Positions 1 through 64,000 of a DNA stretch of 64,000 bases are shown in pieces. The notes beneath the pieces are model-generated. The model saw only the letters and a program-made list of their open reading frames with translations. It made no database searches and was not told the origin of the DNA. Made by a program: the position numbers and the translations under genes. Positions within the stretch are counted from its first letter, which is position 1, and each line of letters starts with the position of its first letter. Origin of the DNA: Paraburkholderia phenazinium. GTDB taxonomy: Bacteria > Pseudomonadota > Gammaproteobacteria > Burkholderiales > Burkholderiaceae. The stretch is from contig NZ_FSRM01000001.1 of NCBI RefSeq assembly GCF_900141745.1, positions 2,976,001-3,040,000 of the forward strand, given 5' to 3'.

Positions 1-774
1 GACGTCGGCCAGATCATCTTCGGACAGACCGTTACGGCCTCGGGTGACACGATGATGCAGTTCCGCAACACACCGCTCGGGCGGCCGCACAAGTGGGTGG
101 TCGGCGACATCGAATGCGACGCGGGCTGCGGCGTGGTGCCGTTCCGCTATCGTGAGCAGAGCTATGTGAATGCATTGCAATGGATTATCGGCCTCGAGAT
201 CTTCCTGCTGGTCGACGACCCGTGGCGCGTCGCGATGACGACGGATCATCCGAACGGCGGCCCGTTCACGAGCTATCCGCACCTGATCCGTCTCCTGATG
301 GATAAGTCGTTTCGCGATGAGCAGCTCGCAAAGCTTAATGCCGACGCCCAGGTGGCGAGCGCGTTGGCACAACTGACGCGCGAGTTCTCGCTGTACGAAA
401 TTGCCATCATCACGCGAGCAGGACCGGCGCGCCTGCTCGGCCTGCGCGACCGCGGCCATCTCGCCGCAGGCGCTGCGGCGGACATCGCCGTCTATCGCGA
501 CGACCCGGATCGCGAGCGCATGTTCACGTCGCCGGCCTATGTATTCAAGGACGGCGAACTCGTCGCTTGCGACGGCACGCTGGTCGCCACGCCGACGGGC
601 GGCATCCATTTCGTCTCGCCTGACTTCGACCGCGGCATCGAGAAGACACTGCGCGCCTATAGCGGCGCCAACCTCGCGAGCAACTTCGCGCACGCTGCCA
701 TCAGCGACGACGAGGTTTGCAACTGCTGCCGCGGCGGCAGGCTGCTGCCCGTCGAATGTCTCGCCAACGGCTGA
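1..774 (+). CDS. fhcA: Formylmethanofuran dehydrogenase / formyltransferase-hydrolase subunit A, C-terminal part (partial)
   Basis: The reading frame is open from base 1, so the gene begins upstream of the window; only about 257 C-terminal residues are present. The readable sequence includes DVGQIIFGQTVTASGD and a metal-dependent hydrolase (amidohydrolase-type) C-terminal part resembling FmdA/FwdA/FhcA. In bacteria, Fhc subunit A belongs to the formyltransferase/hydrolase complex that releases formate from formyl-H4MPT during formaldehyde oxidation. It is followed after 18 bases by fhcD and then fhcC, which supports the assignment. Subunit B is probably just upstream. The C-terminus carries a CNCC cluster (DDEVCNCCRGG). 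Confidence 0.88.
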   Translation, partial: DVGQIIFGQTVTASGDTMMQFRNTPLGRPHKWVVGDIECDAGCGVVPFRYREQSYVNALQWIIGLEIFLLVDDPWRVAMTTDHPNGGPFTSYPHLIRLLMDKSFRDEQLAKLNADAQVASALAQLTREFSLYEIAIITRAGPARLLGLRDRGHLAAGAAADIAVYRDDPDRERMFTSPAYVFKDGELVACDGTLVATPTGGIHFVSPDFDRGIEKTLRAYSGANLASNFAHAAISDDEVCNCCRGGRLLPVECLANG

Positions 775-792
775 CCCAATGGCCCACATACC

Positions 793-1764
793 ATGAGCGC
801 CCCGGCGACCCTGCAGATCAACGGCACCACGATCGACGCCACCTTCGCGGAAGCGTTTCCGATGAAGGCGACCCGGCTCGTCATCACCGCCCACACGCCG
901 GCGTGGGCGATGAACGCCGCCATCTCGCTGACAGGGTTCGCGACCTCGGTGATCGGCTGCGGCTGCGAGGCCGGCGTCGAACGAACGCTGAGCGCCGGAG
1001 AAACGCCGGATGGCCGCCCTGGCGTGACGGTGCTGCTGTTCGCGGTGTCGTCGAAGGAATTGGCCAAACAGATCGAACGGCGCGTCGGACAATGCGTGCT
1101 CACGTGTCCGACCACCGCCGTGTATGGCGGCATCGATCCCGAGACGAGCCGCGCACCGCTTTCCGATCGGGCATCGCTCGGCAGCGGGCTGCGTTTTTTC
1201 GGCGACGGCTGGCAGATATCGAAGATGCTCGGCGACACGCGTTACTGGCGTGTGCCGGTGATGGACGGCGAGTTCGTCTGCGAGGAGACGGCGCTTACCG
1301 TCAAAGCCGTGGGCGGCGGCAACCTGATCCTGCTGGCGCGCGATATCGACGCCGCACTCGCCGCCGCCGAAGCCGCGGTCGCGGCGATGCGCAGGCTGCC
1401 GAACGTGGTCATGCCGTTCCCGGGCGGCGTGGTCCGGTCGGGATCGAAGGTCGGCTCGAAATACCAGGGCGCGAGCGCGTCCACCAACGACGCCTTCTGT
1501 CCGACCCTCACGGGTCTCTCCGCGCGCAGCGAACTGGGCGCGGAAGTCGGGTGCGTGCTCGAAATCGTGATCGACGGGCTTACCGACGCCGATGTCGGCG
1601 CGGCGATGAGCGCGGGTATTGGCGCAGCCGTCAGGCTCGGAAGTGCGGCGGGCCTGCTGCGCATTTCGGCGGGCAACTACGGCGGCAAGCTGGGACCTTA
1701 CCACTTCCATCTGCACAGCCTCGCGGCGAGCGCCGCAGCGGACTTCGACGGGAGCCGCGCATGA
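793..1764 (+). CDS. fhcD: Formylmethanofuran:tetrahydromethanopterin formyltransferase
   Basis: The 323-residue product resembles Ftr/FhcD, the subunit that moves the formyl group between H4MPT and the methanofuran-like carrier of the bacterial Fhc complex. Family-like stretches are MKATRLVITAHTPAWAMNAA near the N-terminus, GCGCEAGVE, VLTCPTTAVYGG and the C-terminal GNYGGKLGPYHFHLHSL. It is slightly longer than the usual ~300 residues, because about 12 residues precede the conserved start (INGTTIDATFAEAFPMK). It lies between fhcA and fhcC and its stop overlaps the fhcC start (ATGA), so translation is probably coupled. Role: formaldehyde dissimilation in the cytoplasm. Confidence 0.93.
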   Translation: MSAPATLQINGTTIDATFAEAFPMKATRLVITAHTPAWAMNAAISLTGFATSVIGCGCEAGVERTLSAGETPDGRPGVTVLLFAVSSKELAKQIERRVGQCVLTCPTTAVYGGIDPETSRAPLSDRASLGSGLRFFGDGWQISKMLGDTRYWRVPVMDGEFVCEETALTVKAVGGGNLILLARDIDAALAAAEAAVAAMRRLPNVVMPFPGGVVRSGSKVGSKYQGASASTNDAFCPTLTGLSARSELGAEVGCVLEIVIDGLTDADVGAAMSAGIGAAVRLGSAAGLLRISAGNYGGKLGPYHFHLHSLAASAAADFDGSRA

Positions 1765-2606
1765 GTCTTCGCATCACCCTGCGCGTGACAACGCCACCCG
1801 GCTTCCGCGTCGACGCGTCCGCCTTGCTGCCGGCGACGCTGGCGGCGATGAGCACGGCGGAAATCGAGCGCATTGTCCTACCCGCGGGCAATGACAGGTG
1901 TAACGTGGGCGATGTGTTCGACGTGTCGCGCAGTGAAGCCGCCGCTGAATCTGCTGCGCCGCACAGCGGCGCTACCCTGGTGATCGAAAACGCGGCGCCA
2001 TGGCTCGACCGCGTCGGCGCGCGCATGGCGGACGGCCACCTCGTCGTGCACGGCTCGACCGGGGATTACAGTGGTTTCCAGATGGCGGGCGGCGTATTGC
2101 ACATCGAGGGCGATGCGGGTCACTTTACCGGCTGCGAAATGCGCGGCGGCCGTCTGACGGTGACCGGGCATAGCGGCGACTTCGCCGCCGGCGCCCTCGC
2201 CGGCGACATGGAAGGCATGACGGGCGGCACGCTGACGATTCACGGCAACGCGGGCGCGCGGCTCGCCGATCGCATGCGCCGCGGACTCGTGCTGGTTGGC
2301 GGCAACGCGGGAGATTTTGCCGCATCGCGGCTTGTCGCGGGCACTATTGGCATTGCCGGTCAAGCGGGCGCGCATTATGCATACGGTATGAGGCGCGGCA
2401 CCCTCCTGCTCACCCAGCGGCCCACGCACTTGCCGCCGACGTTTACCGAGGGCGGTCGCGGTTTCGACGTGTTCTGGGCACTCCTCGTGCGCAGTCTCGC
2501 CGATGAGATCGCACCCTTTTCGCAGTGGCGCACAGCGAGTTTGCCGACGCGCTATACGGGCGATCTCGCGGTCGACGGACGAGGCGAAATCCTGGTCGTG
2601 AGCTAG
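1761..2606 (+). CDS. fhcC: Formylmethanofuran dehydrogenase / Fhc complex subunit C
   Basis: The start is the ATG overlapping the fhcD stop, giving 281 residues. The middle of the protein is a run of glycine-rich turns (GSTGDYSGFQMAGG, GDAGHFTGCEMRGG, GHSGDFAAGAL, GNAGARLADRMRRG, GNAGDFAASRL), the GXGXG beta-helix shared by FwdC/FmdC and the C-terminal domain of glutamate synthase. In the Fhc complex this subunit is structural and contacts the polyglutamate-bearing cofactor. The gene order A-D-C in one tight operon agrees with an H4MPT-dependent formaldehyde oxidation module. The next gene starts 76 bases later with a clear GAAGGAGA ribosome binding site. Confidence 0.9.
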   Translation: MSLRITLRVTTPPGFRVDASALLPATLAAMSTAEIERIVLPAGNDRCNVGDVFDVSRSEAAAESAAPHSGATLVIENAAPWLDRVGARMADGHLVVHGSTGDYSGFQMAGGVLHIEGDAGHFTGCEMRGGRLTVTGHSGDFAAGALAGDMEGMTGGTLTIHGNAGARLADRMRRGLVLVGGNAGDFAASRLVAGTIGIAGQAGAHYAYGMRRGTLLLTQRPTHLPPTFTEGGRGFDVFWALLVRSLADEIAPFSQWRTASLPTRYTGDLAVDGRGEILVVS

Positions 2607-2682
2607 CCGCCGCAAGCACGCCCCGCATGACACGCAGTCAGACAGTGTTCGACAGAAACACCCGATAACGAAGGAGACAGGC

Positions 2683-3249
2683 ATGACGATGGCGCATTCT
2701 CCCCCCGCACAGCCGGGCGCCGACGCATCCGCGCCGCGCTATGCCGGCTCGATGATCGCACTGCATTGGCTGATTGCACTTGGCATCATCGGCCTGCTCG
2801 CGCTTGGACTCTATATGGTCGGACTGCCAAAGGGTTGGCCTCTCAAAGCGACGCTCCTCAACCTTCACAAGTCGGTCGGACTGACGGTTTTCCTGCTGGT
2901 GCTTCTTCGCATCATGGCGCGTGTGGCCCTCCACCGGCCGCCCTTGCCGCCGATGCGACCGTGGCAACGCGCCGCCGCGCGCACTACGCAGGGCCTTTTA
3001 TACGTCGCAATGGTCGCGATGCCGCTGTGCGGGTATCTCGGTTCGTCGTTCAACCGCTTCGGGACGCGCTTCTGGGGCCTCGCGCTGCCGCAGTGGGGCT
3101 GGGACGATGCGGGCTTGCGCGAACTGTTCTTCGGTCTTCATAAGGCAATCGGCTATGCGCTGATCGTACTGATTGTGCTGCACGTCGCGGGCGCGCTCAA
3201 GCATCAATGGATCGATCGCGACAACCTGCTCGCGAGGATGCTGCCATGA
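2683..3249 (+). CDS. Cytochrome b561 family di-heme membrane protein
   Basis: The 188-residue protein has four hydrophobic helices (about residues 24-45, 64-82, 103-120 and 154-172). Histidines at 28, 62, 153 and 167 fit bis-histidine coordination of two b-type hemes. The family moves electrons across or along the inner membrane, usually to or from quinone. Position inside an fhc-pqq operon, 13 bases ahead of pqqB, suggests it links a periplasmic PQQ enzyme or its cytochrome partner to the respiratory chain; that is inference. A strong ribosome binding site (GAAGGAGA) sits 7 bases before the ATG. Confidence 0.88.
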   Translation: MTMAHSPPAQPGADASAPRYAGSMIALHWLIALGIIGLLALGLYMVGLPKGWPLKATLLNLHKSVGLTVFLLVLLRIMARVALHRPPLPPMRPWQRAAARTTQGLLYVAMVAMPLCGYLGSSFNRFGTRFWGLALPQWGWDDAGLRELFFGLHKAIGYALIVLIVLHVAGALKHQWIDRDNLLARMLP

Positions 3250-3262
3250 TGCGGCGCGCACC

Positions 3263-4192
3263 ATGAAGATCAAGGTACTCGGCTCATCGGCGGGCGGCGG
3301 TTTCCCGCAATGGAACTGCAATTGCCGCAATTGCGACGGCGTGCGGCGCGGCACGTTAAAGGCGACCCGCCGCACGCAATCGTCGATCGCGGTGAGTGCG
3401 AACGGCGAGGACTGGCTGCTGGTCAACGCGTCACCCGATCTGCTCGCGCAGATCGCCGCCAACCCCGAGCTGCAGCCGGCACGCCGCGCGCGCGATAGCG
3501 GGATTGCCGCGGTGCTGGTGATCGACGCGCAGATCGACCACGTCACCGGCTCGCTGATGCTGCGCGAACGCGACACGCCACTGCCGCTCTACGCAACCGA
3601 TGCGGTATGGCAGGACCTGTGCAGCGGATTTCCGGTCGCACCGATCCTCTCGCACTATTGCGGCGTCGAGCATCGCCGCATCGCGCTCGACGGCGCGCCG
3701 CTCGCCGTTGCCGCCCTTGACGGCGTGCAGATCGACGCATTGCCGCTGTCGAGCAAGGCGCCGCCTTACTCGCCGCATCGGCATGCGCCCGAGCGCGGCG
3801 ACAACATCGGACTCGTCTTCACGAACCGGCAAACCGGCAAACGCGTGTTCTACGCGCCCGGACTCGGAGCGATCGAAGCGCACGTGCTCGCCGCGATGCG
3901 TGAAGCGGATCTGCTGCTCGTCGACGGCACGCTGTGGACCGGCGATGAAATGATCCGCCTCGGTCTCTCGGAGAAAACCGCTGCGGATATGGGTCATCTG
4001 GAGCAGTCCGGCCCGGGCGGCATGATCGAAGTACTGGACTCACTCGAGGCACCCGAAGCACGCCACGTCCGCAAGGTGCTGATTCACATCAACAACACCA
4101 ATCCGATTCTCGTCGAGGACGGCCCCGAGCGCCGCATCCTGACTGAACACGGAATCGAAGTGGCATACGACGGAATGACGTTCGAGATATGA
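3263..4192 (+). CDS. pqqB: PqqB, PQQ biosynthesis metallo-hydrolase
   Basis: The start chosen is the ATG 13 bases after the cytochrome gene; it gives MKIKVLGSSAGGGFPQWNCN and 309 residues, the family length. PqqB is a metallo-beta-lactamase-fold protein acting in PQQ synthesis (oxidation of the cross-linked Glu-Tyr intermediate). Visible hallmarks are the cysteine cluster C19/C21/C24, SPDLLAQI, DAQIDHVTGSL, the HRHAPERGDNIG segment and the C-terminal HINNTNPIL. It is followed 63 bases later by pqqC. pqqA, the peptide precursor normally just upstream, is not found in the gap on either side. Confidence 0.96.
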   Translation: MKIKVLGSSAGGGFPQWNCNCRNCDGVRRGTLKATRRTQSSIAVSANGEDWLLVNASPDLLAQIAANPELQPARRARDSGIAAVLVIDAQIDHVTGSLMLRERDTPLPLYATDAVWQDLCSGFPVAPILSHYCGVEHRRIALDGAPLAVAALDGVQIDALPLSSKAPPYSPHRHAPERGDNIGLVFTNRQTGKRVFYAPGLGAIEAHVLAAMREADLLLVDGTLWTGDEMIRLGLSEKTAADMGHLEQSGPGGMIEVLDSLEAPEARHVRKVLIHINNTNPILVEDGPERRILTEHGIEVAYDGMTFEI

Positions 4193-4255
4193 CGTGAGGC
4201 TGCGAAGCCAGGCTGGAGTCTGAAAACGCAGCGATAAAGTACAAACGGAGAGGGC

Positions 4256-5008
4256 ATGAACGCAAAAGACATCTTGGGTACGGCGCCGCAGCAGGGTGAA
4301 GGGACGAGCGCAGATGGCAGCCAGCCCGCCTGGACCCGCGAGGAATTCGAAGCACAGTTGCGCGCGAAAGGCACGGCGTATCACATCCATCATCCATTCA
4401 ACGTCAAGATGAATAGTGGCGGCTGCTCGCGCGAACAGATTCGCGGCTGGGTCGCCAATCGCTTCTATTACCAGATCAATATTCCGTTAAAGGATGCTGC
4501 CGTGCTGTCGAACTGCCCGGATCGCGAAACGCGCCGCCGCTGGGTGCTGCGTATTCTCGATCACGACGGCTATGGCGACGAGGAAGGCGGTATCGAAACA
4601 TGGGCGCGTCTTGGCGACGCAGTCGGCCTGTCGCGCGACGACCTGTGGTCGTTGAAGCAGGTGACGCCCGGCGTGTGCTTCGCCGTCGACGCCTATGTGA
4701 ATTTCGCGCGCCGCGCACCGTGGCAGGAATCGGTCTGCTCGTCGCTTACCGAAATGTTCGCGCCTCAGGTGCATCGCGACCGGCTCGCTAGCTGGCCGGA
4801 ACACTATCCATGGATCGAGCCTTCGGGTCTTGCGTATTTCCGCTCGCGCATTTCGCTTGCCCAGCGCGACGTGCAGCACGGGCTCGAAGTCACGCTCGAT
4901 CATTTCACGCGGCGCGAGCAGCAGGAACGCGCGCTAGAAATCCTGCAATTCAAGCTCGACATCCTGTGGACCATGCTCGATTCGATCGAAAAGGCTTTCC
5001 CGCAATGA
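4256..5008 (+). CDS. pqqC: PqqC, pyrroloquinoline-quinone synthase
   Basis: This 250-residue protein has the PqqC signature: [48 protein letters not shown] and EHYPWIEP. PqqC is a cofactor-free oxidase that performs the final ring closure and eight-electron oxidation giving PQQ. About 26 residues precede the conserved region, a common feature of burkholderial PqqC. A GGAGAGGGC ribosome binding site precedes the ATG. The end overlaps pqqD by ATGA, so the two are probably translationally coupled. Confidence 0.97.
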
Positions 5009-5295
5009 ACGACCAGCCACGCGCCGGCGGCGCCACGCCAACCGCCGATTGTCTGACGATCAGCAAGCTCTTTCGCCTGCAATGGGAGCCGGCTCAGAAC
5101 GCTCACGTGCTGCTCTATCCCGAGGGCATGGTGAAGCTCAATCAGAGCGCGGGAGAGATTCTCAAGCGTTGCGACGGCACGCGCGATATGAATGCGCTGA
5201 TTGCCGACCTGGAGCAGGCGTTCAACACGACTGGGCTCGGTCCTGAAGTGCGCGCGTTCGTCGCCGACGCGCAGTCGCGCGGCTGGCTGGAGTAG
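5005..5295 (+). CDS. pqqD: PqqD, PQQ peptide chaperone
   Basis: The start is the ATG overlapping the pqqC stop, giving 96 residues. The product matches the PqqD family ([43 protein letters not shown]). PqqD binds the PqqA peptide and presents it to the radical SAM enzyme PqqE. pqqE begins 4 bases after this stop codon. The variable N-terminal ~17 residues are rich in small residues and proline. Confidence 0.94.
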
Positions 5296-5299
5296 CGCC

Positions 5300-6529
5300 A
5301 TGACGGACCTGTCACAACCTGCTGCCGCTGCCCAGTCTCAAGCAGTCCCAAACGGGATCCCGCTGCCGCTCTGGCTGCTTGCGGAGTTGACGTATCGCTG
5401 CCCGCTGCACTGCGCGTTCTGCTACAACCCGATCGACTACACGGATCACAGCCGCGAACTCAGCACGCAGCAGTGGCTCGGCGTGTTACGTGAGGCGCGC
5501 GCGCTCGGCGCCGCGCAACTCGGGTTTTCAGGCGGCGAACCGCTCGTGCGCGACGATCTCGAAGTGCTCGTGGGCGAGGCGCGCAAGCTCGGTTTTTATA
5601 CGAATCTGATCACTTCAGGTGTCGGTCTCACCGATAAGCGTCTCGACGACCTGCAGGCAGCCGGCCTCGACCATATCCAGTTGTCGTTCCAGGATTCGAC
5701 CCAGCAGCTAAACGACTTCCTCAGCAGCACCCGCACCTTCGAGCTGAAACAACGTGTGGCCGCGTCGATCAAACGGCACGGCTTTCCGATGGTGCTCAAT
5801 TGCGTGCTGCATCGCTACAACCTGCCGCACGTCGACAAGATCATCGACATGGCGCTGGCGATGGGCGCCGAGTATCTGGAACTCGCCAATACGCAGTACT
5901 ACGGCTGGGCGCATCAAAACGAAGCGCAACTGATGCCGACGCGCGAACAGCTCGACGAGGCCGAAGCGGTAGTCGAGCGGTACCGCCGCACGCATGGTGA
6001 GCGCTGCAAGATCTTTTTTGTCGTGCCGGACTATTTCGAACGGCGCCCGAAGCGCTGCATGAACGGCTGGGGCTCAGTGTTTCTTGGCGTCGCCCCGGAC
6101 GGCGCGGCGCTGCCCTGTCACGCCGCGCGCAGTCTGCCCGGTCTCGTGCTGCCGAACGTGAAAGACACCTCGCTGCGCGAGATCTGGTACGAGAGCGACG
6201 CGTTCAACCGCTTTCGCGGCCTCGCCTGGATGAAGGAGCCCTGCCGCAGTTGCGACGAAAAGGAACACGACCTCGGCGGCTGTCGTTGCCAGGCGTATAT
6301 GCTGACGGGCGACCCGGCCAATGCCGATCCGGTCTGCGACAAATCGCCGAAGCACGACACCGTGGTGAAGGTTGTGAGCATGGCACGGCACGCGGCCGCC
6401 GCCCCGCCGCACGAGCAGCCGATCCTGTTTCGCAACGACGCCAATTCGCGGCGGCTCGCGTCTGCTGCGGCGAGCGGCGAAACAGGCGGCGAGATGAGCG
6501 GCCACGACCACGGCCACACAGGAGGCTGA
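5300..6529 (+). CDS. pqqE: PqqE, radical SAM enzyme of PQQ biosynthesis
   Basis: The ATG at 5300, 4 bases after pqqD, gives 409 residues. The radical SAM CxxxCxxC motif is at C34/C38/C41 (CPLHCAFC), followed by FSGGEPL. The C-terminal SPASM-type cysteines are visible (CMNGWGSVF, PCHAARSL, CRSCDEKEHDLGGCRCQ). PqqE makes the carbon-carbon bond between Glu and Tyr of PqqA. The last ~35 residues are a non-conserved, histidine- and glycine-rich tail (HDHGHTGG). The DNA for that tail contains AGGAGG, the ribosome binding site of the response regulator gene 2 bases downstream, so the regulator belongs to the pqq operon. Confidence 0.96.
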   Translation: MTDLSQPAAAAQSQAVPNGIPLPLWLLAELTYRCPLHCAFCYNPIDYTDHSRELSTQQWLGVLREARALGAAQLGFSGGEPLVRDDLEVLVGEARKLGFYTNLITSGVGLTDKRLDDLQAAGLDHIQLSFQDSTQQLNDFLSSTRTFELKQRVAASIKRHGFPMVLNCVLHRYNLPHVDKIIDMALAMGAEYLELANTQYYGWAHQNEAQLMPTREQLDEAEAVVERYRRTHGERCKIFFVVPDYFERRPKRCMNGWGSVFLGVAPDGAALPCHAARSLPGLVLPNVKDTSLREIWYESDAFNRFRGLAWMKEPCRSCDEKEHDLGGCRCQAYMLTGDPANADPVCDKSPKHDTVVKVVSMARHAAAAPPHEQPILFRNDANSRRLASAAASGETGGEMSGHDHGHTGG

Positions 6530-6531
6530 CC

Positions 6532-7194
6532 ATGACAGCCGGAGACATCTCCGTCCTGCTAGTCGACGACCACGCGGTGGTACGGGAAGGTTACCGGCGC
6601 CTGCTCGAACTGAATGCCGACGTGCACGTATGCGGCGAGGCGGCCGATGCTGCGCAGGCCTATCAGCGTTTTTGCACGCTGCGGCCCGACGTGGTGGTGA
6701 TGGACGTTTCGTTGCCGGGCGCAAGCGGCATCGAGGCGATGCGGCGCATGCTCGCGCGTGAACCCGACGCGCGCGTGCTGATCTTCAGCGTGCATGAGGA
6801 GGCGATCTTCGTACGCCGCGCGCTCGACGCGGGCGCCCTCGGCTACGTCACCAAGGCCAGTGCGCCCGACGTGCTGGTGGAAGCCGTGCGCAACATCGCC
6901 CGGCGCGCGAGCTATCTGAGCCCCGATATCTCGCAGGCGCTCGCGCTGCGCAACGCGTTCAGCGATGGGCCGCCCGGACGGCAGTTATCGGCGCGCGAGT
7001 TCGAGGTACTGCGTCTGCTGGTGCAGGGTTATACGCTGCCGAGCATCGCCGAGAAACTGGGACTCAGCCAGAAGACGGTCGCCAATCACCAGTCCGTGAT
7101 CCGGCAGAAATTCGGCGCCGACAACGGCGTACAACTCGCACAGATGGCGAATCGTCTGGGGCTTCAGTTCACGGGTTCGGCAAGCCCTGCATGA
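6532..7194 (+). CDS. NarL/LuxR-family response regulator
   Basis: The 220-residue protein has a receiver domain (residues ~6-120; acidic pocket D12/D13, phospho-acceptor D58 in VVMDVSLPG, K near 107 in VTKAS) and a C-terminal LuxR-type helix-turn-helix (LSAREFEVLRLLVQGYTLPSIAEKLGLS). It begins 2 bases after pqqE with an AGGAGG site inside pqqE, so it is made with the PQQ genes. The histidine kinase on the opposite strand overlaps its 3' end by 31 bases and is the obvious partner. Likely role: switching on the C1/PQQ genes or a quinoprotein dehydrogenase located elsewhere (inference from position). Confidence 0.93.
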   Translation: MTAGDISVLLVDDHAVVREGYRRLLELNADVHVCGEAADAAQAYQRFCTLRPDVVVMDVSLPGASGIEAMRRMLAREPDARVLIFSVHEEAIFVRRALDAGALGYVTKASAPDVLVEAVRNIARRASYLSPDISQALALRNAFSDGPPGRQLSAREFEVLRLLVQGYTLPSIAEKLGLSQKTVANHQSVIRQKFGADNGVQLAQMANRLGLQFTGSASPA

Positions 7195-8183
7195 GCGGGC
7201 ACCCGCGCGCAAAACAGGAATCCGCCTTGCGGCTTGCTCGCCACGTGAAATTCGCCACCTAGCGCCTCGACGCGCTCGCGCATGCCGATCAGGCCAAGTC
7301 CGCTGCGAGGCTTCTCGAGATCGGTCCCGGGACCGTCGTCGGCCATCGTGACGACGATCTCGTCAATGCGCCCGGCGTCGTGCCGGTCCTGAGGCTCCCG
7401 GGCTTCGCGCGGCGCACGCACCATGAACACTTCCACACGTGAGGTGCGGGCAAACTTCGAGACATTGGTCAGCCCTTCCTGAACGAGCCGGTAAAGCGTG
7501 ATGGTCAGCGCATCGCTCAGGTCCGCAAAATCCCCTTCGATCGTCAGCGAGAACGACGCATCCGGCAGCCGCTCGCGCCAGCCGTCGACGCAATGCTCGA
7601 GCGCGCTCGGCAGGCCGAACTCGTCGAGCCCGATGGGCCGCAAACGCCGGATCATGCCGCCGATCTGCCGATAGACATGGCTCGCACTATGCATCAGACC
7701 AAGCGACACGCGATGCACTTCCGGCTCGCGTCCGCTGGACAGATCGCGGATGCGCGCGGCGTCGAGCGAGATCGCATTCAGGTACTGGCCCAGTTCATCG
7801 TGCAGTTCGCGCGCCAGATGCTGGCGCTCGTGTTCCTGCGCCTGCAGGGCCTGATTGGCGAGACGCCGGTTGTCGGCGAGCAGGCGTTCGGCCTGCTCCT
7901 CCAGCGCGCAACGGCGGCTCAGCTCGCGGCGTGTCTCGCGATAGCGGCGCCATGCGAACCAGGCGAGACAGATGGAGAGCACGCACAGCGTGCCCGGCAA
8001 TTCGTCGAGCTGGAAGCGCTCGAGGCCTCGCGTCCAGCGATAGGCGCGTTCGCTGAAATCGAATGTCACGCTCAATGCGGCGGCGAGCACCGTCAGCGCG
8101 AGCACCCACGCAAGGTCGCGCCGCACCGTCGAATGCGGCGAAACGGGTCGCGCTGAAGAAGGGTTCGAGGGGTCGCTTGCCAT
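7164..8183 (-). CDS. Membrane sensor histidine kinase (HisKA_3 / NarX-type)
   Basis: The ATG at 8183 gives 339 residues; an in-frame GTG at 8201 is possible but lacks a ribosome binding site. Two membrane helices (about residues 23-41 and 62-79) frame a very short periplasmic loop, so sensing may occur in the membrane or through a partner. A coiled linker leads to the phospho-acceptor H128 in RELHDELGQYL (HisKA_3 dimerisation domain) and an HATPase_c domain (MADDGPGTD, GLGLIGMRERVEALGG). It converges on and overlaps the response regulator gene at 6532-7194, which has the matching NarL output. The very short periplasmic part is unusual for a ligand sensor. Confidence 0.9.
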   Translation of the reverse strand: MASDPSNPSSARPVSPHSTVRRDLAWVLALTVLAAALSVTFDFSERAYRWTRGLERFQLDELPGTLCVLSICLAWFAWRRYRETRRELSRRCALEEQAERLLADNRRLANQALQAQEHERQHLARELHDELGQYLNAISLDAARIRDLSSGREPEVHRVSLGLMHSASHVYRQIGGMIRRLRPIGLDEFGLPSALEHCVDGWRERLPDASFSLTIEGDFADLSDALTITLYRLVQEGLTNVSKFARTSRVEVFMVRAPREAREPQDRHDAGRIDEIVVTMADDGPGTDLEKPRSGLGLIGMRERVEALGGEFHVASKPQGGFLFCARVPAHAGLAEPVN

Positions 8184-8400
8184 CACCTTTGCATCCGTCA
8201 CGTTTGCATTCTACTCAGGCCGCTCGCACACGGCAGCTTGTTGCGGCGCGTTTGGGAACGTTTCCCCCCGAGATCGGGAAAAGCTCCCGTGCTTCGCGCG
8301 GCGGCGTATGCGAAGCTTTACACACAGAAAGAAAGCGCTACGCATGCCGCAACGCGGCTGCGTTATCGAAGATAGCGTCAATCCGGCCGGAGACAAAACC

Positions 8401-10761
8401 ATGAACGTGCCATCCCGCACCCGCCGCCCGCCCCGCTTATCGGACTTACCCCGTTTCCGGCGGCGTGCCGGCTTCACCCTCTGCTTCAGCGGCGCCCTGG
8501 CGGGCCTTCCCGCCACGGCGTGGGCTCAGGCCGAAACGACGGCGCCGCCAGTGGCGGCATCGTCCCCTGCGGCCACCGGCGCGATTCCGGGCGGCCCCAC
8601 GGTGCAGCTCGCGCCCATCGTGGTGGTCGGCACCACACCGCTGCTCGGCATCGGCACGCCCTTGTCGCAAGTGCCTGCCAACGTGCAGACGGTGCGTGCG
8701 CAGGACATCGAACGCCAGCACCGTAGCACGCTGGTCGATTACTTCGCGAAGAACCTGCCGAGCGTCGATATCTCCGATGCCCAGGGCAATCCCAATCAGA
8801 TCAACATCAACTATCGCGGTTTCACCGCATCGCCGCTGCTCGGCACGCCGCAGGGGCTCTCGGTGTTCATGGACGGTGTGCGCATCAACGAGCCTTTCGG
8901 CGACGTCGTGAACTGGGATCTGTTTCCGCAGCAGGCGGTCAACACGATCCAGCTGATTCCCGGTTCGAATCCGACCTATGGGCTCAACACGCTCGGCGGG
9001 GCGATTTCGATCACGACGAAAAACGGCAAGACCAGCCCCGGCGGCGATGCCGAGGTGACGGCCGGCTCGTGGGGCCGCAAGACTGCCCAGATCGAACAGG
9101 GCGGCACGATTGGCGATAATCTGGATTACTACGTGACGGCCGACGCCCAGAACGACGACGGCTGGGCCGAGCGAAATCCAAGCCGGCTGCGCCAGGCCTT
9201 CGGCAAGCTACGCTACACCGACGCCGACACCACGCTGTCGTTCTCGGCAGGCGGCGCGGACAACGACCTGCAGGGCACGCAAACCATTCCGCGCTCGTTC
9301 CTTGGCAATCCGAAGCAACCCTACACCTACCCGGATCAGAATGAGAACAGCGTCGGCTATGCCACGCTTTCCGGGGATCACTTCTTCAACGACCATGTCG
9401 AACTGAGCGGTAACGTCTATTACCGGCAGTTCCTCAACACCAACATTAGCAGCAACAACAACACGGATTTCGGCTCGTTGAATCCGGATGGAACGGTCGA
9501 TACGCTCCAGGCCACCAACGCGAAATCGACGGTTTCCACCCAGAGCTACGGCGCAAGCCTGCAACTGACCTTGCTCGGGCAGCTCGGCGGCATGCAAAAC
9601 CAGTTCGTCGCAGGCGTGGCCGCCGACCTCGCCAATTCCCACTACACGGAATCGGAGCAGGATGCGTTTTTCACGCCTACGCGTGCCACGATCGGCGTGG
9701 GCAGCTTCTCCCAGCAGACCGATGCCCGAACCCATGACGGCAACTATGGTGTCTATTTCACCGACACCTTGTCCATCACCAGGCAGTGGTCGTTGACGGT
9801 GGCGGGCCGCTACAACTGGGCGGAGGCCAACATCGGCGACGAGAGCGGCCAGCAACCGCAACTCGATGGCCACGATACGTTCTCGCGCTTCAATCCGGCC
9901 GTCGGCGTCAACTGGAATCCGACCAGCAACTTCACGGCCTACGCGACATACAACGAAGGGATGCGCACGCCGACCGCCATCGAGTTGACCTGTGCGGATC
10001 CGGCCGCCCCCTGCTCGCTGCCGAACGATTTCGTCGCGGACCCGGCGCTGCAGCCTGTGATCTCAAAGACCTTCGAGATCGGCGCACGCGGGCGCATCGG
10101 CAGCGCCACGAGCTGGAGCGCCGCGGCGTACAGCACGACGCTCGACAACGATATCGAGTTCATCAGCAGCGCGACGAGCACGCAGGGCTTTTTCCAGAAC
10201 GTCGGGCGGACCCGCCGCCAGGGTGTCGAACTGGCCGGGCGCAGCCAGATGGGGCCAGTCGGCGTGAGCGCCAGTTACAGCTACGTCGACGCCACCTACC
10301 GCTCGACCTGGACCGAGAGCAGCCCGAGCAACTCGAGCGCCGACGCCAACGGCAACATCACCGTCAAACCGGGCGACCATATCCCCGGCATTCCGGCGAA
10401 CACGGTCAAACTGCGGCTCGACTACACGCCGTTTTCGAAGTGGAACATCGGCACCAACCTGACCTGGCGGGGCGGCATCTACGCGCAGGGCGACGAGAAC
10501 AATCAGGATGTGAACGGCAAGATTTCCGGCTACTTCCTGATCGATCTGGACAGCTCATACCAGGTGACGAAACAGTTGCAGATCTTCGCGACCATATCGA
10601 ATCTGCTCAACAAGCAGTACGAAAGCTTCGGCGTACTCGGCGAGAACTTCTTCAACGGACCGAATCATACGTTCGACGGCGCGAACCCGATCAACGAACA
10701 GTTCGTCGGACCGGGCGCGCCGCGTGGTTTCTACGTCGGCCTGCATTACGCGTGGGACTAG
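8401..10761 (+). CDS. TonB-dependent outer-membrane receptor
   Basis: The start at 8401 follows a CGGAGA site and yields 786 residues with a signal peptide ending in ATAWA|Q near residue 43. A plug domain follows (VVVGTTPLLG, then INYRGFTASPLLGTPQGLSVFMDGVRINEPFGD and NPTYGLNTLGGAISITTKNG), then a beta-barrel ending in FYVGLHYAWD. Such receptors import metal chelates or other scarce nutrients using TonB energy. No TonB/ExbBD or siderophore genes are adjacent. Position beside PQQ genes and a two-component system suggests import of a metal for a quinoprotein, for example a lanthanide; the substrate cannot be read from the sequence. The gene meets the next one in a shared CTAG at the stop codons. 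Confidence 0.92.
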   Translation: MNVPSRTRRPPRLSDLPRFRRRAGFTLCFSGALAGLPATAWAQAETTAPPVAASSPAATGAIPGGPTVQLAPIVVVGTTPLLGIGTPLSQVPANVQTVRAQDIERQHRSTLVDYFAKNLPSVDISDAQGNPNQININYRGFTASPLLGTPQGLSVFMDGVRINEPFGDVVNWDLFPQQAVNTIQLIPGSNPTYGLNTLGGAISITTKNGKTSPGGDAEVTAGSWGRKTAQIEQGGTIGDNLDYYVTADAQNDDGWAERNPSRLRQAFGKLRYTDADTTLSFSAGGADNDLQGTQTIPRSFLGNPKQPYTYPDQNENSVGYATLSGDHFFNDHVELSGNVYYRQFLNTNISSNNNTDFGSLNPDGTVDTLQATNAKSTVSTQSYGASLQLTLLGQLGGMQNQFVAGVAADLANSHYTESEQDAFFTPTRATIGVGSFSQQTDARTHDGNYGVYFTDTLSITRQWSLTVAGRYNWAEANIGDESGQQPQLDGHDTFSRFNPAVGVNWNPTSNFTAYATYNEGMRTPTAIELTCADPAAPCSLPNDFVADPALQPVISKTFEIGARGRIGSATSWSAAAYSTTLDNDIEFISSATSTQGFFQNVGRTRRQGVELAGRSQMGPVGVSASYSYVDATYRSTWTESSPSNSSADANGNITVKPGDHIPGIPANTVKLRLDYTPFSKWNIGTNLTWRGGIYAQGDENNQDVNGKISGYFLIDLDSSYQVTKQLQIFATISNLLNKQYESFGVLGENFFNGPNHTFDGANPINEQFVGPGAPRGFYVGLHYAWD

Positions 10762-11927
10762 CGCGATTCAATCGATCCGTCGCTGGCAGGATAGGTAACG
10801 ATGCCCCAGGCCAGCGGCAGTTCGCCGATCTGCTTGATCGGCTGATAGTTCTGCGCATCGAGCACATAGACTGCATCGGAGCGCCCGCACGCCACCAGCA
10901 GCTTCGTGCCGTCCGGCGTGAAGCTGAAGTGCCAGCAACGCTGTCCGACCGGGACGTCGGCGATATGCTCGTAGCTGTGTCCGTCGAAAACCTGGACCGT
11001 CTTGTCGCGCGCCGCAGCGACGAAGAGCCGCTTGCCATTCGGTCCGAACGCGACCCCGTACGGCCCGAGCTTCGTATCGACGGTCTTGAGGACCTCGAAC
11101 GTGTGCGCATCGACCGCGACGAACTTGCTGAGCGACTCGAGCGTGACGATATAAACCTTGCCATCCGGCGACAGGCGAATGCCGCGTGGACGGCCGCCCG
11201 CCGCGAGCTTCACGGTTCTGACCGGCGCGCCCGTGCGAGCCTGATAGACCGAGATCGTGTCGTCGCCCTCATTGGTAACGAGCATCGACTTGCCGTCGCG
11301 TGAAAATTCGATGCCCTCGGTTTCATGGCCGCTCGTCACCGAACGAATCACGTGCCACGTCTTCATATCGACAATCGCGATTTCCGCAGGCGGCTTGCTG
11401 GCATCGTCGTCGGCACCCGGTTTGCCATTGCCCGCATTGGCCCCACTCGCCGCGGGCGGACCGCCCTCTTCGCCGGGCTCGTAGGTAACATAGGCGTAGC
11501 CGTTGTGCACGCGCACATATTCGGGGTTTTTGCCGATCTTCACACGCTGCACGACCTGGCCCGAAGCCGTGTCGATCACCGCCATGTCGCCGGTATTCTT
11601 GTTGGCGACCAGAAGCCGGCTGCCGTCCTTGTTCAGACTCAAGCCGCGCGGGCCGTCTGCGCCGACCGGAAACGTCTTTGTCAGCGACATCTGGTCCAGA
11701 TCGATCACGCCGACACCGGCCTTCTCGCTCGTCACGTACGCCGTGGGAGCGGCGGCCCAGGCCGTGCTCGCGGCGAACGCGATCGCCGTGACGGCGGTGG
11801 CTAACGTCGTGACTGCGGTGGTAACCGAAGTGGCAACCGAGGTGGTAACCGAAGTGGTAACAGCCGGGATGACCGCGAAAGGGAGGAAACGCCTGGGGGT
11901 TGTGATACGAAACCGTGTCTCCAGCAT
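10758..11927 (-). CDS. YVTN-family beta-propeller protein, exported
   Basis: The ATG at 11927 gives 389 residues; a longer open frame runs upstream but has no protein-like sequence. A long signal region (about 58 residues, ending STAWA|AAP) contains VTTS-like repeats. The mature part is a propeller of 40-residue blades (VIDLDQMSLTKTFPVGADGPRGLSLNKDGSRLLVANKNTG, and similar blades with LSPDGKVYIVT, FGPNGKRLFVAA and FTPDGTKLLVACG). A disordered GNGKPGADDD insert lies near residues 175-190. Such proteins often accompany quinoprotein dehydrogenase and metal-uptake loci. The stop codon overlaps the TonB receptor stop (tail-to-tail). Confidence 0.88.
   Translation of the reverse strand: MLETRFRITTPRRFLPFAVIPAVTTSVTTSVATSVTTAVTTLATAVTAIAFAASTAWAAAPTAYVTSEKAGVGVIDLDQMSLTKTFPVGADGPRGLSLNKDGSRLLVANKNTGDMAVIDTASGQVVQRVKIGKNPEYVRVHNGYAYVTYEPGEEGGPPAASGANAGNGKPGADDDASKPPAEIAIVDMKTWHVIRSVTSGHETEGIEFSRDGKSMLVTNEGDDTISVYQARTGAPVRTVKLAAGGRPRGIRLSPDGKVYIVTLESLSKFVAVDAHTFEVLKTVDTKLGPYGVAFGPNGKRLFVAAARDKTVQVFDGHSYEHIADVPVGQRCWHFSFTPDGTKLLVACGRSDAVYVLDAQNYQPIKQIGELPLAWGIVTYPASDGSIESR
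11818..11865 (-). repeat. 12-bp tandem repeat, four units, in the signal-peptide region of the propeller gene
   Basis: Four consecutive 12-base units (plus-strand form gtggtaaccgaa with one or two changes each) lie at 11818-11829, 11830-11841, 11842-11853 and 11854-11865. They encode the repeated tetrapeptide TSVT of the exported propeller protein; less regular copies continue toward 11790. Copy-number change would alter the length of the signal region without shifting the frame. Confidence 0.85.
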
Positions 11928-12164
11928 TGTTGAACTCCGTAGTAAAAGCGCTGCGCCGCGAAAACTCGCGTCATTCAAGCAAAGTAGTCCATCGGGTGAC
12001 CGTTTGACAACGGGCATCGGACGGGAGATTTTCCCGAATTGATGCGGTAGGCGCTCGCCGCGACAAATTAAAGGATGTCTTATCGGAGTCGAAAGAATTT
12101 CTGAATTCAAACCGGCACCTGTCTCCGCTATCGTGACTGCGTGAACCAGCGAGAGGACCGGACC

Positions 12165-12929
12165 ATGCACGCCTTGATCTTCGACGTCGACGGCACGCTT
12201 GCCGATACCGAGACCGTCCATCTGCAGGCCTTCAATGCCGCATTCGCCGAAGCCGGTCTCGACTGGTTCTGGGACGAGGCGCTCTATACGCGTCTTCTCA
12301 AGGTGGCGGGCGGCAAGGAGCGCCTGCTGCGTTACTGGCACGTCGCCGATCCGGAAGAAGGGGACGGCATGCGCGTGAGCGAGGTGATCGACGCCGTGCA
12401 TGCTATCAAGACCCGTCATTACGCAGCGCGCGTGCGGGATGGCGGGTTGCCCTTGCGGCCTGGCATTGCGCGTCTGATTGGCGAGGCGCAGGCCGCCGCC
12501 CTTCCCGTGGCAATCGCAACCACCACCACGCCAGCAAACCTCGACGCCCTGCTGCAAGCGCCGTTCGGCCCTGCATGGCGCACCCGCTTTGCCGCCATCT
12601 GCGATGCCGGCACGACCCGCACGAAGAAACCCTCGCCCGACGTCTACTTCGACGTGCTTCGGCAACTCGGGCTGAAAGGCGCGGACTGCGTTGCCTTCGA
12701 GGACTCCGCGAATGGGCTGCGCGCGGCACGCGCAGCCGGTGTCCCGACGGTCGTGACGCCGACCGCGTACACGTCGCAGGATGACTTCGACGGCGCGTTG
12801 GCCGTGCTGCCTCACCTGGGCGAGCCCCATGCGCCGGTTCCTTCGTCTGTGCCGGATGAACCGGCCGGCTGGGTCGACCTGGCCACCTTGCGTCAGTGGC
12901 ATCGCCACGCGCTTGCCGAGCTGGCATGA
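12165..12929 (+). CDS. cbbY: HAD-superfamily phosphatase, CbbY-like
   Basis: The ATG at 12165 follows GAGAGG by 8 bases and gives 254 residues beginning [16 protein letters not shown], the HAD motif I with nucleophile and acid/base Asp. Motif II is in [13 protein letters not shown], the motif III lysine in [11 protein letters not shown], and motif IV in [14 protein letters not shown]. It is closest in character to CbbY (xylulose-1,5-bisphosphate phosphatase, which removes an inhibitor of RuBisCO). It overlaps a gph-like gene by ATGA. In chemoautotrophic Burkholderiaceae cbbY and cbbZ lie in the Calvin-cycle operon, but no RuBisCO gene is in this window. Another sugar-phosphate substrate is possible. 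Confidence 0.85.
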
Positions 12930-13648
12930 GTGCGCAGCGGAAGTCTTTCGTGACCGGCATGCGCCCCAGCGCCGTGCTGGTCGATCTGGACGGCACGATG
13001 GTCGACACCGCGCCGGACATCGTCGAGGCGGTCAACCGCATGCTCCACGAACTCGCTACGGCGCCGTTGCCTTTCGCGACGGTCAGCGGCTTTATCGGCA
13101 AGGGCGTGCCCAACCTGGTTCGACGCTCGCTGGAAGCGGCTGGGCTGGATCGGCGAGTCGACGCGGACCATGCCCTGAACGTGTTCCATCGCCACTATGT
13201 GCGGACCAATGGACGCCTCGGCCATGTTTTTCCCCACGTGGCCGCCGGTCTTGGTGAACTGCAGCGGCTTGGATACCGGCTTGCCTGCGTCACCAACAAG
13301 CCGCAGGAACTGGCCGCGCGGCTCCTGCTCACGACCGGGCTCGCCCGCTATCTCGACGTGCTGGTTGCCGGGGACTCAATCGCCAGAATGAAGCCCGATC
13401 CCGAACCGTTGTGGCACGCGTGCCGGTTGCTCGACGTGGCGCCTGAAAACAGCGTGTTGGTCGGCGATTCTCCGGTCGACGTAATTGCCGCGCGGGCGGC
13501 CGGCCTGCCGGTGTTCATTGTGACCTATGGTTATGCCGGATCGGACGGCCCGGCGGCCCTGGAATGCGATGGTTTGATCGATTCGCTCGCGGCCATGCCG
13601 GCGATTCTTGCACTCCGCAAGTGCTCGTCTGACGCTGTGAGGCTGTAA
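12926..13648 (+). CDS. gph: Phosphoglycolate phosphatase-like HAD phosphatase
   Basis: Starting at the ATG that overlaps the cbbY stop, the product has 240 residues. HAD motifs: [15 protein letters not shown] (motif I, about residues 17-30), [11 protein letters not shown] (II), [14 protein letters not shown] (III) and [17 protein letters not shown] (IV). The cap sequence resembles Gph/CbbZ, which dephosphorylates 2-phosphoglycolate produced by RuBisCO oxygenation or DNA repair. Translational coupling to CbbY suggests a shared role in removing toxic sugar phosphates. Confidence 0.87.
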
Positions 13649-13690
13649 CACGAGCCACTCCGCCGCGCCGGCTGGAATGGGAAAATCGGG

Positions 13691-14419
13691 CTAGCGCCAG
13701 GCCTTCGTGAATTCGCCGATCACGCGCGCGAGATGCGCCTGCATTGCCGTGCGCGCAGCGGTCGCGTCGCGCGCCATGATGGCCGAAAAGATGCGCTGAT
13801 GATCTTCCTGTGAAGCTACCCGCAACGCGGGCGTATGGAAGTGCTCCTCGATCTTTTTCCACAGCGGGTCGGCCCGGGAGTTGTCCCACATCGCGGTGAC
13901 CACGAGGCGGAGCACTTCGTTTCCCGTCGCCCGCGCTATCGAGAGATGAAACTCGCGATCGGCCGCTTCGTTCGCGGCCTTGTCGTCCATGTTTTCTCGC
14001 ATCGCGCGTAAGGCTGCGAAGATCCGGTCGAGGTCCGAATCCTTGCGTTCGGTCGCGGCGAGCGCCGCGATCTCGCTTTCGATCACCACCCGCGCGCGCA
14101 GCGTCTCGATCGGGCCTGGTCCACGCGGTAGTTCGAATGAGACTGAGCGCGCCTCGGGTGCTTCGGCCACATAGATGCCCGAGCCTACACGCACCTCGAC
14201 CACGCCTTGCACTTCCAGCGCGATGATCGCTTCCCTCACCTGCGTGCGGCTCACCCCGAAACGCTCGGCAAGCGTGCGCTCGGAAGGCAGGCGGGCACGC
14301 GGCCCGACGTCGCCGCCCTCGATCAGATCGTAGATCTGTTTTGCCAGCCCGACATAGGAACGGTCGGCCGCGTCCGCGTCGGCGGCGCGGCCGGGTGGCG
14401 TGTGCGAAAGATCGGCCAT
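13691..14419 (-). CDS. GntR-family transcriptional regulator, FadR subfamily
   Basis: The 242-residue protein has an N-terminal winged helix (GPRARLPSERTLAERFGVSRTQVREAIIALEVQGVVEVRVGSGIYV, residues ~37-82) and an all-helical FCD ligand domain with the metal-binding His pattern (REFHLSIARATGNEVL, HFHTPALR, EDHQRIFSAI, HLARVIGEF). It is transcribed away from the sugar-type ABC operon at 14825, and three TGGT-type palindromes fill the space between. It therefore probably represses itself and the transporter until the imported sugar or a sugar acid is present. The ligand is unknown. Confidence 0.92.
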   Translation of the reverse strand: MADLSHTPPGRAADADAADRSYVGLAKQIYDLIEGGDVGPRARLPSERTLAERFGVSRTQVREAIIALEVQGVVEVRVGSGIYVAEAPEARSVSFELPRGPGPIETLRARVVIESEIAALAATERKDSDLDRIFAALRAMRENMDDKAANEAADREFHLSIARATGNEVLRLVVTAMWDNSRADPLWKKIEEHFHTPALRVASQEDHQRIFSAIMARDATAARTAMQAHLARVIGEFTKAWR

Positions 14420-14470
14420 CCAGGATTCCCGAAATCGTCGAAGCCGTCTGGTGGCGGCTAAAGTTCGCCA

Positions 14471-14487
14471 AAATGGTACACCAATTT
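14471..14487. promoter_or_regulatory. Palindromic operator 1, GntR/FadR type
   Basis: The sequence AAATGGTACACCAATTT has TGGT/ACCA half-sites around a 2-base centre, with nearly symmetric A/T flanks. This fits the TNGTNNNACNA pattern known for FadR-subfamily operators. It lies about 50 bases before the GntR start, consistent with autorepression. Confidence 0.6.
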
Positions 14488-14580
14488 GATGTCACGCCGT
14501 GTCTTCGTGCCGCAGGCTTCGGCCGTCAAGCGCATGACCGGCGCGGGTTTCAGCCCGATTGGGTGGTGCGTCGGGCGCAC

Positions 14581-14615
14581 TGGTAAACCACTATCGCGCG
14601 CGGATTGGTATGCCA
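14581..14615. promoter_or_regulatory. Operator-like sites 2 and 3 in the ABC operon promoter region
   Basis: TGGTAAACCA (14581-14590) and TGGTATGCCA (14606-14615) repeat the TGGTNNNCCA pattern of the site at 14471, 25 bases apart start to start. They lie in the 405-base gene-free stretch 14420-14824 that separates the GntR gene from the ABC transporter, 210-245 bases before the first transporter gene. I see no other gene in that stretch. Confidence 0.55.
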
Positions 14616-14824
14616 GTACTGTCGAATAGGGAACGTAGGCGCATCCTTCGTTTTGCCTCGAGGAGACGTCTTTGAAGAGGTCATTCCGTTGATCGGCGAG
14701 TCCGATTCAGTCCCGCTGTAGCACGTCCGCAAGATTCCCTGCGATACGCACACCGTGTCGGTCATTCCCGACAAGCCATGTGCGCTGGCAATCGGTAAGT
14801 TCAATCCAACAGACAGGAGACAAC

Positions 14825-15952
14825 ATGCTTTCAGGAATCCAGGTGCTTCGAGCGGCGGCGACCGCGACATTGGCGCTGTGCGCAAGCACGGCTTTCGCGC
14901 AGGCATCGATCGTTCCCGGGCCGCCCAGCGATCCCACATGCATGGTCCCATGGAAGAGCGACACGAAGTTCGTCAAATATCCGAAGAAGAGCGGGCCCTA
15001 CCGGATCGCGCTGGTGAACGGCTATATCGCGAACACCTGGCGTATCCAGATGATCAAGACGGCCAAGGCCTACACGGCGCAACCGGCCGTCGCCGCCAGG
15101 CTCAAGGAATTCAAGGTCGTCTCGACCGGCGAAGACGTGCCGGCGCAAATCTCGGCCGTCAACAACTTCATCGATGCCGGCTATGACGCGATCATCGTCG
15201 ACGCGCAGAATCCCGCCTCGTTCGGACCCGCGATCCGTCGCGCGAAGAAGGCCGGTGTCGTGCTGATCGCGTTCGACAATACGCTCGACAGCGAGGACGC
15301 GATCAACGTCGACGTCGACCAGTATGGGCTCGGCGTGCTGTGGGCCAACTGGCTGGCCTCCCATGTGTCGAACGGAGGCAAGGTGCTCGAGATTCGCGGG
15401 GTGGCGGGCACATCGGTCGATACCGACCGGCACAATGGCTTCCAGAATACGTTGAACGCAACCGGCAAGAAGTGGAACGTTGTCCAGGTCTACGGCAAGT
15501 GGGACGACGGCGTCGCGCAGAAGGCCGTGGCCGACGCGATTGCCGTGCAGGGCCATTTCGATGGCATCTCCGCGCAAGGCGGCGACACCGGTGTCGTGCG
15601 CGCGATGCTCGACGCGAAACATCCTTTCGTGCCGTTCGGCGGCGAAACGGAGAACGGCTTTCGCAAGCTCTGTGCGCAGTATGGGAACCAGGGCCTGAAG
15701 TGCACGTCGGCGGGTAGCGGTCCCGCGCAGGTGGCCGTGGCGATCAAGACGGCGCTCGCTGCACTGGACGGCCAGACGATTCCGGTCGCGATCAAGCTGC
15801 CGCTCGACGTCACCGACGATTCGAAACTGAAAGCAGGTGTCAACTATTTCCCGGATGAGTCCGATAACTTCTTCGTCGGCAACTCGTTTCCGACTTGCGG
15901 CATCAATTTCTCGGCGCAGGAAATCATGAAGCAGAGCCAGGGCAACCAGTGA
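14825..15952 (+). CDS. Sugar-type ABC transporter, periplasmic substrate-binding protein
   Basis: The ATG at 14825 follows CAGGAGA and gives 375 residues with a signal peptide cleaved after TAFA near residue 25. The mature protein is a Peripla_BP_4 (RbsB-like) binding protein: YRIALVNGYIANTWRIQM, DAIIVDAQNPASF, VVLIAFDNTL, VAGTSVDTDRHNGF and GGDTGVVRAM. It is longer than RbsB (~296), with an extra N-terminal segment containing Cys. It captures a sugar or polyol in the periplasm for the ATPase and two permeases encoded next. The substrate is not predictable, and no catabolic enzyme is in the operon. Confidence 0.9.
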   Translation: MLSGIQVLRAAATATLALCASTAFAQASIVPGPPSDPTCMVPWKSDTKFVKYPKKSGPYRIALVNGYIANTWRIQMIKTAKAYTAQPAVAARLKEFKVVSTGEDVPAQISAVNNFIDAGYDAIIVDAQNPASFGPAIRRAKKAGVVLIAFDNTLDSEDAINVDVDQYGLGVLWANWLASHVSNGGKVLEIRGVAGTSVDTDRHNGFQNTLNATGKKWNVVQVYGKWDDGVAQKAVADAIAVQGHFDGISAQGGDTGVVRAMLDAKHPFVPFGGETENGFRKLCAQYGNQGLKCTSAGSGPAQVAVAIKTALAALDGQTIPVAIKLPLDVTDDSKLKAGVNYFPDESDNFFVGNSFPTCGINFSAQEIMKQSQGNQ

Positions 15953-16008
15953 TCGGGTTGGTTCTGTGACGTGACGGCAACCACCTTGCATGGGATCGGA
16001 GACCAAGC

Positions 16009-17571
16009 ATGCGGCAGGACGAGGAGCAGCCGTTCTTTCAGATGTCCGGCGTGTCGAAAAGCTACGGCGGCGCCGTCGCGCTGGATAGCGCGGATCTCGC
16101 GGTGAAGAGCGGCCGCATCCATGCGGTCCTCGGCGAGAACGGCGCGGGCAAGTCCACGCTGCTGAAGGTGATGTCCGGCGTCGTGCAACCTGACGAGGGA
16201 ACCATGCACCTCGACGGTCGTCAGGTCTCCTTCGCGTCGCCCTCCGAGGCGAACGCAGCCGGCATCGTCTGCGTGTATCAGGAGCTCTCGCTGATCCCTG
16301 ATCTGAGCGTGGCGGACAATATCTTCGCTTCGAATCCGCCGCGACGCTTCGGCATGATCGACCGCCGGACCCAGCGTCGCCAGGCCGAGGAAGCGCTCGC
16401 CCGCGCAGGCGCGGCCGACATCAATCCGCTCGCGAAAGTCCGCGACCTGCCGCTGTCGCGCCAGCAGATGGTCGAGCTCGCGAAGGGGCTGGCGCACGAG
16501 CCGCGCATCCTGATCCTCGACGAGGCCACGTCGGCCCTGACCGCGGCCGACGTGGCGCGTGTCATTGAAGTGCTCAAACGTCTGCGCGACGAGGGACTCG
16601 CGATACTCTTCATCTCCCACCGGATGCACGAGGTCAAGGCTCTCGCGGACGAATGCACGGTGTATCGCAACGGCCGTCATGTGATGAGCTTCGAGGCGGG
16701 CACGCGTACCGACAATGACGTTGTCGAAATGATGATTGGCCGGAAATATCAGCACGCCTTCCCGGATAAACCCGCGGACGAGCCCGGGCGGCGCCTCGCC
16801 GCCGAACCGGTTCTCGCCTGTCGTGATCTCGCGTGGAACGACACGCTGCAAGGCATCAGCTTTTCGCTGAAGCCCGGTGAAATTCTCGGGCTCGGCGGCC
16901 TCGACGGACAAGGTCAGCGCGAACTGCTGCTCGCCCTATTCGGCGTGTTGCGCGGCTGCACGGGCAAGATCGAGATCGACGGCGAAGCCGTGTCGATCAC
17001 GAGCCCCGTGGTCGCGCGCGCCAACCAGATCGGTATGGCGCTGATTCCGGAGGACCGCAAAACCGAAGGGCTGATGCTGCCGATGTCGGTGCGCGAGAAC
17101 CTGTCGTTTGCCGCGCTCGATCGCATGTCCACCGCAGGCGTGATCGATCGCGATCGCCAGCAGTCGTTCGTCGACCGGATGATGGAGCTCCTCGCGATCA
17201 AGTCGTTCAGCGTCGATGCGGCTGTGGGTTCGCTGTCGGGCGGCAATCAGCAGAAGGTAGTCATCGCGAAGTGGCTGATCCGGCAGCCAAGAATCCTGCT
17301 GCTCAGCGATCCGACGCGCGGCATCGACGTCGGCACCAAGCAGGAGATCTATCAATTGCTCAGGCGTCTCGCCGACGAAGGCGCCGCGATCGTTTTCTAT
17401 TCGACCGACTATGACGAGCTGATCGGCTGCTGCGATCGCGTGCTCGTTCTCTACGAAGGCAGGATCAAGAAGGAACTTGCCGGGCCGGAGATCACAGAGC
17501 AGAACCTGATTGCAAGTGCACTGGACCTGCCCGTCGGCCAGGTTTCGCCTTCCACGGGAGTCGCGCTATGA
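16009..17571 (+). CDS. Sugar-type ABC transporter, tandem ATPase subunit
   Basis: The 520-residue RbsA/XylG-type protein has two nucleotide-binding domains. The first has Walker A GENGAGKS at residues 42-49 and Walker B LILDEATSALT. The second has the degenerate Walker A typical of this family (LGGLDGQGQREL), signature LSGGNQQKVVIAKWL and LLLSDPTRGIDVGTK. In the first domain the signature reads LSRQQMVELAKGL. It powers import through the two downstream permeases. The 3' end overlaps the first permease start by ATGA. Confidence 0.95.
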   Translation: MRQDEEQPFFQMSGVSKSYGGAVALDSADLAVKSGRIHAVLGENGAGKSTLLKVMSGVVQPDEGTMHLDGRQVSFASPSEANAAGIVCVYQELSLIPDLSVADNIFASNPPRRFGMIDRRTQRRQAEEALARAGAADINPLAKVRDLPLSRQQMVELAKGLAHEPRILILDEATSALTAADVARVIEVLKRLRDEGLAILFISHRMHEVKALADECTVYRNGRHVMSFEAGTRTDNDVVEMMIGRKYQHAFPDKPADEPGRRLAAEPVLACRDLAWNDTLQGISFSLKPGEILGLGGLDGQGQRELLLALFGVLRGCTGKIEIDGEAVSITSPVVARANQIGMALIPEDRKTEGLMLPMSVRENLSFAALDRMSTAGVIDRDRQQSFVDRMMELLAIKSFSVDAAVGSLSGGNQQKVVIAKWLIRQPRILLLSDPTRGIDVGTKQEIYQLLRRLADEGAAIVFYSTDYDELIGCCDRVLVLYEGRIKKELAGPEITEQNLIASALDLPVGQVSPSTGVAL

Positions 17572-18548
17572 GCGGGCTGCGTTACTGGTATGCGGAAAAT
17601 CGCGGGACGACGTTCGCGTTCGGCCTGTTCGTGCTGATGTTCGCGATCTATCTCTTCAACTATCCATCGACGTTGTCGTCCAATGTCTTTCAGACGGCAG
17701 CGAACAAGGCGGTATTGCTGGCGCTGGTGTCGATGGGCCAGGCGCTGGTCGTGCTGACCGCTGGCATCGACCTGTCGATCGGCATGACGCTCGTGCTGAC
17801 GAATTGCGTCGGATCGTGGATCGTCACCGGCGATGCGCTGCACAGCGCGCTCGGCATCGTCGGCGTGCTCGCGGTCGGCGCGCTGTGCGGCGCGCTCAAC
17901 GGCATCATCATCATTTTCGGCCGTCTGCAGCCGATCGTGACGACGATCGCGACGGGCGCCGTCTATTATGGGCTGGCGCTACTGCTGCGCCCGGTTCCCG
18001 GCGGATCGATCAACGAGGACCTCGCCGACGCACTGACCGGCAAGGTCACCGGCGGCGTGCCGGCGAGCCTGCTGATTCTGCTCGCGACTGTGGTGATCGT
18101 CTGGATTCCTTTCAAACGCTCGGTAATCGGGCGCGCGGCGTACGCGACCGGCTCGTCCGAGTCCGCGGCTTTTCTGTCCGGCATGCCGATCCAGCGCGCG
18201 AAGTTCGCGAGCTATACGCTGGCTGGCCTGCTCGCCGCGATCGGCGGCCTCTTTCTGACGTTCTTCACGGACACGGGAGAAGCGAGCCTCGGCAGTGCCA
18301 ACTCCTATGCGTTGTTCTCGATCGCCGCCGTGGTCATCGGCGGCGTGTCGCTGCTCGGCGGCAAAGGCAGCGCGATCGGCGCGATCTTCGGCGCATTTGC
18401 ATTCCGCTCCATCGGCGACCTGCTGTTCGTGTTCAACGTCGATGCGCTCTGGCAGCCGCTCTTTCAGGGTGTGATTCTGCTGCTCGCTGTCGCGATCGGA
18501 GCATGCGGGCTATTCAGGGTGCGCAACCGTCTGGAGTCGTTTCAATGA
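17568..18548 (+). CDS. Sugar-type ABC transporter permease 1
   Basis: The 326-residue BPD_transp_2 (RbsC-like) permease has about nine hydrophobic helices and the family cytoplasmic loop (ATGSSESAAFLSGMPIQRAKFASYTLAGLLAAIGG). GIDLSIGMTLVLTN near residue 65 and GGVSLLGGKGSAIGAIFG near the C-terminus are typical. It overlaps the ATPase gene upstream and the second permease downstream, both by ATGA, so the three are probably coupled. With the second permease it would form a heterodimeric pore. Confidence 0.93.
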   Translation: MSGLRYWYAENRGTTFAFGLFVLMFAIYLFNYPSTLSSNVFQTAANKAVLLALVSMGQALVVLTAGIDLSIGMTLVLTNCVGSWIVTGDALHSALGIVGVLAVGALCGALNGIIIIFGRLQPIVTTIATGAVYYGLALLLRPVPGGSINEDLADALTGKVTGGVPASLLILLATVVIVWIPFKRSVIGRAAYATGSSESAAFLSGMPIQRAKFASYTLAGLLAAIGGLFLTFFTDTGEASLGSANSYALFSIAAVVIGGVSLLGGKGSAIGAIFGAFAFRSIGDLLFVFNVDALWQPLFQGVILLLAVAIGACGLFRVRNRLESFQ

Positions 18549-19531
18549 GCGACGTTTCCGCAAGCAGCCGGAGCACGTTCCTGTCGAGGCTCACGCGCAA
18601 AGTCGATCGTCCGATCGTCATCGCGTTCGCGTGCATCGTCGCGCTGCTGCTCGTCGGCGGGATGTATTCGCGCAGCTTCATGTCGCCGGAATACATTCTG
18701 CTGCAGCTGAAGGTGGGCGCGTTCCTCGGCATCATCGCGACCGGCCTGATGATGGTGATACTTCTCGGCCACATCGACCTGTCGCTGCCGTGGACAATCA
18801 CGGTCGGCGCGATGATGGCGTGCGCCGTCGCGGGACATGGCGAACTCGGGGGCATCCTCGCGATTCCGGTTGGGATCGGTTGCGGCGTGCTGATCGGCAT
18901 CGTCAACGGCATCCTTGTCGCGCTGCTGCGCATTCCGTCCATGATTGCGACGCTCGCAACCAATGCGGTCGCGCAAGGCATCATGATCGTCTACACGGGG
19001 GGATCGTCGCCACAGGATTCCGCGCCGCACGCGATGCGATGGCTCGCGGCGGGCTGGCTCGTGCCGGGCGTGCCGAATGCCGTCGCGCTGTGGGTGCTGA
19101 TCGGCACCGCCACGATATTCCTGCTGTCGCGCACCACCTTTGGCCGCACGCTGTACGCGATCGGCAATACGGAACGCGCGGCATATCTTTCAGGCATCAA
19201 TACGCGGCTCGTGACAGTGGCCGCTTTCGCCGTGTGCAGCGGATTCGCCGCGTTCGGCGGCGTGCTGCTCGCGGGTTATGCATCGAAAGCGGCGCAGTCG
19301 ATGGGCGATGCTTACCTGTTGCCGGCGATCGCGGCGGTCGTGCTTGGAGGCACGTCGATTCTGGGCGGCCGCGGTTCGTACCTCGGCACGGTCGCCGGCG
19401 CGATCCTCATCACGCTGCTGCAGTCGATCCTCTCGGTCGCGCAGATGCCAGAGGCAGGACGGCAGATTATCTACGGCGTGGTGATCGCGGCGATGCTGCT
19501 CCTGTATGGGCGCAGCAAGCGGGAGGCGTAG
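18545..19531 (+). CDS. Sugar-type ABC transporter permease 2
   Basis: Starting at the ATG overlapping permease 1, the product has 328 residues and about nine to ten membrane helices. Family hallmarks are GHIDLSLPWTITVGAM, GIVNGILVALLRIPSMIATLATN, AIGNTERAAYLSGINTRLV and GGTSILGGRGSYLGTVAGA. It is the last gene of the transporter operon. The 67 bases to the convergent MFS gene hold no recognisable terminator. Confidence 0.93.
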   Translation: MSDVSASSRSTFLSRLTRKVDRPIVIAFACIVALLLVGGMYSRSFMSPEYILLQLKVGAFLGIIATGLMMVILLGHIDLSLPWTITVGAMMACAVAGHGELGGILAIPVGIGCGVLIGIVNGILVALLRIPSMIATLATNAVAQGIMIVYTGGSSPQDSAPHAMRWLAAGWLVPGVPNAVALWVLIGTATIFLLSRTTFGRTLYAIGNTERAAYLSGINTRLVTVAAFAVCSGFAAFGGVLLAGYASKAAQSMGDAYLLPAIAAVVLGGTSILGGRGSYLGTVAGAILITLLQSILSVAQMPEAGRQIIYGVVIAAMLLLYGRSKREA

Positions 19532-19598
19532 GAGCAAGCGGTGGTCGATTGCTGTTCGCGGCGCGGGCTTTACGCGTCGCCAGCTTCACGAGCGGGAC

Positions 19599-20822
19599 TC
19601 ACCGTCTTTCCTCGACGGCCAGATGCGGGCGCAGTGCGAGCGCCAGCGGAAAGATCGCCAACGCGGTCAGGGCCGTGGCAAAAGTGGCGCCGTGTACGCC
19701 AATCCGGTCGCCAAGAAAACCGTAGATAACCGGCGAAATGGCACCCGACGCTATCGTGCCCGTGTAAAACAACGCGAATGCACGCTCAGTACGTTCGGGG
19801 GCCGCCATTTCCGGAACGGTTCCATAGAGCACCGAGGAAGTGCCGTTGAGCATCACGCCCAGAAGCGGCAGCAGCGCCATGGTGAGCGCCAGTGGGAGAA
19901 ACATCACGGCGACGATGCAGGCTGCTGTACCGCCCTCGGTGACCAGCACCGTGCCTATCACGCCCATGCGTGCTCCAAGCCAGCCACAAGCGAACTTGCC
20001 GGCCGCACCGCCGATAAACACCAGCGCTAGCGCAGTCCCCACCATCGGCAGCGAGACGCCTTTTGCCTTGAGCAGGAACGGCAAAAAGGTGAGCAACCCC
20101 ATACGCACGGCCGTATCGAGCACACCAATCGCGAACAGCAGGGAAAAACCGCTTCCCGCGGTGCTGCGACGGTGATCGGGCGCCTCTACGTCCACCGGCG
20201 CAGCGCGCGGGATAGACGGGAAAAATAGCGCGATGACCACAGCAATTACGCAGCCCAATGCGGACACCATCCACAACGCGTGACGCCACGGCATCATGGT
20301 CACGAGCAGCGAGATGGCGGCCGGCAGTGCGGATTTACCAACGTCCCCGGAAAAATTGTAGATGCTCAGAGGTCCTCGGGCGTTGCGCCCGTAGGTACGG
20401 GAGACGGCGCCCGAGGCGATCGGGTGTTGCGTGCTCGAACCGCTGCCCGAAATCGCCAAAGCCACGCACAGACCAAGCAGGCCGCCTGACATCCCGGCGA
20501 CTGCATAGCCGAGCGCAGCCAGCAAAGTACCGAGGGCCAGCGTGGCACGGCTGCCCAGCCACTGCGCGAGGCGCCCGGCAGGCAGTTGGAGGGTAGCCAT
20601 GGTGCCGGCATAAATACCGCGCAGGATCGCCAGGGCGGCAAAATCAAGACCAAAGTCCGCCTGCCACACGGGCAGCAACGCATAGATCATGTCTGTGTAG
20701 CCATCGTGCATCGCGTGCGCGACGCAGGAGAGCCACAGCACGCGCGAGCGTGACGGGGCGACCTGTCGACCCGCTGAGTCGGTCTGCTGTGTAAGCGACG
20801 GGGAAAAATCGGGCAGGCGCAT
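19599..20822 (-). CDS. MFS transporter, fosmidomycin-resistance (Fsr)-like
   Basis: The ATG at 20822 has an AGAGGA site 5-7 bases before it and gives 407 residues; an ATG 21 codons upstream lacks one. Twelve hydrophobic helices are visible. The start LWLSCVAHAMHDGYTDMIYALLPVWQADFGL and the middle STQHPIASGAVSR are typical of Fsr-type exporters. Such proteins export small drugs or metabolites with proton exchange. The gene is divergent from a LysR regulator, a usual arrangement for substrate-induced export. Confidence 0.88.
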   Translation of the reverse strand: MRLPDFSPSLTQQTDSAGRQVAPSRSRVLWLSCVAHAMHDGYTDMIYALLPVWQADFGLDFAALAILRGIYAGTMATLQLPAGRLAQWLGSRATLALGTLLAALGYAVAGMSGGLLGLCVALAISGSGSSTQHPIASGAVSRTYGRNARGPLSIYNFSGDVGKSALPAAISLLVTMMPWRHALWMVSALGCVIAVVIALFFPSIPRAAPVDVEAPDHRRSTAGSGFSLLFAIGVLDTAVRMGLLTFLPFLLKAKGVSLPMVGTALALVFIGGAAGKFACGWLGARMGVIGTVLVTEGGTAACIVAVMFLPLALTMALLPLLGVMLNGTSSVLYGTVPEMAAPERTERAFALFYTGTIASGAISPVIYGFLGDRIGVHGATFATALTALAIFPLALALRPHLAVEERR

Positions 20823-20940
20823 ATCAATCCTCTTGTCACAAGGCGAACCGGAAAGGCCCGTCGCCGTTGGGTGTTCAGGCTCCATGTGGCAATTTTATGA
20901 CGGGGCGACGATGTACTTCAATTGAGCTAATATCGCGTCA

Positions 20941-21915
20941 ATGGAGAGAAAAAGTCACGTCATGGGTAGAGACAGCGCCACTGCGAAGGGCTGGGACAAC
21001 CTGCCGCCACTTAACGCGTTGCGCAATTTCGAAGCGGTAGCCCGGCACGGCAGCTTCGCCGGCGCCGCAGCCGATTTGCATGTCACGCACTGGGCCGTCG
21101 GAAAGCAGATCAGGCTGCTGGAAGACTGGTTCGGCTTACCGTTGTTCGAGCGTCGTCCTCGCGGCGTTGTGCTTACCGATGAAGGCGCCGCGCTGATGAG
21201 CGAAGTGAGCACCGCGTTCGAGCGCCTGGGCACCGTGGCGGCGCGGTTGCGCCACGAAGAATTTGCGCGCCGGGTATCGGGCATCGTGCGTGTGAACGTG
21301 CCGGCGAGTTTCGCGCTGTGCTGGCTGCTGCCGCGTCTGGCCGGCTTCCAGGCGCGTTACCCCGACATTGACGTGCGCGTGTCCACCACATCGCGCAAGT
21401 TGCGCTATATCGGCGACGCCTTCGACATCGGCGTTCGCTCCGGACCCGAACAAGGCGCTGGCGTCGTGTCGCGCACGCTGATGGCCGACTGGCGTCTGCC
21501 CGCCTGCAGCCCTGCACTGCTGCGCCAGCACCCCATAGTGGACGTGACCGATCTGCGCCATCACACCCTGCTGCATTCCGCCAGTACGCGCACAGCCTGG
21601 TCGCACTGGCTTCGGGAGGCAGGCGCGCCCGACCTGCGGACGGCCCGTCATGTCGAATTCGAGCACGTACACCTCCAGCTTGCCGCAGCCGTGGAGGGTC
21701 TGGGTGTCACACTGGCATCGCTGCCGCTGATCGCACGCGAGATTGCCGCAGGGCGTCTCGTGTGCCCGATTGCAGCGCCAACATGGCGCGCCGCCGACTA
21801 CGCGCTTGTGATCAACGCCGATCGCGCCACGGACGGCGCAGTCGTAGCCTTTGAAGAATGGATCACATCGATGGCTGGGCAGAGTTCCGGGCAATCCGGG
21901 CAGGCCGGTCTGTGA
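20941..21915 (+). CDS. LysR-family transcriptional regulator (GcvA-like)
   Basis: The 324-residue protein has an N-terminal winged helix (LPPLNALRNFEAVARHGSFAGAAADLHVTHWAVGKQIRLLED, residues ~20-60) and a PBP2-type effector domain (SGIVRVNVPASFALCWLLPRLAGFQARYPDIDVRVST). The wording resembles the GcvA/AmpR branch. Translation may start at 20941 or at the ATG 7 codons later. It is divergent from the MFS exporter and probably controls it. The promoter region between the two is only ~118 bases and AT-rich (TCAATTGAGCTAATATCG). Confidence 0.9.
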   Translation: MERKSHVMGRDSATAKGWDNLPPLNALRNFEAVARHGSFAGAAADLHVTHWAVGKQIRLLEDWFGLPLFERRPRGVVLTDEGAALMSEVSTAFERLGTVAARLRHEEFARRVSGIVRVNVPASFALCWLLPRLAGFQARYPDIDVRVSTTSRKLRYIGDAFDIGVRSGPEQGAGVVSRTLMADWRLPACSPALLRQHPIVDVTDLRHHTLLHSASTRTAWSHWLREAGAPDLRTARHVEFEHVHLQLAAAVEGLGVTLASLPLIAREIAAGRLVCPIAAPTWRAADYALVINADRATDGAVVAFEEWITSMAGQSSGQSGQAGL

Positions 21916-21968
21916 GAGTGACTCATGGGCTTTGGCGAGGAGGGCCCTACGGGTGGTGCCGCGGGCCG

Positions 21969-22328
21969 TTATCCTTCTTCGTCGTGAGTCCGTCGTTTTG
22001 AGGACGTGTCCGTCGTGCCGTTACGCCCATGGTGTCGCATCTTGCCGAGTGCATTCGCAATGGAACCGCCGAGTTGTTGCAATTCCGATCGCATGTACCA
22101 CGGCCACCATGCCAGGTGGTAGAGCCAGAGGATTATGCTGCGGGGCCCGCGAAGCCAATGTCGTGGGATTCCGTCAGCAGGAAATTCTTCCAGCGAGCGG
22201 TGGCCGACCGAGCAGGCGCCAAGTGTTAGCCAGAGCAGCGAAAGAATCAGCGTCGGGAGCGACGCAAGGCATGCCACTCCAAACACAGCCAGCGGCAGGC
22301 AGATCTCGAATGACGAGCGGGTTTTCAT
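21969..22328 (-). CDS. Small hypothetical membrane protein
   Basis: The 119-residue product is not recognised. It has a good ribosome binding site (GGGGAG, 8 bases before ATG), a strong hydrophobic helix at residues ~9-36 and a second amphipathic aromatic stretch (WLRGPRSIILWLYHLAWWPWYM), then a basic, polar C-terminal tail. It is probably an inner-membrane protein. It is isolated between a LysR gene and a NUDIX gene on the other strand. Confidence 0.6.
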   Translation of the reverse strand: MKTRSSFEICLPLAVFGVACLASLPTLILSLLWLTLGACSVGHRSLEEFPADGIPRHWLRGPRSIILWLYHLAWWPWYMRSELQQLGGSIANALGKMRHHGRNGTTDTSSKRRTHDEEG

Positions 22329-22522
22329 TGAATTTTCTCCCCGTCACAATAACGTCGGGAACAGAAGGCAGGCTGGCTCCTGAAGGATGAACTCCACTTC
22401 AGCCTTCTGGTCCCGGCAACTTCACTTTCATATCGAGTTAACGTGGCAGCCGTCGAACCCCATCGAGCGGAATGCCGCGCCATACGCTTCAAAGATAGCA
22501 CCGGAACAAAGATCAGGTGACG

Positions 22523-22942
22523 ATGAAAGAAAGAGCGACCGTGGTGTGCAGACAACACGACAAAATCCTCCTCGTGACTCGCGGCCGATCGCGCTGGTCG
22601 CTGCCGGGTGGCACGATCCGGCGCTCCGAGTCGCCAGTCGAGGCGGCGCGAAGAGAGCTATTGGAAGAGACTGCCCTCGGGATCGATGGCTTCTCGTTTC
22701 TGTTCCAGTTTGGCGGTCTAACCAAAAGACATCACGTGTTCCTCGTGGAGCTGCCGACGAACCTCACGCCCGCAGCCAGCAATGAGATCTCCCGGTGCCG
22801 CTGGATTCGGCCCAAACAGGTGTCCAACGTCATCACTAGCGTGCCGACCAGAGAAATTGTCCGGCTGCTCGTCAGTCACAAAAATGTCACAATAGCGGTC
22901 CCCGCCGTCGACCTCGATAGCAAAGCTGCTCCTAGCGCGTAG
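22523..22942 (+). CDS. NUDIX hydrolase
   Basis: The 139-residue protein has a NUDIX box at residues 30-52: G30, E36, REL at 44-46 and EE at 48-49, where Mg2+ binds. The usual Gly after the EE is Ala (EETAL). Family members hydrolyse nucleoside diphosphates linked to another moiety; the substrate is unknown. Start chosen at ATG 22523; a GTG two codons upstream is possible. About 195 bases upstream hold no other gene. It shows no evident operon link to MgtC 66 bases downstream, though both share the strand. Confidence 0.82.
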   Translation: MKERATVVCRQHDKILLVTRGRSRWSLPGGTIRRSESPVEAARRELLEETALGIDGFSFLFQFGGLTKRHHVFLVELPTNLTPAASNEISRCRWIRPKQVSNVITSVPTREIVRLLVSHKNVTIAVPAVDLDSKAAPSA

Positions 22943-23008
22943 CTGCGAGGCTGTCCAGCCGCTCCGAGGCAACCATACGGCGCGACTTAACGTTTTGCGG
23001 ACTTCATT

Positions 23009-23686
23009 GTGATAGGCAATTTCGAAATCCTGTCTCGCCTGCTTATGGCGGCCCTGCTGGGCAGTGTCATTGGTTTTGAGCGAGAGAGGCTGAACTGGGC
23101 CGCGGGTTTGCGTACACACATGCTGGTATGCGTCGGCGCGTCGTTGATGATGCTCGTGTCCGCGTTCGGCTTCGCAGACGCGCTGACTCAAAAGAACGTC
23201 GTACTGGACCCTTCGCGGGTCGCAGCCCAGGTGGTATCAGGCATCGGTTTCCTCGGCGCCGGATCGATCCTGCTGCGCGGCGAGGTTGTGCGCGGTCTCA
23301 CAACCGCGGCCAGTCTCTGGTCGGTTGCAGGAATCGGACTCGCCGTGGGCGGAGGCATGTACACCGCAGCTATCGGCGCGACAGTCATTATCCTGATCAT
23401 CCTTGCCGGGATGAAGCCGCTGGAGCGTCGCTTTATCTCCGTGCGGCAACAGCGCAACATCCAGCTACTGGCCGAGCGCGGAAGCGTTTCTCTGGACAGT
23501 CTGCATCGCGCACTTGGAACTGGAAGCGTCCGGGTCAAGCAGTTCATTGTTCAGCAGTCCGAAGACGACCCGGAGCTCGACGATGTGCAGATTGCCCTGT
23601 CTCGCGCGTCATCACCCGAGTTCACTGCGATCTGTACGCGGCTGGGAGCCATGCCAGGCGTGCGCGAGTGTCGTCACGAAAAGTAA
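23009..23686 (+). CDS. MgtC/SapB-family membrane protein
   Basis: The 225-residue protein starts with GTG preceded by GCGGA. The N-terminal ~135 residues are the MgtC domain with four to five helices and conserved text (LLGSVIGFERE, AAGLRTHMLVCVGASLMMLVS, RVAAQVVSGIGFLGAGSILLRG, VRGLTTAASLWSVAGIGLAVGGGMY). A soluble ACT-like C-terminal domain follows. MgtC proteins adapt cells to low Mg2+ and acid or phagosomal conditions and can modulate the F-ATPase. The stop overlaps the next small gene by one base (TAATG). Confidence 0.92.
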   Translation: MIGNFEILSRLLMAALLGSVIGFERERLNWAAGLRTHMLVCVGASLMMLVSAFGFADALTQKNVVLDPSRVAAQVVSGIGFLGAGSILLRGEVVRGLTTAASLWSVAGIGLAVGGGMYTAAIGATVIILIILAGMKPLERRFISVRQQRNIQLLAERGSVSLDSLHRALGTGSVRVKQFIVQQSEDDPELDDVQIALSRASSPEFTAICTRLGAMPGVRECRHEK

Positions 23687-23973
23687 TGGCGGAACGGTTC
23701 ATGATGCGAACGTATGAATATCAAGGGTTCACTCTTCAGGTATCTGTCGAGTCGCAATTCAGCTTACCGCCGATCACACGACTGGCAGGGCGTTCTGGGT
23801 ACGTCGCGGTAGTCAGGGTCTTTCAGGCAGGAACGGCAGTTGCGATTTTTTCGCCTCTCCGATTCGGTGAGGCTGGCGGACGCCCGTTTGATACCGAAGT
23901 CAGCGCCCTTATGGGAGGCTATAGCGCTGCGCGGAAAATCGTGGATGACCTGTTTGGACGTGAAGTTCACTGA
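23686..23973 (+). CDS. Small hypothetical protein downstream of mgtC
   Basis: The product has 95 residues if it starts at the ATG overlapping the mgtC stop (TAATG), or 90 from the ATG at 23701, which has a weak CGGA site. The sequence (TYEYQGFTLQVSVESQF, GYVAVVRVFQAGTAVAIFSPLRF, SALMGGYSAARKIVDDLFG) suggests a small alpha/beta domain. It resembles short conserved burkholderial proteins with a GF-x-xxV core, but I cannot name the family. No signal peptide or membrane helix is visible. Confidence 0.6.
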   Translation: MAERFMMRTYEYQGFTLQVSVESQFSLPPITRLAGRSGYVAVVRVFQAGTAVAIFSPLRFGEAGGRPFDTEVSALMGGYSAARKIVDDLFGREVH

Positions 23974-24038
23974 TCTCGTGACAATGTATTTTTCCCTCAC
24001 GTTCCCGTTCCGACCATCCGCTCCTGGTCCGGCAAATC

Positions 24039-24344
24039 CTACTTCTTGCCCTGCAGGGATGCCAGATAGGGCTGGACGATTTCGGAGCATCTGAATTCGC
24101 CAACGGCGCCGTCGTGGGATTCGGTGCATTGGACGAGGCTGTCGTCCTTCTGCAGCACGTAGGTGCGCACGGTCCTCGATGACTGTTGTCCGGGCGTGTC
24201 GAACGCCGAGACGAGCTTATAGCCGTTCATGATGACGTCATGGAGCGACGCCGGGATCGCGCGCCATTGCTGGTTAGGTGCGGGCTCGGCGGCGTGCGCC
24301 GTTAGCGCCACCGTGGCGAGCAGCGCAGTGCATAGAACTTTCAT
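24039..24344 (-). CDS. Small secreted hypothetical protein
   Basis: Starting at the ATG at 24344 (GGGAG site 8 bases before), the product has 101 residues with a clear signal peptide (MKVLCTALLATVALTAHAAE, cleavage after AHA). The mature ~80 residues hold two cysteines (QCTES, RCSEI) that could form a disulphide. Sequence elements: LHDVIMNGYKLVSAFD, VRTYVLQKDDSLVQCTE. The family is not recognised. It is probably periplasmic. Confidence 0.72.
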   Translation of the reverse strand: MKVLCTALLATVALTAHAAEPAPNQQWRAIPASLHDVIMNGYKLVSAFDTPGQQSSRTVRTYVLQKDDSLVQCTESHDGAVGEFRCSEIVQPYLASLQGKK

Positions 24345-24438
24345 CGGTCTTGCTCCCATCTTGCAGTCTTGAGGGCATTGACTTTATCACTCGCCCGCCT
24401 TGCGTACCCAGCGCCTGCAACGCAAAACGCAACGGCTT

Positions 24439-25221
24439 TCAGGAGATGAAATGCTTCGACTCCAGAAATTCCCGCAACCGTCGCGAATCGGAGTGGAAGA
24501 CCTCCGGGTCGTATTTCAGTGGACTTGAGTACAACTGCGCCATCGACGTGATCCCATGCAGTTCGAGCTTCGACCGCGCGGCCGTGGTGGACATGTGCCG
24601 CGGCCAGGCGCGCTGCTCGCGTTCGGCATAGCTCGCATCGATTTCCTCGTCGCTCGGGTCGCGGTAAAACTCTTCGTGAACCAGCGCGGACATCGGCAAC
24701 CGGTCACGTTTGTCGGGATTTTCGTCCGGATACCCGGCGACAATCGTCGCCGCCGGCACGCAGGTATCCGGGAGATTCAGGGCCGCCGCGATGCCGCTCA
24801 TCGCGGATAGCGTCGAGCCCATGTAGCAGACACCCAGGCCGCGAGCCTCGAATCCCAGACAGACGTTCTGCGCCACGATCATCGCGTCGCATAGTGCAAT
24901 GTGATAGCCCATCAGATTGTTGAAATTGTCGCGTGCCGCACCTCGCGCGAGCCAGCGCCGCGTCCTGTAGCAGTCCGCAACAAAGGTCACCAGCAAGGGT
25001 GCCTGCAGGATCATCGGCTGTCGTGCATGCAGCTCGTATAACTGCTGTCTGCGCCGTGCATCCTGTGTCAAAACCAGCGAGACGTTGTTCAGATTCCCGG
25101 ACGACGAAGCCCCTGCCATTGCGTCGGCACATACCGCGTCGATCAGTTCACGCGCAATCGGGTCCTGCTTGTAACGCCGGATCGAGCGATGTCCGTTGAG
25201 GAGTCTGGAGAGGTCAGTCAT
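24439..25221 (-). CDS. Nitroreductase-family FMN oxidoreductase (NfsA-like), end of the biosynthetic operon
   Basis: The 260-residue protein has the NfsA-type FMN site (HRSIRRYKQDPI near residue 10; GLGVCYMGSTLSAMSGIAAALNLP around 125). Family members use NAD(P)H to reduce nitro groups, quinones or flavins, or act as tailoring oxidoreductases. It overlaps the aminotransferase gene by 8 bases, so it is the last gene of the operon that starts near 33688. In that setting it could supply reduced flavin to the halogenase-like enzyme or reduce/oxidise the product; both are inference. Confidence 0.85.
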   Translation of the reverse strand: MTDLSRLLNGHRSIRRYKQDPIARELIDAVCADAMAGASSSGNLNNVSLVLTQDARRRQQLYELHARQPMILQAPLLVTFVADCYRTRRWLARGAARDNFNNLMGYHIALCDAMIVAQNVCLGFEARGLGVCYMGSTLSAMSGIAAALNLPDTCVPAATIVAGYPDENPDKRDRLPMSALVHEEFYRDPSDEEIDASYAEREQRAWPRHMSTTAARSKLELHGITSMAQLYSSPLKYDPEVFHSDSRRLREFLESKHFIS

Positions 25222-26512
25222 GGCGTCCAGGCTCCGGTCGGCACAGCGTCGAAAAGCACCGGTCGAGGATGCGCAGCCCCGCTTCCAGCGTCCGCAGCTC
25301 GACCGTCAGCGGTGCCAGCATACGCAGGACGTTGCCGTGTGTCCCGCCCGCGAGCAACAGCAGTCCCTCATCGCGCGCCGACGTCACAAGCTTGCTGGTG
25401 AGGTCTTTTGCCGGCTGCCCGTCGGGCGTGCGCAACTCGACGCCGATCAGCGCCCCGAGTCCTCGCACGTCTGCAATCAACGGATAGCGTTGCTGCATCG
25501 CCAGCAGCGCCGTACGCGTGATCTCGCCAACCTGACGGGCGCGCCCCAGGATCTGCTCCCGCTTCATGACGTCGAGTACGGCCAGCGCGGCCGCACAGGC
25601 CAGCGGGTTACCGGCGTAGGTACCGCCCAGGCCACCGGGCCCCACGGCGTCCATCACACTGGCGTGGCCCGTCACGCCCGCGAGCGGTAATCCGCCGGCC
25701 ACCGATTTACCGAACACCAAAAGGTCCGGCGTCGCTCCCATCTGCTCAACCGCGAAAAAGGTACCCGTGCGGCCGGCACCGCTTTGCACCTCGTCGGCAA
25801 TGAGCACAATCCCTTCACGGTCGCACAACGCACGCAACTTCGCGACGAATCCAGGCTGGGCCACCTGTATTCCGCCCTCGCCCTGCACCGGTTCGAAGAT
25901 GATCGCGGCAATGTCTTCGGCGGCAGCGTCGTTTCTGAAGATGCGTTCAATGCTGCCAAGCGCCGCGTCGACGTCGATGTTGTTCAGCGCGTCCGGATAC
26001 AGCGCGCGGTAGACATGGCCTGGCATGAGGCCCATTCCTGACGCGTAGGGTGCCACCTTGCCGGTCATTGCCAGGGCCATTAGCGTGCGGCCATGATAGG
26101 CGCCGGTAAAGGCAATCACACCGCTGCGTCTCGTATGCGCGCGGGCGATCTTGATCGCGCTTTCAACGGCTTCGGAACCCGTGCTGAACAGGGCAGTCTT
26201 TTTAAGGCCATCGCCCGGCGCCAGCGCATTGATCCGCTCACATACCGCAACATAGGACTCGTACGGCAGCACAGCGAAACAGGTGTGAACGAAATGGCCC
26301 AATTGCCGCTGGACCGCTTCGACGACATCCGGGTGAAGATGCCCCGTATTCAGCACGGCAATGCCGCTCGTAAAATCGATGTACTCGTTACCGTCGATAT
26401 CCCAGATGCGGTCGTTTACCGCCCGCGCCGCAAAAATCGGATGTGCCTGGTTGACGCCGCGCGCAACCGCGGCCTGCCGGCGGCTGAGCAGCGTTTCGTT
26501 GGTGACGCTCAT
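25214..26512 (-). CDS. Class III PLP aminotransferase (GabT-like)
   Basis: The 432-residue protein matches 4-aminobutyrate-type aminotransferases: FTSGIAVLNTGHLHP, FSTGSEAVESAIKIAR, GAYHGRT, EPVQGEGG, PLP-ring Asp D240 in LIADEVQSGAGRTG, and the Schiff-base lysine K269 in LVFGKSVAGGLPLAG. It transfers amino groups between an omega-amino compound or amino acid and 2-oxoglutarate or an aldehyde. It overlaps the halogenase gene by ATGA upstream and the nitroreductase by 8 bases. In this operon it probably adds an amine to a carbonyl intermediate or supplies an amino-acid building block. Confidence 0.9.
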   Translation of the reverse strand: MSVTNETLLSRRQAAVARGVNQAHPIFAARAVNDRIWDIDGNEYIDFTSGIAVLNTGHLHPDVVEAVQRQLGHFVHTCFAVLPYESYVAVCERINALAPGDGLKKTALFSTGSEAVESAIKIARAHTRRSGVIAFTGAYHGRTLMALAMTGKVAPYASGMGLMPGHVYRALYPDALNNIDVDAALGSIERIFRNDAAAEDIAAIIFEPVQGEGGIQVAQPGFVAKLRALCDREGIVLIADEVQSGAGRTGTFFAVEQMGATPDLLVFGKSVAGGLPLAGVTGHASVMDAVGPGGLGGTYAGNPLACAAALAVLDVMKREQILGRARQVGEITRTALLAMQQRYPLIADVRGLGALIGVELRTPDGQPAKDLTSKLVTSARDEGLLLLAGGTHGNVLRMLAPLTVELRTLEAGLRILDRCFSTLCRPEPGRHD

Positions 26513-28215
26513 CGGCGCGCCCGGATTTCTGCGAGACGTTCGTCGGCACGCGCGGCAAGCGCTAACCGGTCGCCGTAGCGATAGCGGTCGAGGAACTCGA
26601 ACGGCCGCGCGTTCGGACCACGCGCGAGCTTCGCCGCGAGGCCGTCGGGTGCGTGGTTCGCCCAGTCCAGTAGCGACTTCGCAAATTCAGCCGTCGGTCG
26701 CGAGACGTAACGGTTGGCAAGGTCCGAGAAGTCGAGCGGCAGGTGCTCGCGGTTCTCCACATACAAACCGTGTAACGTGGCTATGGTTTGCGCTTCACCG
26801 GTCTCGCCGCGCTTGAAGCGTTCCATCGCCGAGCACGCGGCGTCGAACATCCGCTCGTAGCGGTGGCTTTCAATCGACAGGTGACCCGGATAGGTCGCGT
26901 TATCAAACGCCGCGTCCAATGCTTCGTTATCCCGATCAGCCAGATAGTCGGCAAGAATCCGGCGCAAACGCAGCACGCCGATATAGCTGCCGCTCAGCCA
27001 GAGGCGGAACCATGCATTCCATAGCGGAAACGTCCGGAACGCGGTGTACGAGTTGGCAACGAGGCGGTCGTTGATGCGTACGACTTCGAGGCTGTAGCGC
27101 TCGAGCGGCAACAGGTCTTCACGCTGCCAGCGGTCCGCCTGGAGCGATTTCAGCAGAGTCGGTGCCAGTCGCGCGATCGATTCGAATGTGTTGACCAGTC
27201 CTCGCGAGAACAGTGGATCGACGAATCCCACGGCATGTCCGAGCAGGCAATACCGGTCGCCGACCGTCTCGCGACTCGTGTAGTTCAGGCGCGGTGCAAC
27301 GGTCCATTCCCGAACGCGTGAGGCGTTTTTGAAGTGTTTTGCCACCGATGGATGGTCGGCCAGAAACTGCTGGAATTCGCGTTCCGGATCGCGGCTCGCG
27401 GGGCCGTGCCTGTCGATATCGAACTGCAGTCCGACGCTGCACAGCGGATTGGTGCTGAACGGCTGATTGTTGAACGGGATGATCCACAGCCAGCCGCAGT
27501 CGAACATGTGATGCAGCGTAGTCTGTGACAACGCAGTCGGCGAACCGTGTGTCTCGATCGGTGCGATCACATCCTCGTAAAGGTCGACGTTGACCATATG
27601 CGTGAACAGCGAGCGCGTGTTTGCCTGCATCGGCCGGGCGCCTTCGCGCAGTTGCAACGCGTCGGCGAGCGGCGCGCGGAAACCCGCGGCGTCGACTACG
27701 AAGCGTGTGTGCAGGCGCTGACCGTCGGCAAGTGTCAGCGTGACGCCCTCCCCTGCGACGTCAATGGACTGGATACGTGCCTGCTGCCTGATAACCGTGC
27801 CGAGACGGGCCGCAAGCGCGACATAGTACGCATCGATATCCTGACGAAACAGGTGGGCTTCCGGCGCGAGCACCGGGGTCGACACCACATCGGCTATATC
27901 GTGTTCCTTGCGAAAGCCGTTCCATGCGAAGCTGAAGGCCAGTTTGACACCCGCCGCCGAGGAGCCGATATGCCGGTTGATCTCGGCAATGTTGCCCGGA
28001 TAGGCCAGCTCGGGGATGCCAAAACGCTCCGCCATCAGTTCAAGCAGCACGGCGCTTTCCGGCACCATCGACTCGCCGACCGCGAAGCGCGGGTGCGTAC
28101 CCGCGTCCAGCACGACGACGTTCACGCCGTTTTTGGCGAGAATCGCGGCAAGCATCGAACCCGAAATGCCAGAACCGATGATGGCAACGTCATGATCGTA
28201 ATTCATAGTTTGCAT
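26509..28215 (-). CDS. Flavin-dependent halogenase-like monooxygenase
   Basis: The 568-residue protein has the FAD site GSGISG at 14-19, the halogenase motif W-x-W-x-I-P at 242-247 (GWLWIIPF), which separates halogenases from other FAD monooxygenases, FVDPLFSRG at 331-339, and a lysine (K91 in AGVKLAFSF) in the region of the catalytic Lys of PrnA/PltA-type enzymes. GESMVPES near 48 matches the halogenase GES(T)xPP region. It probably chlorinates or brominates an aromatic or enol group, perhaps on carrier-bound substrate. A related oxygenase without halogenation remains possible. Starts at 28215 or 28206. A gap of 55 bases with an AT palindrome precedes it. Confidence 0.82.
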   Translation of the reverse strand: MQTMNYDHDVAIIGSGISGSMLAAILAKNGVNVVVLDAGTHPRFAVGESMVPESAVLLELMAERFGIPELAYPGNIAEINRHIGSSAAGVKLAFSFAWNGFRKEHDIADVVSTPVLAPEAHLFRQDIDAYYVALAARLGTVIRQQARIQSIDVAGEGVTLTLADGQRLHTRFVVDAAGFRAPLADALQLREGARPMQANTRSLFTHMVNVDLYEDVIAPIETHGSPTALSQTTLHHMFDCGWLWIIPFNNQPFSTNPLCSVGLQFDIDRHGPASRDPEREFQQFLADHPSVAKHFKNASRVREWTVAPRLNYTSRETVGDRYCLLGHAVGFVDPLFSRGLVNTFESIARLAPTLLKSLQADRWQREDLLPLERYSLEVVRINDRLVANSYTAFRTFPLWNAWFRLWLSGSYIGVLRLRRILADYLADRDNEALDAAFDNATYPGHLSIESHRYERMFDAACSAMERFKRGETGEAQTIATLHGLYVENREHLPLDFSDLANRYVSRPTAEFAKSLLDWANHAPDGLAAKLARGPNARPFEFLDRYRYGDRLALAARADERLAEIRARR

Positions 28216-28216
28216 T

Positions 28217-28228
28217 CCTATATATAGG
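28217..28228. promoter_or_regulatory. 12-bp perfect palindrome CCTATATATAGG before the halogenase gene
   Basis: CCTATATATAGG sits immediately before the halogenase start, in the only sizeable gap (55 bases) inside the downstream half of the biosynthetic operon. It contains a TATATA that could act as a -10 element, and its AGGA overlaps the possible ribosome binding site. ACAT-N6-ATGT follows at 28232-28245. It may be an internal promoter or a control site; no -35 element is convincing. Confidence 0.35.
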
Positions 28229-28270
28229 CGTTACATCTGGTAATGTGGAGAGTGTGTTCGACCGCTCGCT

Positions 28271-28807
28271 TCAGCCGAGGTCAAGCCTTCTGATCAACGT
28301 GCCGGTCACCCGGATGTCCGCTGCCGCCTCGAAATCGGCCGCGACGAGGATCAGATAGCGTGCGCTGCCCTGCCCCAGCCATCGCGCGGCGAGCACGTCG
28401 ACTAGCGTCCGTGCGCTGGCGGCCGGCATCGTAAGGTTCATGGTGGGTCCGCGAAAGCCGAAGCGGGTGCAACAGATCGAAAGCGCGGCGCCAGCGTTCG
28501 CGTTGATGAATGCCGCGGGCGACACCCGGCCGTTGCGGCTCATATCGGCTATCACGCGCTGCGCAATGGCTTTCGGATAGGCGCTGCCGTAGTGGATCAT
28601 GCCGACGTGGTCCCTATGCGGCTCAAGCCGGGCACGGTTCGCGCGGTAGAGCGCTGCGACCGAGTCGAGCACGGGCCATACCGTCGGATCAGCGTTCCTG
28701 AGACCGTTCCCGATTTCAGGATCGAGTTGCTCGTAAGCCATGCTCCTACGTTCGCAGCTGTCGACGATGGCGTAACCGCGCGCCCACGCCAGGGTCTCGC
28801 CTGTCAT
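28271..28807 (-). CDS. Truncated, Cys-less ketosynthase-like partner protein
   Basis: The ATG at 28807 overlaps the ketosynthase stop (ATGA), giving 178 residues. The text SPAAFINANAGAALSICCTRFGFRGPTMNLTMPAASARTLVDVLAARWL (residues ~96-144) aligns with the N-terminal half of beta-ketoacyl synthases. The position of the active Cys (about residue 129, after GPTMNLT) is Ala, and the whole C-terminal half with the catalytic histidines is missing. It could be a chain-length-factor-like or scaffold partner of the full ketosynthase. Coupled translation supports a complex. Similar short KS-domain proteins occur in aryl polyene-type loci. Confidence 0.75.
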   Translation of the reverse strand: MTGETLAWARGYAIVDSCERRSMAYEQLDPEIGNGLRNADPTVWPVLDSVAALYRANRARLEPHRDHVGMIHYGSAYPKAIAQRVIADMSRNGRVSPAAFINANAGAALSICCTRFGFRGPTMNLTMPAASARTLVDVLAARWLGQGSARYLILVAADFEAAADIRVTGTLIRRLDLG

Positions 28808-29916
28808 GCCACTGCCCCCTGAAAAACCAGACTGGTGTTGAAGCCGCCAAAGCCGATCGTAAGACTGAGTCCATAGGCCGTGCTGATCGACCCAGGACGG
28901 CCCATCGGCATGGGCAGCGAGAAACCCGCGATGGGTTCTTCCAGTCCGTGTATGGGAGGTATCACCTGTTGCTGCAGGGCGAGAATCAACGCGATCGCCT
29001 CGATCGCGCCAGTTGCCCCGAGCGAATGGCCAAACGCTCCCTTCGTCGCAAAGATCGCGGGCCGCGAGTGGCCAAACAGCGCGAGATATGCGGCGCTCTC
29101 GATCCGGTCGTTGGTCAGGGTTCCTGAGCCATGCGCATTCAACACGCCAATATCCTCGTAGCGCAGCCCGGCGTTTTTCAGCGACCGCTCGATGGCGAGC
29201 CTGATGCCGTTGCCGTCTTTGTCGGGCGCGGTCAAACCCGCTGCATCGTTGGATGAGCCTGCGCCGCGCAGGATCGCGAGCGGCCGCACCGGACGATCGC
29301 CGCGCCGTTCGAGGACCAGAAAGCCAACGCCCTCGCCGAGAATCGTGCCGTCGTGACGGTGATCGAAGCTGCGCAACGTGGTCGACGACATGGTGCCCAA
29401 CGCAGAATGCGCGAGGCGCTTGGAGTCTCCCAGCACGTCTGCGCCACCGCAAATGCAGCGGTCGGCAAGTCCAGCGCGGATCAGCTCGGCGCCAAGCAGA
29501 AGAGCATCCGATCCGGAGGAGCAGGCAGTGGACAACGCAACCGCTTCGAGTCCGAATCCGTCGGCGATCTCCTGCACCCAGCGCTCGAGCGGTTCAGCGG
29601 CGGCAAGCGGGTCGTCAAGCCGCGCGCCGAAGCTCGTCCCTACAATCAACCATGTGCGCGCCGCCTGACGCGGTAGATCCAGTTGCGCATGCTCCGCCGC
29701 GGCAGCAACGGTTTGCCGGGTGAGGTGCTCGAGGGTGTCGCGTGCGTCGGCGCGGTCTGCCAGCGGAATCTTCGCCACCCGGTCGTTCTTCAGTTCATGC
29801 GGCGAGGGGGACGGCTCAATCCCAGTCTCGCCGTCGAGCAGCCGCTGCCACACGCCTGATAGCGTGCGGCCCAACGCGGTGTGCCAGGCCATACCTGTGA
29901 TCGCGAGTTCGCTCAT
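28804..29916 (-). CDS. Beta-ketoacyl-ACP synthase (FabF-like)
   Basis: The 370-residue protein has the full condensing-enzyme triad: C132 in STACSSGSDAL, H262 in NAHGSGTLTND and H297 in TKGAFGHSLGATG with K292. It is somewhat shorter than FabF (~410). It would extend an acyl chain with malonyl-ACP by decarboxylative Claisen condensation. It overlaps the transglutaminase-like gene upstream and the Cys-less partner downstream by ATGA. A dedicated carrier protein and ligase are encoded in the same operon, so it serves secondary rather than housekeeping fatty-acid metabolism. Confidence 0.9.
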   Translation of the reverse strand: MSELAITGMAWHTALGRTLSGVWQRLLDGETGIEPSPSPHELKNDRVAKIPLADRADARDTLEHLTRQTVAAAAEHAQLDLPRQAARTWLIVGTSFGARLDDPLAAAEPLERWVQEIADGFGLEAVALSTACSSGSDALLLGAELIRAGLADRCICGGADVLGDSKRLAHSALGTMSSTTLRSFDHRHDGTILGEGVGFLVLERRGDRPVRPLAILRGAGSSNDAAGLTAPDKDGNGIRLAIERSLKNAGLRYEDIGVLNAHGSGTLTNDRIESAAYLALFGHSRPAIFATKGAFGHSLGATGAIEAIALILALQQQVIPPIHGLEEPIAGFSLPMPMGRPGSISTAYGLSLTIGFGGFNTSLVFQGAVA

Positions 29917-30689
29917 GGCGCATCTCCTTGCGCCGGCATGCAGGCAAGGCTCGCGTCATTACGCGGCACGTGTTCTGTGCGCCTCGCCTGACCGTAGATG
30001 CGTAGATACTCGTCAGGCTTGTCGCTGTCGATGGGGTTCGGGTAGAAACTGTCGTTTATTGCCTCCCCCATCAGCGAAATCGTCCGCGCGAAGGGTTCGC
30101 TTTGCAGCCAGTTATCGCTAACCAGAAAGCGCGGTTCCACGTCCGCTTTATCGAAGCCAGGAAGTTGATCAGGGCGCACGAATTTGCGGCGCGACTTGTC
30201 AAAGACCTGCCGGTACGCGGAGGAATCGAAGTAGCGAATCCGTCCGCCAGTCACCAGCGCATTCAAGGAGTGCCACGGTTGCGGCAGATACAGGTAATTG
30301 ACGTAGATCTTGCGGATCGCATAGACCGGTTGCGCGAGCAATGCGCTGACGAGCGTGCCCGCCACATCGCTCATCTCGGTGCAGAAACACGGCAGGCGCG
30401 GACGGTCCGGTTCGATAAATGCGCTCAGATAGTCACCGAGGGAGAGCGACGGAATCACCTCGTCCCGATAGCGCGCGTAGACCGCTTCATGCGCGGGCCA
30501 TTCCACGCGAGGATAGGTCAGGCGTACAAGATTGGCCGGCCAGGTTTTGAAAACCTCCGGCTCCTGGGTGATATGGCACATGTGTAGGGGAATAATCTGC
30601 AGCACGTCCTCGATGGCTTTCAACTCGTACCTCGCGATGATTGCGCGAGTCAGCTCGTCAATGTCCCGATTCACGGTACACATCCTCAT
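29913..30689 (-). CDS. Transglutaminase-like cysteine protein of the biosynthetic operon
   Basis: The 258-residue protein has no family that I recognise by name. It contains a C-H-D arrangement with transglutaminase-core spacing: C103 (FCTEMSDVAGTLVSALL), H140 (PWHSLNAL) and D155 (RIRYFDSSAY), 37 and 15 residues apart. The short beta strands before H140 (IRKIYVNYLYL) also fit the fold. Bacterial TGase-like proteins include proteases and amide-forming enzymes such as AdmF of andrimid biosynthesis, which joins acyl groups on carrier proteins. It overlaps both neighbours by ATGA. Likely soluble; no signal peptide. Confidence 0.68.
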   Translation of the reverse strand: MRMCTVNRDIDELTRAIIARYELKAIEDVLQIIPLHMCHITQEPEVFKTWPANLVRLTYPRVEWPAHEAVYARYRDEVIPSLSLGDYLSAFIEPDRPRLPCFCTEMSDVAGTLVSALLAQPVYAIRKIYVNYLYLPQPWHSLNALVTGGRIRYFDSSAYRQVFDKSRRKFVRPDQLPGFDKADVEPRFLVSDNWLQSEPFARTISLMGEAINDSFYPNPIDSDKPDEYLRIYGQARRTEHVPRNDASLACMPAQGDAP

Positions 30690-32092
30690 TTGTAAAATTC
30701 GTACTGCTGCCGGTTCACCGGTGTCAGCGTCAGGCTGCTTGGGCGTTCGATATGCTTTAACCCCTTCATGATCTCCGCCTTCATCGCGTCGGCCTCGGCC
30801 GGCCCGACCAGCAGATCGTCCACCGTGATCTCAAGAAAATATCCGTCGACGGTATCGGCACGCCGGATCGATCGCGTCTTGCAGGTCAACACGCCTGGCA
30901 GCGCACGGCAGAACTGCTTGATCGCAGCCAGGTTCACTTTCTCGTCGTTCAGCACGATGAAGTCCGATTTCCGGTGCTTGAAGAAGAGATGACCGTCCTC
31001 GTCGATTTCGAAAATGTCGCCGGTTTTCAGCCACGTCTGTCCATCCATTTCGACCAGCGGACTCAGGGCGTTGCGGCCAATCTTCCGCTTCAGAAGCGTG
31101 TCCGAATGGACGAGAAGTTCGCCCTCCTGCGCCGGTCCGTCCACGTCGAGCAGGCGCACGAGGGTGCCGGGCATCGGACGGCCGACGGAAGCGAACCGCT
31201 TTGCGTTCGCCTCGTGAGCGCGCCCGGTCGAGACGCGCGGCCCCGCTTCGGTGACGCCGTAGGTCAGGTAAAGTTCTTTGCCCGGATAACGCTGGACGAA
31301 GGCCGCCGCCTGCTCGGGTGCAAGGAAGTCGCCCCCCACTGTGAGCGCGCGGACGGTCTCCGGCAGCGCGGCAGCGGAATGCGCGAGCAAGGTCCGCATC
31401 AGGACCGGCGTTACGGAACTAACCGTGACCCGATGGCGCGCCAGATCCGTGACGTACTGCGAACCGATGAACGGCGGCCCGCTGATAACCAGCCTCGCGC
31501 CACACTCGATGCTCGCGATTGCCTGGGCAACCAGCGCGAACGAGTAATAGAGCGGCAGGTTGATCAGCATCGTGTCCGTCGCACCCAGGTTGATCTCAGC
31601 CGCATGTTTGTGTGCATTGGCCCTGAGCGAGTCGAAGGAGTGCACACAACCGCTGCTGAAGTGCGAGGAGGTGCCCGAGGTGGTCAGGATCACTTCGCCC
31701 GGCTCGGTGACCGGTTTCGCAAGCGTGCGGAAGAAGCCGACTTCCCAACCCGCCTGCCGGTTGACCGCTTCAATGTGCAGTTCCTTGCACAACTCCTCAC
31801 CCAGCCGCGGCCTGACGACAGCAACGGCGCCAAAGTCTTCCGCCATCTGACGCAGACGCAGAACGGGTGTGGCCGGCGGCAGCATCGCGGGCACATAGCC
31901 CGCTGCCACTAGCGCGAAGAAGAGCTTCAGCAGGTTGCGGCCGTTAGGCATGCAAATCAGCACCGCGGCCCCTTCCGGCAGAGCACGTGCCCGCAATCCG
32001 GCAATCAGCTGCCCGGGGGCCGCCGCATCGCTTTCCGGCAACGCGACGCTCGATGTTTCGGTAATCAGATGATCGAAGTCCGTTATATGCAT
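30686..32092 (-). CDS. AMP-forming acyl/aryl ligase of the biosynthetic operon
   Basis: The 468-residue protein belongs to the ANL superfamily: A3-like loop TTSGTSSHFSSG (residues 137-148), A5 YLTYGVTEAGPR and A7 LKTGDIFEIDEDGHLFFKHRKSDFIVLNDEKVN. It ends with ...QQYEFYK, so an A10-type lysine would be the final residue. The A3 loop lacks the usual lysine (SGTTGxPKG). It is short for an acyl-CoA synthetase, and the carrier protein gene is 38 bases upstream, so it probably activates an acid as the AMP ester and loads it onto that carrier. The substrate is unknown. Confidence 0.85.
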   Translation of the reverse strand: MHITDFDHLITETSSVALPESDAAAPGQLIAGLRARALPEGAAVLICMPNGRNLLKLFFALVAAGYVPAMLPPATPVLRLRQMAEDFGAVAVVRPRLGEELCKELHIEAVNRQAGWEVGFFRTLAKPVTEPGEVILTTSGTSSHFSSGCVHSFDSLRANAHKHAAEINLGATDTMLINLPLYYSFALVAQAIASIECGARLVISGPPFIGSQYVTDLARHRVTVSSVTPVLMRTLLAHSAAALPETVRALTVGGDFLAPEQAAAFVQRYPGKELYLTYGVTEAGPRVSTGRAHEANAKRFASVGRPMPGTLVRLLDVDGPAQEGELLVHSDTLLKRKIGRNALSPLVEMDGQTWLKTGDIFEIDEDGHLFFKHRKSDFIVLNDEKVNLAAIKQFCRALPGVLTCKTRSIRRADTVDGYFLEITVDDLLVGPAEADAMKAEIMKGLKHIERPSSLTLTPVNRQQYEFYK

Positions 32093-32130
32093 AGGTATCC
32101 AAATTGTTAAACCTGGAGTCTGGTTTGAGA

Positions 32131-32397
32131 CTAGAGCGCGCTCAGCTTCGTCAGAAGAAATCCGGACAGCACGTCACAGTTCAGGAAGTTGTCCGGCACG
32201 AAATCGTTCTCGTCGATCCTGATTCCGAACTCCTCCTCACACTGGTAGCGAAGTTCGATAAAGCCAACGGAGTCGATCCCGACTACGGACAGGAAGCCAT
32301 CGGTCAGGCCGATGCGATCCGGTGAAATATCCACGTCAAGGCGTGTTGCGACGATGTTGCGAAGACGCTCGACAATCTCTTGCCTGCTTACGTTCAT
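32131..32397 (-). CDS. Acyl carrier protein
   Basis: The 88-residue acidic protein has the phosphopantetheine site S43 in VVGIDSVGFIEL, within a four-helix PP-binding domain. It resembles a free-standing secondary-metabolism ACP (EEFGIRIDENDFVPDNFLNCDVLSGFL). It would carry the acyl group made by the adjacent ligase to the ketosynthase and tailoring enzymes. No phosphopantetheinyl transferase is encoded nearby, so the host enzyme would have to prime it. A gap of 46 bases separates it from the antiporter gene upstream. Confidence 0.92.
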   Translation of the reverse strand: MNVSRQEIVERLRNIVATRLDVDISPDRIGLTDGFLSVVGIDSVGFIELRYQCEEEFGIRIDENDFVPDNFLNCDVLSGFLLTKLSAL

Positions 32398-32443
32398 GGT
32401 TACCTTCAGGAAAGGAAGACTGGATTGAAGATCACGCAGCCGT

Positions 32444-33688
32444 CTAGAGTTGCGGATCCGCCAACGGTTGATTTCCCGCCCGCATGCGTCGGCGTACGAG
32501 GGGCGTCGTCATTGCAGTAGTGACGAGAGCAAACAGAACCAGCATCGTGTAGACCCTGGGCGGAAGAATCCCCAGTTGCAGTCCAATCGAGAGCACGATG
32601 AGTTCCATCAAGCCTCTCGCATTCATGAGCGAACCGATGAAAGCCGCGTCGCCCGGCGCGAGGCCGCAGATCCGCGCGGCAAGATAGGCGCCGCCGAACT
32701 TCCCGGCAAATCCTGCCCCCAGGAACACGCAGAGCCAGAACCAGGCGTTGCCCCCTTCGATCAGGGAGATCGATGTGTGCAGTCCCGCGTACGAGAAAAA
32801 GACCGGCATCAGAATGGTGCGAAGGAAGCCGCCGAACCATCTGTCCCATTGTTCCCGCACGGCTGGGACGTCGCGCAGGAGCATCCCGGGAAGCAGCGCG
32901 CCGAAGGCGCTGTGAAAGCCCAGACTGGCAGTGATGCCGGCCGATACCATGACAAAGCACGTGACGATGGTGAACACGGCCTGCATATCGTTGCGTTGCG
33001 CCGCCCGTATCAACATGGGTTGAACCGCGTAACGCGTGATGACCACGCACCCGATCGAGTACAGCGCAATGCCACCGAGGGCAAGCGTCAGCTCGCCCAC
33101 GCCGTTGTGCACATGTGCTATTGACGCAACCACGGCCAGCAGCATCCAGCCCGCCACATCGGTCAGCATGGCGGCCGAGAGCGCAGTCTTCGCCAGCGGA
33201 TTCGCATTGAGCCCGAGATCGACAACGATACGCACCATCACCGGCACCGCGGACACCCCCAGCGCAACGCCGCAAAACAGCACATACGGAACGGTCGGAA
33301 AGCCTGGCGCCAGGACGTCCTTCGACCAGAGCGCTACTGCCACGCCGAGAACAAACGGCATCACGAGTCCCATGGCCGCGATCAGTCCGGGCAGGCGCAA
33401 TCCGGCACCCAACCGGGCCGCGCCGCGCCGCTCCGGAGCGTGAAGGTGCATGCCGATCTCGAACATGAGCAGGACAATGCCCACTTCGCCTAGCTGAGAC
33501 ATGCTCGATGCCGAACTCACCGGGAAGATGAGGTCGTGGATACCCGGGTCGAGCGCCCCGAGGACAGAAGGTCCCAGTAGAAGCCCCGCCGTGATTTCGC
33601 CAACCACCCGGCATTGACCGACGCGCTCAGCCAGATAGCCGCACGCATGACACGCCAGGATGATGATTGCGAGCTGGAGAAAGTACAT
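32444..33688 (-). CDS. CPA2-type cation/proton antiporter (Kef/NapA-like)
   Basis: The ATG at 33688 gives 414 residues with about eleven to twelve helices and the CPA2 start (YLAERVGQCRVVGEITAGLLLGPSVLG). SAAMLTDVAGWMLLAVVA contains an Asp in the ion-binding helix. GSLMNARGLMELIVLSIGLQLGILPP is the conserved late helix. The cytosolic RCK/TrkA domain of KefB/C is absent. It exchanges Na+ or K+ for H+. As the first gene of the biosynthetic operon it may protect against an ionophore-like or acidic product, or move the product; this is inference. The 122 bases to the luxR stop probably hold the operon promoter. Confidence 0.9.
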   Translation of the reverse strand: MYFLQLAIIILACHACGYLAERVGQCRVVGEITAGLLLGPSVLGALDPGIHDLIFPVSSASSMSQLGEVGIVLLMFEIGMHLHAPERRGAARLGAGLRLPGLIAAMGLVMPFVLGVAVALWSKDVLAPGFPTVPYVLFCGVALGVSAVPVMVRIVVDLGLNANPLAKTALSAAMLTDVAGWMLLAVVASIAHVHNGVGELTLALGGIALYSIGCVVITRYAVQPMLIRAAQRNDMQAVFTIVTCFVMVSAGITASLGFHSAFGALLPGMLLRDVPAVREQWDRWFGGFLRTILMPVFFSYAGLHTSISLIEGGNAWFWLCVFLGAGFAGKFGGAYLAARICGLAPGDAAFIGSLMNARGLMELIVLSIGLQLGILPPRVYTMLVLFALVTTAMTTPLVRRRMRAGNQPLADPQL

Positions 33689-33810
33689 TGCGATCTGGTG
33701 TCGGAGACGAGTGAAGCCCGAGGCAGAAAGTAGCGCGAACGCACGTAGCCCGGCAGCTCCAGGAAATGGGAGGGGTGCAGCGCAATGCCGCGCGATCCGG
33801 CGCTCCGCGC

Positions 33811-34527
33811 CTAGCCGATGAGCCCGAGAACAGCGGCTCTTACGGCCGCGTGCGTCTTGCTGACCGCACCCAGCTTGCGCGTGGCATTGGTGATATGAAA
33901 AATGCAGGTGGACTCCGCGATGCCCAGAATCGCTCCGATTTCCGACGCGGTTTTTCCTTCGGCAGTCCAACCCATGACCTCGCGCTCGCGGGACGAAAGG
34001 TGTGGCATGCCTTCCGTGAACATGGCCGGCAACAACCTTGCGCCGAGGCTTGCGTGGACGAAGTGCGCAAGCCAGATCATCGGACACTCCGTAACGGCCA
34101 GTTCATCCGGGTAAATCGGATGGGTGTCCCGCGCCAGCGTGAACCACGTGATGGCGCCGAACTGACTGCGCAGCGACATCGACCATCCGTAGCGGATACC
34201 GTGCGCCTTGGCCTCGTCCCAGTATTGCCGCTCGGACGAAGGCGCTTCAGCCGTCCATATCAGCGGAACCGACGACACCTTGCAATGGCGCAATATCGGA
34301 TCTATCTCGACGTAGCCAGGCGTGCGGTATCGCGATTGCCACGACGGCGGATAGTTACCGCGGACCTCGATGGCCGGGCGCGACACGGAGACCGGCAAGC
34401 GAACCCCGAACATCCAGAAGTCGAAACTGAGCGCCTTGGCGCTATCGGTAATTTCTCTGTCCAGCTCTTCGTCGGAAATATCGTGGCCGGCGACACGTTG
34501 TAGCTGTTCCTCGTACCACTTACGCAT
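33811..34527 (-). CDS. LuxR-family regulator with AHL-binding domain (solo, no luxI in window)
   Basis: The ATG at 34527 follows an AGAGGA site and gives 238 residues. The N-terminal autoinducer domain keeps the TraR ligand residues W57/Y61/D70/P71/W85 with a constant offset of six: W63, Y67, D76, P77 and W91 (PSWQSRYRTPGYVEIDP, LIWTA). The C-terminal LuxR helix-turn-helix is at ~176-230 (LSSREREVMGWTAEGKTASEIGAILGIAESTCIFHI). It is expected to bind an acyl-homoserine lactone and control the operon starting 122 bases downstream on the same strand. No synthase gene is present within the window. A start at 34548 is possible. Confidence 0.9.
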   Translation of the reverse strand: MRKWYEEQLQRVAGHDISDEELDREITDSAKALSFDFWMFGVRLPVSVSRPAIEVRGNYPPSWQSRYRTPGYVEIDPILRHCKVSSVPLIWTAEAPSSERQYWDEAKAHGIRYGWSMSLRSQFGAITWFTLARDTHPIYPDELAVTECPMIWLAHFVHASLGARLLPAMFTEGMPHLSSREREVMGWTAEGKTASEIGAILGIAESTCIFHITNATRKLGAVSKTHAAVRAAVLGLIG

Positions 34528-34534
34528 GGGAATC

Positions 34535-34561
34535 CTCTCCGAAAACATGAAATCCGGAGAG
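34535..34561 (-). promoter_or_regulatory. Hairpin covering the luxR ribosome binding site
   Basis: Read on the minus strand, CTCTCCG (34561-34555) pairs perfectly with CGGAGAG (34541-34535) across a 13-base A/U-rich loop. The second arm contains most of the GGAGAGGA ribosome binding site of the luxR gene at 34527, so the hairpin would hide it. This could limit luxR translation, for example by temperature or a trans-acting RNA. Confidence 0.45.
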
Positions 34562-35010
34562 AGCGCGGCAACCGGGGCGGGTCGGGCTTACAGAGGGAGA
34601 AGGCGCAGTAAAACGATGAAACGCTTTTGCGCAAGAAATGCCTGTTCAGCGCGCATGCAAATAGTTAGTCAGGTCAGCATCGATAGCCGAACCCATTCCT
34701 ATGCCTTGAATTGAGCGTGATTAGCCATGCGCAGATCAGGAGGATGCCGACTTCAGCCCTGGAGATTCCCTTTCCTCACTTACGCAAGGCTGGAAATCCG
34801 GCATGGCTTCGCCCCATTGCCGGGCCTCCACACAAACACAAACCCGGCGAGCGGAGCAACGCAAGTCGTGACACACCCTTCCCCGTCATTGGCCTGATTT
34901 ACCTGCTTATGAAATCATTGGAGGGCGGCTTTGACGCCCAGCGAGTCAGAGCGTAGCGCGGCCACGTCATTTGTGCTTCGGATTCGCCCGTGCCACGCCG
35001 CTGCAGCGTG
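34562..35010. other. Gene-free stretch upstream of luxR
   Basis: About 450 bases between the luxR gene and the convergent end of the MFS gene hold no convincing gene. An 81-codon open frame at 34711-34956 has no ribosome binding site and no protein-like composition. Short inverted repeats are present (CCGGCA/TGCCGG at 34798-34823), but none is followed by a T-run. It probably contains the luxR promoter; no lux box is evident. Confidence 0.5.
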
Positions 35011-36234
35011 CTATTCGAGCGCCGGTTCACCGCGTCGCCGTCCACCGAGATGATGAGCACAGGTGATCACGAAACCCAGCGCTGACATTGCGATGCCTAC
35101 CGTGCACACCAGGTCCCATCCGTAACGGGCGAACAGCAACGGCCCGAGCACGGAGCCCAGCGCGCCAGCGGCGTAATAGAAAAACATGTACACGCTATAG
35201 ATGCGACTGCGCGCATTGACATCGATCGCCAGCAAGCGGGTCTGATTGGCCACCTGTGCAGAAAAGCAGCCGACATCGAAGAGCACCAGGCCGATTGCCG
35301 TTCCCGCTATGGATGAACGGGCGACGAGCAATATCGCCACGCCCGCGAGCACCGACGCGAAACCGCACGCTATGACCGGCCGGTACCCGAACCGGTCCGC
35401 CGCACGCCCTGCCGCGCGGGTGGCAAACAATCCCAGCACGCCGGCAAAACTGAACATACCCGCCTGGCCGGCATTCAGATTGAGCGGCGCGCCGGCTACG
35501 GCCAATACGAGGGTGACCCACAGCATGCTGAAAACGAAAAACCAGCACGCTCCAACGATCACGCCTTCCTGCAATAGCCGATACCGGAATAGCACCGAGG
35601 GTAGCGACCTGAGCAAACCGAGGTAACCGTGCTCACTGCGCTGCACGTCTCTGGACAGCAGGCGATGCGTGAGGCAAGCGAGCAGAAACGATGCAACCCC
35701 GAACAGCATCAGCATCGTGCGCCAGCTTGTGGCCTGCGATAGCAGGCCACCCACAAACCGGCTCAGCAGGATGCCCGCGGATATCCCCATCCCCACCGTT
35801 CCCACCGCGCGACCACGCGACTCCGGCTTCGAGGCGCGAAACGCGACTGTGGCCAGGTGAACCGCGTTGGTTGCCATCGCACCGATCACGCAGCCCGCGA
35901 TGGTCAGCGCAGGCAATGTCGGCGCGTACCCCGCCGCGATCAACGCCATGGCCAGCACCGCGAATTGCCAGGAGACGATTCGCGCGGGAGAAACCTTGTC
36001 GCCAAGCGGAACCAGCAGGACGATACCCGCCATGTAGCCGGCCTGCATGCTGCCGGCGACGATGCCCATGGCCGTGAGCGGGAGGTGGAAACTCTCTGCG
36101 ACAGCGGGAAGAGCCGGCTGGAGCGCATAGTTATTCGCGATGGCCACGCCCGCGGCCATCGCGATGAAGGCGGTCAGCCACCGATGCGGCGTTTCCCGTC
36201 CGCCCCTGGCGCTCCCGCGCGGGACGCGATTCAT
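35011..36234 (-). CDS. MFS transporter, DHA1-type
   Basis: The 407-residue protein has twelve hydrophobic helices. MFS motifs: GVAIANNYALQPALPAVAESF in helix 1, VPLGDKVSPARIV (motif A-like), GMGISAGILLSRFVGG in helix 5 and AAGRAADRFGYRP in the central loop. It resembles proton-coupled small-molecule exporters. It starts 6 bases after the RidA stop, so the two genes form one operon, divergent from a TrmB-like regulator. The substrate is unknown. It may also be relevant to the nearby biosynthetic operon as an exporter, although it is in a separate transcription unit. Confidence 0.86.
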   Translation of the reverse strand: MNRVPRGSARGGRETPHRWLTAFIAMAAGVAIANNYALQPALPAVAESFHLPLTAMGIVAGSMQAGYMAGIVLLVPLGDKVSPARIVSWQFAVLAMALIAAGYAPTLPALTIAGCVIGAMATNAVHLATVAFRASKPESRGRAVGTVGMGISAGILLSRFVGGLLSQATSWRTMLMLFGVASFLLACLTHRLLSRDVQRSEHGYLGLLRSLPSVLFRYRLLQEGVIVGACWFFVFSMLWVTLVLAVAGAPLNLNAGQAGMFSFAGVLGLFATRAAGRAADRFGYRPVIACGFASVLAGVAILLVARSSIAGTAIGLVLFDVGCFSAQVANQTRLLAIDVNARSRIYSVYMFFYYAAGALGSVLGPLLFARYGWDLVCTVGIAMSALGFVITCAHHLGGRRRGEPALE

Positions 36235-36240
36235 GGCCGC

Positions 36241-36633
36241 TTACCAGGCCGAATCGCTTTTGACTGCCGTGATTTCGATCTCGACCAGAATCTTCGGATC
36301 GACGAAAGGCAGCACGTGCAGCAGCGTCAATGCTGGACGAACATCGCCGAACACTTCTCCATGAGCGCGGCCCGCGTCCTGCCAATGAGCAATGTCAGTG
36401 ACGTACACGCGGCTTTGCACGACGTCCTGGTACCCAAAGCCGGCATCGGTCAACACGGTGCCGAGCTTGTCGAGAATGGTTTTGGTCTGCGTATACAGAT
36501 CGTCGCCGACGATTGAACCATCCGGTCCGCTCGCCGCCGTTGCCGACACGTACAGCGTGTTGTCTGACTGGATGGCGCGGGAATATCCGATGGACGCTTC
36601 CCAGCTCGAACCCGACGAATACCGTTTTTTCAT
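36241..36633 (-). CDS. RidA-family enamine/imine deaminase
   Basis: The ATG at 36633 has AAGGAG at good spacing and gives 130 residues. YjgF/RidA hallmarks: YSRAIQSDNTLYVSATAASGPDGSIV, QTKTILDKLGTVLTDAGFGYQDVVQSRVYVTD and the C-terminal RPALTLLHV...LVEIEITAV with the conserved Arg and Glu. Such proteins hydrolyse reactive imines/enamines or act in specific catabolic pathways. It is followed after 6 bases by an MFS gene and preceded by a shared palindromic operator region with the TrmB-like regulator. Confidence 0.88.
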   Translation of the reverse strand: MKKRYSSGSSWEASIGYSRAIQSDNTLYVSATAASGPDGSIVGDDLYTQTKTILDKLGTVLTDAGFGYQDVVQSRVYVTDIAHWQDAGRAHGEVFGDVRPALTLLHVLPFVDPKILVEIEITAVKSDSAW

Positions 36634-36668
36634 GCTGCGCTCCTTGTATTGCACCTCGAGTAAATGGC

Positions 36669-36688
36669 TACACTACCTCGGTAGTGTA
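36669..36688. promoter_or_regulatory. Perfect 9-2-9 palindromic operator between ridA and the TrmB-like regulator
   Basis: TACACTACC-TC-GGTAGTGTA is a perfect inverted repeat, centred 46 bases from the TrmB-like start and 46 from the ridA start, so it can control both. Its core CTAC-N4-GTAG recurs at 37846 and 37868 beyond the regulator gene. Confidence 0.7.
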
Positions 36689-36723
36689 CAAGGCCAATAT
36701 GACATGTGCTAGTCTCACGCGAT

Positions 36724-37638
36724 ATGACTACACAGATTCCCGCCGAGCTGATATCCGCGCTGATTCGCCTCGGCTTCTCACAATACGAAGCGCAAGCTTA
36801 TTGCGCCCTTCTGCAACGTTCGCCGATGAATGGCCACGAGGTCGGCAAGCTCTCCAGCGTGCCGCCGTCGAAAATCTACGAGACGCTTCAACGTCTGGAT
36901 ACCAAGGGTGCGGTTCTCATGCATCGGTCGGAACCGGTCCGGTATGCGGCGGTTCCGTATGCCGAGGTGCTGGCGCGACTGCGGGAGCGCTTCGAGGGCG
37001 ATATCGAACTTGTCAACGAGGGACTGTCGTCGCTACCTGCGGCGCGTGAGCTCGGACTTGTCTGGTCGCTGCGCGACAGAAACGCAATCATCAGAGCATT
37101 TCAGACCACGATAGACAGTGCGCGGCAAACCCTGTTCGCGGCGATCTGGGACGAGGAAATGGAACCGCTGCGCGATGCGATCGAGGCGGCCTCGGCGCGT
37201 GGCGTCGATGTTCATGTGGCGATCTATGGGACTGCAACGCTGAATGGCCCCCGGTTTTACGACCTGCGCGAATGCGGCGCAAGCGCCCGGGCCAGGCTCG
37301 AAGGCCGCCGGTTGGCCGTTGCCGTGGCGGATGAGCAGGACGCCATCACCGCGGAGTTCGGGCCGTCCGCCAATGAGGAAGCGGTACTCACTACTAATCA
37401 GGTCATCAGCCTCCTCGCCATTGAGTACGTCAAGGCCGACGTCATGGGCCGCATCCTGATTAACTCGATGGGCCCACGGGCCTTCGAGAAAGCCCTCAAC
37501 AGCGATTTGATGCAGGCGCTCCTGGCAGCCAGGACCGTTCAGTTACCCAAACAGAAAAACAAAACCGCCGCGCCTGCATCCACAGTCAGACGGAAAAGTC
37601 CGGCGCGAGCGTCGGGAAACCGGACCGACAAGACGTAG
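36724..37638 (+). CDS. TrmB-family transcriptional regulator
   Basis: From the ATG at 36724 the product has 304 residues (a GTG six codons upstream is possible). The N-terminal winged helix (LISALIRLGFSQYEAQAYCALLQRSPMNGHEVGKLSSVPPSKIYETLQRLDTKGAV) is TrmB type, and the following ~170 residues resemble the PLD-like TrmB effector region (TLFAAIWDEEMEPLRDAIEAASARGVDVHVAIYG). The C-terminal ~35 residues are lysine/arginine-rich and low complexity. TrmB regulators in archaea sense sugars; bacterial members are less known. It is divergent from ridA-MFS across a perfect palindrome. Confidence 0.85.
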   Translation: MTTQIPAELISALIRLGFSQYEAQAYCALLQRSPMNGHEVGKLSSVPPSKIYETLQRLDTKGAVLMHRSEPVRYAAVPYAEVLARLRERFEGDIELVNEGLSSLPAARELGLVWSLRDRNAIIRAFQTTIDSARQTLFAAIWDEEMEPLRDAIEAASARGVDVHVAIYGTATLNGPRFYDLRECGASARARLEGRRLAVAVADEQDAITAEFGPSANEEAVLTTNQVISLLAIEYVKADVMGRILINSMGPRAFEKALNSDLMQALLAARTVQLPKQKNKTAAPASTVRRKSPARASGNRTDKT

Positions 37639-37841
37639 GCGGTCGCGGTGTTCTCAAGGTCTTTGCCATGAGGGTGCGTTTCATCAGACCTCCCTGCGCC
37701 ACCACTGATTGCCGGCAACAAACCTGGCTCGTCTGATCGCCCGCGACTCTGGGCCCGCTGACGGCACTCTCCCTTTTGCCGGCCCAGGTAAGGTCCTCTG
37801 AAAAACGAGATAACCACCTAGTAAAAGGCGCCGAAGACCAT

Positions 37842-37879
37842 TACACTACGCTGGTAGGGCATATACCCTACTTCAGTAG
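37842..37879. promoter_or_regulatory. Two tandem operator-like sites with CTAC-N4-GTAG cores
   Basis: TACACTACGCTGGTAG (37842-37857) and CTACTTCAGTAG (37868-37879) repeat the core of the perfect operator at 36669, with centres 22 bases apart (two helical turns). They overlap a weak possible plus-strand promoter (TTACAC at 37841, TATACC at 37862). They probably bind the same TrmB-like protein. Confidence 0.55.
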
Positions 37880-37896
37880 TGAAGTTAAAAGTAAGT

Positions 37897-37925
37897 CAAA
37901 AAAAACCGACCCATAAAGGGTCGGT
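37897..37925 (-). terminator. Intrinsic terminator, minus strand
   Basis: An 8-bp stem ACCGACCC/GGGTCGGT with a 5-base loop is followed on the minus strand by a run of eight T. No minus-strand protein gene ends here, so it probably ends the hairpin-rich RNA described at 37897-38117. Confidence 0.65.
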
Positions 37926-38117
37926 GGAAAGATTCTGGCCTATTTCGAGGGCCGGGCCAGAACCTGAGAGACTGGTAGTATGGCATTACACGGTGTCATT
38001 TGCGGGTAAATCTTCTATTTACCCGCCGCGAAGCGGCCGGGTTGTGACTGGACACAGTGAGTGTCTTGTCACAACCCGGCCGCTTCTCGTTTGCCTCGCT
38101 AATCCGGGCGTGCCCGG
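37897..38117 (-). ncRNA. Candidate small RNA: array of perfect hairpins ending in an intrinsic terminator
   Basis: The 623 bases between 37639 and 38261 hold no gene. Read on the minus strand, the region shows in order: hairpin CCGGGC/GCCCGG (38117-38104); a 19-bp perfect stem (38086-38068 with 38048-38030) whose loop holds a second 5-bp stem GACAC/GTGTC; a 10-bp perfect stem (38026-38002); an 8-bp stem TTCTGGCC/GGCCAGAA (37962-37933); and an 8-bp stem ACCGACCC/GGGTCGGT (37925-37905) followed by eight U (37905-37898), an intrinsic terminator. A -10-like TATGAT lies at 38129-38124. Expected length is about 220 nt. The alternative is a structured leader of the plus-strand GNAT gene. Confidence 0.5.
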
Positions 38118-38261
38118 CAGATTATCATAGCGCCGGAACCCGATAAGGATAATCCCCGCGCGGTATTGGCTCAGGCTGCATTTCAGAATCTTACGCAGCA
38201 AGACTTCGCTGACCGCTATCATTGCGACGATCGAATCCGTAGACGAAAGACTTTCTCCTCA

Positions 38262-38729
38262 ATGAACATCGCCATCGAAGATCCCGCCCAACCCGACATC
38301 ATTGCCCTGCTCGAACATGGCGACGCCGAAGCCGCGAGCCTGTACCCGGCAGAGAGTAACCATCTGTTGCCGATCGACGCATTGCGCGAACCCAGCGTGC
38401 TCTTTCACGTGGCGCGCGACGCAGCCGGCACAGCGCTGGCGACCGGCGCGGTGGTCCTGAAAGGCGACTGGGCGGAAGTCAAACGCATGTGGGTGGAGCC
38501 GCAGGCACGTGGCCAGGGACTCTCAAAGACCATGCTCGCGACACTCGAGCTCAAAGCCCGTGCGCACGGGGTGCGCTGGCTGCGCCTTGAAACCGGCGTC
38601 GACAGTCATTCGGCCCTCGGCCTCTATCGACGTGCGGGCTTTGTCACTCGCGAGCCGTTTGCGGATTACCGTCCCGATCCGTTGAGTGTGTTTATGGAAA
38701 AGGATTTGTCCCTGAAGACGCTGGTGTAA
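38262..38729 (+). CDS. GNAT-family N-acetyltransferase
   Basis: The ATG at 38262 gives 155 residues. The acetyl-CoA site is seen in KRMWVEPQARGQGLSKTMLATLELKARAHG (motif A, Q/RxxGxG form) and LGLYRRAGFVTREPFADY (motif B). The C-terminus VFMEKDL is typical of GNATs. Family members acetylate amines of antibiotics, amino acids or proteins; the substrate is unknown. It lies downstream of the hairpin-rich gene-free region, which would form a ~370-base leader if transcription starts near the operator sites at 37842. Confidence 0.87.
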   Translation: MNIAIEDPAQPDIIALLEHGDAEAASLYPAESNHLLPIDALREPSVLFHVARDAAGTALATGAVVLKGDWAEVKRMWVEPQARGQGLSKTMLATLELKARAHGVRWLRLETGVDSHSALGLYRRAGFVTREPFADYRPDPLSVFMEKDLSLKTLV

Positions 38730-38760
38730 CAGCACGCGCGGCCGAACTGCCGCGCAGACT

Positions 38761-39741
38761 TTAACGCACCAGCAGACGAGCGAGCGTTGCGCGCTCTTTC
38801 TCCGTGCTCAAGGTCTGGACACCCAGCGGCGAATCCGCTGCGGCGCCGGATTCCCAGCACCATTGAAGCGTGTCCCCAATAGTTTGCGCCACCGGGCGGA
38901 ACGTAAGCCCCTGCCCGAGCGCGCGCCGATTGTCTGCCTCGAAGATCCCGCCGGCTTCGGCATCGTCTTCAGCGATCCATAGCGGCAGTTCGGTCCAGCC
39001 TTCGATCTCCGCGGCGCGAACCTCGTCGTCCGGAGTCCATATGAGCTCGGCGTCGTTTCCGGCTATCCGCACGCACTCGTCGAGGAACTGTCCCATCGTC
39101 AGCGTGGCCTGTGGACCCACCGCGTGATAGACGCCGGCAACGCGATCCTCCGCGAGGCGGACCGACCACTCGGCAAGATCTCGCGCATCGATAAACTGAA
39201 CCGGCCGCTCGCGACGCCCAGGCGCCAGGACCTGTCCACCCGCCGCGACCCGGCACGGCCAATAGGTAAAACGCCCGGTGGGGTCGTATGGACCGACAAT
39301 CAGCCCCGGCCGCACCACCGCGGCCCGGCCCGGGATGGCCGCCAGAAGCGCCTCCTCCGCGCGCGCCTTCAGTGCGCCGTAGCCCTCATGACCCGCAATC
39401 ACGTCCGTGCTTTCATCGTAGCGGCGCTTCGGCGGATACGTGCCGTACACGGAAATGGTCGACACGAACGTGTAGTGTGCGGGCGGCTCACCAAGCGTCG
39501 AGAGCAGCAGATCGATCTGCTCGGGACCGTAAGCCGACGGGTCGATGACCGCGTCGAACCGGCGGCCCGCCAACGCCGCCAGATTCGTGTTCCGGTCGCC
39601 GGTCAGCTTTTCGGCTGCCGGGAACAACGTGGGATTCCGAAGACCGCGATTGAACAGCGTCACCTCGTGCCCCCGCTCCAGGGCCGCCTCGGCAATATGG
39701 CGGCCAAGAAACAAGGTTCCCCCCATGATCAGCACTCTCAT
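38761..39741 (-). CDS. NAD-dependent epimerase/dehydratase family protein
   Basis: The 326-residue extended-SDR protein has the N-terminal dinucleotide site GGTLFLG (residues 7-13), a catalytic YxxxK in GYGALKARAEEALL, and VRPGLIVGPYDPTGRFTYWPCR. The GGTxFLG form, the short catalytic loop and the C-terminal domain resemble nucleotide-sugar-epimerase-like proteins of unknown substrate in Burkholderiaceae. It converges with the GNAT gene, leaving 31 bases. No partner sugar genes are nearby. Confidence 0.83.
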   Translation of the reverse strand: MRVLIMGGTLFLGRHIAEAALERGHEVTLFNRGLRNPTLFPAAEKLTGDRNTNLAALAGRRFDAVIDPSAYGPEQIDLLLSTLGEPPAHYTFVSTISVYGTYPPKRRYDESTDVIAGHEGYGALKARAEEALLAAIPGRAAVVRPGLIVGPYDPTGRFTYWPCRVAAGGQVLAPGRRERPVQFIDARDLAEWSVRLAEDRVAGVYHAVGPQATLTMGQFLDECVRIAGNDAELIWTPDDEVRAAEIEGWTELPLWIAEDDAEAGGIFEADNRRALGQGLTFRPVAQTIGDTLQWCWESGAAADSPLGVQTLSTEKERATLARLLVR

Positions 39742-39821
39742 GCTCGCTCCATCGCCACATCAGGATCACTACGCTCATGCAACATCATCGCAGATGCGTG
39801 CTGCGCACATCCACCTCCGGC

Positions 39822-40619
39822 TTACCGGCCGATAAACACGTCGCGGTAAGCGCCGTAGATCGACAGCAGCGGCACGGCAGTCAAGACCGGCGTGAGCACC
39901 AGGGCGCGCAGGGCCAGCGGGACCATCGGTGCGAACAGTACGGCGACGGTCATCGCCGCAAAGTACATCAGCGTCACGGGCCAGTTACGTGCGGCACCGC
40001 TGAGGCTTGCGATCATGGCGTCATGCGGGGTCATGTCGTGCAGCATCACCAGAGCCGGTGCGAAGCAGGCCGAGGCGATCGCGACGGCGAAGATCGACGC
40101 GCCGAGCAGCGATTCGAGCGCACCGCGCACGCCATGGTCGCCGCCGTAGCTCATTGAAAAGTTGTGCACGCCGGCTGCCGTGACCGACATGTTCAGCGAG
40201 ACATGGAACGTTGCCAGCAGGATCAGATAGCCCACGGCGACAATCGCTGCGCCGTACAGCCCGATCACGCACAGCGAGTTGCTGCGCCGCGCCAGCGCCG
40301 CGAACATCTCACGCACCGATACGGGTTCGCCCTTGCTGGCGCCGTCCTGCACGAACATCAGGCCGCCGACCGCGAGCGGCGCCAGCAGCACCGCCAGCGG
40401 GCGCAGCAGCGGCAGAAAACCCAGCAGCGTCGCGAAATCGGCGCAGATCAACAGAACGCTCAGCCACAGCACCGGCTGCATGCTCAGGGCGCGTACGCCG
40501 CTCACCAGCCAGTCGGCGATATGCAGGGGATTGACCTCTCTTCCACCGGAAAAAGGCAGTGCCGGCGCACGATGGAGACGGGTTTGCTTAGAAACGTCGC
40601 TCGGATAATCGATGTTCAT
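39822..40619 (-). CDS. BPSS1780-family membrane protein
   Basis: The 265-residue protein has about six membrane helices and the BPSS1780-like layout (ADWLVSGVRALSMQPVLWLSVLLICADFATLLGFLPLLRPLAVLLAPLAVGGLMF; FAPALVMLHDMTPHDAMIASLSGAARNWPVTLMYFAAMTVAVLF). The family is widespread in Burkholderia and has no known function. It is preceded on the same strand by the DUF1700/PadR pair, with a 95-base AT-rich gap that may contain its own promoter. Confidence 0.8.
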   Translation of the reverse strand: MNIDYPSDVSKQTRLHRAPALPFSGGREVNPLHIADWLVSGVRALSMQPVLWLSVLLICADFATLLGFLPLLRPLAVLLAPLAVGGLMFVQDGASKGEPVSVREMFAALARRSNSLCVIGLYGAAIVAVGYLILLATFHVSLNMSVTAAGVHNFSMSYGGDHGVRGALESLLGASIFAVAIASACFAPALVMLHDMTPHDAMIASLSGAARNWPVTLMYFAAMTVAVLFAPMVPLALRALVLTPVLTAVPLLSIYGAYRDVFIGR

Positions 40620-40714
40620 GACAGTTTCCTCAGTTATAGCGAAAGGTTTATACGTACTACTAAGGGTTCGGCAATTCGGTACTTCGGTGTTCGGGCATTT
40701 CAGCTACTTTTTAT

Positions 40715-41878
40715 TCAGGACGGCTGCTGGCGATCGAGACTCGCCGAGACGACGTCGAGTTGTCGCTTTACGTAGCGCGATACGGCGCGCCAGGTAATTC
40801 GTGTCAACCAGATGCACAACGCAAGGCCGATGAGACCGATGGGCAGCATCACGATCGCATAGGTGTATTCGCTTCCCGATGTCGCCACGCGTATCTTGTG
40901 GTGGCCATCGTCGATGGCGACCTTGCCGTCGCCGATATCCACGGAATCCGGGCCGCTTTGTGCCGTCACGTGACTCGGCTTGCCTTGCTGGTCTTCCTGC
41001 AGCGTGACGTGGTCGCCGTCGTCGGTGGAGATGTCCCAGACCATCGACTTGGCATCCTTGCCGGTGCGGGCGAGCGATACATGCTCGTCGTCATCTTTCA
41101 GATCGAGGTCGACTACGTCGTCGCGCGCAATGCTCCACGTGCCGTCTTTCTCTTTCGTCAGCAATTGCCGGGCGGCGTCGGAGGTCGCTTCGAACTTGAA
41201 ATTGTCGTCGTCCTTCTTGATTTCGATAGCGCCGGCGCGAGTCACGAGCGAAAGCTTGCTGTCGTCCTGCAGATCGATCACAAAGCGATCGCCGACGATT
41301 TTCAGGCCCTTCAGGTTGCCCGGGGTGTCGCTATCGCTATCGTCCTTGTCCGCTTCCTGCGTGCCCGACGCGTCGGACGCACCCGCTGCACGGGCAACGC
41401 TCGCGCCGAGATCGTGCGCCCCCTTCGCGTGCTCGCTGTTGCTAAAACCGAATGGCAGCGTCTCGTGAGACATCTTGCCGAAGAAGTGATGGCCGCTCAA
41501 CGCAATCACGCCGACCAGCCCAGCAATCGTGAGTCCCACCGACACCGCGTAGCCCGCCGTCAGCAAAGCCAGGTACACCATGAACGGGATCAGCAGCAGG
41601 ACATTCAGCAGGCCCAGCGCGGAGATCGACATGATCACGCGAATCAGGTTGCCGAACGAACGGCGGTCCTGCCACTGCCGGTAGCTTGCCTGTGCCTTCA
41701 GTTCGCGGGCGAGCTTGACCGGGTCGCCCAGTGCTGCGATCACTTCTTCCTCGCGGCGCCCAGCGGCCAGCGCGTCGCCAATGTACTCGCGATAATCCGC
41801 AATGATTTCATCGACCGCAGGCTTCGGCAGACTGCTCAATTCCTGCCGTAGTGCTTCAATGAATACTTCCTGCTTCAT
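40715..41878 (-). CDS. DUF1700-type membrane protein with periplasmic/adhesin-like domain
   Basis: The 387-residue protein starts with a DUF1700-like cytosolic helical part (FIEALRQELSSLPKPAVDEIIADYREYIGDALAAGRREEEVIAALGDPVKLARELKAQASYRQW). A hydrophobic pair of helices follows at ~80-130, then an Asp/Lys-rich beta-repeat region (~190-335; FVIDLQDDSKLSLVT, IEIKKDDDNFKFEAT), and a C-terminal helix (VMLPIGLIGLALCIWL). PadR regulators are the usual partners of DUF1700 proteins, and PadR is encoded just upstream with an ATGA overlap. Likely function: envelope or membrane-stress sensing; not established. Confidence 0.8.
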   Translation of the reverse strand: MKQEVFIEALRQELSSLPKPAVDEIIADYREYIGDALAAGRREEEVIAALGDPVKLARELKAQASYRQWQDRRSFGNLIRVIMSISALGLLNVLLLIPFMVYLALLTAGYAVSVGLTIAGLVGVIALSGHHFFGKMSHETLPFGFSNSEHAKGAHDLGASVARAAGASDASGTQEADKDDSDSDTPGNLKGLKIVGDRFVIDLQDDSKLSLVTRAGAIEIKKDDDNFKFEATSDAARQLLTKEKDGTWSIARDDVVDLDLKDDDEHVSLARTGKDAKSMVWDISTDDGDHVTLQEDQQGKPSHVTAQSGPDSVDIGDGKVAIDDGHHKIRVATSGSEYTYAIVMLPIGLIGLALCIWLTRITWRAVSRYVKRQLDVVSASLDRQQPS

Positions 41879-42216
41879 GGGGTATCCCCTGTGTTCGTTT
41901 TTGTAGCGGGTTGCAACAATACGCCGTTGACTTCATCCACGAAACTGCGCCATTCCTCTTCCATCTCCAGCAGACTGCGGCGACCTGTGCCCGTCAGCGA
42001 GTAGTATTTGCGTGGCGGCCCCGAGCTCGACTCGACGAGGTAGGTCGACACCCAGGCTTCGGCTTGCAGGCGGCGCATCAACGGATAAATCGTACCTTCG
42101 CTGATTTCCATTGTTTCCGCGAGCGTCGATACCAGTTCATACGCGTAGCTGTCCCCACGGGCCAGGACGGCTAATACGCACATATCGAGCGTTCCCTTTT
42201 TTAACTGCGTTTTCAT
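41875..42216 (-). CDS. PadR-family transcriptional regulator
   Basis: The ATG at 42216 gives 113 residues (MKTQLKKGTLDMCVLAVLARGDSYAYELVSTLAETMEISEGTIYPLMRRLQAEAWV...PPRKYYSLTGTGRRSLLEMEEEW), the PadR winged helix plus a short C-terminal dimerisation helix. A TTG ten codons upstream is less likely because it falls next to an operator-like repeat. It overlaps the DUF1700 gene. It probably represses this unit through the two repeats at 42241 and 42327. Confidence 0.92.
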   Translation of the reverse strand: MKTQLKKGTLDMCVLAVLARGDSYAYELVSTLAETMEISEGTIYPLMRRLQAEAWVSTYLVESSSGPPRKYYSLTGTGRRSLLEMEEEWRSFVDEVNGVLLQPATKTNTGDTP

Positions 42217-42240
42217 CAAATTCCACGGGTGTAGTGTGTG

Positions 42241-42349
42241 GTGCAAGGTACCGTGCTATGCACTGTCGCCGGACGGACTGCTGGCCGCGGTGACCATGGC
42301 TGAAATGTAGCAGGGTCTACTGTTTTATGCAAGGTACCGTTTTATACAT
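42241..42349. promoter_or_regulatory. Two copies of a PadR-operator-like 23-bp element
   Basis: Elements at 42241-42263 and 42327-42349 share TGCAAGGTACCGT and the same layout: 5-base inverted arms (GTGCA/TGCAC; ATGCA/TACAT with one mismatch) around a 13-base centre containing GGTACC. They lie upstream of the padR start at 42216, 86 bases apart. Autoregulation through such paired sites is usual for PadR proteins. Confidence 0.6.
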
Positions 42350-42373
42350 ATCTCTGAGGCGGAGATTTGGGGT

Positions 42374-42444
42374 GGCGAGCGCCCCTTTGCCGAGCCTCTA
42401 GCCGAGCGCCTCTTTGCCGAGCGCCTCTTTGCCGAGCGCCTCTA
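42374..42444. repeat. 15-bp tandem repeat across the LysR stop codon
   Basis: The unit gccgagcgcctcttt is repeated at 42401-42415 and 42416-42430, with a near copy at 42431-42444 and degenerate copies upstream to about 42374. On the minus strand it encodes the repeated pentapeptide EALGK at the C-terminus of the LysR protein and continues beyond its stop codon at 42398. Confidence 0.85.
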
Positions 42445-43291
42445 TCGTCACATCCAGCAGGGCTCGCAGGCGCGCCACCCGCCGCAAGTCACGATGGTAC
42501 CCGAGCCAGACGTCCCGGCCGGGCGGCGCTTCGCCCAGATCGATCCGGCGCAATCCAGGGGTCGTATCGCCCAGCGGGCACGGCAGCACGGCAAAACCGC
42601 CCCCTTCCGCACACATCCGCGCCTGCGCGCCCCGGTTGTTGCTGCCAAAGGCGATCCGCGCCTTCGGCAGCATGCGTCTGACCCACTCCACATCGGGCAG
42701 CGTGCCGAACGCGCTATCCATGCTGACGAGCGTGTGCCCTTCCCCGTCGCCGGCCCGCGGCGCGACAAGGTCGATGCGCCCATACAAGGCGTATTCCATA
42801 TGCATCAGCTTGCGCTGGATGACATCGGCCTCCTCGAACGGTGTGATGCGAAACGCCAGATCGGTCTCGCGGCGGGCCAGGTTGTAACGGCGCGAATCCG
42901 TCACCAGTTCGAGCGAGATGCCCCGGTGTTGGGCCAGAAACCGCGCAAACACGGGCGTCAGCACATGGACGCCAAACCAGTCCGATGACGATACGCGCAG
43001 CAGGCCGGTCAGATGCGCGTCCTTACCGGCCAGCGCTCGTGTGAAGCCAAGCGCCTCTTCTTCCATCCGCTCGGCATGGGCGAGAACCGCGGCGCCTTCG
43101 TCGGTCAGCACGAAACCGTCGCGGGTGCGCTGGAACAGCGCGTGCCCCACGGTCTCCTCCAACGCACGCAGACGCCGCCCCATGGTGGGCTGGGTCTGGC
43201 CCGTTTGTCTCGCCGCTGCGCCGAGCGTGCCGTTGCGGGCAATCGCCAGGAACACGCGGACGTCACTCCATTCCATCACCCGGTCAGTCAT
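42398..43291 (-). CDS. LysR-family transcriptional regulator
   Basis: The 297-residue protein has an N-terminal winged helix (EWSDVRVFLAIARNGTLGAAARQTGQTQPTMGRRLRALEETVG) and a LysR effector domain (LTGLLRVSSSDWFGVHVLTPVFARFLAQHRGISLELVTDSRRYNLARRETDLAFRI). The start may be M1 at 43291 or M6 at 43276. The C-terminus ends in EALGKEALGKEALG, encoded by a 15-bp tandem repeat and probably not part of the fold. It is divergent from the quinone oxidoreductase-like gene, which it probably regulates. Confidence 0.9.
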   Translation of the reverse strand: MTDRVMEWSDVRVFLAIARNGTLGAAARQTGQTQPTMGRRLRALEETVGHALFQRTRDGFVLTDEGAAVLAHAERMEEEALGFTRALAGKDAHLTGLLRVSSSDWFGVHVLTPVFARFLAQHRGISLELVTDSRRYNLARRETDLAFRITPFEEADVIQRKLMHMEYALYGRIDLVAPRAGDGEGHTLVSMDSAFGTLPDVEWVRRMLPKARIAFGSNNRGAQARMCAEGGGFAVLPCPLGDTTPGLRRIDLGEAPPGRDVWLGYHRDLRRVARLRALLDVTIEALGKEALGKEALG

Positions 43292-43294
43292 TTT

Positions 43295-43321
43295 TGTTTA
43301 TCCTTCGGTCAAAAATGTTTA
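43295..43321. promoter_or_regulatory. Direct repeat TGTTTA, 21 bases apart, in the LysR-oxidoreductase intergenic region
   Basis: TGTTTA occurs at 43295-43300 and 43316-43321, each preceded by a T- or A-run, in the 100-base gap between the divergent genes. The two-turn spacing suits a LysR tetramer binding region, but no T-N11-A palindrome is clear. Confidence 0.3.
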
Positions 43322-43391
43322 TTTACATACCATTTCGCATAACGGAGTATGGAGGTATCGAAGCGCTGACTCAACCGGAAAGGAAATCATC

Positions 43392-44378
43392 ATGTCGATG
43401 CACGCACTCGTTCTCAACCGCTATCACGGCCCCCTCGAACTCACCGAACTGGCACGGCCGAATCCGGCGCACGGTCAGGTGCTGGTGCGTATCGCAGCGA
43501 GCGGCCTGAATCCGCTCGATACAAAAATCCGCGCCGGCAGCGGCGAGCATGCAAAGCATCCATTGCCGCTGGTTCTGGGCATCGATATGGCAGGGGTAGT
43601 CGAAGCGGTCGGCCCCGGCGTCGACGCGTTCAAGGTGGGCGACGAGGTGTACGGCATGACCGGCGGCGTTGGCGGCATTCAGGGCTCGCTCGCCCAGTAC
43701 GCAGCCGTGGACGTCAACCTGCTCGCGCTCAAACCGGCGAATCTGTCGATGCGCGAAGCCGCCGCCCTGCCGCTCGCCTTCATCACGGCCTACGCGGGTA
43801 TCGTCGACCGGGCGCGGTTGCAGGCCGGCCAAACGGTACTGGTCCAGGGTGGCGCGGGCGGCGTCGGGCACGTCGCGGTTCAACTCGCAGTCGCGCTCGG
43901 CGCCCGGGTATTCGCCACGGCCAGCGCTCGCGATCACGACTTCGTCGCGAGTCTCGGGGCGACACCAATCGACCATCGCACGCAAAGCGTCGAGCAGTAT
44001 GTAGCAGCCTTAACCGAGGGACGCGGCTTCGACGTGGTGGTCGACACCGTAGGCGGCCCGACACTGGATGCCTCGTTCGCGGCCGTCAAACATTTCGGGC
44101 ACGTGGTGAGCGCCTTGGGCTGGGGAACGCATGCGCTCGCGCCGCTCTCGTTTCGCGAAGCCACCTACTCGGGCGTGTTCACCCTGTATCCGCTTCTGAG
44201 CGGCGAGCATCGCGCGCATCATGGCGCCATGCTTCGCGAAGCCACGCGTCTCACGGAAGCCGGCAAACTCCAGCCGAGACTCGATGCGCGCCGCTTCGAT
44301 CTGGCTTCAGCAGAACTGGCTTACGAAGCCATCACAAGCGGCACAGCGCGCGGAAAAATTGTGGTGGAGGTGGCATGA
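43392..44378 (+). CDS. Zinc-independent quinone oxidoreductase / MDR-family dehydrogenase
   Basis: The ATG at 43392 (site AAAGGAAA) gives 328 residues. It is a medium-chain dehydrogenase/reductase: substrate half with GLNPLDTKIRAGSGEH and GIDMAGVVEAVGPGVDAFKVGDEVYG, then the Rossmann site LVQGGAGGVGHVAVQLA. The zinc ligands of alcohol dehydrogenases are absent, as in QOR/zeta-crystallin. It reduces quinones, enals or similar using NADPH. It is divergent from a LysR regulator, which fits an electrophile-induced defence gene. Confidence 0.88.
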   Translation: MSMHALVLNRYHGPLELTELARPNPAHGQVLVRIAASGLNPLDTKIRAGSGEHAKHPLPLVLGIDMAGVVEAVGPGVDAFKVGDEVYGMTGGVGGIQGSLAQYAAVDVNLLALKPANLSMREAAALPLAFITAYAGIVDRARLQAGQTVLVQGGAGGVGHVAVQLAVALGARVFATASARDHDFVASLGATPIDHRTQSVEQYVAALTEGRGFDVVVDTVGGPTLDASFAAVKHFGHVVSALGWGTHALAPLSFREATYSGVFTLYPLLSGEHRAHHGAMLREATRLTEAGKLQPRLDARRFDLASAELAYEAITSGTARGKIVVEVA

Positions 44379-44435
44379 GCGAGCGGCGCCCAGCCTGCTT
44401 CCATGAAGCAGGAAAATGCCCGGCGGCTCACGAAC

Positions 44436-45026
44436 CTAGATAACCAGCCGCGAAACCTTGGTCCCTTCCAGCGAAATGCCGGCCATCAACCCTGCGTTGG
44501 TCAGCACGAAGGCCACCACCGGGCTCATCGCCGTCGACGTATCCAGATTGCCGTTAGCCCCGATCTTCGCCAGCGCGACGGTTGCATCGGCACCAGCTGC
44601 CCAGCCCTGGCTTTGCGTGAAACGGTCGAGCGCTTCCTGGGTCAGGAAGGCGAAGATGATCGCCTTGGATTGCGCGCCAATCTGCAACCCAAACGAACCG
44701 GCGACGGTGCTGTAGTAGCCGGTGGTCTGGCCATCGACGCGCAAGCCGCCCTGCCCGTACTGCCCACCGAACCAGAAGCCCGCCGCAAACACAGACGGAA
44801 ACACCAGCACCCCACGCGCTTTGCCGATGATCTCCTGCGAACCATTCACGGTGCTCTGCAAGCGCGCGAGTGTCGAATCAATACCGGCGTTGATAGTGTT
44901 GCGCTTTTGCGTGTAGTCCTCGGCGGTCTCACCCGAGCCGAGCGGTGTGGTGGTGCAACCTGCCAGTGTCAGGCCGCTCGACGCGAGGAGCACACCGGTG
45001 CCGGTAATGAATTGACGTCTGTGCAT
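44436..45026 (-). CDS. SYLF/YSC84-domain lipoprotein
   Basis: The 196-residue protein begins MHRRQFITGTGVLLASSGLTLAGC: a twin-Arg-like start and a lipobox (LAGC, lipid-attachment Cys ~24). The body is the YSC84/SYLF lipid-binding domain (GSQEIIGKARGVLVFPSVFAAGFWFGGQYGQGGLRVDGQTTGYYSTVAGSFGLQIGAQSKAIIFAFLTQEALDRF). Bacterial members are anchored to the outer membrane and are sometimes called BPSL1445-type. Function unclear; possibly phospholipid binding. Confidence 0.85.
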   Translation of the reverse strand: MHRRQFITGTGVLLASSGLTLAGCTTTPLGSGETAEDYTQKRNTINAGIDSTLARLQSTVNGSQEIIGKARGVLVFPSVFAAGFWFGGQYGQGGLRVDGQTTGYYSTVAGSFGLQIGAQSKAIIFAFLTQEALDRFTQSQGWAAGADATVALAKIGANGNLDTSTAMSPVVAFVLTNAGLMAGISLEGTKVSRLVI

Positions 45027-45287
45027 CGTGGCTTTCCTATGAAGAGAGAGTTGATCGACCGCCAGCGCAAACCACGTTAGTACGGCATTGAAGTCGCTTT
45101 TGCGTCCCTCTGCAAGCGTTTCATTGGAATGACATACGGGTGTGCCCGATGACGAATGTCGGGAGCGAAGTCACGCGGTTGGAGATGGGACCGTTGTCGA
45201 TGCGCCAAGTTCGAATCCACAGTGCGATACGCACTACGTTTGCCCGCTACAATAGCGCCCAATCCAGTTCGACTCGAGGTTCCGGCT

Positions 45288-45806
45288 ATGCGCTTTCTTC
45301 GTTTGCTGTTGTCTGGCCGCTCTGCCCGTCTGCTGACGGCGGGGCTGTTTGCAGCGTTCGCACTCGGCGGCTGCGCCGGGTGGTTTGGCAACAACGATCC
45401 GCTGCACGTCAGTATCGCCGGGCTCGAGCCGATCGCCAGCCAGGGGGCCGAGATGCGCTACAACGTAAAGCTGCGTATCCAGAACCCAAACAGCGGCTCG
45501 CTTAGCTTCAGCGGCGTCTCCATCGATCTGCAGCTGAACGGTGCCGACTTTGCCAGCGGCGTCAGCAATCAGCCCGGCGAGGCGCCGGGCTATGGCGAGA
45601 CGGTTGTCAACGTGCCGGTGACCGCGCCGGCCTTTGCGGTGGTGAACAAGGCCTATTCGGTCGCGGGCAGCGATACGCCGCCCGGCGAGTACCCATACAT
45701 CTTGCACGGCAGGCTCGCAGGCGGCCTGACGGGCGGTGGGACGCGCTTTCTCGATCAGGGCGTGCTGTCGCTGCCAAGATCCGGGCCGGGCCTGGCCGGC
45801 CAGTGA
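45288..45806 (+). CDS. LEA14/WHy-domain lipoprotein
   Basis: The ATG at 45288 gives 172 residues with a lipoprotein signal (LLTAGLFAAFALGGC, Cys ~29) and a WHy (water stress and hypersensitive response) domain of the LEA14 type (LHVSIAGLEPIASQGAEMRYNVKLRIQNPNSGSLSFSGVSIDLQLNGADFASGVSNQ). These periplasmic beta-sandwich proteins are linked to desiccation and stress but have no proven activity. A possible -10 TACAAT lies at 45249-45254. Confidence 0.85.
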   Translation: MRFLRLLLSGRSARLLTAGLFAAFALGGCAGWFGNNDPLHVSIAGLEPIASQGAEMRYNVKLRIQNPNSGSLSFSGVSIDLQLNGADFASGVSNQPGEAPGYGETVVNVPVTAPAFAVVNKAYSVAGSDTPPGEYPYILHGRLAGGLTGGGTRFLDQGVLSLPRSGPGLAGQ

Positions 45807-45901
45807 AACAGAGTCAGGCGAGTGAGGGGCATCGCCTGACCGTGCAGCGCATCTAAACGGCTCCTCCTCTTCCAGCCTCAGCGGCTAACCTGAGGCGCCG
45901 C

Positions 45902-47080
45902 TTACACCACTTCGAACAGACCCGCTGCGCCCTGCCCGCCGCCGATACACATCGTCACGACCACCAGTTTCGCGCCGCGCCGCTTGCCTTCGATCAGCGC
46001 GTGTCCGGTCAGACGCGCGCCCGATACGCCGTACGGATGGCCAACGGCAATCGCACCACCGTTCACGTTGAGCCTGTCCTGCGGGATGCCGAGCTTGTCG
46101 GCGCAATACAGCACCTGCACGGCGAACGCTTCGTTCAATTCCCACAGGTCGATATCCTCGACCTTCAGCCCAGCCTGCTTGAGCAGCTTCGGCACGGCGA
46201 ACACCGGACCAATGCCCATCTCGTCCGGCTCGCAGCCGGCCACCGCAAAGCCGCGGAAAATGCCTAGCGGCTGCAGCCCTTCGCGCTCGGCGACCTTCGC
46301 GTTCATCACCACAGCGGCCGACGCACCGTCGGAAAACTGGCTTGCATTGCCGGCCGTGATCACGCCGCCCGGTATCGCCGTACGAATCTTCGACACGCCC
46401 TCGAGCGTGGTATCTGCGCGGATGCCTTCGTCGGCCGCGATCGTCACTTCCCTGGTGAACAGACGCCCGCTCGCCTTGTCGGCGACGCCTGCCAGCACTG
46501 TTAGCGGCACGATCTCGTCGTTGAACTTGCCGGCCTCCTGAGCGGCCGCCGCGCGCTGCTGCGAACGCACGCCGTATTCGTCCTGGCGCTCTTTCGAAAT
46601 CGAATAGCGCTTGGCGACGTTTTCGGCGGTCTGCAACATCGACCAATAGATCTCAGGCTTGTTCTGGTTCAGCCAGCCCTCGAACATCATGTGGCGGTTC
46701 ATCTCGTTCTGCACGCACGAGATCGACTCGACCCCGCCCGCCACGAACACGTCGCCTTCGCCGGCGATCACGCGCTGTGCGGCGAGCGCAATCGTCTGCA
46801 GGCCCGACGAGCAGAAACGGTTGACCGTCATCCCCGGCACGCTGACCGGCAGACCGGCGCGCAAGGCAATCTGCCGCGCGATATTGCCGCCCGTTGCGCC
46901 TTCCGGATTCGCGCAGCCCATGATCACGTCTTCGACGCGGGCCGGGTCGAGTTTGGCGCGTTCGACCGCGGCTTGCGTCACATGGCCGCCCAGCGTCGCG
47001 CCGTGCGTCATGTTGAAAGCGCCGCGCCACGATTTGGCAAGACCCGTGCGGGCGGTCGATACGATTACGGCGTCAGTCAT
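45902..47080 (-). CDS. Acetyl-CoA acyltransferase (thiolase)
   Basis: The ATG at 47080 has AGGAG 8 bases before it and gives 392 residues. Thiolase catalytic residues: nucleophile C90 in [16 protein letters not shown], His in [17 protein letters not shown], and Cys in [18 protein letters not shown] at the C-terminus. It cleaves 3-ketoacyl-CoA in the last step of beta-oxidation. Upstream on the same strand lie pncA, a FadB-like protein and an acyl-CoA ligase, so this is a fatty-acid degradation set interrupted by pncA. Confidence 0.93.
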
Positions 47081-47187
47081 GCAAGTCTCCTGCTTCAAAT
47101 GTTGAGTGTGGTTCGCTCGCAGCGGTGAACCGCTGAACCGGCTGACCGCGCTTTACCTTGTGTTTCAGCCTGCCAACCCGCGGGCCT

Positions 47188-47817
47188 TCATTGACCCAGC
47201 AGCTCCGCGGACTGCACGCGCCTGACACCTGCGGCATGCAGATCGCGCCAGGCGGCGTCGAGCGAACCGTTGAGATCGATGGCGCGCGAAGCGTCCTCGA
47301 TCAGCGCAACTTCAAATCCTGCTGTCCGGGCATCGAGCGCGGACCAGCCGACGCAGTAATCCGTCGCAAGGCCGCAGCACCAGACGCGCTTCACGCCCAC
47401 TTCACGCAGATAGCCGGCGAGGCCGGTGGGCGTCGCGCGGTCGGCCTCGAGAAAGGCCGAGTAACTATCGACGCTGGCATGGTGCCCCTTGCGGATCACC
47501 GCGCGTGCATGGGCAATGTCGAGGTCGCGATGCAAAGCGGCCCCGGGCGTGTCCTGCACGCAGTGGACTGGCCAAAGCACCTGCTCGCCATACGGCAGCG
47601 CGAGCATCTCGAACGGCGAGCGGCCCGCGTGGTTAGCGGCAAACGAGACGTGCGAAGCCGGGTGCCAGTCCTGCGTCAGCACCACGTGACTGAAGCCGCG
47701 CGCGAGCCGATTGATGACCGGCACGACTTCATCGCCATGCGCAACGGCTAACGCACCGCCCGGCATGAAATCGTTCTGCACGTCGATGACCAGCAGTACG
47801 TCCTCGGCATCTTTCAT
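47188..47817 (-). CDS. pncA: Nicotinamidase / isochorismatase-fold amidase
   Basis: From the ATG at 47817 the product has 209 residues (another ATG six codons upstream is possible). The catalytic triad D12 (LLVIDVQNDF), K110 (VIRKGHH) and C155 (GLATDYCV), and the metal site D50/H52 (TQDWHPASH), match PncA. It converts nicotinamide to nicotinate for NAD salvage. It sits between the FadB-like gene and the thiolase on the same strand, 92 and 107 bases away, a placement seen in other Burkholderiaceae as I recall, without clear functional linkage. Confidence 0.93.
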   Translation of the reverse strand: MKDAEDVLLVIDVQNDFMPGGALAVAHGDEVVPVINRLARGFSHVVLTQDWHPASHVSFAANHAGRSPFEMLALPYGEQVLWPVHCVQDTPGAALHRDLDIAHARAVIRKGHHASVDSYSAFLEADRATPTGLAGYLREVGVKRVWCCGLATDYCVGWSALDARTAGFEVALIEDASRAIDLNGSLDAAWRDLHAAGVRRVQSAELLGQ

Positions 47818-47909
47818 CGCGGCACCTCGCGCCATCTCGTTCACCTTGCTCACTTCACTCAGTCCGCTCACCGTTGGACAGCTGGGCAGCCTCTGCCGAA
47901 CAGATGCAT

Positions 47910-49994
47910 CTAGCCGTTGAACCCGCGCCCCTGCCCGGCGAGTTCCGCAATGCTCGGCGCCAGTTGCCACGCATCGCCGTTCGCACGCGCCGCATAACCG
48001 CGAATTGCCCGCTCGACGTTGTAGAGGCCCACGGTGTCCGCATACAGCATCGGGCCGCCGCGATAGAGCGGGAAACCGTAGCCGGTGAGGTACACCATGT
48101 CGATATCCGACGCCTTCGAGGCGATACCCTCTTCGAGAATCTTCGCGCCTTCGTTGGTCAACGCGAACACCAGACGTTCGACGATTTCCGCGTCGCTGAT
48201 CTTGCGGCGCTGCGCGCCCGTCTCCTGGGAGTACGACACAATCATCTCGTCGACCAGCTTCGACGGATACGCCGTGCGGTCGCCCGCCTTGTAGTCGTAC
48301 CAGCCGCTGCCGGTCTTCTGCCCGAAGCGGCCCGTCTCGCACAGACGGTCGGCGATCTTCGAGTAATGCATGTCCGGATGTTCCTGATAACGGCGCTTGC
48401 GGATCGCCCAGCCGATATCGTTGCCGGCGAGATCGCTCATGCGGAACGGGCCCATCGCAAAGCCAAACTTTTCGATGGCCTTGTCGACCTGCGCCGGCAG
48501 CGCGCCTTCTTCGAGCATGAAGAGGGCCTGGCGGATGTACTGCTCGATCATGCGGTTGCCGATGAAGCCGTCGCACACGCCCGACACTACTGCCGTCTTC
48601 CTGATCTTCTTGGCCAGTTGCATGACGGTGGCGAGTACGTCTTTCGCCGTTTCCTTGCCGCGCACGACTTCGAGCAGCTTCATCACGTTGGCCGGGCTGA
48701 AGAAGTGCATGCCGACCACGTCCTGCGGACGCTTCGTGAAAGCAGCGATCTTGTCGACATCGAGCGTGGAGGTGTTCGAGGCGAGGATCGCGCCGGGCTT
48801 CGCCACTTCATCGAGGCGCTTGAACACCTGTTCCTTGACGCCCAGTTCTTCGAAGACCGCTTCCACGATCAGGTCGGCGTGCTTGAGATCGTCGTAGGAG
48901 AGCGTGGGCGTGATCAGCCCCATGCGCTGTTCCACTGCCTCGGGCTTCAGCTTGCCCTTCTTGACGGTGGCTTCGTAGTTCTTGCGGATCGTCGCGAGGC
49001 CGCGGTCCAGTGCTTCCTGCTTCGTTTCGAGCAGCGTGACCGGCAGACCCGCGTTGATGAAGTTCATCGCGATGCCGCCACCCATCGTGCCGGCACCGAT
49101 CACAGCCACCTGTTTGATCTCGCGAACCGGCGTATCCGAAGGCACATCGGGAATCTTGCTGGCCGCACGCTCACCGAAGAACGCATGACGCAGCGCACGG
49201 CTTTCCGGCGTTTGCACCAACGCAACAAAGCACTCACGTTCGAACGCGAGGCCCTTGTCGAAGCCGTTCTTCACGCCCGCTTCGACTGCGTCGATACACT
49301 TGAGCGGCGCGGGAAAATTCTTCGCCATCGCGGCGACGGTGTTGCGCGTGAACTGAATGAAACCTTCCGCGTTGGCGTGCGCGATCTTGCGATCGCGCAC
49401 CTTCGGATGCGCTCCGGCCTGCGCACCGACCTTGCGTGCGAAAGCCAGCGCGGCTTCAGCCAGATTGCCTTCCACCACCTCGTCGAACAGTCCCGAGCCG
49501 GCGAGCTTCTCCGACATCACCGGCGCGCCCGAAACGATCATGTTGAGCGCGGCTTCCAGGCCGATTGCTCGCGGCAGACGCTGCGTGCCGCCAGCGCCCG
49601 GCAGGATGCCGAGTTTCACTTCCGGCAGCGCGATCTGCGCGCCATGCGCCGCGATCCGGTAATGCGCTCCAAGCGCGAGTTCCAGGCCACCGCCCATCGC
49701 GACGCTGTGAATCGCGGCGACCACCGGCTTCGTGCTGCCTTCGACGGCCTTGATGACCGTGTGCAGCGTCGGTTCCTGAGTCGCTTTGGGAGTATTGAAT
49801 TCGGTGATGTCGGCGCCGCCCGAAAAGGCCTTGCCGGCGCCCGTCAGCACGATGGCCTTGATGGCCGGATCGTTCTGCGCGCGCTCGAGCCCTTCGACGA
49901 TGCCGGCTCGCGTCGACAGACCGAGCCCATTGACCGGGGGATTGTTTAGCGTAATGACGGCAACGCCGTCATGAGTCGTATAGTCCACTGCCAT
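47910..49994 (-). CDS. Bifunctional enoyl-CoA hydratase / 3-hydroxyacyl-CoA dehydrogenase
   Basis: The 694-residue protein has an N-terminal crotonase domain ([33 protein letters not shown]) and a C-terminal hydroxyacyl-CoA dehydrogenase with Rossmann site [47 protein letters not shown] and GFIGNRM. A second 3HCDH_C repeat follows. The layout is of the FadB/FadJ or peroxisomal bifunctional enzyme type. It carries out the hydration and oxidation steps of beta-oxidation. Downstream genes pncA and thiolase share the strand. Confidence 0.95.
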
Positions 49995-50147
49995 CTGCCT
50001 GCCTCCATGCGGTAAGGCCGCGCATTACGCACTGCCTGTGCCGGTTCATTGTCCGACATTCCGGGTCAGCAAGCAGAATACACAAAAAAGCACGCTCGTT
50101 CAATTTATTGCGGAAAGGGTTTCCCCTAGGTCATTGACGGCAATGCG

Positions 50148-51794
50148 TCAGGTCGCACCTTCGAGCGCCGACGGCAGTACGTGATCGCGGAAGATCTCGC
50201 GCAACTTCAGCTTCTGCAACTTGCCGGTGGCCGTATGCGGCAACTCGTCGACGAACACCACGTCGTCGGGGATCCACCATTTCGCGACCTTACCCTGATA
50301 GAAAGCAATCAGCTCGTCGCGCGTCACCTCGACGCCCTTACGCTTGACCACCACCAGCAAAGGCCGCTCGGTCCACTTCGGATGCGCGCACGCGATGCAC
50401 GCGGCCTCCGCCACTGCGGGGTGAGCGATTGCGACGTTCTCAACGTCGATCGAGCTGATCCATTCGCCGCCCGACTTGATCACGTCCTTGCTGCGGTCGG
50501 TGATATGCAGAAAGCTGTCCGGATCGATGGTGGCGACATCGCCGGTCGGAAACCAGCCGTCGACGAGTGGCGAATCGTCATTGCGGAAATACCGGTCGAT
50601 CACCCAGTGTCCGCGCACATGCAGATTGCCGAACGCGACGCCGTCCCACGGCAACTCATTGCCGTCCGGGTCGACGATCTTCATATCGACGCCGTAGATC
50701 ACGTGGCCCTGCTTCTCGAGCAGTTCGCGCTGCTCGTCAGGCGAGCGCTGCGACTGTTCCCACGTGAGCTTCGCCAGGGTGCCGAGCGGCGACATCTCGG
50801 TCATGCCCCACGCGTGAATCACTTCGACGCCGTACTCGTCCTGGAAGGTGCGCAGCATCGCCGGCGGACAGGCCGAACCGCCGATCACCGTGCGGTTGAG
50901 CGACGAAAAACGCACGCCGGCCTGCTTCATATACGTCAGCAAGCCGAGCCAGACGGTCGGCACACCCGCGGAATACGTGACGCGTTCCGCTTCCATCAAT
51001 TCGTAGAGCGACTTGCCGTCGAGGTCCTTGCCGGGGAACACGAGTTTCGCGCCCGTCAGCGGCGCTGCGTGCGGAATGCCCCATGCGTTCACATGGAACA
51101 TCGGCACCACAGGCAGCACCGAGTCTCGCGCGGACAGGCTCATCGCATCCGGCAGCGAAGCACCGTACGCATGCAAGACCGTCGTGCGATGCGAGTACAG
51201 CGCACCCTTTGGATTGCCAGTCGTGCCCGAGGTGTAGCAAAGATACGAGGCCGCGCGCTCGTCGATCAGCGGCCATTCGTAGAGGCCATCCTGTGCGGCG
51301 AGCAGGGTCTCGTAGCTCAACACGGGCGTCTGCATATCGGGCAGGTGCGCCTCGTCCGTCAGCGCGATCCAGCCACGTACCTTGGGACACTGCGGCGCTA
51401 ACGTGTCGATCAGATCGGCGAAGCTGATATCGAACAGCACGTAGCTGTCGTCGGCATGATTGACGATGTAGGCGATCTGCTCGGGAAAGAGGCGCGGGTT
51501 GATCGTATGGCACACCGAGCCGAAGCCGGTCGTGCCGTAGTACGCCTCCAGATGCCGGTAGCCGCACCAGGCTAATGTGCCGATCCGCTCGCCCGGCTGC
51601 ACGCCGAGCGCGATCAGCGCCTGGGCCAGTTGTTTGGCGCGCTTTTCGCAGTCGCGGTAGGTGTAGCGATGCATATCGCCTTCGAGCCGCCGCGAGACGA
51701 TTTCCGTGTTGCCAAAATGCCGCGCGGCATGCGCCAGCAGCGACGACACGTTGAGCGGCGTGTCCATCATCTGGCCCAGCAACGGCGTCGTCAT
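50148..51794 (-). CDS. Medium/long-chain fatty acyl-CoA ligase (AlkK-like)
   Basis: The 548-residue ANL enzyme has all core motifs: [65 protein letters not shown] and [15 protein letters not shown] with the A10 lysine. It resembles AlkK-type acyl-CoA synthetases ([26 protein letters not shown]). It activates fatty acids as CoA thioesters for the beta-oxidation enzymes encoded downstream. The 153 bases to the FadB-like gene suggest separate promoters or a loose operon. Confidence 0.93.
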
Positions 51795-51949
51795 AAGCAG
51801 CGGTCTCCTCGCGGTATTTGTGTCATCTCTCTCAGGTCGGCTGGCTCGCGGCGACTGGCTGGTTCGACCATTGGCGGCGCGAACAACCGGCCGGCCAGCA
51901 GCGCCGCGGGCGCCGACTTACAATATCGGTTAATCCAGAGGCGCTCAAC

Positions 51950-53506
51950 ATGTCGTTTTCCCCAAGCATTGCCGGCCTGTCCGGGCCGATGGCGGCGTTC
52001 GCCGAGGCCCTCGGCACCTCGCGCGAAGGCGCATTTGCCCAACTCGGCGGCGTCTTTATGACCCGCTTGCCGGCTGCGCCGCTCAGCGCCCCCTATGTGG
52101 TCGGGTTTGCCGCCGATACGGCCGCGTTGCTCGGCCTCGACCCTGAAGCAGTGCGCGATCCCGCCTTCGCCGAGTTCTTCTCCGGCAACACCACCCGCGA
52201 CTGGCCCGCAGAGGCGATGCCCTATGCGTCGGTGTACTCGGGACACCAGTTTGGCGTGTGGGCCGGGCAACTCGGCGACGGCCGCGCACTTGGCCTTGGC
52301 GAAGTCGAGCACGACGGTGCCCGCTATGAGCTGCAACTCAAGGGCGCTGGACGCACGCCTTATTCGCGCATGGGCGACGGCCGCGCGGTGTTGCGCTCCT
52401 CGATCCGCGAGTATCTGTGCTCGGAAGCGATGCACCACCTTGGTATTCCGACCACGCGCGCGCTGTGTGTGATCGGCTCCGACCAGCCGGTGCGCCGCGA
52501 GGAAATGGAAACGGCCGCGGTCGTCACGCGGGTCGCGCCGAGCTTCGTGCGCTTTGGCCACTTCGAGCATTTCTATGCGAACGATCGGGTCGACGCCTTG
52601 CAGTCGCTCGCCGACCACGTCATCGAACGCTTTTATCCGCACTGCAAGGAAGCGGACGATCCGTATCTGGCGCTGCTGAACGAAGCTGTGTTGTCCACGG
52701 CTGATCTGCTCGCGCAATGGCAGGCAGTTGGCTTCTGTCACGGCGTGATGAACACGGACAACATGTCGATCCTCGGTCTCACGATCGACTACGGTCCGTT
52801 CGGCTTTCTGGATGGTTTCGATGCCGGCTATATCTGCAATCACTCCGATTCGCAAGGCCGTTACGCGTACCGGATGCAGCCGCAGATCGCCTACTGGAAT
52901 CTCTTCTGTCTGGCGCAAGGGCTGCTGCCGCTGCTGGGTCAGCAGCACGACGAAAGCGTGCGCAGCGAGGAAGCGGTCAAAGACGCGCAGCGGGTACTCG
53001 AAGGCTTCAAGGACCGTTTTGCGCCCGCATTGGAGCGCCGCATGCGCGCCAAACTCGGCCTGCAAACCGAACGTCCGGGCGATGACGCCCTGGCCAACCG
53101 CCTCTTTGAGGTCATGCAGGCGAACCGCGCGGACTTCACCCTCACGTTCCGCAATCTGGCCCGCGTTTCGAAGCACGACGCGAGCGGCGACGCGCCGGTT
53201 CGCGACCTGTTTCTCGACCGCCCGGCCTTCGATGTCTGGGTGAACGACTACCGCGCGCGGCTGTCCGAAGAAACACTCGACGATGCTGAGCGCGCCATTG
53301 CAATGAACCGCGTGAACCCCAAATTCATTCTCCGCAATCATCTGGCTGAAACGGCGATTCGCCGCGCGAGGGAGAAGGACTTTTCGGAAGTCGAGCGGCT
53401 GGCGCAAGTGCTGCGCCGTCCTTTCGACGACCAACCGGAACACGAAGCTTACGCCGCGCTGCCACCCGACTGGGCCAGTTCGCTGGAAGTCAGTTGCTCG
53501 TCGTAA
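51950..53506 (+). CDS. selO: SelO (YdiU) pseudokinase-fold protein adenylyltransferase
   Basis: The ATG at 51950 gives 518 residues, the family length. SelO hallmarks: [85 protein letters not shown] (the stretch reads [12 protein letters not shown]) and [12 protein letters not shown]. SelO transfers AMP to Ser/Thr/Tyr of target proteins and acts in oxidative stress. The C-terminus ends in EVSCSS; vertebrate homologues carry selenocysteine near this position. msrB lies 129 bases downstream, which fits a redox role. A possible -10 TACAAT is at 51919-51924. Confidence 0.96.
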
Positions 53507-53635
53507 AGCTCGCGTTGGCATGCTGCTGCCTGGTACCGTTTCTTCGCAGCACGCGTAGCGTGGATGAGCCAGCTCCCTGGCAGATCCGATCCAGAATCAG
53601 ACCCAGATAGAGACAACCCGAGACAGGAACCGACC

Positions 53636-54055
53636 ATGAACTCCGACGACACCAAGACCTCCCCCGCTGCGGTGCAGAAAGACGATGCCGAATGGCGCAA
53701 CCAGCTCTCCGACATCGAGTATCAGGTCACCCGCCACGCCGCTACCGAGCGCCCCTTTACCGGCCGTTACCACGATCACTGGGATCGGGGCATTTACGAC
53801 TGCGTCTGCTGCGGCACACCGCTATTCGAATCGGACACCAAGTTCGACGCCGGCTGCGGCTGGCCGAGCTACTTCAAGCCGATCAACGGCGAAGTGATCG
53901 CCGAGAAAACCGACCGCTCGCATGGCATGCTGCGCATCGAAGTGCAGTGCAAGAATTGCGGCGCCCATCTGGGCCACGTGTTCGAAGACGGTCCGGCGCC
54001 GACCGGGCTTCGCTACTGCATTAACTCGGCTGCGCTACAATTCGAGCCCAAGTAA
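53636..54055 (+). CDS. msrB: Peptide-methionine (R)-S-oxide reductase
   Basis: The ATG at 53636 gives 139 residues. Zinc-binding CxxC pairs are C56/C59 and C105/C108, the conserved CGWPSYF is at 74-80, and the catalytic cysteine C128 is in RYCINSAAL. MsrB repairs R-methionine sulfoxide in proteins using thioredoxin. The gene follows selO and precedes yciB in a stable burkholderial order. The 188 bases between it and yciB hold no gene. Confidence 0.96.
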
Positions 54056-54243
54056 CGCAACGCAGGCAACGCCAGCCCCGGGGCAGACGCGATAACCCCT
54101 TCAGCCAGCTTGCGAACCGGCCACCAGGCGCCGGCCGCCAGCCGGCTGCCGCGACGGGTACACACTGCACGCATAATATGGGCGCAAGGCGCCCTTCACT
54201 CCGCGCCTATTTTTCCTCATTCCTCCTCGTCCCCGCCCAGATA

Positions 54244-54777
54244 ATGAAATTCCTGTTCGATCTGTTCCCGATCATCCTGTTTTTCGTCGCATTCAAGCTG
54301 TGGGGCATTTTCACGGCAACGGCGGTGGCGATCGTCGCGACGCTGGTGCAGATTGCCTGGGTGGCATTCCGTCACCGCAAGGTCGACCCGATGCTGTGGG
54401 TCAGCCTCGGCGTCGTCACGGTGTTCGGCGGCGCAACGCTTGTATTGCACAACGATACCTTCATCAAGTGGAAGCCGACCGTGCTCTACTGGGCCTTCTC
54501 GGTGGCGCTGATCGTGTCGCAACTGGCGTTCAACAAGAACCTGATCGAAGCGATGATGGGCAAGCAGATCACGCTGCCGCACCGCACGTGGAGCCAGTTG
54601 AGCGTGATCTGGGCGGTGTTCTTCGTGTTGCTCGGCATCCTCAACCTGTTCGTCGCCTACCACTTCTCGACCAACGCCTGGGTCAATTTCAAGCTGTTCG
54701 GCGCGACCGGGTGCCTCGTGGTGTTCATTGTCGGCCAGAGCCTATGGCTGTCGAAGTACATGAAAGAAGAAGAGTGA
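54244..54777 (+). CDS. yciB: Intracellular septation protein A (YciB/IspZ)
   Basis: Starting at the conserved [14 protein letters not shown] (ATG 54244) gives 177 residues, the normal length; an ATG 22 codons upstream adds an unconserved stretch. Five hydrophobic helices are visible, with the family text [60 protein letters not shown] and the C-terminal YMKEEE. YciB is an inner-membrane protein tied to envelope synthesis and septation. bolA starts 1 base after the stop. Confidence 0.95.
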
Positions 54778-54778
54778 T

Positions 54779-55093
54779 ATGAGCGACGACATTTTCCTGC
54801 ATGCCACGACCACCGAACGCGTCGCGCTGATCGAAACACGCCTCGCCGCGGCGCTCGCGCCGGTTACCTCGATCACCGTGCGCGATGACAGTGCCCAACA
54901 TGCGGGGCATGCGGGCGCCTCCGCAGGCGGTCATTTCAGTGTCACGATTGTTGCGGTTGCATTCGCCGGAAAGCCCCGCGTGGCACGGCACCGCTTGGTG
55001 TATGATGCGCTGGCCGATGCCATGCAGCGAGGCATTCACGCGCTCGCAATCACGGCCTACACGCCCGAAGAATTCGATTTGCTGTCCCGTTAG
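54779..55093 (+). CDS. BolA-family protein
   Basis: The 104-residue protein has the BolA fold (ERVALIETRLAAALAPVTSITVRDDSAQHAGHAGASAGGHFSVTIVAVAFAGKPRVARHRLVYDALADAM) including the HAGH-like segment. It ends HALAITAYTPEEF. BolA proteins bind Fe-S clusters with monothiol glutaredoxins and influence cell shape. It is packed between yciB (1 base) and ppiC (10 bases). Confidence 0.95.
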   Translation: MSDDIFLHATTTERVALIETRLAAALAPVTSITVRDDSAQHAGHAGASAGGHFSVTIVAVAFAGKPRVARHRLVYDALADAMQRGIHALAITAYTPEEFDLLSR

Positions 55094-55103
55094 GAAACTT
55101 CCG

Positions 55104-55883
55104 ATGACCTTGAAGAAAACCCGCCTCTGGGTATTGCTGGCCGCTTTTGCGGCTGCGCCTGTGTTTGCACAGAACATCGCCGTCGTGAACGGCACGCCGA
55201 TTCCCAAAGCACGCGTCGATGCGCTCGTCGCTCAACTCGTTCAACAGGGTCAGCAGGACTCGCCGCAATTGCAGACAGCCGTGCGCGAAGAACTGATCAA
55301 CCGCGAAATCCTGATGCAGGAAGCGGCTCGCCGCGGCATCCCGAACCGCCCTGATGTCAAGGCGCAAGTCGCGGTCGCCCAGCAGACCGTCGTGCTGCGC
55401 GCGTTGATCGAAGACTTCGTGAAAAACAACCAGCCGAGCGACGCAGAAGTCAAAGCACGTTACGACGCGCTCGTGAAGGATGCTGGCGGCAAGGAATATC
55501 ACCTGCACCACATCCTCGTGGATAACGAAGCCCAGGCCAAAGACCTGATCGCCAAGATCAAGGCCGGTGCGAGCTTCGAAGATCTCGCCAAGCAATACTC
55601 GAAGGACCCGGGATCGGGCAAGAACGGCGGCGACCTCGACTGGTCGGACCCGAAGGCTTACGTGCCGGAATTCGCCGCTGCGGCCGAGAAGTTGCAGAAA
55701 GGCCAGATGACCGACGCGCCGGTGCACACGCAGTTTGGCTGGCACATCATTCGTCTGGACGACACCCGCGATACCGCGCCGCCGCCGCTCGAACAGGTGC
55801 GTCAGCAGATCGTTCAGCAGATCCAGCAGGAAAAACTGCAGGCGTTTGAAGAGAGTCTGCGGAAGAACGCGAAGGTGCAGTAA
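55104..55883 (+). CDS. Parvulin-type peptidyl-prolyl isomerase, exported
   Basis: The ATG at 55104 gives 259 residues with a signal peptide (MTLKKTRLWVLLAAFAAAPVFAQ, cleavage after VFA). A SurA-like N-terminal helical region is followed by a PpiC rotamase domain (EYHLHHILVDNEAQAKDLIAKIKAGASFEDLAKQYSKDPGSGKNGGDLDW, GWHIIRLDDTRD). It assists folding of outer-membrane and periplasmic proteins. It ends the yciB-bolA-ppiC operon; a strong intrinsic terminator follows at 55974. Confidence 0.95.
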   Translation: MTLKKTRLWVLLAAFAAAPVFAQNIAVVNGTPIPKARVDALVAQLVQQGQQDSPQLQTAVREELINREILMQEAARRGIPNRPDVKAQVAVAQQTVVLRALIEDFVKNNQPSDAEVKARYDALVKDAGGKEYHLHHILVDNEAQAKDLIAKIKAGASFEDLAKQYSKDPGSGKNGGDLDWSDPKAYVPEFAAAAEKLQKGQMTDAPVHTQFGWHIIRLDDTRDTAPPPLEQVRQQIVQQIQQEKLQAFEESLRKNAKVQ

Positions 55884-55973
55884 CGGGAAGGGGGTTGCGC
55901 TGATAGGCTTTTGTCCTGGCGTGTCACCCGCCGACCGCTTACTGGCCGGGCCACACGTCTAGCTTGGCCCGCA

Positions 55974-56010
55974 AACAACAAAGCCGCCCTTGGGCGGCTT
56001 TGTTGTTTTT
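55974..56010 (+). terminator. Strong intrinsic terminator after ppiC
   Basis: A 16-bp perfect stem (AACAACAAAGCCGCCC with its complement) with a 2-base TT loop ends in a T-run on the plus strand (56003-56010). It ends the yciB-bolA-ppiC transcript before the convergent purL gene. Confidence 0.9.
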
Positions 56011-56172
56011 GACGGCGGCTTCAGATTTTTGCGAGCCTGATTCTCGGCATCACTGCGCCGCCTGGCTCGATGCGGCGGCAGATTTTCACCGCCGCCTGCC
56101 ACTCCCACCGCCACTGCCACACCCGCCGCGGCTTGCTTGCCGCGGCCCCTTCCCTTCAGCAGCGTACGCGCC

Positions 56173-59100
56173 TCAACCCAGCCAGCGACGCGCGTTCTGG
56201 AACACGCGCAACCACGGGCTACCGTCGTTCGCGTTCCAGCCTTGCGGATGCCAGCTCATCTGCACCGTGCGATGCACGCGCTCGGTGTGCGGCATCAGGA
56301 CCGTGAAGCGGCCATCAGGCGTTGTCACCGAAGTGATGCCATCCGGCGAGCCGTTCGGGTTGAACGGATACTGCTCCGTAGCCTGGCCGCGGTGATCGAC
56401 AAAGCGCATCGCCACCGCCACCTTCGACGCATCGCCTTGCTGCGAGAAGTCCGCGAAACCTTCGCCGTGCGCGACGGCCACCGGAATGCGCGAGCCTTCC
56501 ATGCCGCTAAAGAACAGCGACGGCGACTGCTGCACTTCGACCAGCGAGAAGCGTGCTTCGAATTTCTCCGACTTGTTGCGCGTGAACTTCGGCCATGCCT
56601 CGGCACCGGGGATCATCGATGCAAGGCTGCTCATCATCTGGCAGCCGTTGCAGATGCCGAGTGCAAACGTGTCCTTGCGGGCGAAGAAGGCGGCGAACAT
56701 GTCGGCCAGTTGCGCGTTAAAGCGAATCGTCTTCGCCCAGCCCTCGCCTGCACCCAGCACGTCGCCGTAAGAGAAGCCGCCGCACGCTACGGCGCCCGCG
56801 AAATCGGCGAGCGTGGCGCGGCCAGCCAGCAGGTCGCTCATGTGCACGTCGTAGGCGTCGAAACCGGCGCGGTCGAATGCATACGCGGTTTCGAGGTGCG
56901 AGTTGACGCCCTGCTCGCGCAGGATCGCCACGCGCGGGCGGGCACCCTTGGCAACAAACGGCGCGGCTACGTCTTCCGCTGGATCAAAGCTCAGCTGCGG
57001 CGTGATACCCGGATCGGCCGCATCGAGCAGCGCGTCGTATTCGGCATCGGCACAAGCCGGGTTGTCGCGCAGACGCGAAATGCGCCAGCTCACTTCGCTC
57101 CATGCACGATGCAGTTCCGTGCGCGGCGCTTCGTAGATCTTCTTCGCGTCGCGATAGATTTCGATCGCGTCGCGTTCGTTGAGCTTGCCGATCACGTGCG
57201 AGCATGCCGACAGGCCATGTTCTCGCAGCGATGCCAGCACCGCATCGCGATCCTGAGCACGCACCTGAATCACCGCGCCCAGCTCCTCGTTGAAGAGCGC
57301 GCGGATCGTGCGGTCTTCACGGCGGCCGCTGGTCTGCTTGGCCCAGTCTTTGGCGTCGCCGTAGTCGAATTCGTGATTCGGATCGAGCGTCAACATGTCG
57401 ACGTTCAGTGACACACCGACGTGACCCGCAAACGCCATTTCGCAGACCGTCGCCCACAGGCCGCCGTCCGAGCGGTCGTGGTAAGCGAGCAGCTTGCCGT
57501 CGCTATTCAGCGCCTGGATCGCGGCGAAGAAACGCTTCAGGTCTTCGGCGTCGTCGACATCCGGCGTCGTGTCGCCCACCTGCTGCGTAACCTGCGCGAG
57601 GATACTGCCGCCGAGGCGATGCTTGGCGCGTCCCAGGTCGATCGCGATCAGCACGGAGTCGCCCGCTTCGTCGACGCGACGCAGTTGCGGCGTCAGATGG
57701 CCACGTACGTCTTCGACCGGCGCGAACGCCGAGATGATCAGCGAGACCGGCGCGACCACTTCCTTCGCCACGCCCTGGTCGTCCCATTTGGTGCGCATCG
57801 ACAGCGAGTCTTTGCCCACCGGAATGCTGATGCCGAGCGCCGGGCACAGTTCCATGCCGATCGCCTTGACCGTGTCGTACAGCGCCGCGTCTTCACCCGG
57901 CGCGCCGCAAGCGGCCATCCAGTTCGCGGACAGCTTCAGCTTGTCCAGCGACGCGATCGGCGCCGCCGCGATGTTCGTGACGGCCTCGCCGACTGCCATA
58001 CGGCCCGACGCCGGCGGATTGATCACGGCGAGTGGCGTGCGCTCGGCCATCGTCATGGCTTCGCCGCGGTAGCCGGCATAGTCCATCGTGGTGATCGCCA
58101 CGTCGGCAACCGGCACCTGCCACGGGCCGACCATCTGGTCGCGCGCGGTCGTGCCGCCCACCGAGCGGTCGCCGATCGTAATCAGGAACGACTTGCTGGC
58201 CACCGTCGGGTGACGCAGCACGCTCACCGCTACTTCCGACAGGTTGATACCGGTGACATCCACCGGCAGCAGCGTGGTCTCGACGTGCTTGACGTCGCGA
58301 TGCATACGCGGTGCCTTGCCGAGCAGCACTTCCATCGGCATATCGACCGGCTGATGCGCATCGTCGTTTTTCTCTTCGGCGTCGATCAGCTTCAACTGAC
58401 GTTCGTTGGTCGCCGTGCCGATCACCGCAAACGGGCAGCGCTCGCGCTCGCAGATTGCCTGGAATTCCGGCAGATCGGCTGGCGCAATCGCCAGCACATA
58501 GCGCTCTTGCGCTTCGTTCGACCAGATCTCGCGCGGCGACAAGCCACTCTCTTCGAGCTGGATCTTGCGCAGCTCGAAAATCGCGCCTTTGCTCGCGCCG
58601 TCCACCACTTCCGGGAACGCGTTCGACAGACCGCCCGCACCCACGTCGTGAATGCTCAGAATCGGATTCTTCTCGCCGAGCTGCCAGCAGGCGTTGATGA
58701 CTTCCTGCGCGCGCCGCTCGATTTCCGGGTTGCCGCGCTGCACCGAGTCGAAGTCGAGTTCAGCAGTATTGGTGCCGGTTGCCATCGAGCTGGCGGCGCC
58801 GCCACCCATGCCGATGCGCATGCCCGGGCCGCCGATCTGGATCAGCAGCGAGCCTTCCGGCAAGTCGTGCTTGTGGGTGTGCTGATCGGAGATATTGCCG
58901 ATGCCGCCCGCGATCATGATCGGCTTGTGGTAGCCGCGCACGGTGCCCGCGACGTTCTGCTCGTAAGTGCGGAAGTAGCCACCCAGGTTCGGGCGGCCGA
59001 ATTCGTTGTTGAACGCCGCGCCGCCGAGCGGACCGTCGATCATGATCTGCAGCGGCGACGCGATGCGGTCCGGACGACCGTAGATATGCTGCTCGTCAGC

Positions 59101-60243
59101 CGGATTACGATGGCCGACCGGCTGAACGGCATCGCGGGCGTTTTCCCATGCTTCGCGCGCATCCGGCAAGTCGAGGTTCGATACGGTGAAGCCCGCGAGA
59201 CCGGCCTTCGGACGCGCGCCGCGACCCGTGGCGCCTTCGTCGCGGATTTCACCGCCCGCGCCGGTCGCAGCACCCGGGAACGGCGAGATCGCGGTTGGAT
59301 GGTTGTGCGTTTCCACCTTCATCAGCGTGTGCGTCAGTTCGACGTGGCGCCCGTAGTGCTCAGCCAGTTCGCCTTCAGCCGCCGGCTTGCGCGGGAACCA
59401 CCGCTCGGCCTGGCCGCCGGCCATGATTGCCGAGTTGTCCGAGTACGCGACGATGGTGCCCTGCGGATTGAGCTTCTCGGTATTGCGGATCATGTTGAAC
59501 AGCGAGATGTCCTGCTTCTCGCCGTCGATGGTCCACTCCGCATTGAAAATCTTGTGGCGGCAGTGCTCGCTGTTGGCCTGCGCGAACATCATCAGTTCGA
59601 CGTCGGTCGGGTTGCGGCCGAGCTTCGTGAAGGCGTCGACGAGGTAGTCGATTTCGTCTTCGGCGAGCGCGAGGCCCAGTTCCCGGTTGGCCGTTTCCAG
59701 CGCGCCGCGGCGGTGGCCCAGCACATCGACCGTTTGCAGCGGCTTGGCCGGCAGTTCGTCGAACAGATGCATGGCGTGATCGCGCGACGGCGCCACGCTC
59801 TCGGTCATGCGGTCGTGCAGCGCGGCGGCGACAGCTTCGCGCGCTTCGTCGGACAACGTCTTCTTGCCAAGCAGGCCGCTCTTGAGCGTCACCGTGTATT
59901 CGACGCCGCGCTCGATACGGCGCAGTTGCGTCAAGCCGCAGTGGTGCGCAATGTCCGTTGCCTTGCTGGCCCACGGCGACACCGTGCCGAAACGGGGCAC
60001 CACGAGAAAGGTCTCGCTGTTGCCGCGCTCTTTGACCTCGACGAACGGGTCGCCGTAGTGCATCAACGCTTCGATCTTCGCACTGTCTTCAGCCGTGAGC
60101 GGCGCCTGCGCGTTGACGAAGTGCAGATACTGGCCGTGCACGCCGGTGATGTTGGAGTCGATACGCGTAAGCGTCTCGAGCAGGCGGGTTTGACGGAAAT
60201 CGGAGAGGGCCGAAGCGCCGGGGAAACACGAGAAGTGGGCCAT
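56173..60243 (-). CDS. purL: Phosphoribosylformylglycinamidine synthase, large single-chain form
   Basis: The ATG at 60243 ([22 protein letters not shown]) gives 1356 residues, typical of proteobacterial PurL. Domains in order: an N-terminal PurS-like and linker part, FGAM synthetase AIRS-like domains ([34 protein letters not shown]; later [17 protein letters not shown]), and a C-terminal class I glutaminase with nucleophile Cys in [10 protein letters not shown] and HGEGFADF. It catalyses the fourth step of purine synthesis. A TATAAT-like -10 lies about 65 bases upstream. Confidence 0.98.
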
Positions 60244-60557
60244 GGACTTGACGTTGCGTCGATGAGTCGCGCGTGCGGGCGACGTGAGGCGAAAGAGAAG
60301 TCCAAGATTATACCCCGGGAAGACCCGCGAGCGGCCCTCCCGCAAGCGTCCGGGCGGTGTATGCGTGCGGTTTTGGCACGCGTCGGCACGCGCGGCCGGC
60401 CGAATTCCCGATCCTCGGACGCCTGCGCGTCTGGGCCGATTGACTGCTATCATTCGGCGTTTCACCAGATCGGCGCAGCGGTCCTCTGCACGCGCCGCAT
60501 GTCACGCATACGGGGAACGCCCGTCAGTCCGCGTTCCACCGGAAAATCGAAGCAAAC
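60244..60557. promoter_or_regulatory. Divergent purL / oxidoreductase promoter region
   Basis: This 314-base gene-free stretch separates purL from the plus-strand oxidoreductase. A minus-strand TATAAT (60312-60307) is a likely purL -10, without a clear -35. On the plus strand TATCAT near 60448 may serve the oxidoreductase gene. No PurR-type palindrome was recognised. Confidence 0.4.
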
Positions 60558-61859
60558 ATGGATGTCATCGTCATTGGCGGCGGAATTGTGGGCGTCGCCA
60601 CCGCTTATCAGTTGCGCGCCGCCGGTCACCGGGTCTGCGTAGTCGAACGCTTTGCGACCGTCGCGCAGGGCGCGACCTATGGCCATGGGGGCACCGTCCT
60701 GCCGACGCCGCTCGACGTCTGGTTCGGGCCGACCTTCATGCAGAGCCGCCAGGCCGCCAAAAACGGCGTCATCCGCAAGACCGGCTTCAACGGCGGCGCC
60801 CGCCTGTTCGAGCGGCAACTGGCAACATGGCAGGAGCCGCAGGCCTTCAGCCGGCAATACGGGCTGCTGCGTCCGCTGATCGAGGCATCGCGCGAGGCGA
60901 TGGCCGATATGGAAGCGCGCTTCGGGCTCGAATATGAACAGACGGAGGGCGTGCTCTACCTCACGCGCTCCGCGCAGGAATGGGAGCTGACCCAGCCGGC
61001 GCTCGAATTGCTGCGCCAGTATGAAGTGCCGCACCACGTGATGACGCCTGCCGAGTGCGCGGCGTTCGAACATTCGGTGCCGACCGATCCCGAGTTTGCA
61101 GGCGGCGTGCTGTTCGACCAGGAACGCACCGCGAACTGCCCCCTCTTCACCAAGCTCATCAAGCAGACGCTCGATACCGAAGGCGGCGTGCAGTTCATGC
61201 TGAACCGGGAGGTCGATGCAATCCGGCTCGATGGGGAGCGCGCAGCGGTCGAACTGGCGCCGCGGCTCGGCGAAGTCACTTCGTCGCGCGAAGTCGACGT
61301 GATCAACGCCGACGCTATCGTGGTCGCGGCCGGCACCGGCTCGGTGCCGCTGCTCGAGCGGCTCGGTCTGCGGGTGCCCTTGCATCCGCTGCGGCTGCAT
61401 ACGCTGTCCGCACCGATCGCGCACGAAGAATGCGTGCCGCATGTGGCGATCGTCGATGCCGTGAAACGCATCACCATCACGCGGATGAATCATCGGCTGC
61501 GCATCGCCGGCGGCGCGGTGCTGCAAGGCGCCGTACAGACCGACAAGCCGCTGTCCGAAGCGGTCACCAAGGATGCTTTGGCCCTGCTCGGTCAGGCCAC
61601 GCACGACTGGATTCCGGGCGCGGCCAAGATCTCGGCGGCGCTGTCGTGGGATGGCCTCAAGCTGCTCTCGCCGGATGGCCTGCCGATGGTTGGCAATGCG
61701 TTGCATCCGCGCCTGTTCGTCAACGTGGGGCACGGACCTGCTGGCTGGGGACTCGCCTGCGGCGCCGCGAAACTGGTGGCGGATCTGATCGGCGGCAGCG
61801 CGCCCGAATTGCCGGCGGATACGCTTGCTGCGTTGCGGCCTGAGCGGTTTCGATACTGA
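60558..61859 (+). CDS. D-amino acid dehydrogenase-like FAD oxidoreductase (DadA family)
   Basis: The 433-residue DAO-fold protein begins MDVIVIGGGIVGVATAYQLRAAGHRVCVVER (FAD site GGGIVG at 7-12) and ends with VGHGPAGWGLACGAAKLVADLI. The pattern ATYGHGGTVLPTPLDVWFGP resembles DadA, which oxidises D-amino acids and passes electrons to quinone. The segment after residue 60 is unlike E. coli DadA, so the substrate may differ. It lies upstream of nnr by 96 bases. Confidence 0.86.
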   Translation: MDVIVIGGGIVGVATAYQLRAAGHRVCVVERFATVAQGATYGHGGTVLPTPLDVWFGPTFMQSRQAAKNGVIRKTGFNGGARLFERQLATWQEPQAFSRQYGLLRPLIEASREAMADMEARFGLEYEQTEGVLYLTRSAQEWELTQPALELLRQYEVPHHVMTPAECAAFEHSVPTDPEFAGGVLFDQERTANCPLFTKLIKQTLDTEGGVQFMLNREVDAIRLDGERAAVELAPRLGEVTSSREVDVINADAIVVAAGTGSVPLLERLGLRVPLHPLRLHTLSAPIAHEECVPHVAIVDAVKRITITRMNHRLRIAGGAVLQGAVQTDKPLSEAVTKDALALLGQATHDWIPGAAKISAALSWDGLKLLSPDGLPMVGNALHPRLFVNVGHGPAGWGLACGAAKLVADLIGGSAPELPADTLAALRPERFRY

Positions 61860-61955
61860 GACCGCGAGACTGAGGCGCCCTGAGCAGTCCTCGGGCGCCG
61901 TCGTGCGACGAAACCTGGCAGAACAGTTCCACCCCTTACGTGCATTCGCACTACC

Positions 61956-63593
61956 ATGACGGTTCCGTGCCCGCCCGGGCCATCGCTTGACGCCGCCATG
62001 AACGAAGCCGCATCTGTCAGTCCCCACAATCCTTCCGACCTCTCCGGCCTGATCGACACGCACGACCGACCGCTCGCGCTTCTGAGCGTCGCCGATCTGC
62101 GTGCGCTCGAAGTCAGCGCCGCGGCCGCGCTGCCGCCGCACGAACTGATGGCGCGCGCCGGCCGCGCCGCTGCGCTGTTCCTGACCGGGCAGATCGCGTC
62201 GGCGCGCTCGAGCGGTTCTGCCGCGACGGTCTGGATCGTCGCAGGTCCCGGCAATAATGGCGGCGATGCGCTGGTGGTCGCTACCGAGTTGCATATCGCC
62301 GGCGTCGCGGTCGAAGTCTGTATGCCCGTCGAAGTCAAACCGGAGGACGCCCGCTGGGCGCTCGGCGAGGCGCGCGCGGCAGGCGTCCCGATCAGCACGT
62401 CAGCGCCCGATTCTTTCGAGCGCTACGGCTGGCTGGTCGACGGCATGTTCGGGATCGGCCTGACCCGGCCGCTCGAAGGCGTGTTCGCCACGCTTGCTCA
62501 ACAGTTGTCACAACGTGCGAAGCGGCAAGGCCGCGTATTGGCGCTCGACGTGCCAAGCGGGCTCGATAGCGACACGGGCAATGTGGTTGGGTCCGGCACA
62601 GGGGTGCGAGCCACGCACACGGTGACATTCATCGGCGCCAAGCCAGGACTCTTCATGGCTTCCGGGCGCGATCTGGCCGGCGCGGTGACCGTCGCGCCAA
62701 TCGGTCTGGACACGACGGCCACAGTCGCCCGTACCGGCGGTGTACAACTGAATGCACCGGCACTGTTCGCACCGTACCTCCCTTCGCGCGATTTCTCGAC
62801 CAACAAGGGCTCGTTCGGCAGCCTCGCCGTGGTCGGCGGCGACTCCGGCATGTGCGGCGCGCCGATTCTCGCAGCGCGCGCGGCGCTTCATTGCGGCGCC
62901 GGGAAAATCCACGTGGCGCTGCTTGGCGCAGGCGCCCCGCCCTACGATCCGCCGCATCCCGAACTGATGCTGCACGCCATCGACGATCTGCCGCTCGACA
63001 AGATGGACGCGCTGGCGATCGGCTGCGGCATGGGTCATCGCGACCGCGCGACCCAGGCGCTGCACGACGTGTTGCCGCTCGACGTTCCTAAGCTGCTGGA
63101 CGCCGACGCATTGAACCTGGTCTCGAAGGATCCTGCGCTTGCCGCAAAGGTCGCCGCCCGCGGAGCAAAGGGCGATCCGTGCGTGCTGACGCCGCACCCG
63201 CTCGAGGCGGCGCGGCTGCTCGGCTGCGATGTCCCCACCGTGCAGCGCGACCGGCTCGCCGCCGCGCGCGCGCTGACCGCGCGCTTCGCCTGCGTCATCG
63301 TGCTGAAAGGCACGGGTACGGTGGTGGGCGCGCCGGACGGCCGGCTCGCTGTCAATCCGACCGGCAACGCCGCGCTCGCGACAGGCGGTACTGGCGACGT
63401 GCTCGGCGGTATCATCGGCGCGTTGCTGGCCCAGCGCTTGCCACCGTACGAGGCGGCGCTCGCGGGCGTATATCTGCACGGCCTCGCTGCCGATACGCTA
63501 ACAGCCCAGGGGGACGGCCCCGCAGGCTTGACGGCAGGCGAACTGGCGCCGATGGTACGCAAACTGCTGAACCGGATGTTCTATCCAGCCTGA
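61956..63593 (+). CDS. nnr: Bifunctional NAD(P)HX epimerase / ADP-dependent NAD(P)HX dehydratase
   Basis: The 545-residue protein fuses the YjeF_N epimerase domain (LRALEVSAAAALPPHELMARAGRAAA, VAGPGNNGGDALVVA, DGMFGIGLTRPL, LDVPSGLDSDTGN) with the ribokinase-fold dehydratase domain (KGSFGSLAVVGGDSGMCGAPILAARAALHCGAGK, LTPHPLEAARLL, NPTGNAALATGGTGDVLGGIIGALLAQ). It repairs hydrated NADH/NADPH. A start at the ATG 14 codons downstream (61998) is also plausible, since the first ~35 residues are not conserved. Confidence 0.95.
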   Translation: MTVPCPPGPSLDAAMNEAASVSPHNPSDLSGLIDTHDRPLALLSVADLRALEVSAAAALPPHELMARAGRAAALFLTGQIASARSSGSAATVWIVAGPGNNGGDALVVATELHIAGVAVEVCMPVEVKPEDARWALGEARAAGVPISTSAPDSFERYGWLVDGMFGIGLTRPLEGVFATLAQQLSQRAKRQGRVLALDVPSGLDSDTGNVVGSGTGVRATHTVTFIGAKPGLFMASGRDLAGAVTVAPIGLDTTATVARTGGVQLNAPALFAPYLPSRDFSTNKGSFGSLAVVGGDSGMCGAPILAARAALHCGAGKIHVALLGAGAPPYDPPHPELMLHAIDDLPLDKMDALAIGCGMGHRDRATQALHDVLPLDVPKLLDADALNLVSKDPALAAKVAARGAKGDPCVLTPHPLEAARLLGCDVPTVQRDRLAAARALTARFACVIVLKGTGTVVGAPDGRLAVNPTGNAALATGGTGDVLGGIIGALLAQRLPPYEAALAGVYLHGLAADTLTAQGDGPAGLTAGELAPMVRKLLNRMFYPA

Positions 63594-63716
63594 ACAGCTC
63601 GAGGTGCAAACCGGAGTCGGCGTTGCCGGACCCGGGTAGCGGGCGAGGCTTGTCCCGCCCAATCCCGCTATCTGAATCCGGCGTCCAACTGCCTGCCCGC
63701 TTCGCGTCAAGGCCGC

Positions 63717-63722
63717 TATACT
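63717..63722 (+). promoter_or_regulatory. Possible gpi promoter -10 element
   Basis: TATACT lies 130 bases before the gpi start within a 258-base gap; no convincing -35 is visible. Short inverted repeats (TAGCGGG/CCCGCTA, 63637-63671) lie just upstream and may mark the end of the nnr transcript, though no T-run follows. Confidence 0.3.
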
Positions 63723-63851
63723 GAAGTACTGCGCTGTCCGGCCGGGAACCGTTGCGAACCCGAAGCCCCGATAGCGCGCCCGAGCATCCCACCGGCTGCG
63801 CCTCGCGCGCACTGCCTTTCTTTCGTGCCCCTTCGTTAGACGGACGATCTC

Positions 63852-64000
63852 ATGACGTTGAACACGCTCCCCGCCTGGTCCTCGCTGCAAGCCCATTACG
63901 ACAAGATTCGCAATGAGCATATGCGCGACTGGTTCGCCCCCGCGAACGATCCCGCTCCCACCCGTGCCGAACGCTTTGCGTACGCTGGCGGTGGACTCGC
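63852..64000 (+). CDS. pgi: Glucose-6-phosphate isomerase, N-terminal fragment (partial)
   Basis: The frame is open to the window end; 49 residues are present, starting [20 protein letters not shown] and continuing [19 protein letters not shown]. This start is characteristic of burkholderial glucose-6-phosphate isomerase, which interconverts glucose-6-phosphate and fructose-6-phosphate. The active site is beyond the window, so the call rests on N-terminal similarity only. Confidence 0.85.

Follow-up and report, generated by a model that had tools for sequence, protein, structure and literature searches.

The biosynthesis of the cyclopentanoid scaffold was explained only in 2023. In the cispentacin pathway, encoded by amcB-H (Hibi et al. 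2023, PMC10698177), the AmcB, AmcF, AmcG and AmcH families build the ring from 2-oxoglutarate and a malonyl unit to give ACP-bound 3-oxocyclopentene-1,2-dicarboxylate, with AmcH acting as a 2-oxoglutaryl-ACP ligase, AmcF as a ketosynthase (KS) and AmcG as its cyclization factor (CYF), functions which were shown in vitro. The same report describes minimal-type amcB/F/G/H clusters, namely that of FR900452 and a Paraburkholderia acidicola/Burkholderia ubonensis type with a prostaglandin-reductase-like gene, and a coronafacic acid (CFA) type whose genes include cfa2, a homologue of AmcE, together with type I PKS genes.

We analyzed a window of 64,000 nt of Paraburkholderia phenazinium contig NZ_FSRM01000001.1 (2,976,001-3,040,000), in which the ORF list contains nine tightly packed minus-strand genes running from an antiporter gene at 33688 down to a nitroreductase gene ending at 24439 (coordinates below are minus strand unless plus is given). 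The ORF coordinates and measured junctions bore out the original prediction of a nine-gene unit, which was right to treat these genes as one biosynthetic operon. All five overlaps it had claimed were present, four of the ATGA type (-4; ligase/transglutaminase-like (TG-like) gene, TG-like gene/KS, KS/short KS homologue and halogenase/aminotransferase) and one of 8 bases (-8; aminotransferase/nitroreductase), and the remaining intergenic gaps within the unit were 46, 38 and 55 bases. Modular PKS/NRPS genes were absent from the operon genes, as had been stated. The bounds had been drawn too narrowly, however, since three further genes at 35011-37638, coding for an MFS transporter, a Rid-family protein and a divergently transcribed regulator of TrmB type, accompanied the operon in 5/5 carriers (the window and loci L041, L042, L043 and L077). 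The stretch that begins with the Rid gene and closes with the aminotransferase gene had identical gene order in the window, L042, L043 and L077 (4/5), while L041 had the same order up to its contig end; the two most distant carriers shared little or no flanking DNA and still kept the gene order. For the window against L042, NG86 dN/dS was highest, at 0.25, in the short KS homologue, the remaining genes (11 of 12) lying at 0.05-0.17; the L077 copy of this homologue was not scored, because its assigned start took in an upstream stop, after which the frame is open. Because the ordered block recurs in other carriers and dN/dS is low, the operon is more than a chance assembly, and the gene set has so far been found in few relatives only. 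A plasmid origin was rejected: a single 38-base match was obtained among 72,556 plasmid records, and the TG-like protein matched none.

Four of the proteins resemble the ring-forming machinery, which is already described as the AmcB/F/G/H families; identities to Amc proteins are given relative to L113, a cispentacin-type reference cluster. The acyl carrier protein (32131-32397; PF00550, GIDS motif) is AmcB-like, scoring 74.9 bits against NF058660, just under the cut-off of 80, with 43% identity to AmcB over 76 aa. The AMP-forming 2-oxoglutaryl-ACP ligase (30686-32092) falls in the AmcH family (NF058661, 476 bits, cut-off 370; 39% identity) and the ketosynthase (28804-29916) in the AmcF family (NF058662, 479 bits, cut-off 325; 50% identity). 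The latter had been called a complete ketosynthase, and the Cys-His-His motifs were indeed all there (ACSSG, HGSGT, KGAFGH). The protein which had been taken for a ketosynthase fragment (28271-28807) matched the AmcG-type cyclization factor model NF058659 at 88.4 bits, a margin of just 8 bits over its cut-off of 80, and was 35% identical to AmcG; among 398 family genomes this profile gave a weak match (E<=0.001) in 39 and exceeded its cut-off in 3. It had also been described as Cys-less, which holds for the nucleophile position as aligned by eye, but cysteines occur elsewhere, at residues 18, 112 and 113. The notions of a remnant fragment and of a ketosynthase pair acting as a generic chain extender were therefore dropped in favor of a ketosynthase with its cyclization factor. 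The proposal that the ligase loads an acid onto the ACP was retained, and the AmcH family specifies that acid, by prediction, as 2-oxoglutarate. Because the AmcF, AmcG and AmcH families are all matched, both starter and ring become predictable.

Homologues of AmcE and AmcD were sought with queries from L113 (that for AmcD being a thioesterase named by its position) and none was found in the 64-kb window at E 0.01, whereas the same AmcE query detected an AmcE-like stretch in an Azospirillum locus, L046 (47% over 152 aa). As the search covered the window, enzymes encoded in other parts of the genome could still provide AmcE-like or AmcD-like functions. Because counterparts of AmcE, AmcD and AmcC were not found in the window, we predict from sequence that the operon core is of the minimal AmcB/F/G/H type combined with other tailoring enzymes.

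The product that we favor, and consider probable, is an aminated, halogenated cyclopentene carboxylate made by such a minimal-type pathway with its own tailoring enzymes. The AmcH-type ligase would place 2-oxoglutarate on the ACP, and the KS-CYF pair of AmcF-AmcG type would add one malonyl unit and close the ring to ACP-bound 3-oxocyclopent-1-ene-1,2-dicarboxylate, loading and ring closure both having been demonstrated for the Amc homologues (PMC10698177). The search of the window having given no AmcE decarboxylase, C1 would keep its free carboxylate, and the ring ketone would then lie gamma to this group, as in succinic semialdehyde, an arrangement which would suit a GabT-type aminotransferase that has kept the GabT substrate-binding residues. 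A PltM-type halogenase would add Cl or Br to the enol or enamine carbon adjoining the aminated position, and in carriers that have the nitroreductase, that enzyme may act as its flavin reductase. Taking the part of AmcD, a Cys/His/Asp protein may detach the product from the ACP, either by hydrolysis or through amide formation. A point against this reading is that FabI might yet reduce the ring, by analogy with cispentacin.

The Cys/His/Asp protein (29913-30689) is a putative release or amide-forming enzyme of the TG/NAT superfamily. It had been called transglutaminase-like, and the arrangement behind that name stood, with C101/C103, H140 and D155 invariant in five sequences, but it was backed neither by Pfam nor by profile comparison, and structure modeling gave poor models. 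Sequences in the PDB did not support it either. An hhalign comparison of the five-row alignment with 28 TG-core proteins (selected from 30 loci by the patterns C..HAW..D and R..GY, two of 30 being dropped) returned a Probab of 0.13 and, across 17 columns, a score of 12.5, whereas the best among 30 column shuffles reached 21.9, and assignment as a transglutaminase by profile was rejected. A search for distant relatives found the protein in 1/369 class genomes, namely the window's own. A low-confidence structure model, the first obtained, leaned weakly to transglutaminases, the amide synthase GdmF and arylamine N-acetyltransferases (NATs). This leaning and the invariant residues, together with AdmF, which is reportedly an amide-forming transglutaminase homologue, would fit a GdmF/AdmF-like amide synthase that joins the cyclopentene acid to an outside amine to give a larger amide; we regard this as a possible outcome, although a rather doubtful one.

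The aminotransferase (25214-26512) belongs to a cluster-specific group of GabT-type class III enzymes. That it is GabT-like, as had been noted, was confirmed by 567 bits against EcGabT and 521.3 bits against TIGR00700 (cut-off 506.65), while the score against NF005985 (653.7 bits) was under its cut-off of 713. The EcGabT residues I50, R141, E211, V241, K268 and R398, which we take to be the substrate-binding residues of GabT, were retained in all five cluster copies. The position of EcGabT Q79, presumably near the active site, was Ala in 5/5 cluster copies and Gln in 5/5 housekeeping-type copies read (five of eight housekeeping-type loci, L069-L071 being dropped as no ORF passed the filter). 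This difference, common to all cluster copies, and the occurrence in carriers G399, G437 and G438 of another GabT-like protein, 50-52% identical, alongside the cluster copy might suggest that the enzyme replaces, or is a resistant version of, a housekeeping GabT which is itself the target of the product. We think this unlikely, as the gene shares an ATGA overlap with the halogenase gene and is the one that would account for an amine, and as the genome of the window, whose other aminotransferase homologues are <=37% identical, has no housekeeping GabT copy to protect.

A cispentacin-like route was also weighed, in which enzymes from outside the operon, FabI and a FabZ-like one, would complete the pathway and the halogenase would act on cispentacin or its ketone. 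The AmcB/F/G/H core is common to both, and FabI works in trans in cispentacin biosynthesis (PMC10698177). However, the aminotransferase is not AmcC, being 28% identical to AmcC of L113 over 281 aa, and in the family profiles GabT models were well ahead with AmcC not among the best 25 of 69 families; since AmcE and AmcD were not found in the window either, we judge this route quite improbable. Cispentacin itself and coronafacic acid were both rejected as products, AmcE, AmcD and AmcC not having been found in the window.

The predicted flavin halogenase-like enzyme (26509-28215) proved to be a true flavin-halogenase homologue of PltM type, scoring 503 bits against PltM and 379 bits against tetracycline 7-halogenase. 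It carries GxGxxG, the catalytic lysine (K91), WxWxIP (as WLWIIP) and FxxPxxSxG (as FVDPLFSRG), motifs which we take to be those of FAD-dependent halogenases of the PltM/CtcP type, and it was the most conserved of the large enzymes in two dN/dS comparisons. That it is instead a flavin oxygenase or decarboxylase giving a product without halogen is very unlikely: proteins of the Trp_halogenase family have varied roles and electron-poor cyclopentenones would be unusual as flavin-halogenase-type substrates, but K91, WxWxIP and FxxPxxSxG were retained in 4/4 carriers read, and both of the top-scoring relatives with solved structures are halogenases. K91 sits in the same sequence context as PltM K87, whose replacement by Ala inactivates that enzyme (PMC6424973). 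The known PltM substrates are phenolics, not cyclopentenones, which counts against the favored product.

The LuxR-type receptor/regulator gene upstream (33811-34548 from the first ATG, with a second in-frame ATG at 34527; PF03472 and PF00196) had led to the operon being called quorum-linked. This description was weakened, as PF00765 gave 0 matches to a LuxI (AHL synthase) in the genome of the window, whereas LuxI was present in 18/18 other genomes of the genus searched as a control, including carrier G399, and quorum sensing by an AHL of the strain's own is unsupported. The nearest solved relative of the protein is QscR (171 bits), and the W...SRY segment is common to QscR and the window and L042 proteins and altered in those of L043 and L077. 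Between the LuxR and antiporter genes the 19-bp element CCCCTCYCATTTCCTGGAG (33757-33775) was exact in 5/5 carriers in a spacer that is otherwise divergent among them, and with <=3 mismatches it gave one match in the window against 0.02 expected. On sequence grounds it is a candidate control element, through which the LuxR solo might control the operon. A lux-box palindrome was rejected, as no 20-bp dyad with >=8/10 pairs occurred in the two spacers of the window. Between 33600 and 35020 there were five inverted-repeat pairs, all of them away from the 19-bp element; promoter-like sites numbered 3 against 3.3 expected and terminator-like sites 12 against 10.9.

The TrmB-type regulator gene (36706-37638, plus strand; PF01978, 65.6 bits), divergent from the Rid gene, adjoined the block in 5/5 carriers. 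The Rid-family protein (Ribonuc_L-PSP, 36241-36654; PF01042, 78.2 bits) was found at E<=1e-60 in 4/117 genus genomes, all four of them carriers. Imine hydrolysis by RidA requires a conserved Arg105, as stated in PMC4433059, and Leu replaced this residue in 4/4 carriers read, which weakens a role of the protein in self-protection against enamines. The MFS transporter (35011-36234; PF07690, 122 bits), a candidate exporter, and the CPA2-type cation/proton antiporter (Na_H_Exchanger, 32444-33688; PF00999, 151.9 bits), first gene of the tight unit, may serve product export or ion balance. The NfsA/Frp-type nitroreductase or flavin reductase (24439-25221; PF00881), with relatives 3eof, NfrA1, NfsA and Frp, had been counted as an operon member; it is one in the window and in L042, but not a constant part (2/4 carriers with the 3' end covered), as no match was obtained in L043 or L077, and we treat it as accessory.

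No characterized cluster with this exact gene set was found in the open-access literature, so that the locus was apparently undescribed as a whole, as had been supposed, but not in its AmcB/F/G/H core; the ring-making half is probably recently described chemistry, and a description of the second half was not found in the literature searched. With cispentacin amcB-H the operon has in common the ACP, ligase, KS and CYF families and a class III aminotransferase, but in place of the AmcE decarboxylase, AmcD thioesterase and AmcC, none of which was found in the window, it has the GabT-type aminotransferase, the Cys/His/Asp protein, the PltM-type halogenase and the LuxR solo. Only the four core genes are shared with the minimal-type clusters. 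A locus resembling the P. acidicola/B. ubonensis type (L044, genome G323) had aldo/keto-reductase-, second-ligase- and P450-like ORFs by eye; it gave no match to the TG-like protein, the halogenase or the GabT-type enzyme, and identities to the operon were 37% (KS), 34% (ligase) and 26% (CYF). On 9 Pseudomonas plasmid records, genes annotated as KS family protein and hypothetical protein, which we infer to be cfa3 and cfa4, showed 47% and 29-30% identity to the operon KS and CYF, respectively; unlike the CFA type (cfa1-cfa5), neither an AmcE/Cfa2 homologue (window search) nor type I PKS genes were found here. PltM, the phloroglucinol halogenase of the pyoluteorin cluster, aligned over residues 7-505 with the catalytic Lys and FDH motifs shared; its product is a halogenated phenolic that serves as a regulator and not as an intermediate (PMC6424973), whereas here the halogenase gene lies in a cyclopentanoid operon and overlaps the gene for an aminotransferase. 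The range of the KS-CYF machinery would be widened by halogenation and by GabT-type amination of this scaffold, and the product is predictable enough for an in vitro test with 2-oxoglutarate, malonyl-CoA, glutamate, halide and about seven proteins.

Synthetic 3-amino-4-halocyclopentenecarboxylates inactivate GABA aminotransferase, and (3S,4S)-3-amino-4-fluorocyclopentenecarboxylic acid (PMC9921285), with its amino group beside the halogen on a cyclopentene and a conjugated carboxylate, has the skeleton of the predicted route, although it is fluorinated, whereas in the predicted product the halogen would be Cl or Br and a further carboxyl might be present. A speculative extension, which we advance as a long shot, is that the product is a naturally made 4-halo-3-aminocyclopent-1-ene carboxylate. 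Such a halogenated GABA analogue, locked in a ring, would inactivate the PLP aminotransferases of competitors (GabT or ornithine aminotransferase) by the enamine mechanism of the synthetic drug leads, the decarboxylase of the cispentacin pathway being omitted so that a GabT-type enzyme takes the intermediate for succinic semialdehyde in cyclic form. If so, the halo-amino-cyclopentene motif, a design of chemists aimed at GABA and ornithine aminotransferases, would have been reached by bacteria as well.

The open reading frames and junctions of the original prediction were present in the sequence, its nine minus-strand genes (24439-33688) were borne out with their overlaps, and the observation overall was sound. 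Its interpretation of the biosynthetic core as an unnamed combination of a loading ligase and an extending ketosynthase pair needed correcting, since the ligase, the ketosynthase and the short ketosynthase homologue were assigned by NCBIfam to the AmcH (476 bits, cut-off 370), AmcF (479 bits, cut-off 325) and AmcG (88.4 bits, cut-off 80) families; the ACP scored 74.9 bits against the AmcB model, slightly below its cut-off of 80. According to PMC10698177, AmcB, F, G and H in vitro take 2-oxoglutarate as the loaded starter, extend it by a single malonyl unit and close the ring, giving ACP-bound 3-oxocyclopent-1-ene-1,2-dicarboxylic acid; three cluster classes (cispentacin, CFA and minimal types) are distinguished there. 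A word search of the main text of that paper returned no halogen, transglutaminase, nitroreductase or LuxR, and no description of this gene set was found in open-access literature on cispentacin/type II PKS, cyclization factors or Paraburkholderia halogenase clusters.

As the yardstick for the cispentacin type we used L113, an amcB-H-like cluster in a 1.6-Mb genome, in which scores exceeded the cut-offs for AmcB, AmcC, AmcE, AmcF and AmcH, AmcG scored 72.5 (below its 80) and the AmcD position was occupied by a YbgC/FadM-like thioesterase scoring below that model's cut-off. The window's ACP, ketosynthase, short ketosynthase homologue and ligase were 43%, 50%, 35% and 39% identical to AmcB, AmcF, AmcG and AmcH of L113, respectively. 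Because the L113 AmcE and AmcD queries matched nothing within the 64-kb window and the alignment between L113 AmcC and the aminotransferase of the window was weak (28% over 281 aa), we class the window's cluster, on these alignments, as a minimal type with other tailoring. The L113 cluster (G649:C1:817000-836500, 8402-15523) has an ATP-grasp ligase-like neighbour and lies in surroundings of 38% G+C locally; such a cluster seems unusual in a genome of that size.

Five carrier genomes were found in total: the window's own (G000), G437 (locus L041), G399 (L042), G219 (L043) and, by elimination, G438 (L077). The order TrmB-type regulator, Rid, MFS, LuxR, antiporter, ACP, ligase, transglutaminase-like protein, ketosynthase and AmcG-type cyclization factor was identical in all five, and the halogenase and then the aminotransferase followed in the four whose contig continues; the G437 aminotransferase was on a different contig from the rest of the block. 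Counting the window's own genome, the transglutaminase-like marker was found in two of 398 family genomes, and a profile of it hit a single genome of 369 in the class, again the window's. A scan of the genome_contigs collection, reaching close relatives only, gave 39 pattern matches, of which three were marker loci, and none of 72,556 plasmid records contained the marker. These marker scans were not exhaustive, since G438 was detected through the Rid gene, which at E<=1e-60 occurred in 4 of 117 genus genomes, each a carrier. Of the carriers from a named collection, the nearest was a Paraburkholderia MAG, whose proteins were 90-99% identical to those of the window; a Paraburkholderia is therefore the most likely source of the window. 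Between the window and L042, dN/dS (NG86) was 0.05-0.25 across 12 genes. On the TrmB side the window's flanks matched L041 and partly L042; as they did not match L077 and matched L043 only in scattered pieces on the opposite side, the block lies, judging by these comparisons, in different genomic surroundings in the distant carriers. Slightly past the TrmB-type gene, an Rfam ncS54 (Burkholderia sRNA 54) match was observed at 37898-37974 (minus strand, 60.7 bits).

The quorum claim also needed correcting, as no LuxI (PF00765) was found in the window's genome (8.3 Mb, two contigs; the window is G000:C1:2976001-3040000), which has one further AHL-receptor-type gene. LuxI was present in 18/18 other same-genus control genomes including G399, the window's genome and G399 being the carriers covered. 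The nearest relative of the LuxR protein was QscR. The DP and the PL.W tryptophan were kept in the window, L042, L043 and L077, and the W...SRY segment present in QscR was kept in the window and L042; all of these we take to be residues with a role in AHL binding. Loss of W...SRY in L043 and L077 suggests a changed or different ligand there, within one conserved cluster. In the LuxR-antiporter spacer a 19-bp element was the same in the five carriers except for one C/T position, the remaining spacer having diverged.

With 567 bits against E. coli GabT, the aminotransferase belonged to the GabT type; it had matches at E<=1e-120 in 104 of 117 genus genomes. Four were cluster copies (window 100%, G437 94%, G399 88%, G438 72% identity); all non-cluster matches, among those listed, were 50-53% identical and were taken for housekeeping GabT. 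G399, G437 and G438 had both kinds, and a 50-53% match occurred in 103 of 116 other genus genomes, unlike the whole G000 genome, where the cluster copy was alone, no GabT of about 50% identity was found and other homologues were <=37% identical. The compared GabT residues were kept in the five cluster copies except for Ala at Q79, where all five housekeeping-type copies that were read have Gln. The halogenase homologue was nearest PltM (503 bits), followed by a tetracycline 7-halogenase (379 bits); its motifs were kept in 4/4 carriers read, and K91 has the same sequence context as PltM K87, replacement of which by Ala is reported in PMC6424973 to inactivate the enzyme. The nitroreductase, resembling NfrA, NfsA and Frp, was present in the window and L042 with no match in L043 or L077.

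By analogy, the loading, extension and cyclization steps would follow from the tested homologues; for the steps after cyclization we infer the following. Without AmcE the C1 carboxylate would be retained, with the ring ketone gamma to it, and the GabT-type enzyme could plausibly aminate that ketone. The electron density of the adjacent enol or enamine may suffice for a PltM-type halogenase. An extension to self-protection is weakened because, in the Rid protein, Leu occupies the position of the Arg on which imine hydrolysis depends (PMC4433059). The product prediction is specific and cheaply testable.

Related clusters were also met elsewhere. L046, on Azospirillum sp. B510 plasmid pAB510a (about 3696-13070), combines AmcB/E/F/G/H-like genes with further ORFs whose domains were read as PhyH-type or as resembling NRPS, glyoxalase, thioesterase and nitroreductase proteins. 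L044 (G323:C2:1189600-1209500) is a cluster of minimal type in which ORFs resembling an aldo/keto reductase, a second ligase and a P450 were recognised by eye; it is similar to the prostaglandin-reductase type of Hibi et al. The product predicted for the window's operon would have its amino group, vicinal halogen and conjugated carboxylate in common with (3S,4S)-3-amino-4-fluorocyclopentenecarboxylic acid, which is described in PMC9921285 as a potent inactivator of GABA-AT acting through an enamine mechanism.
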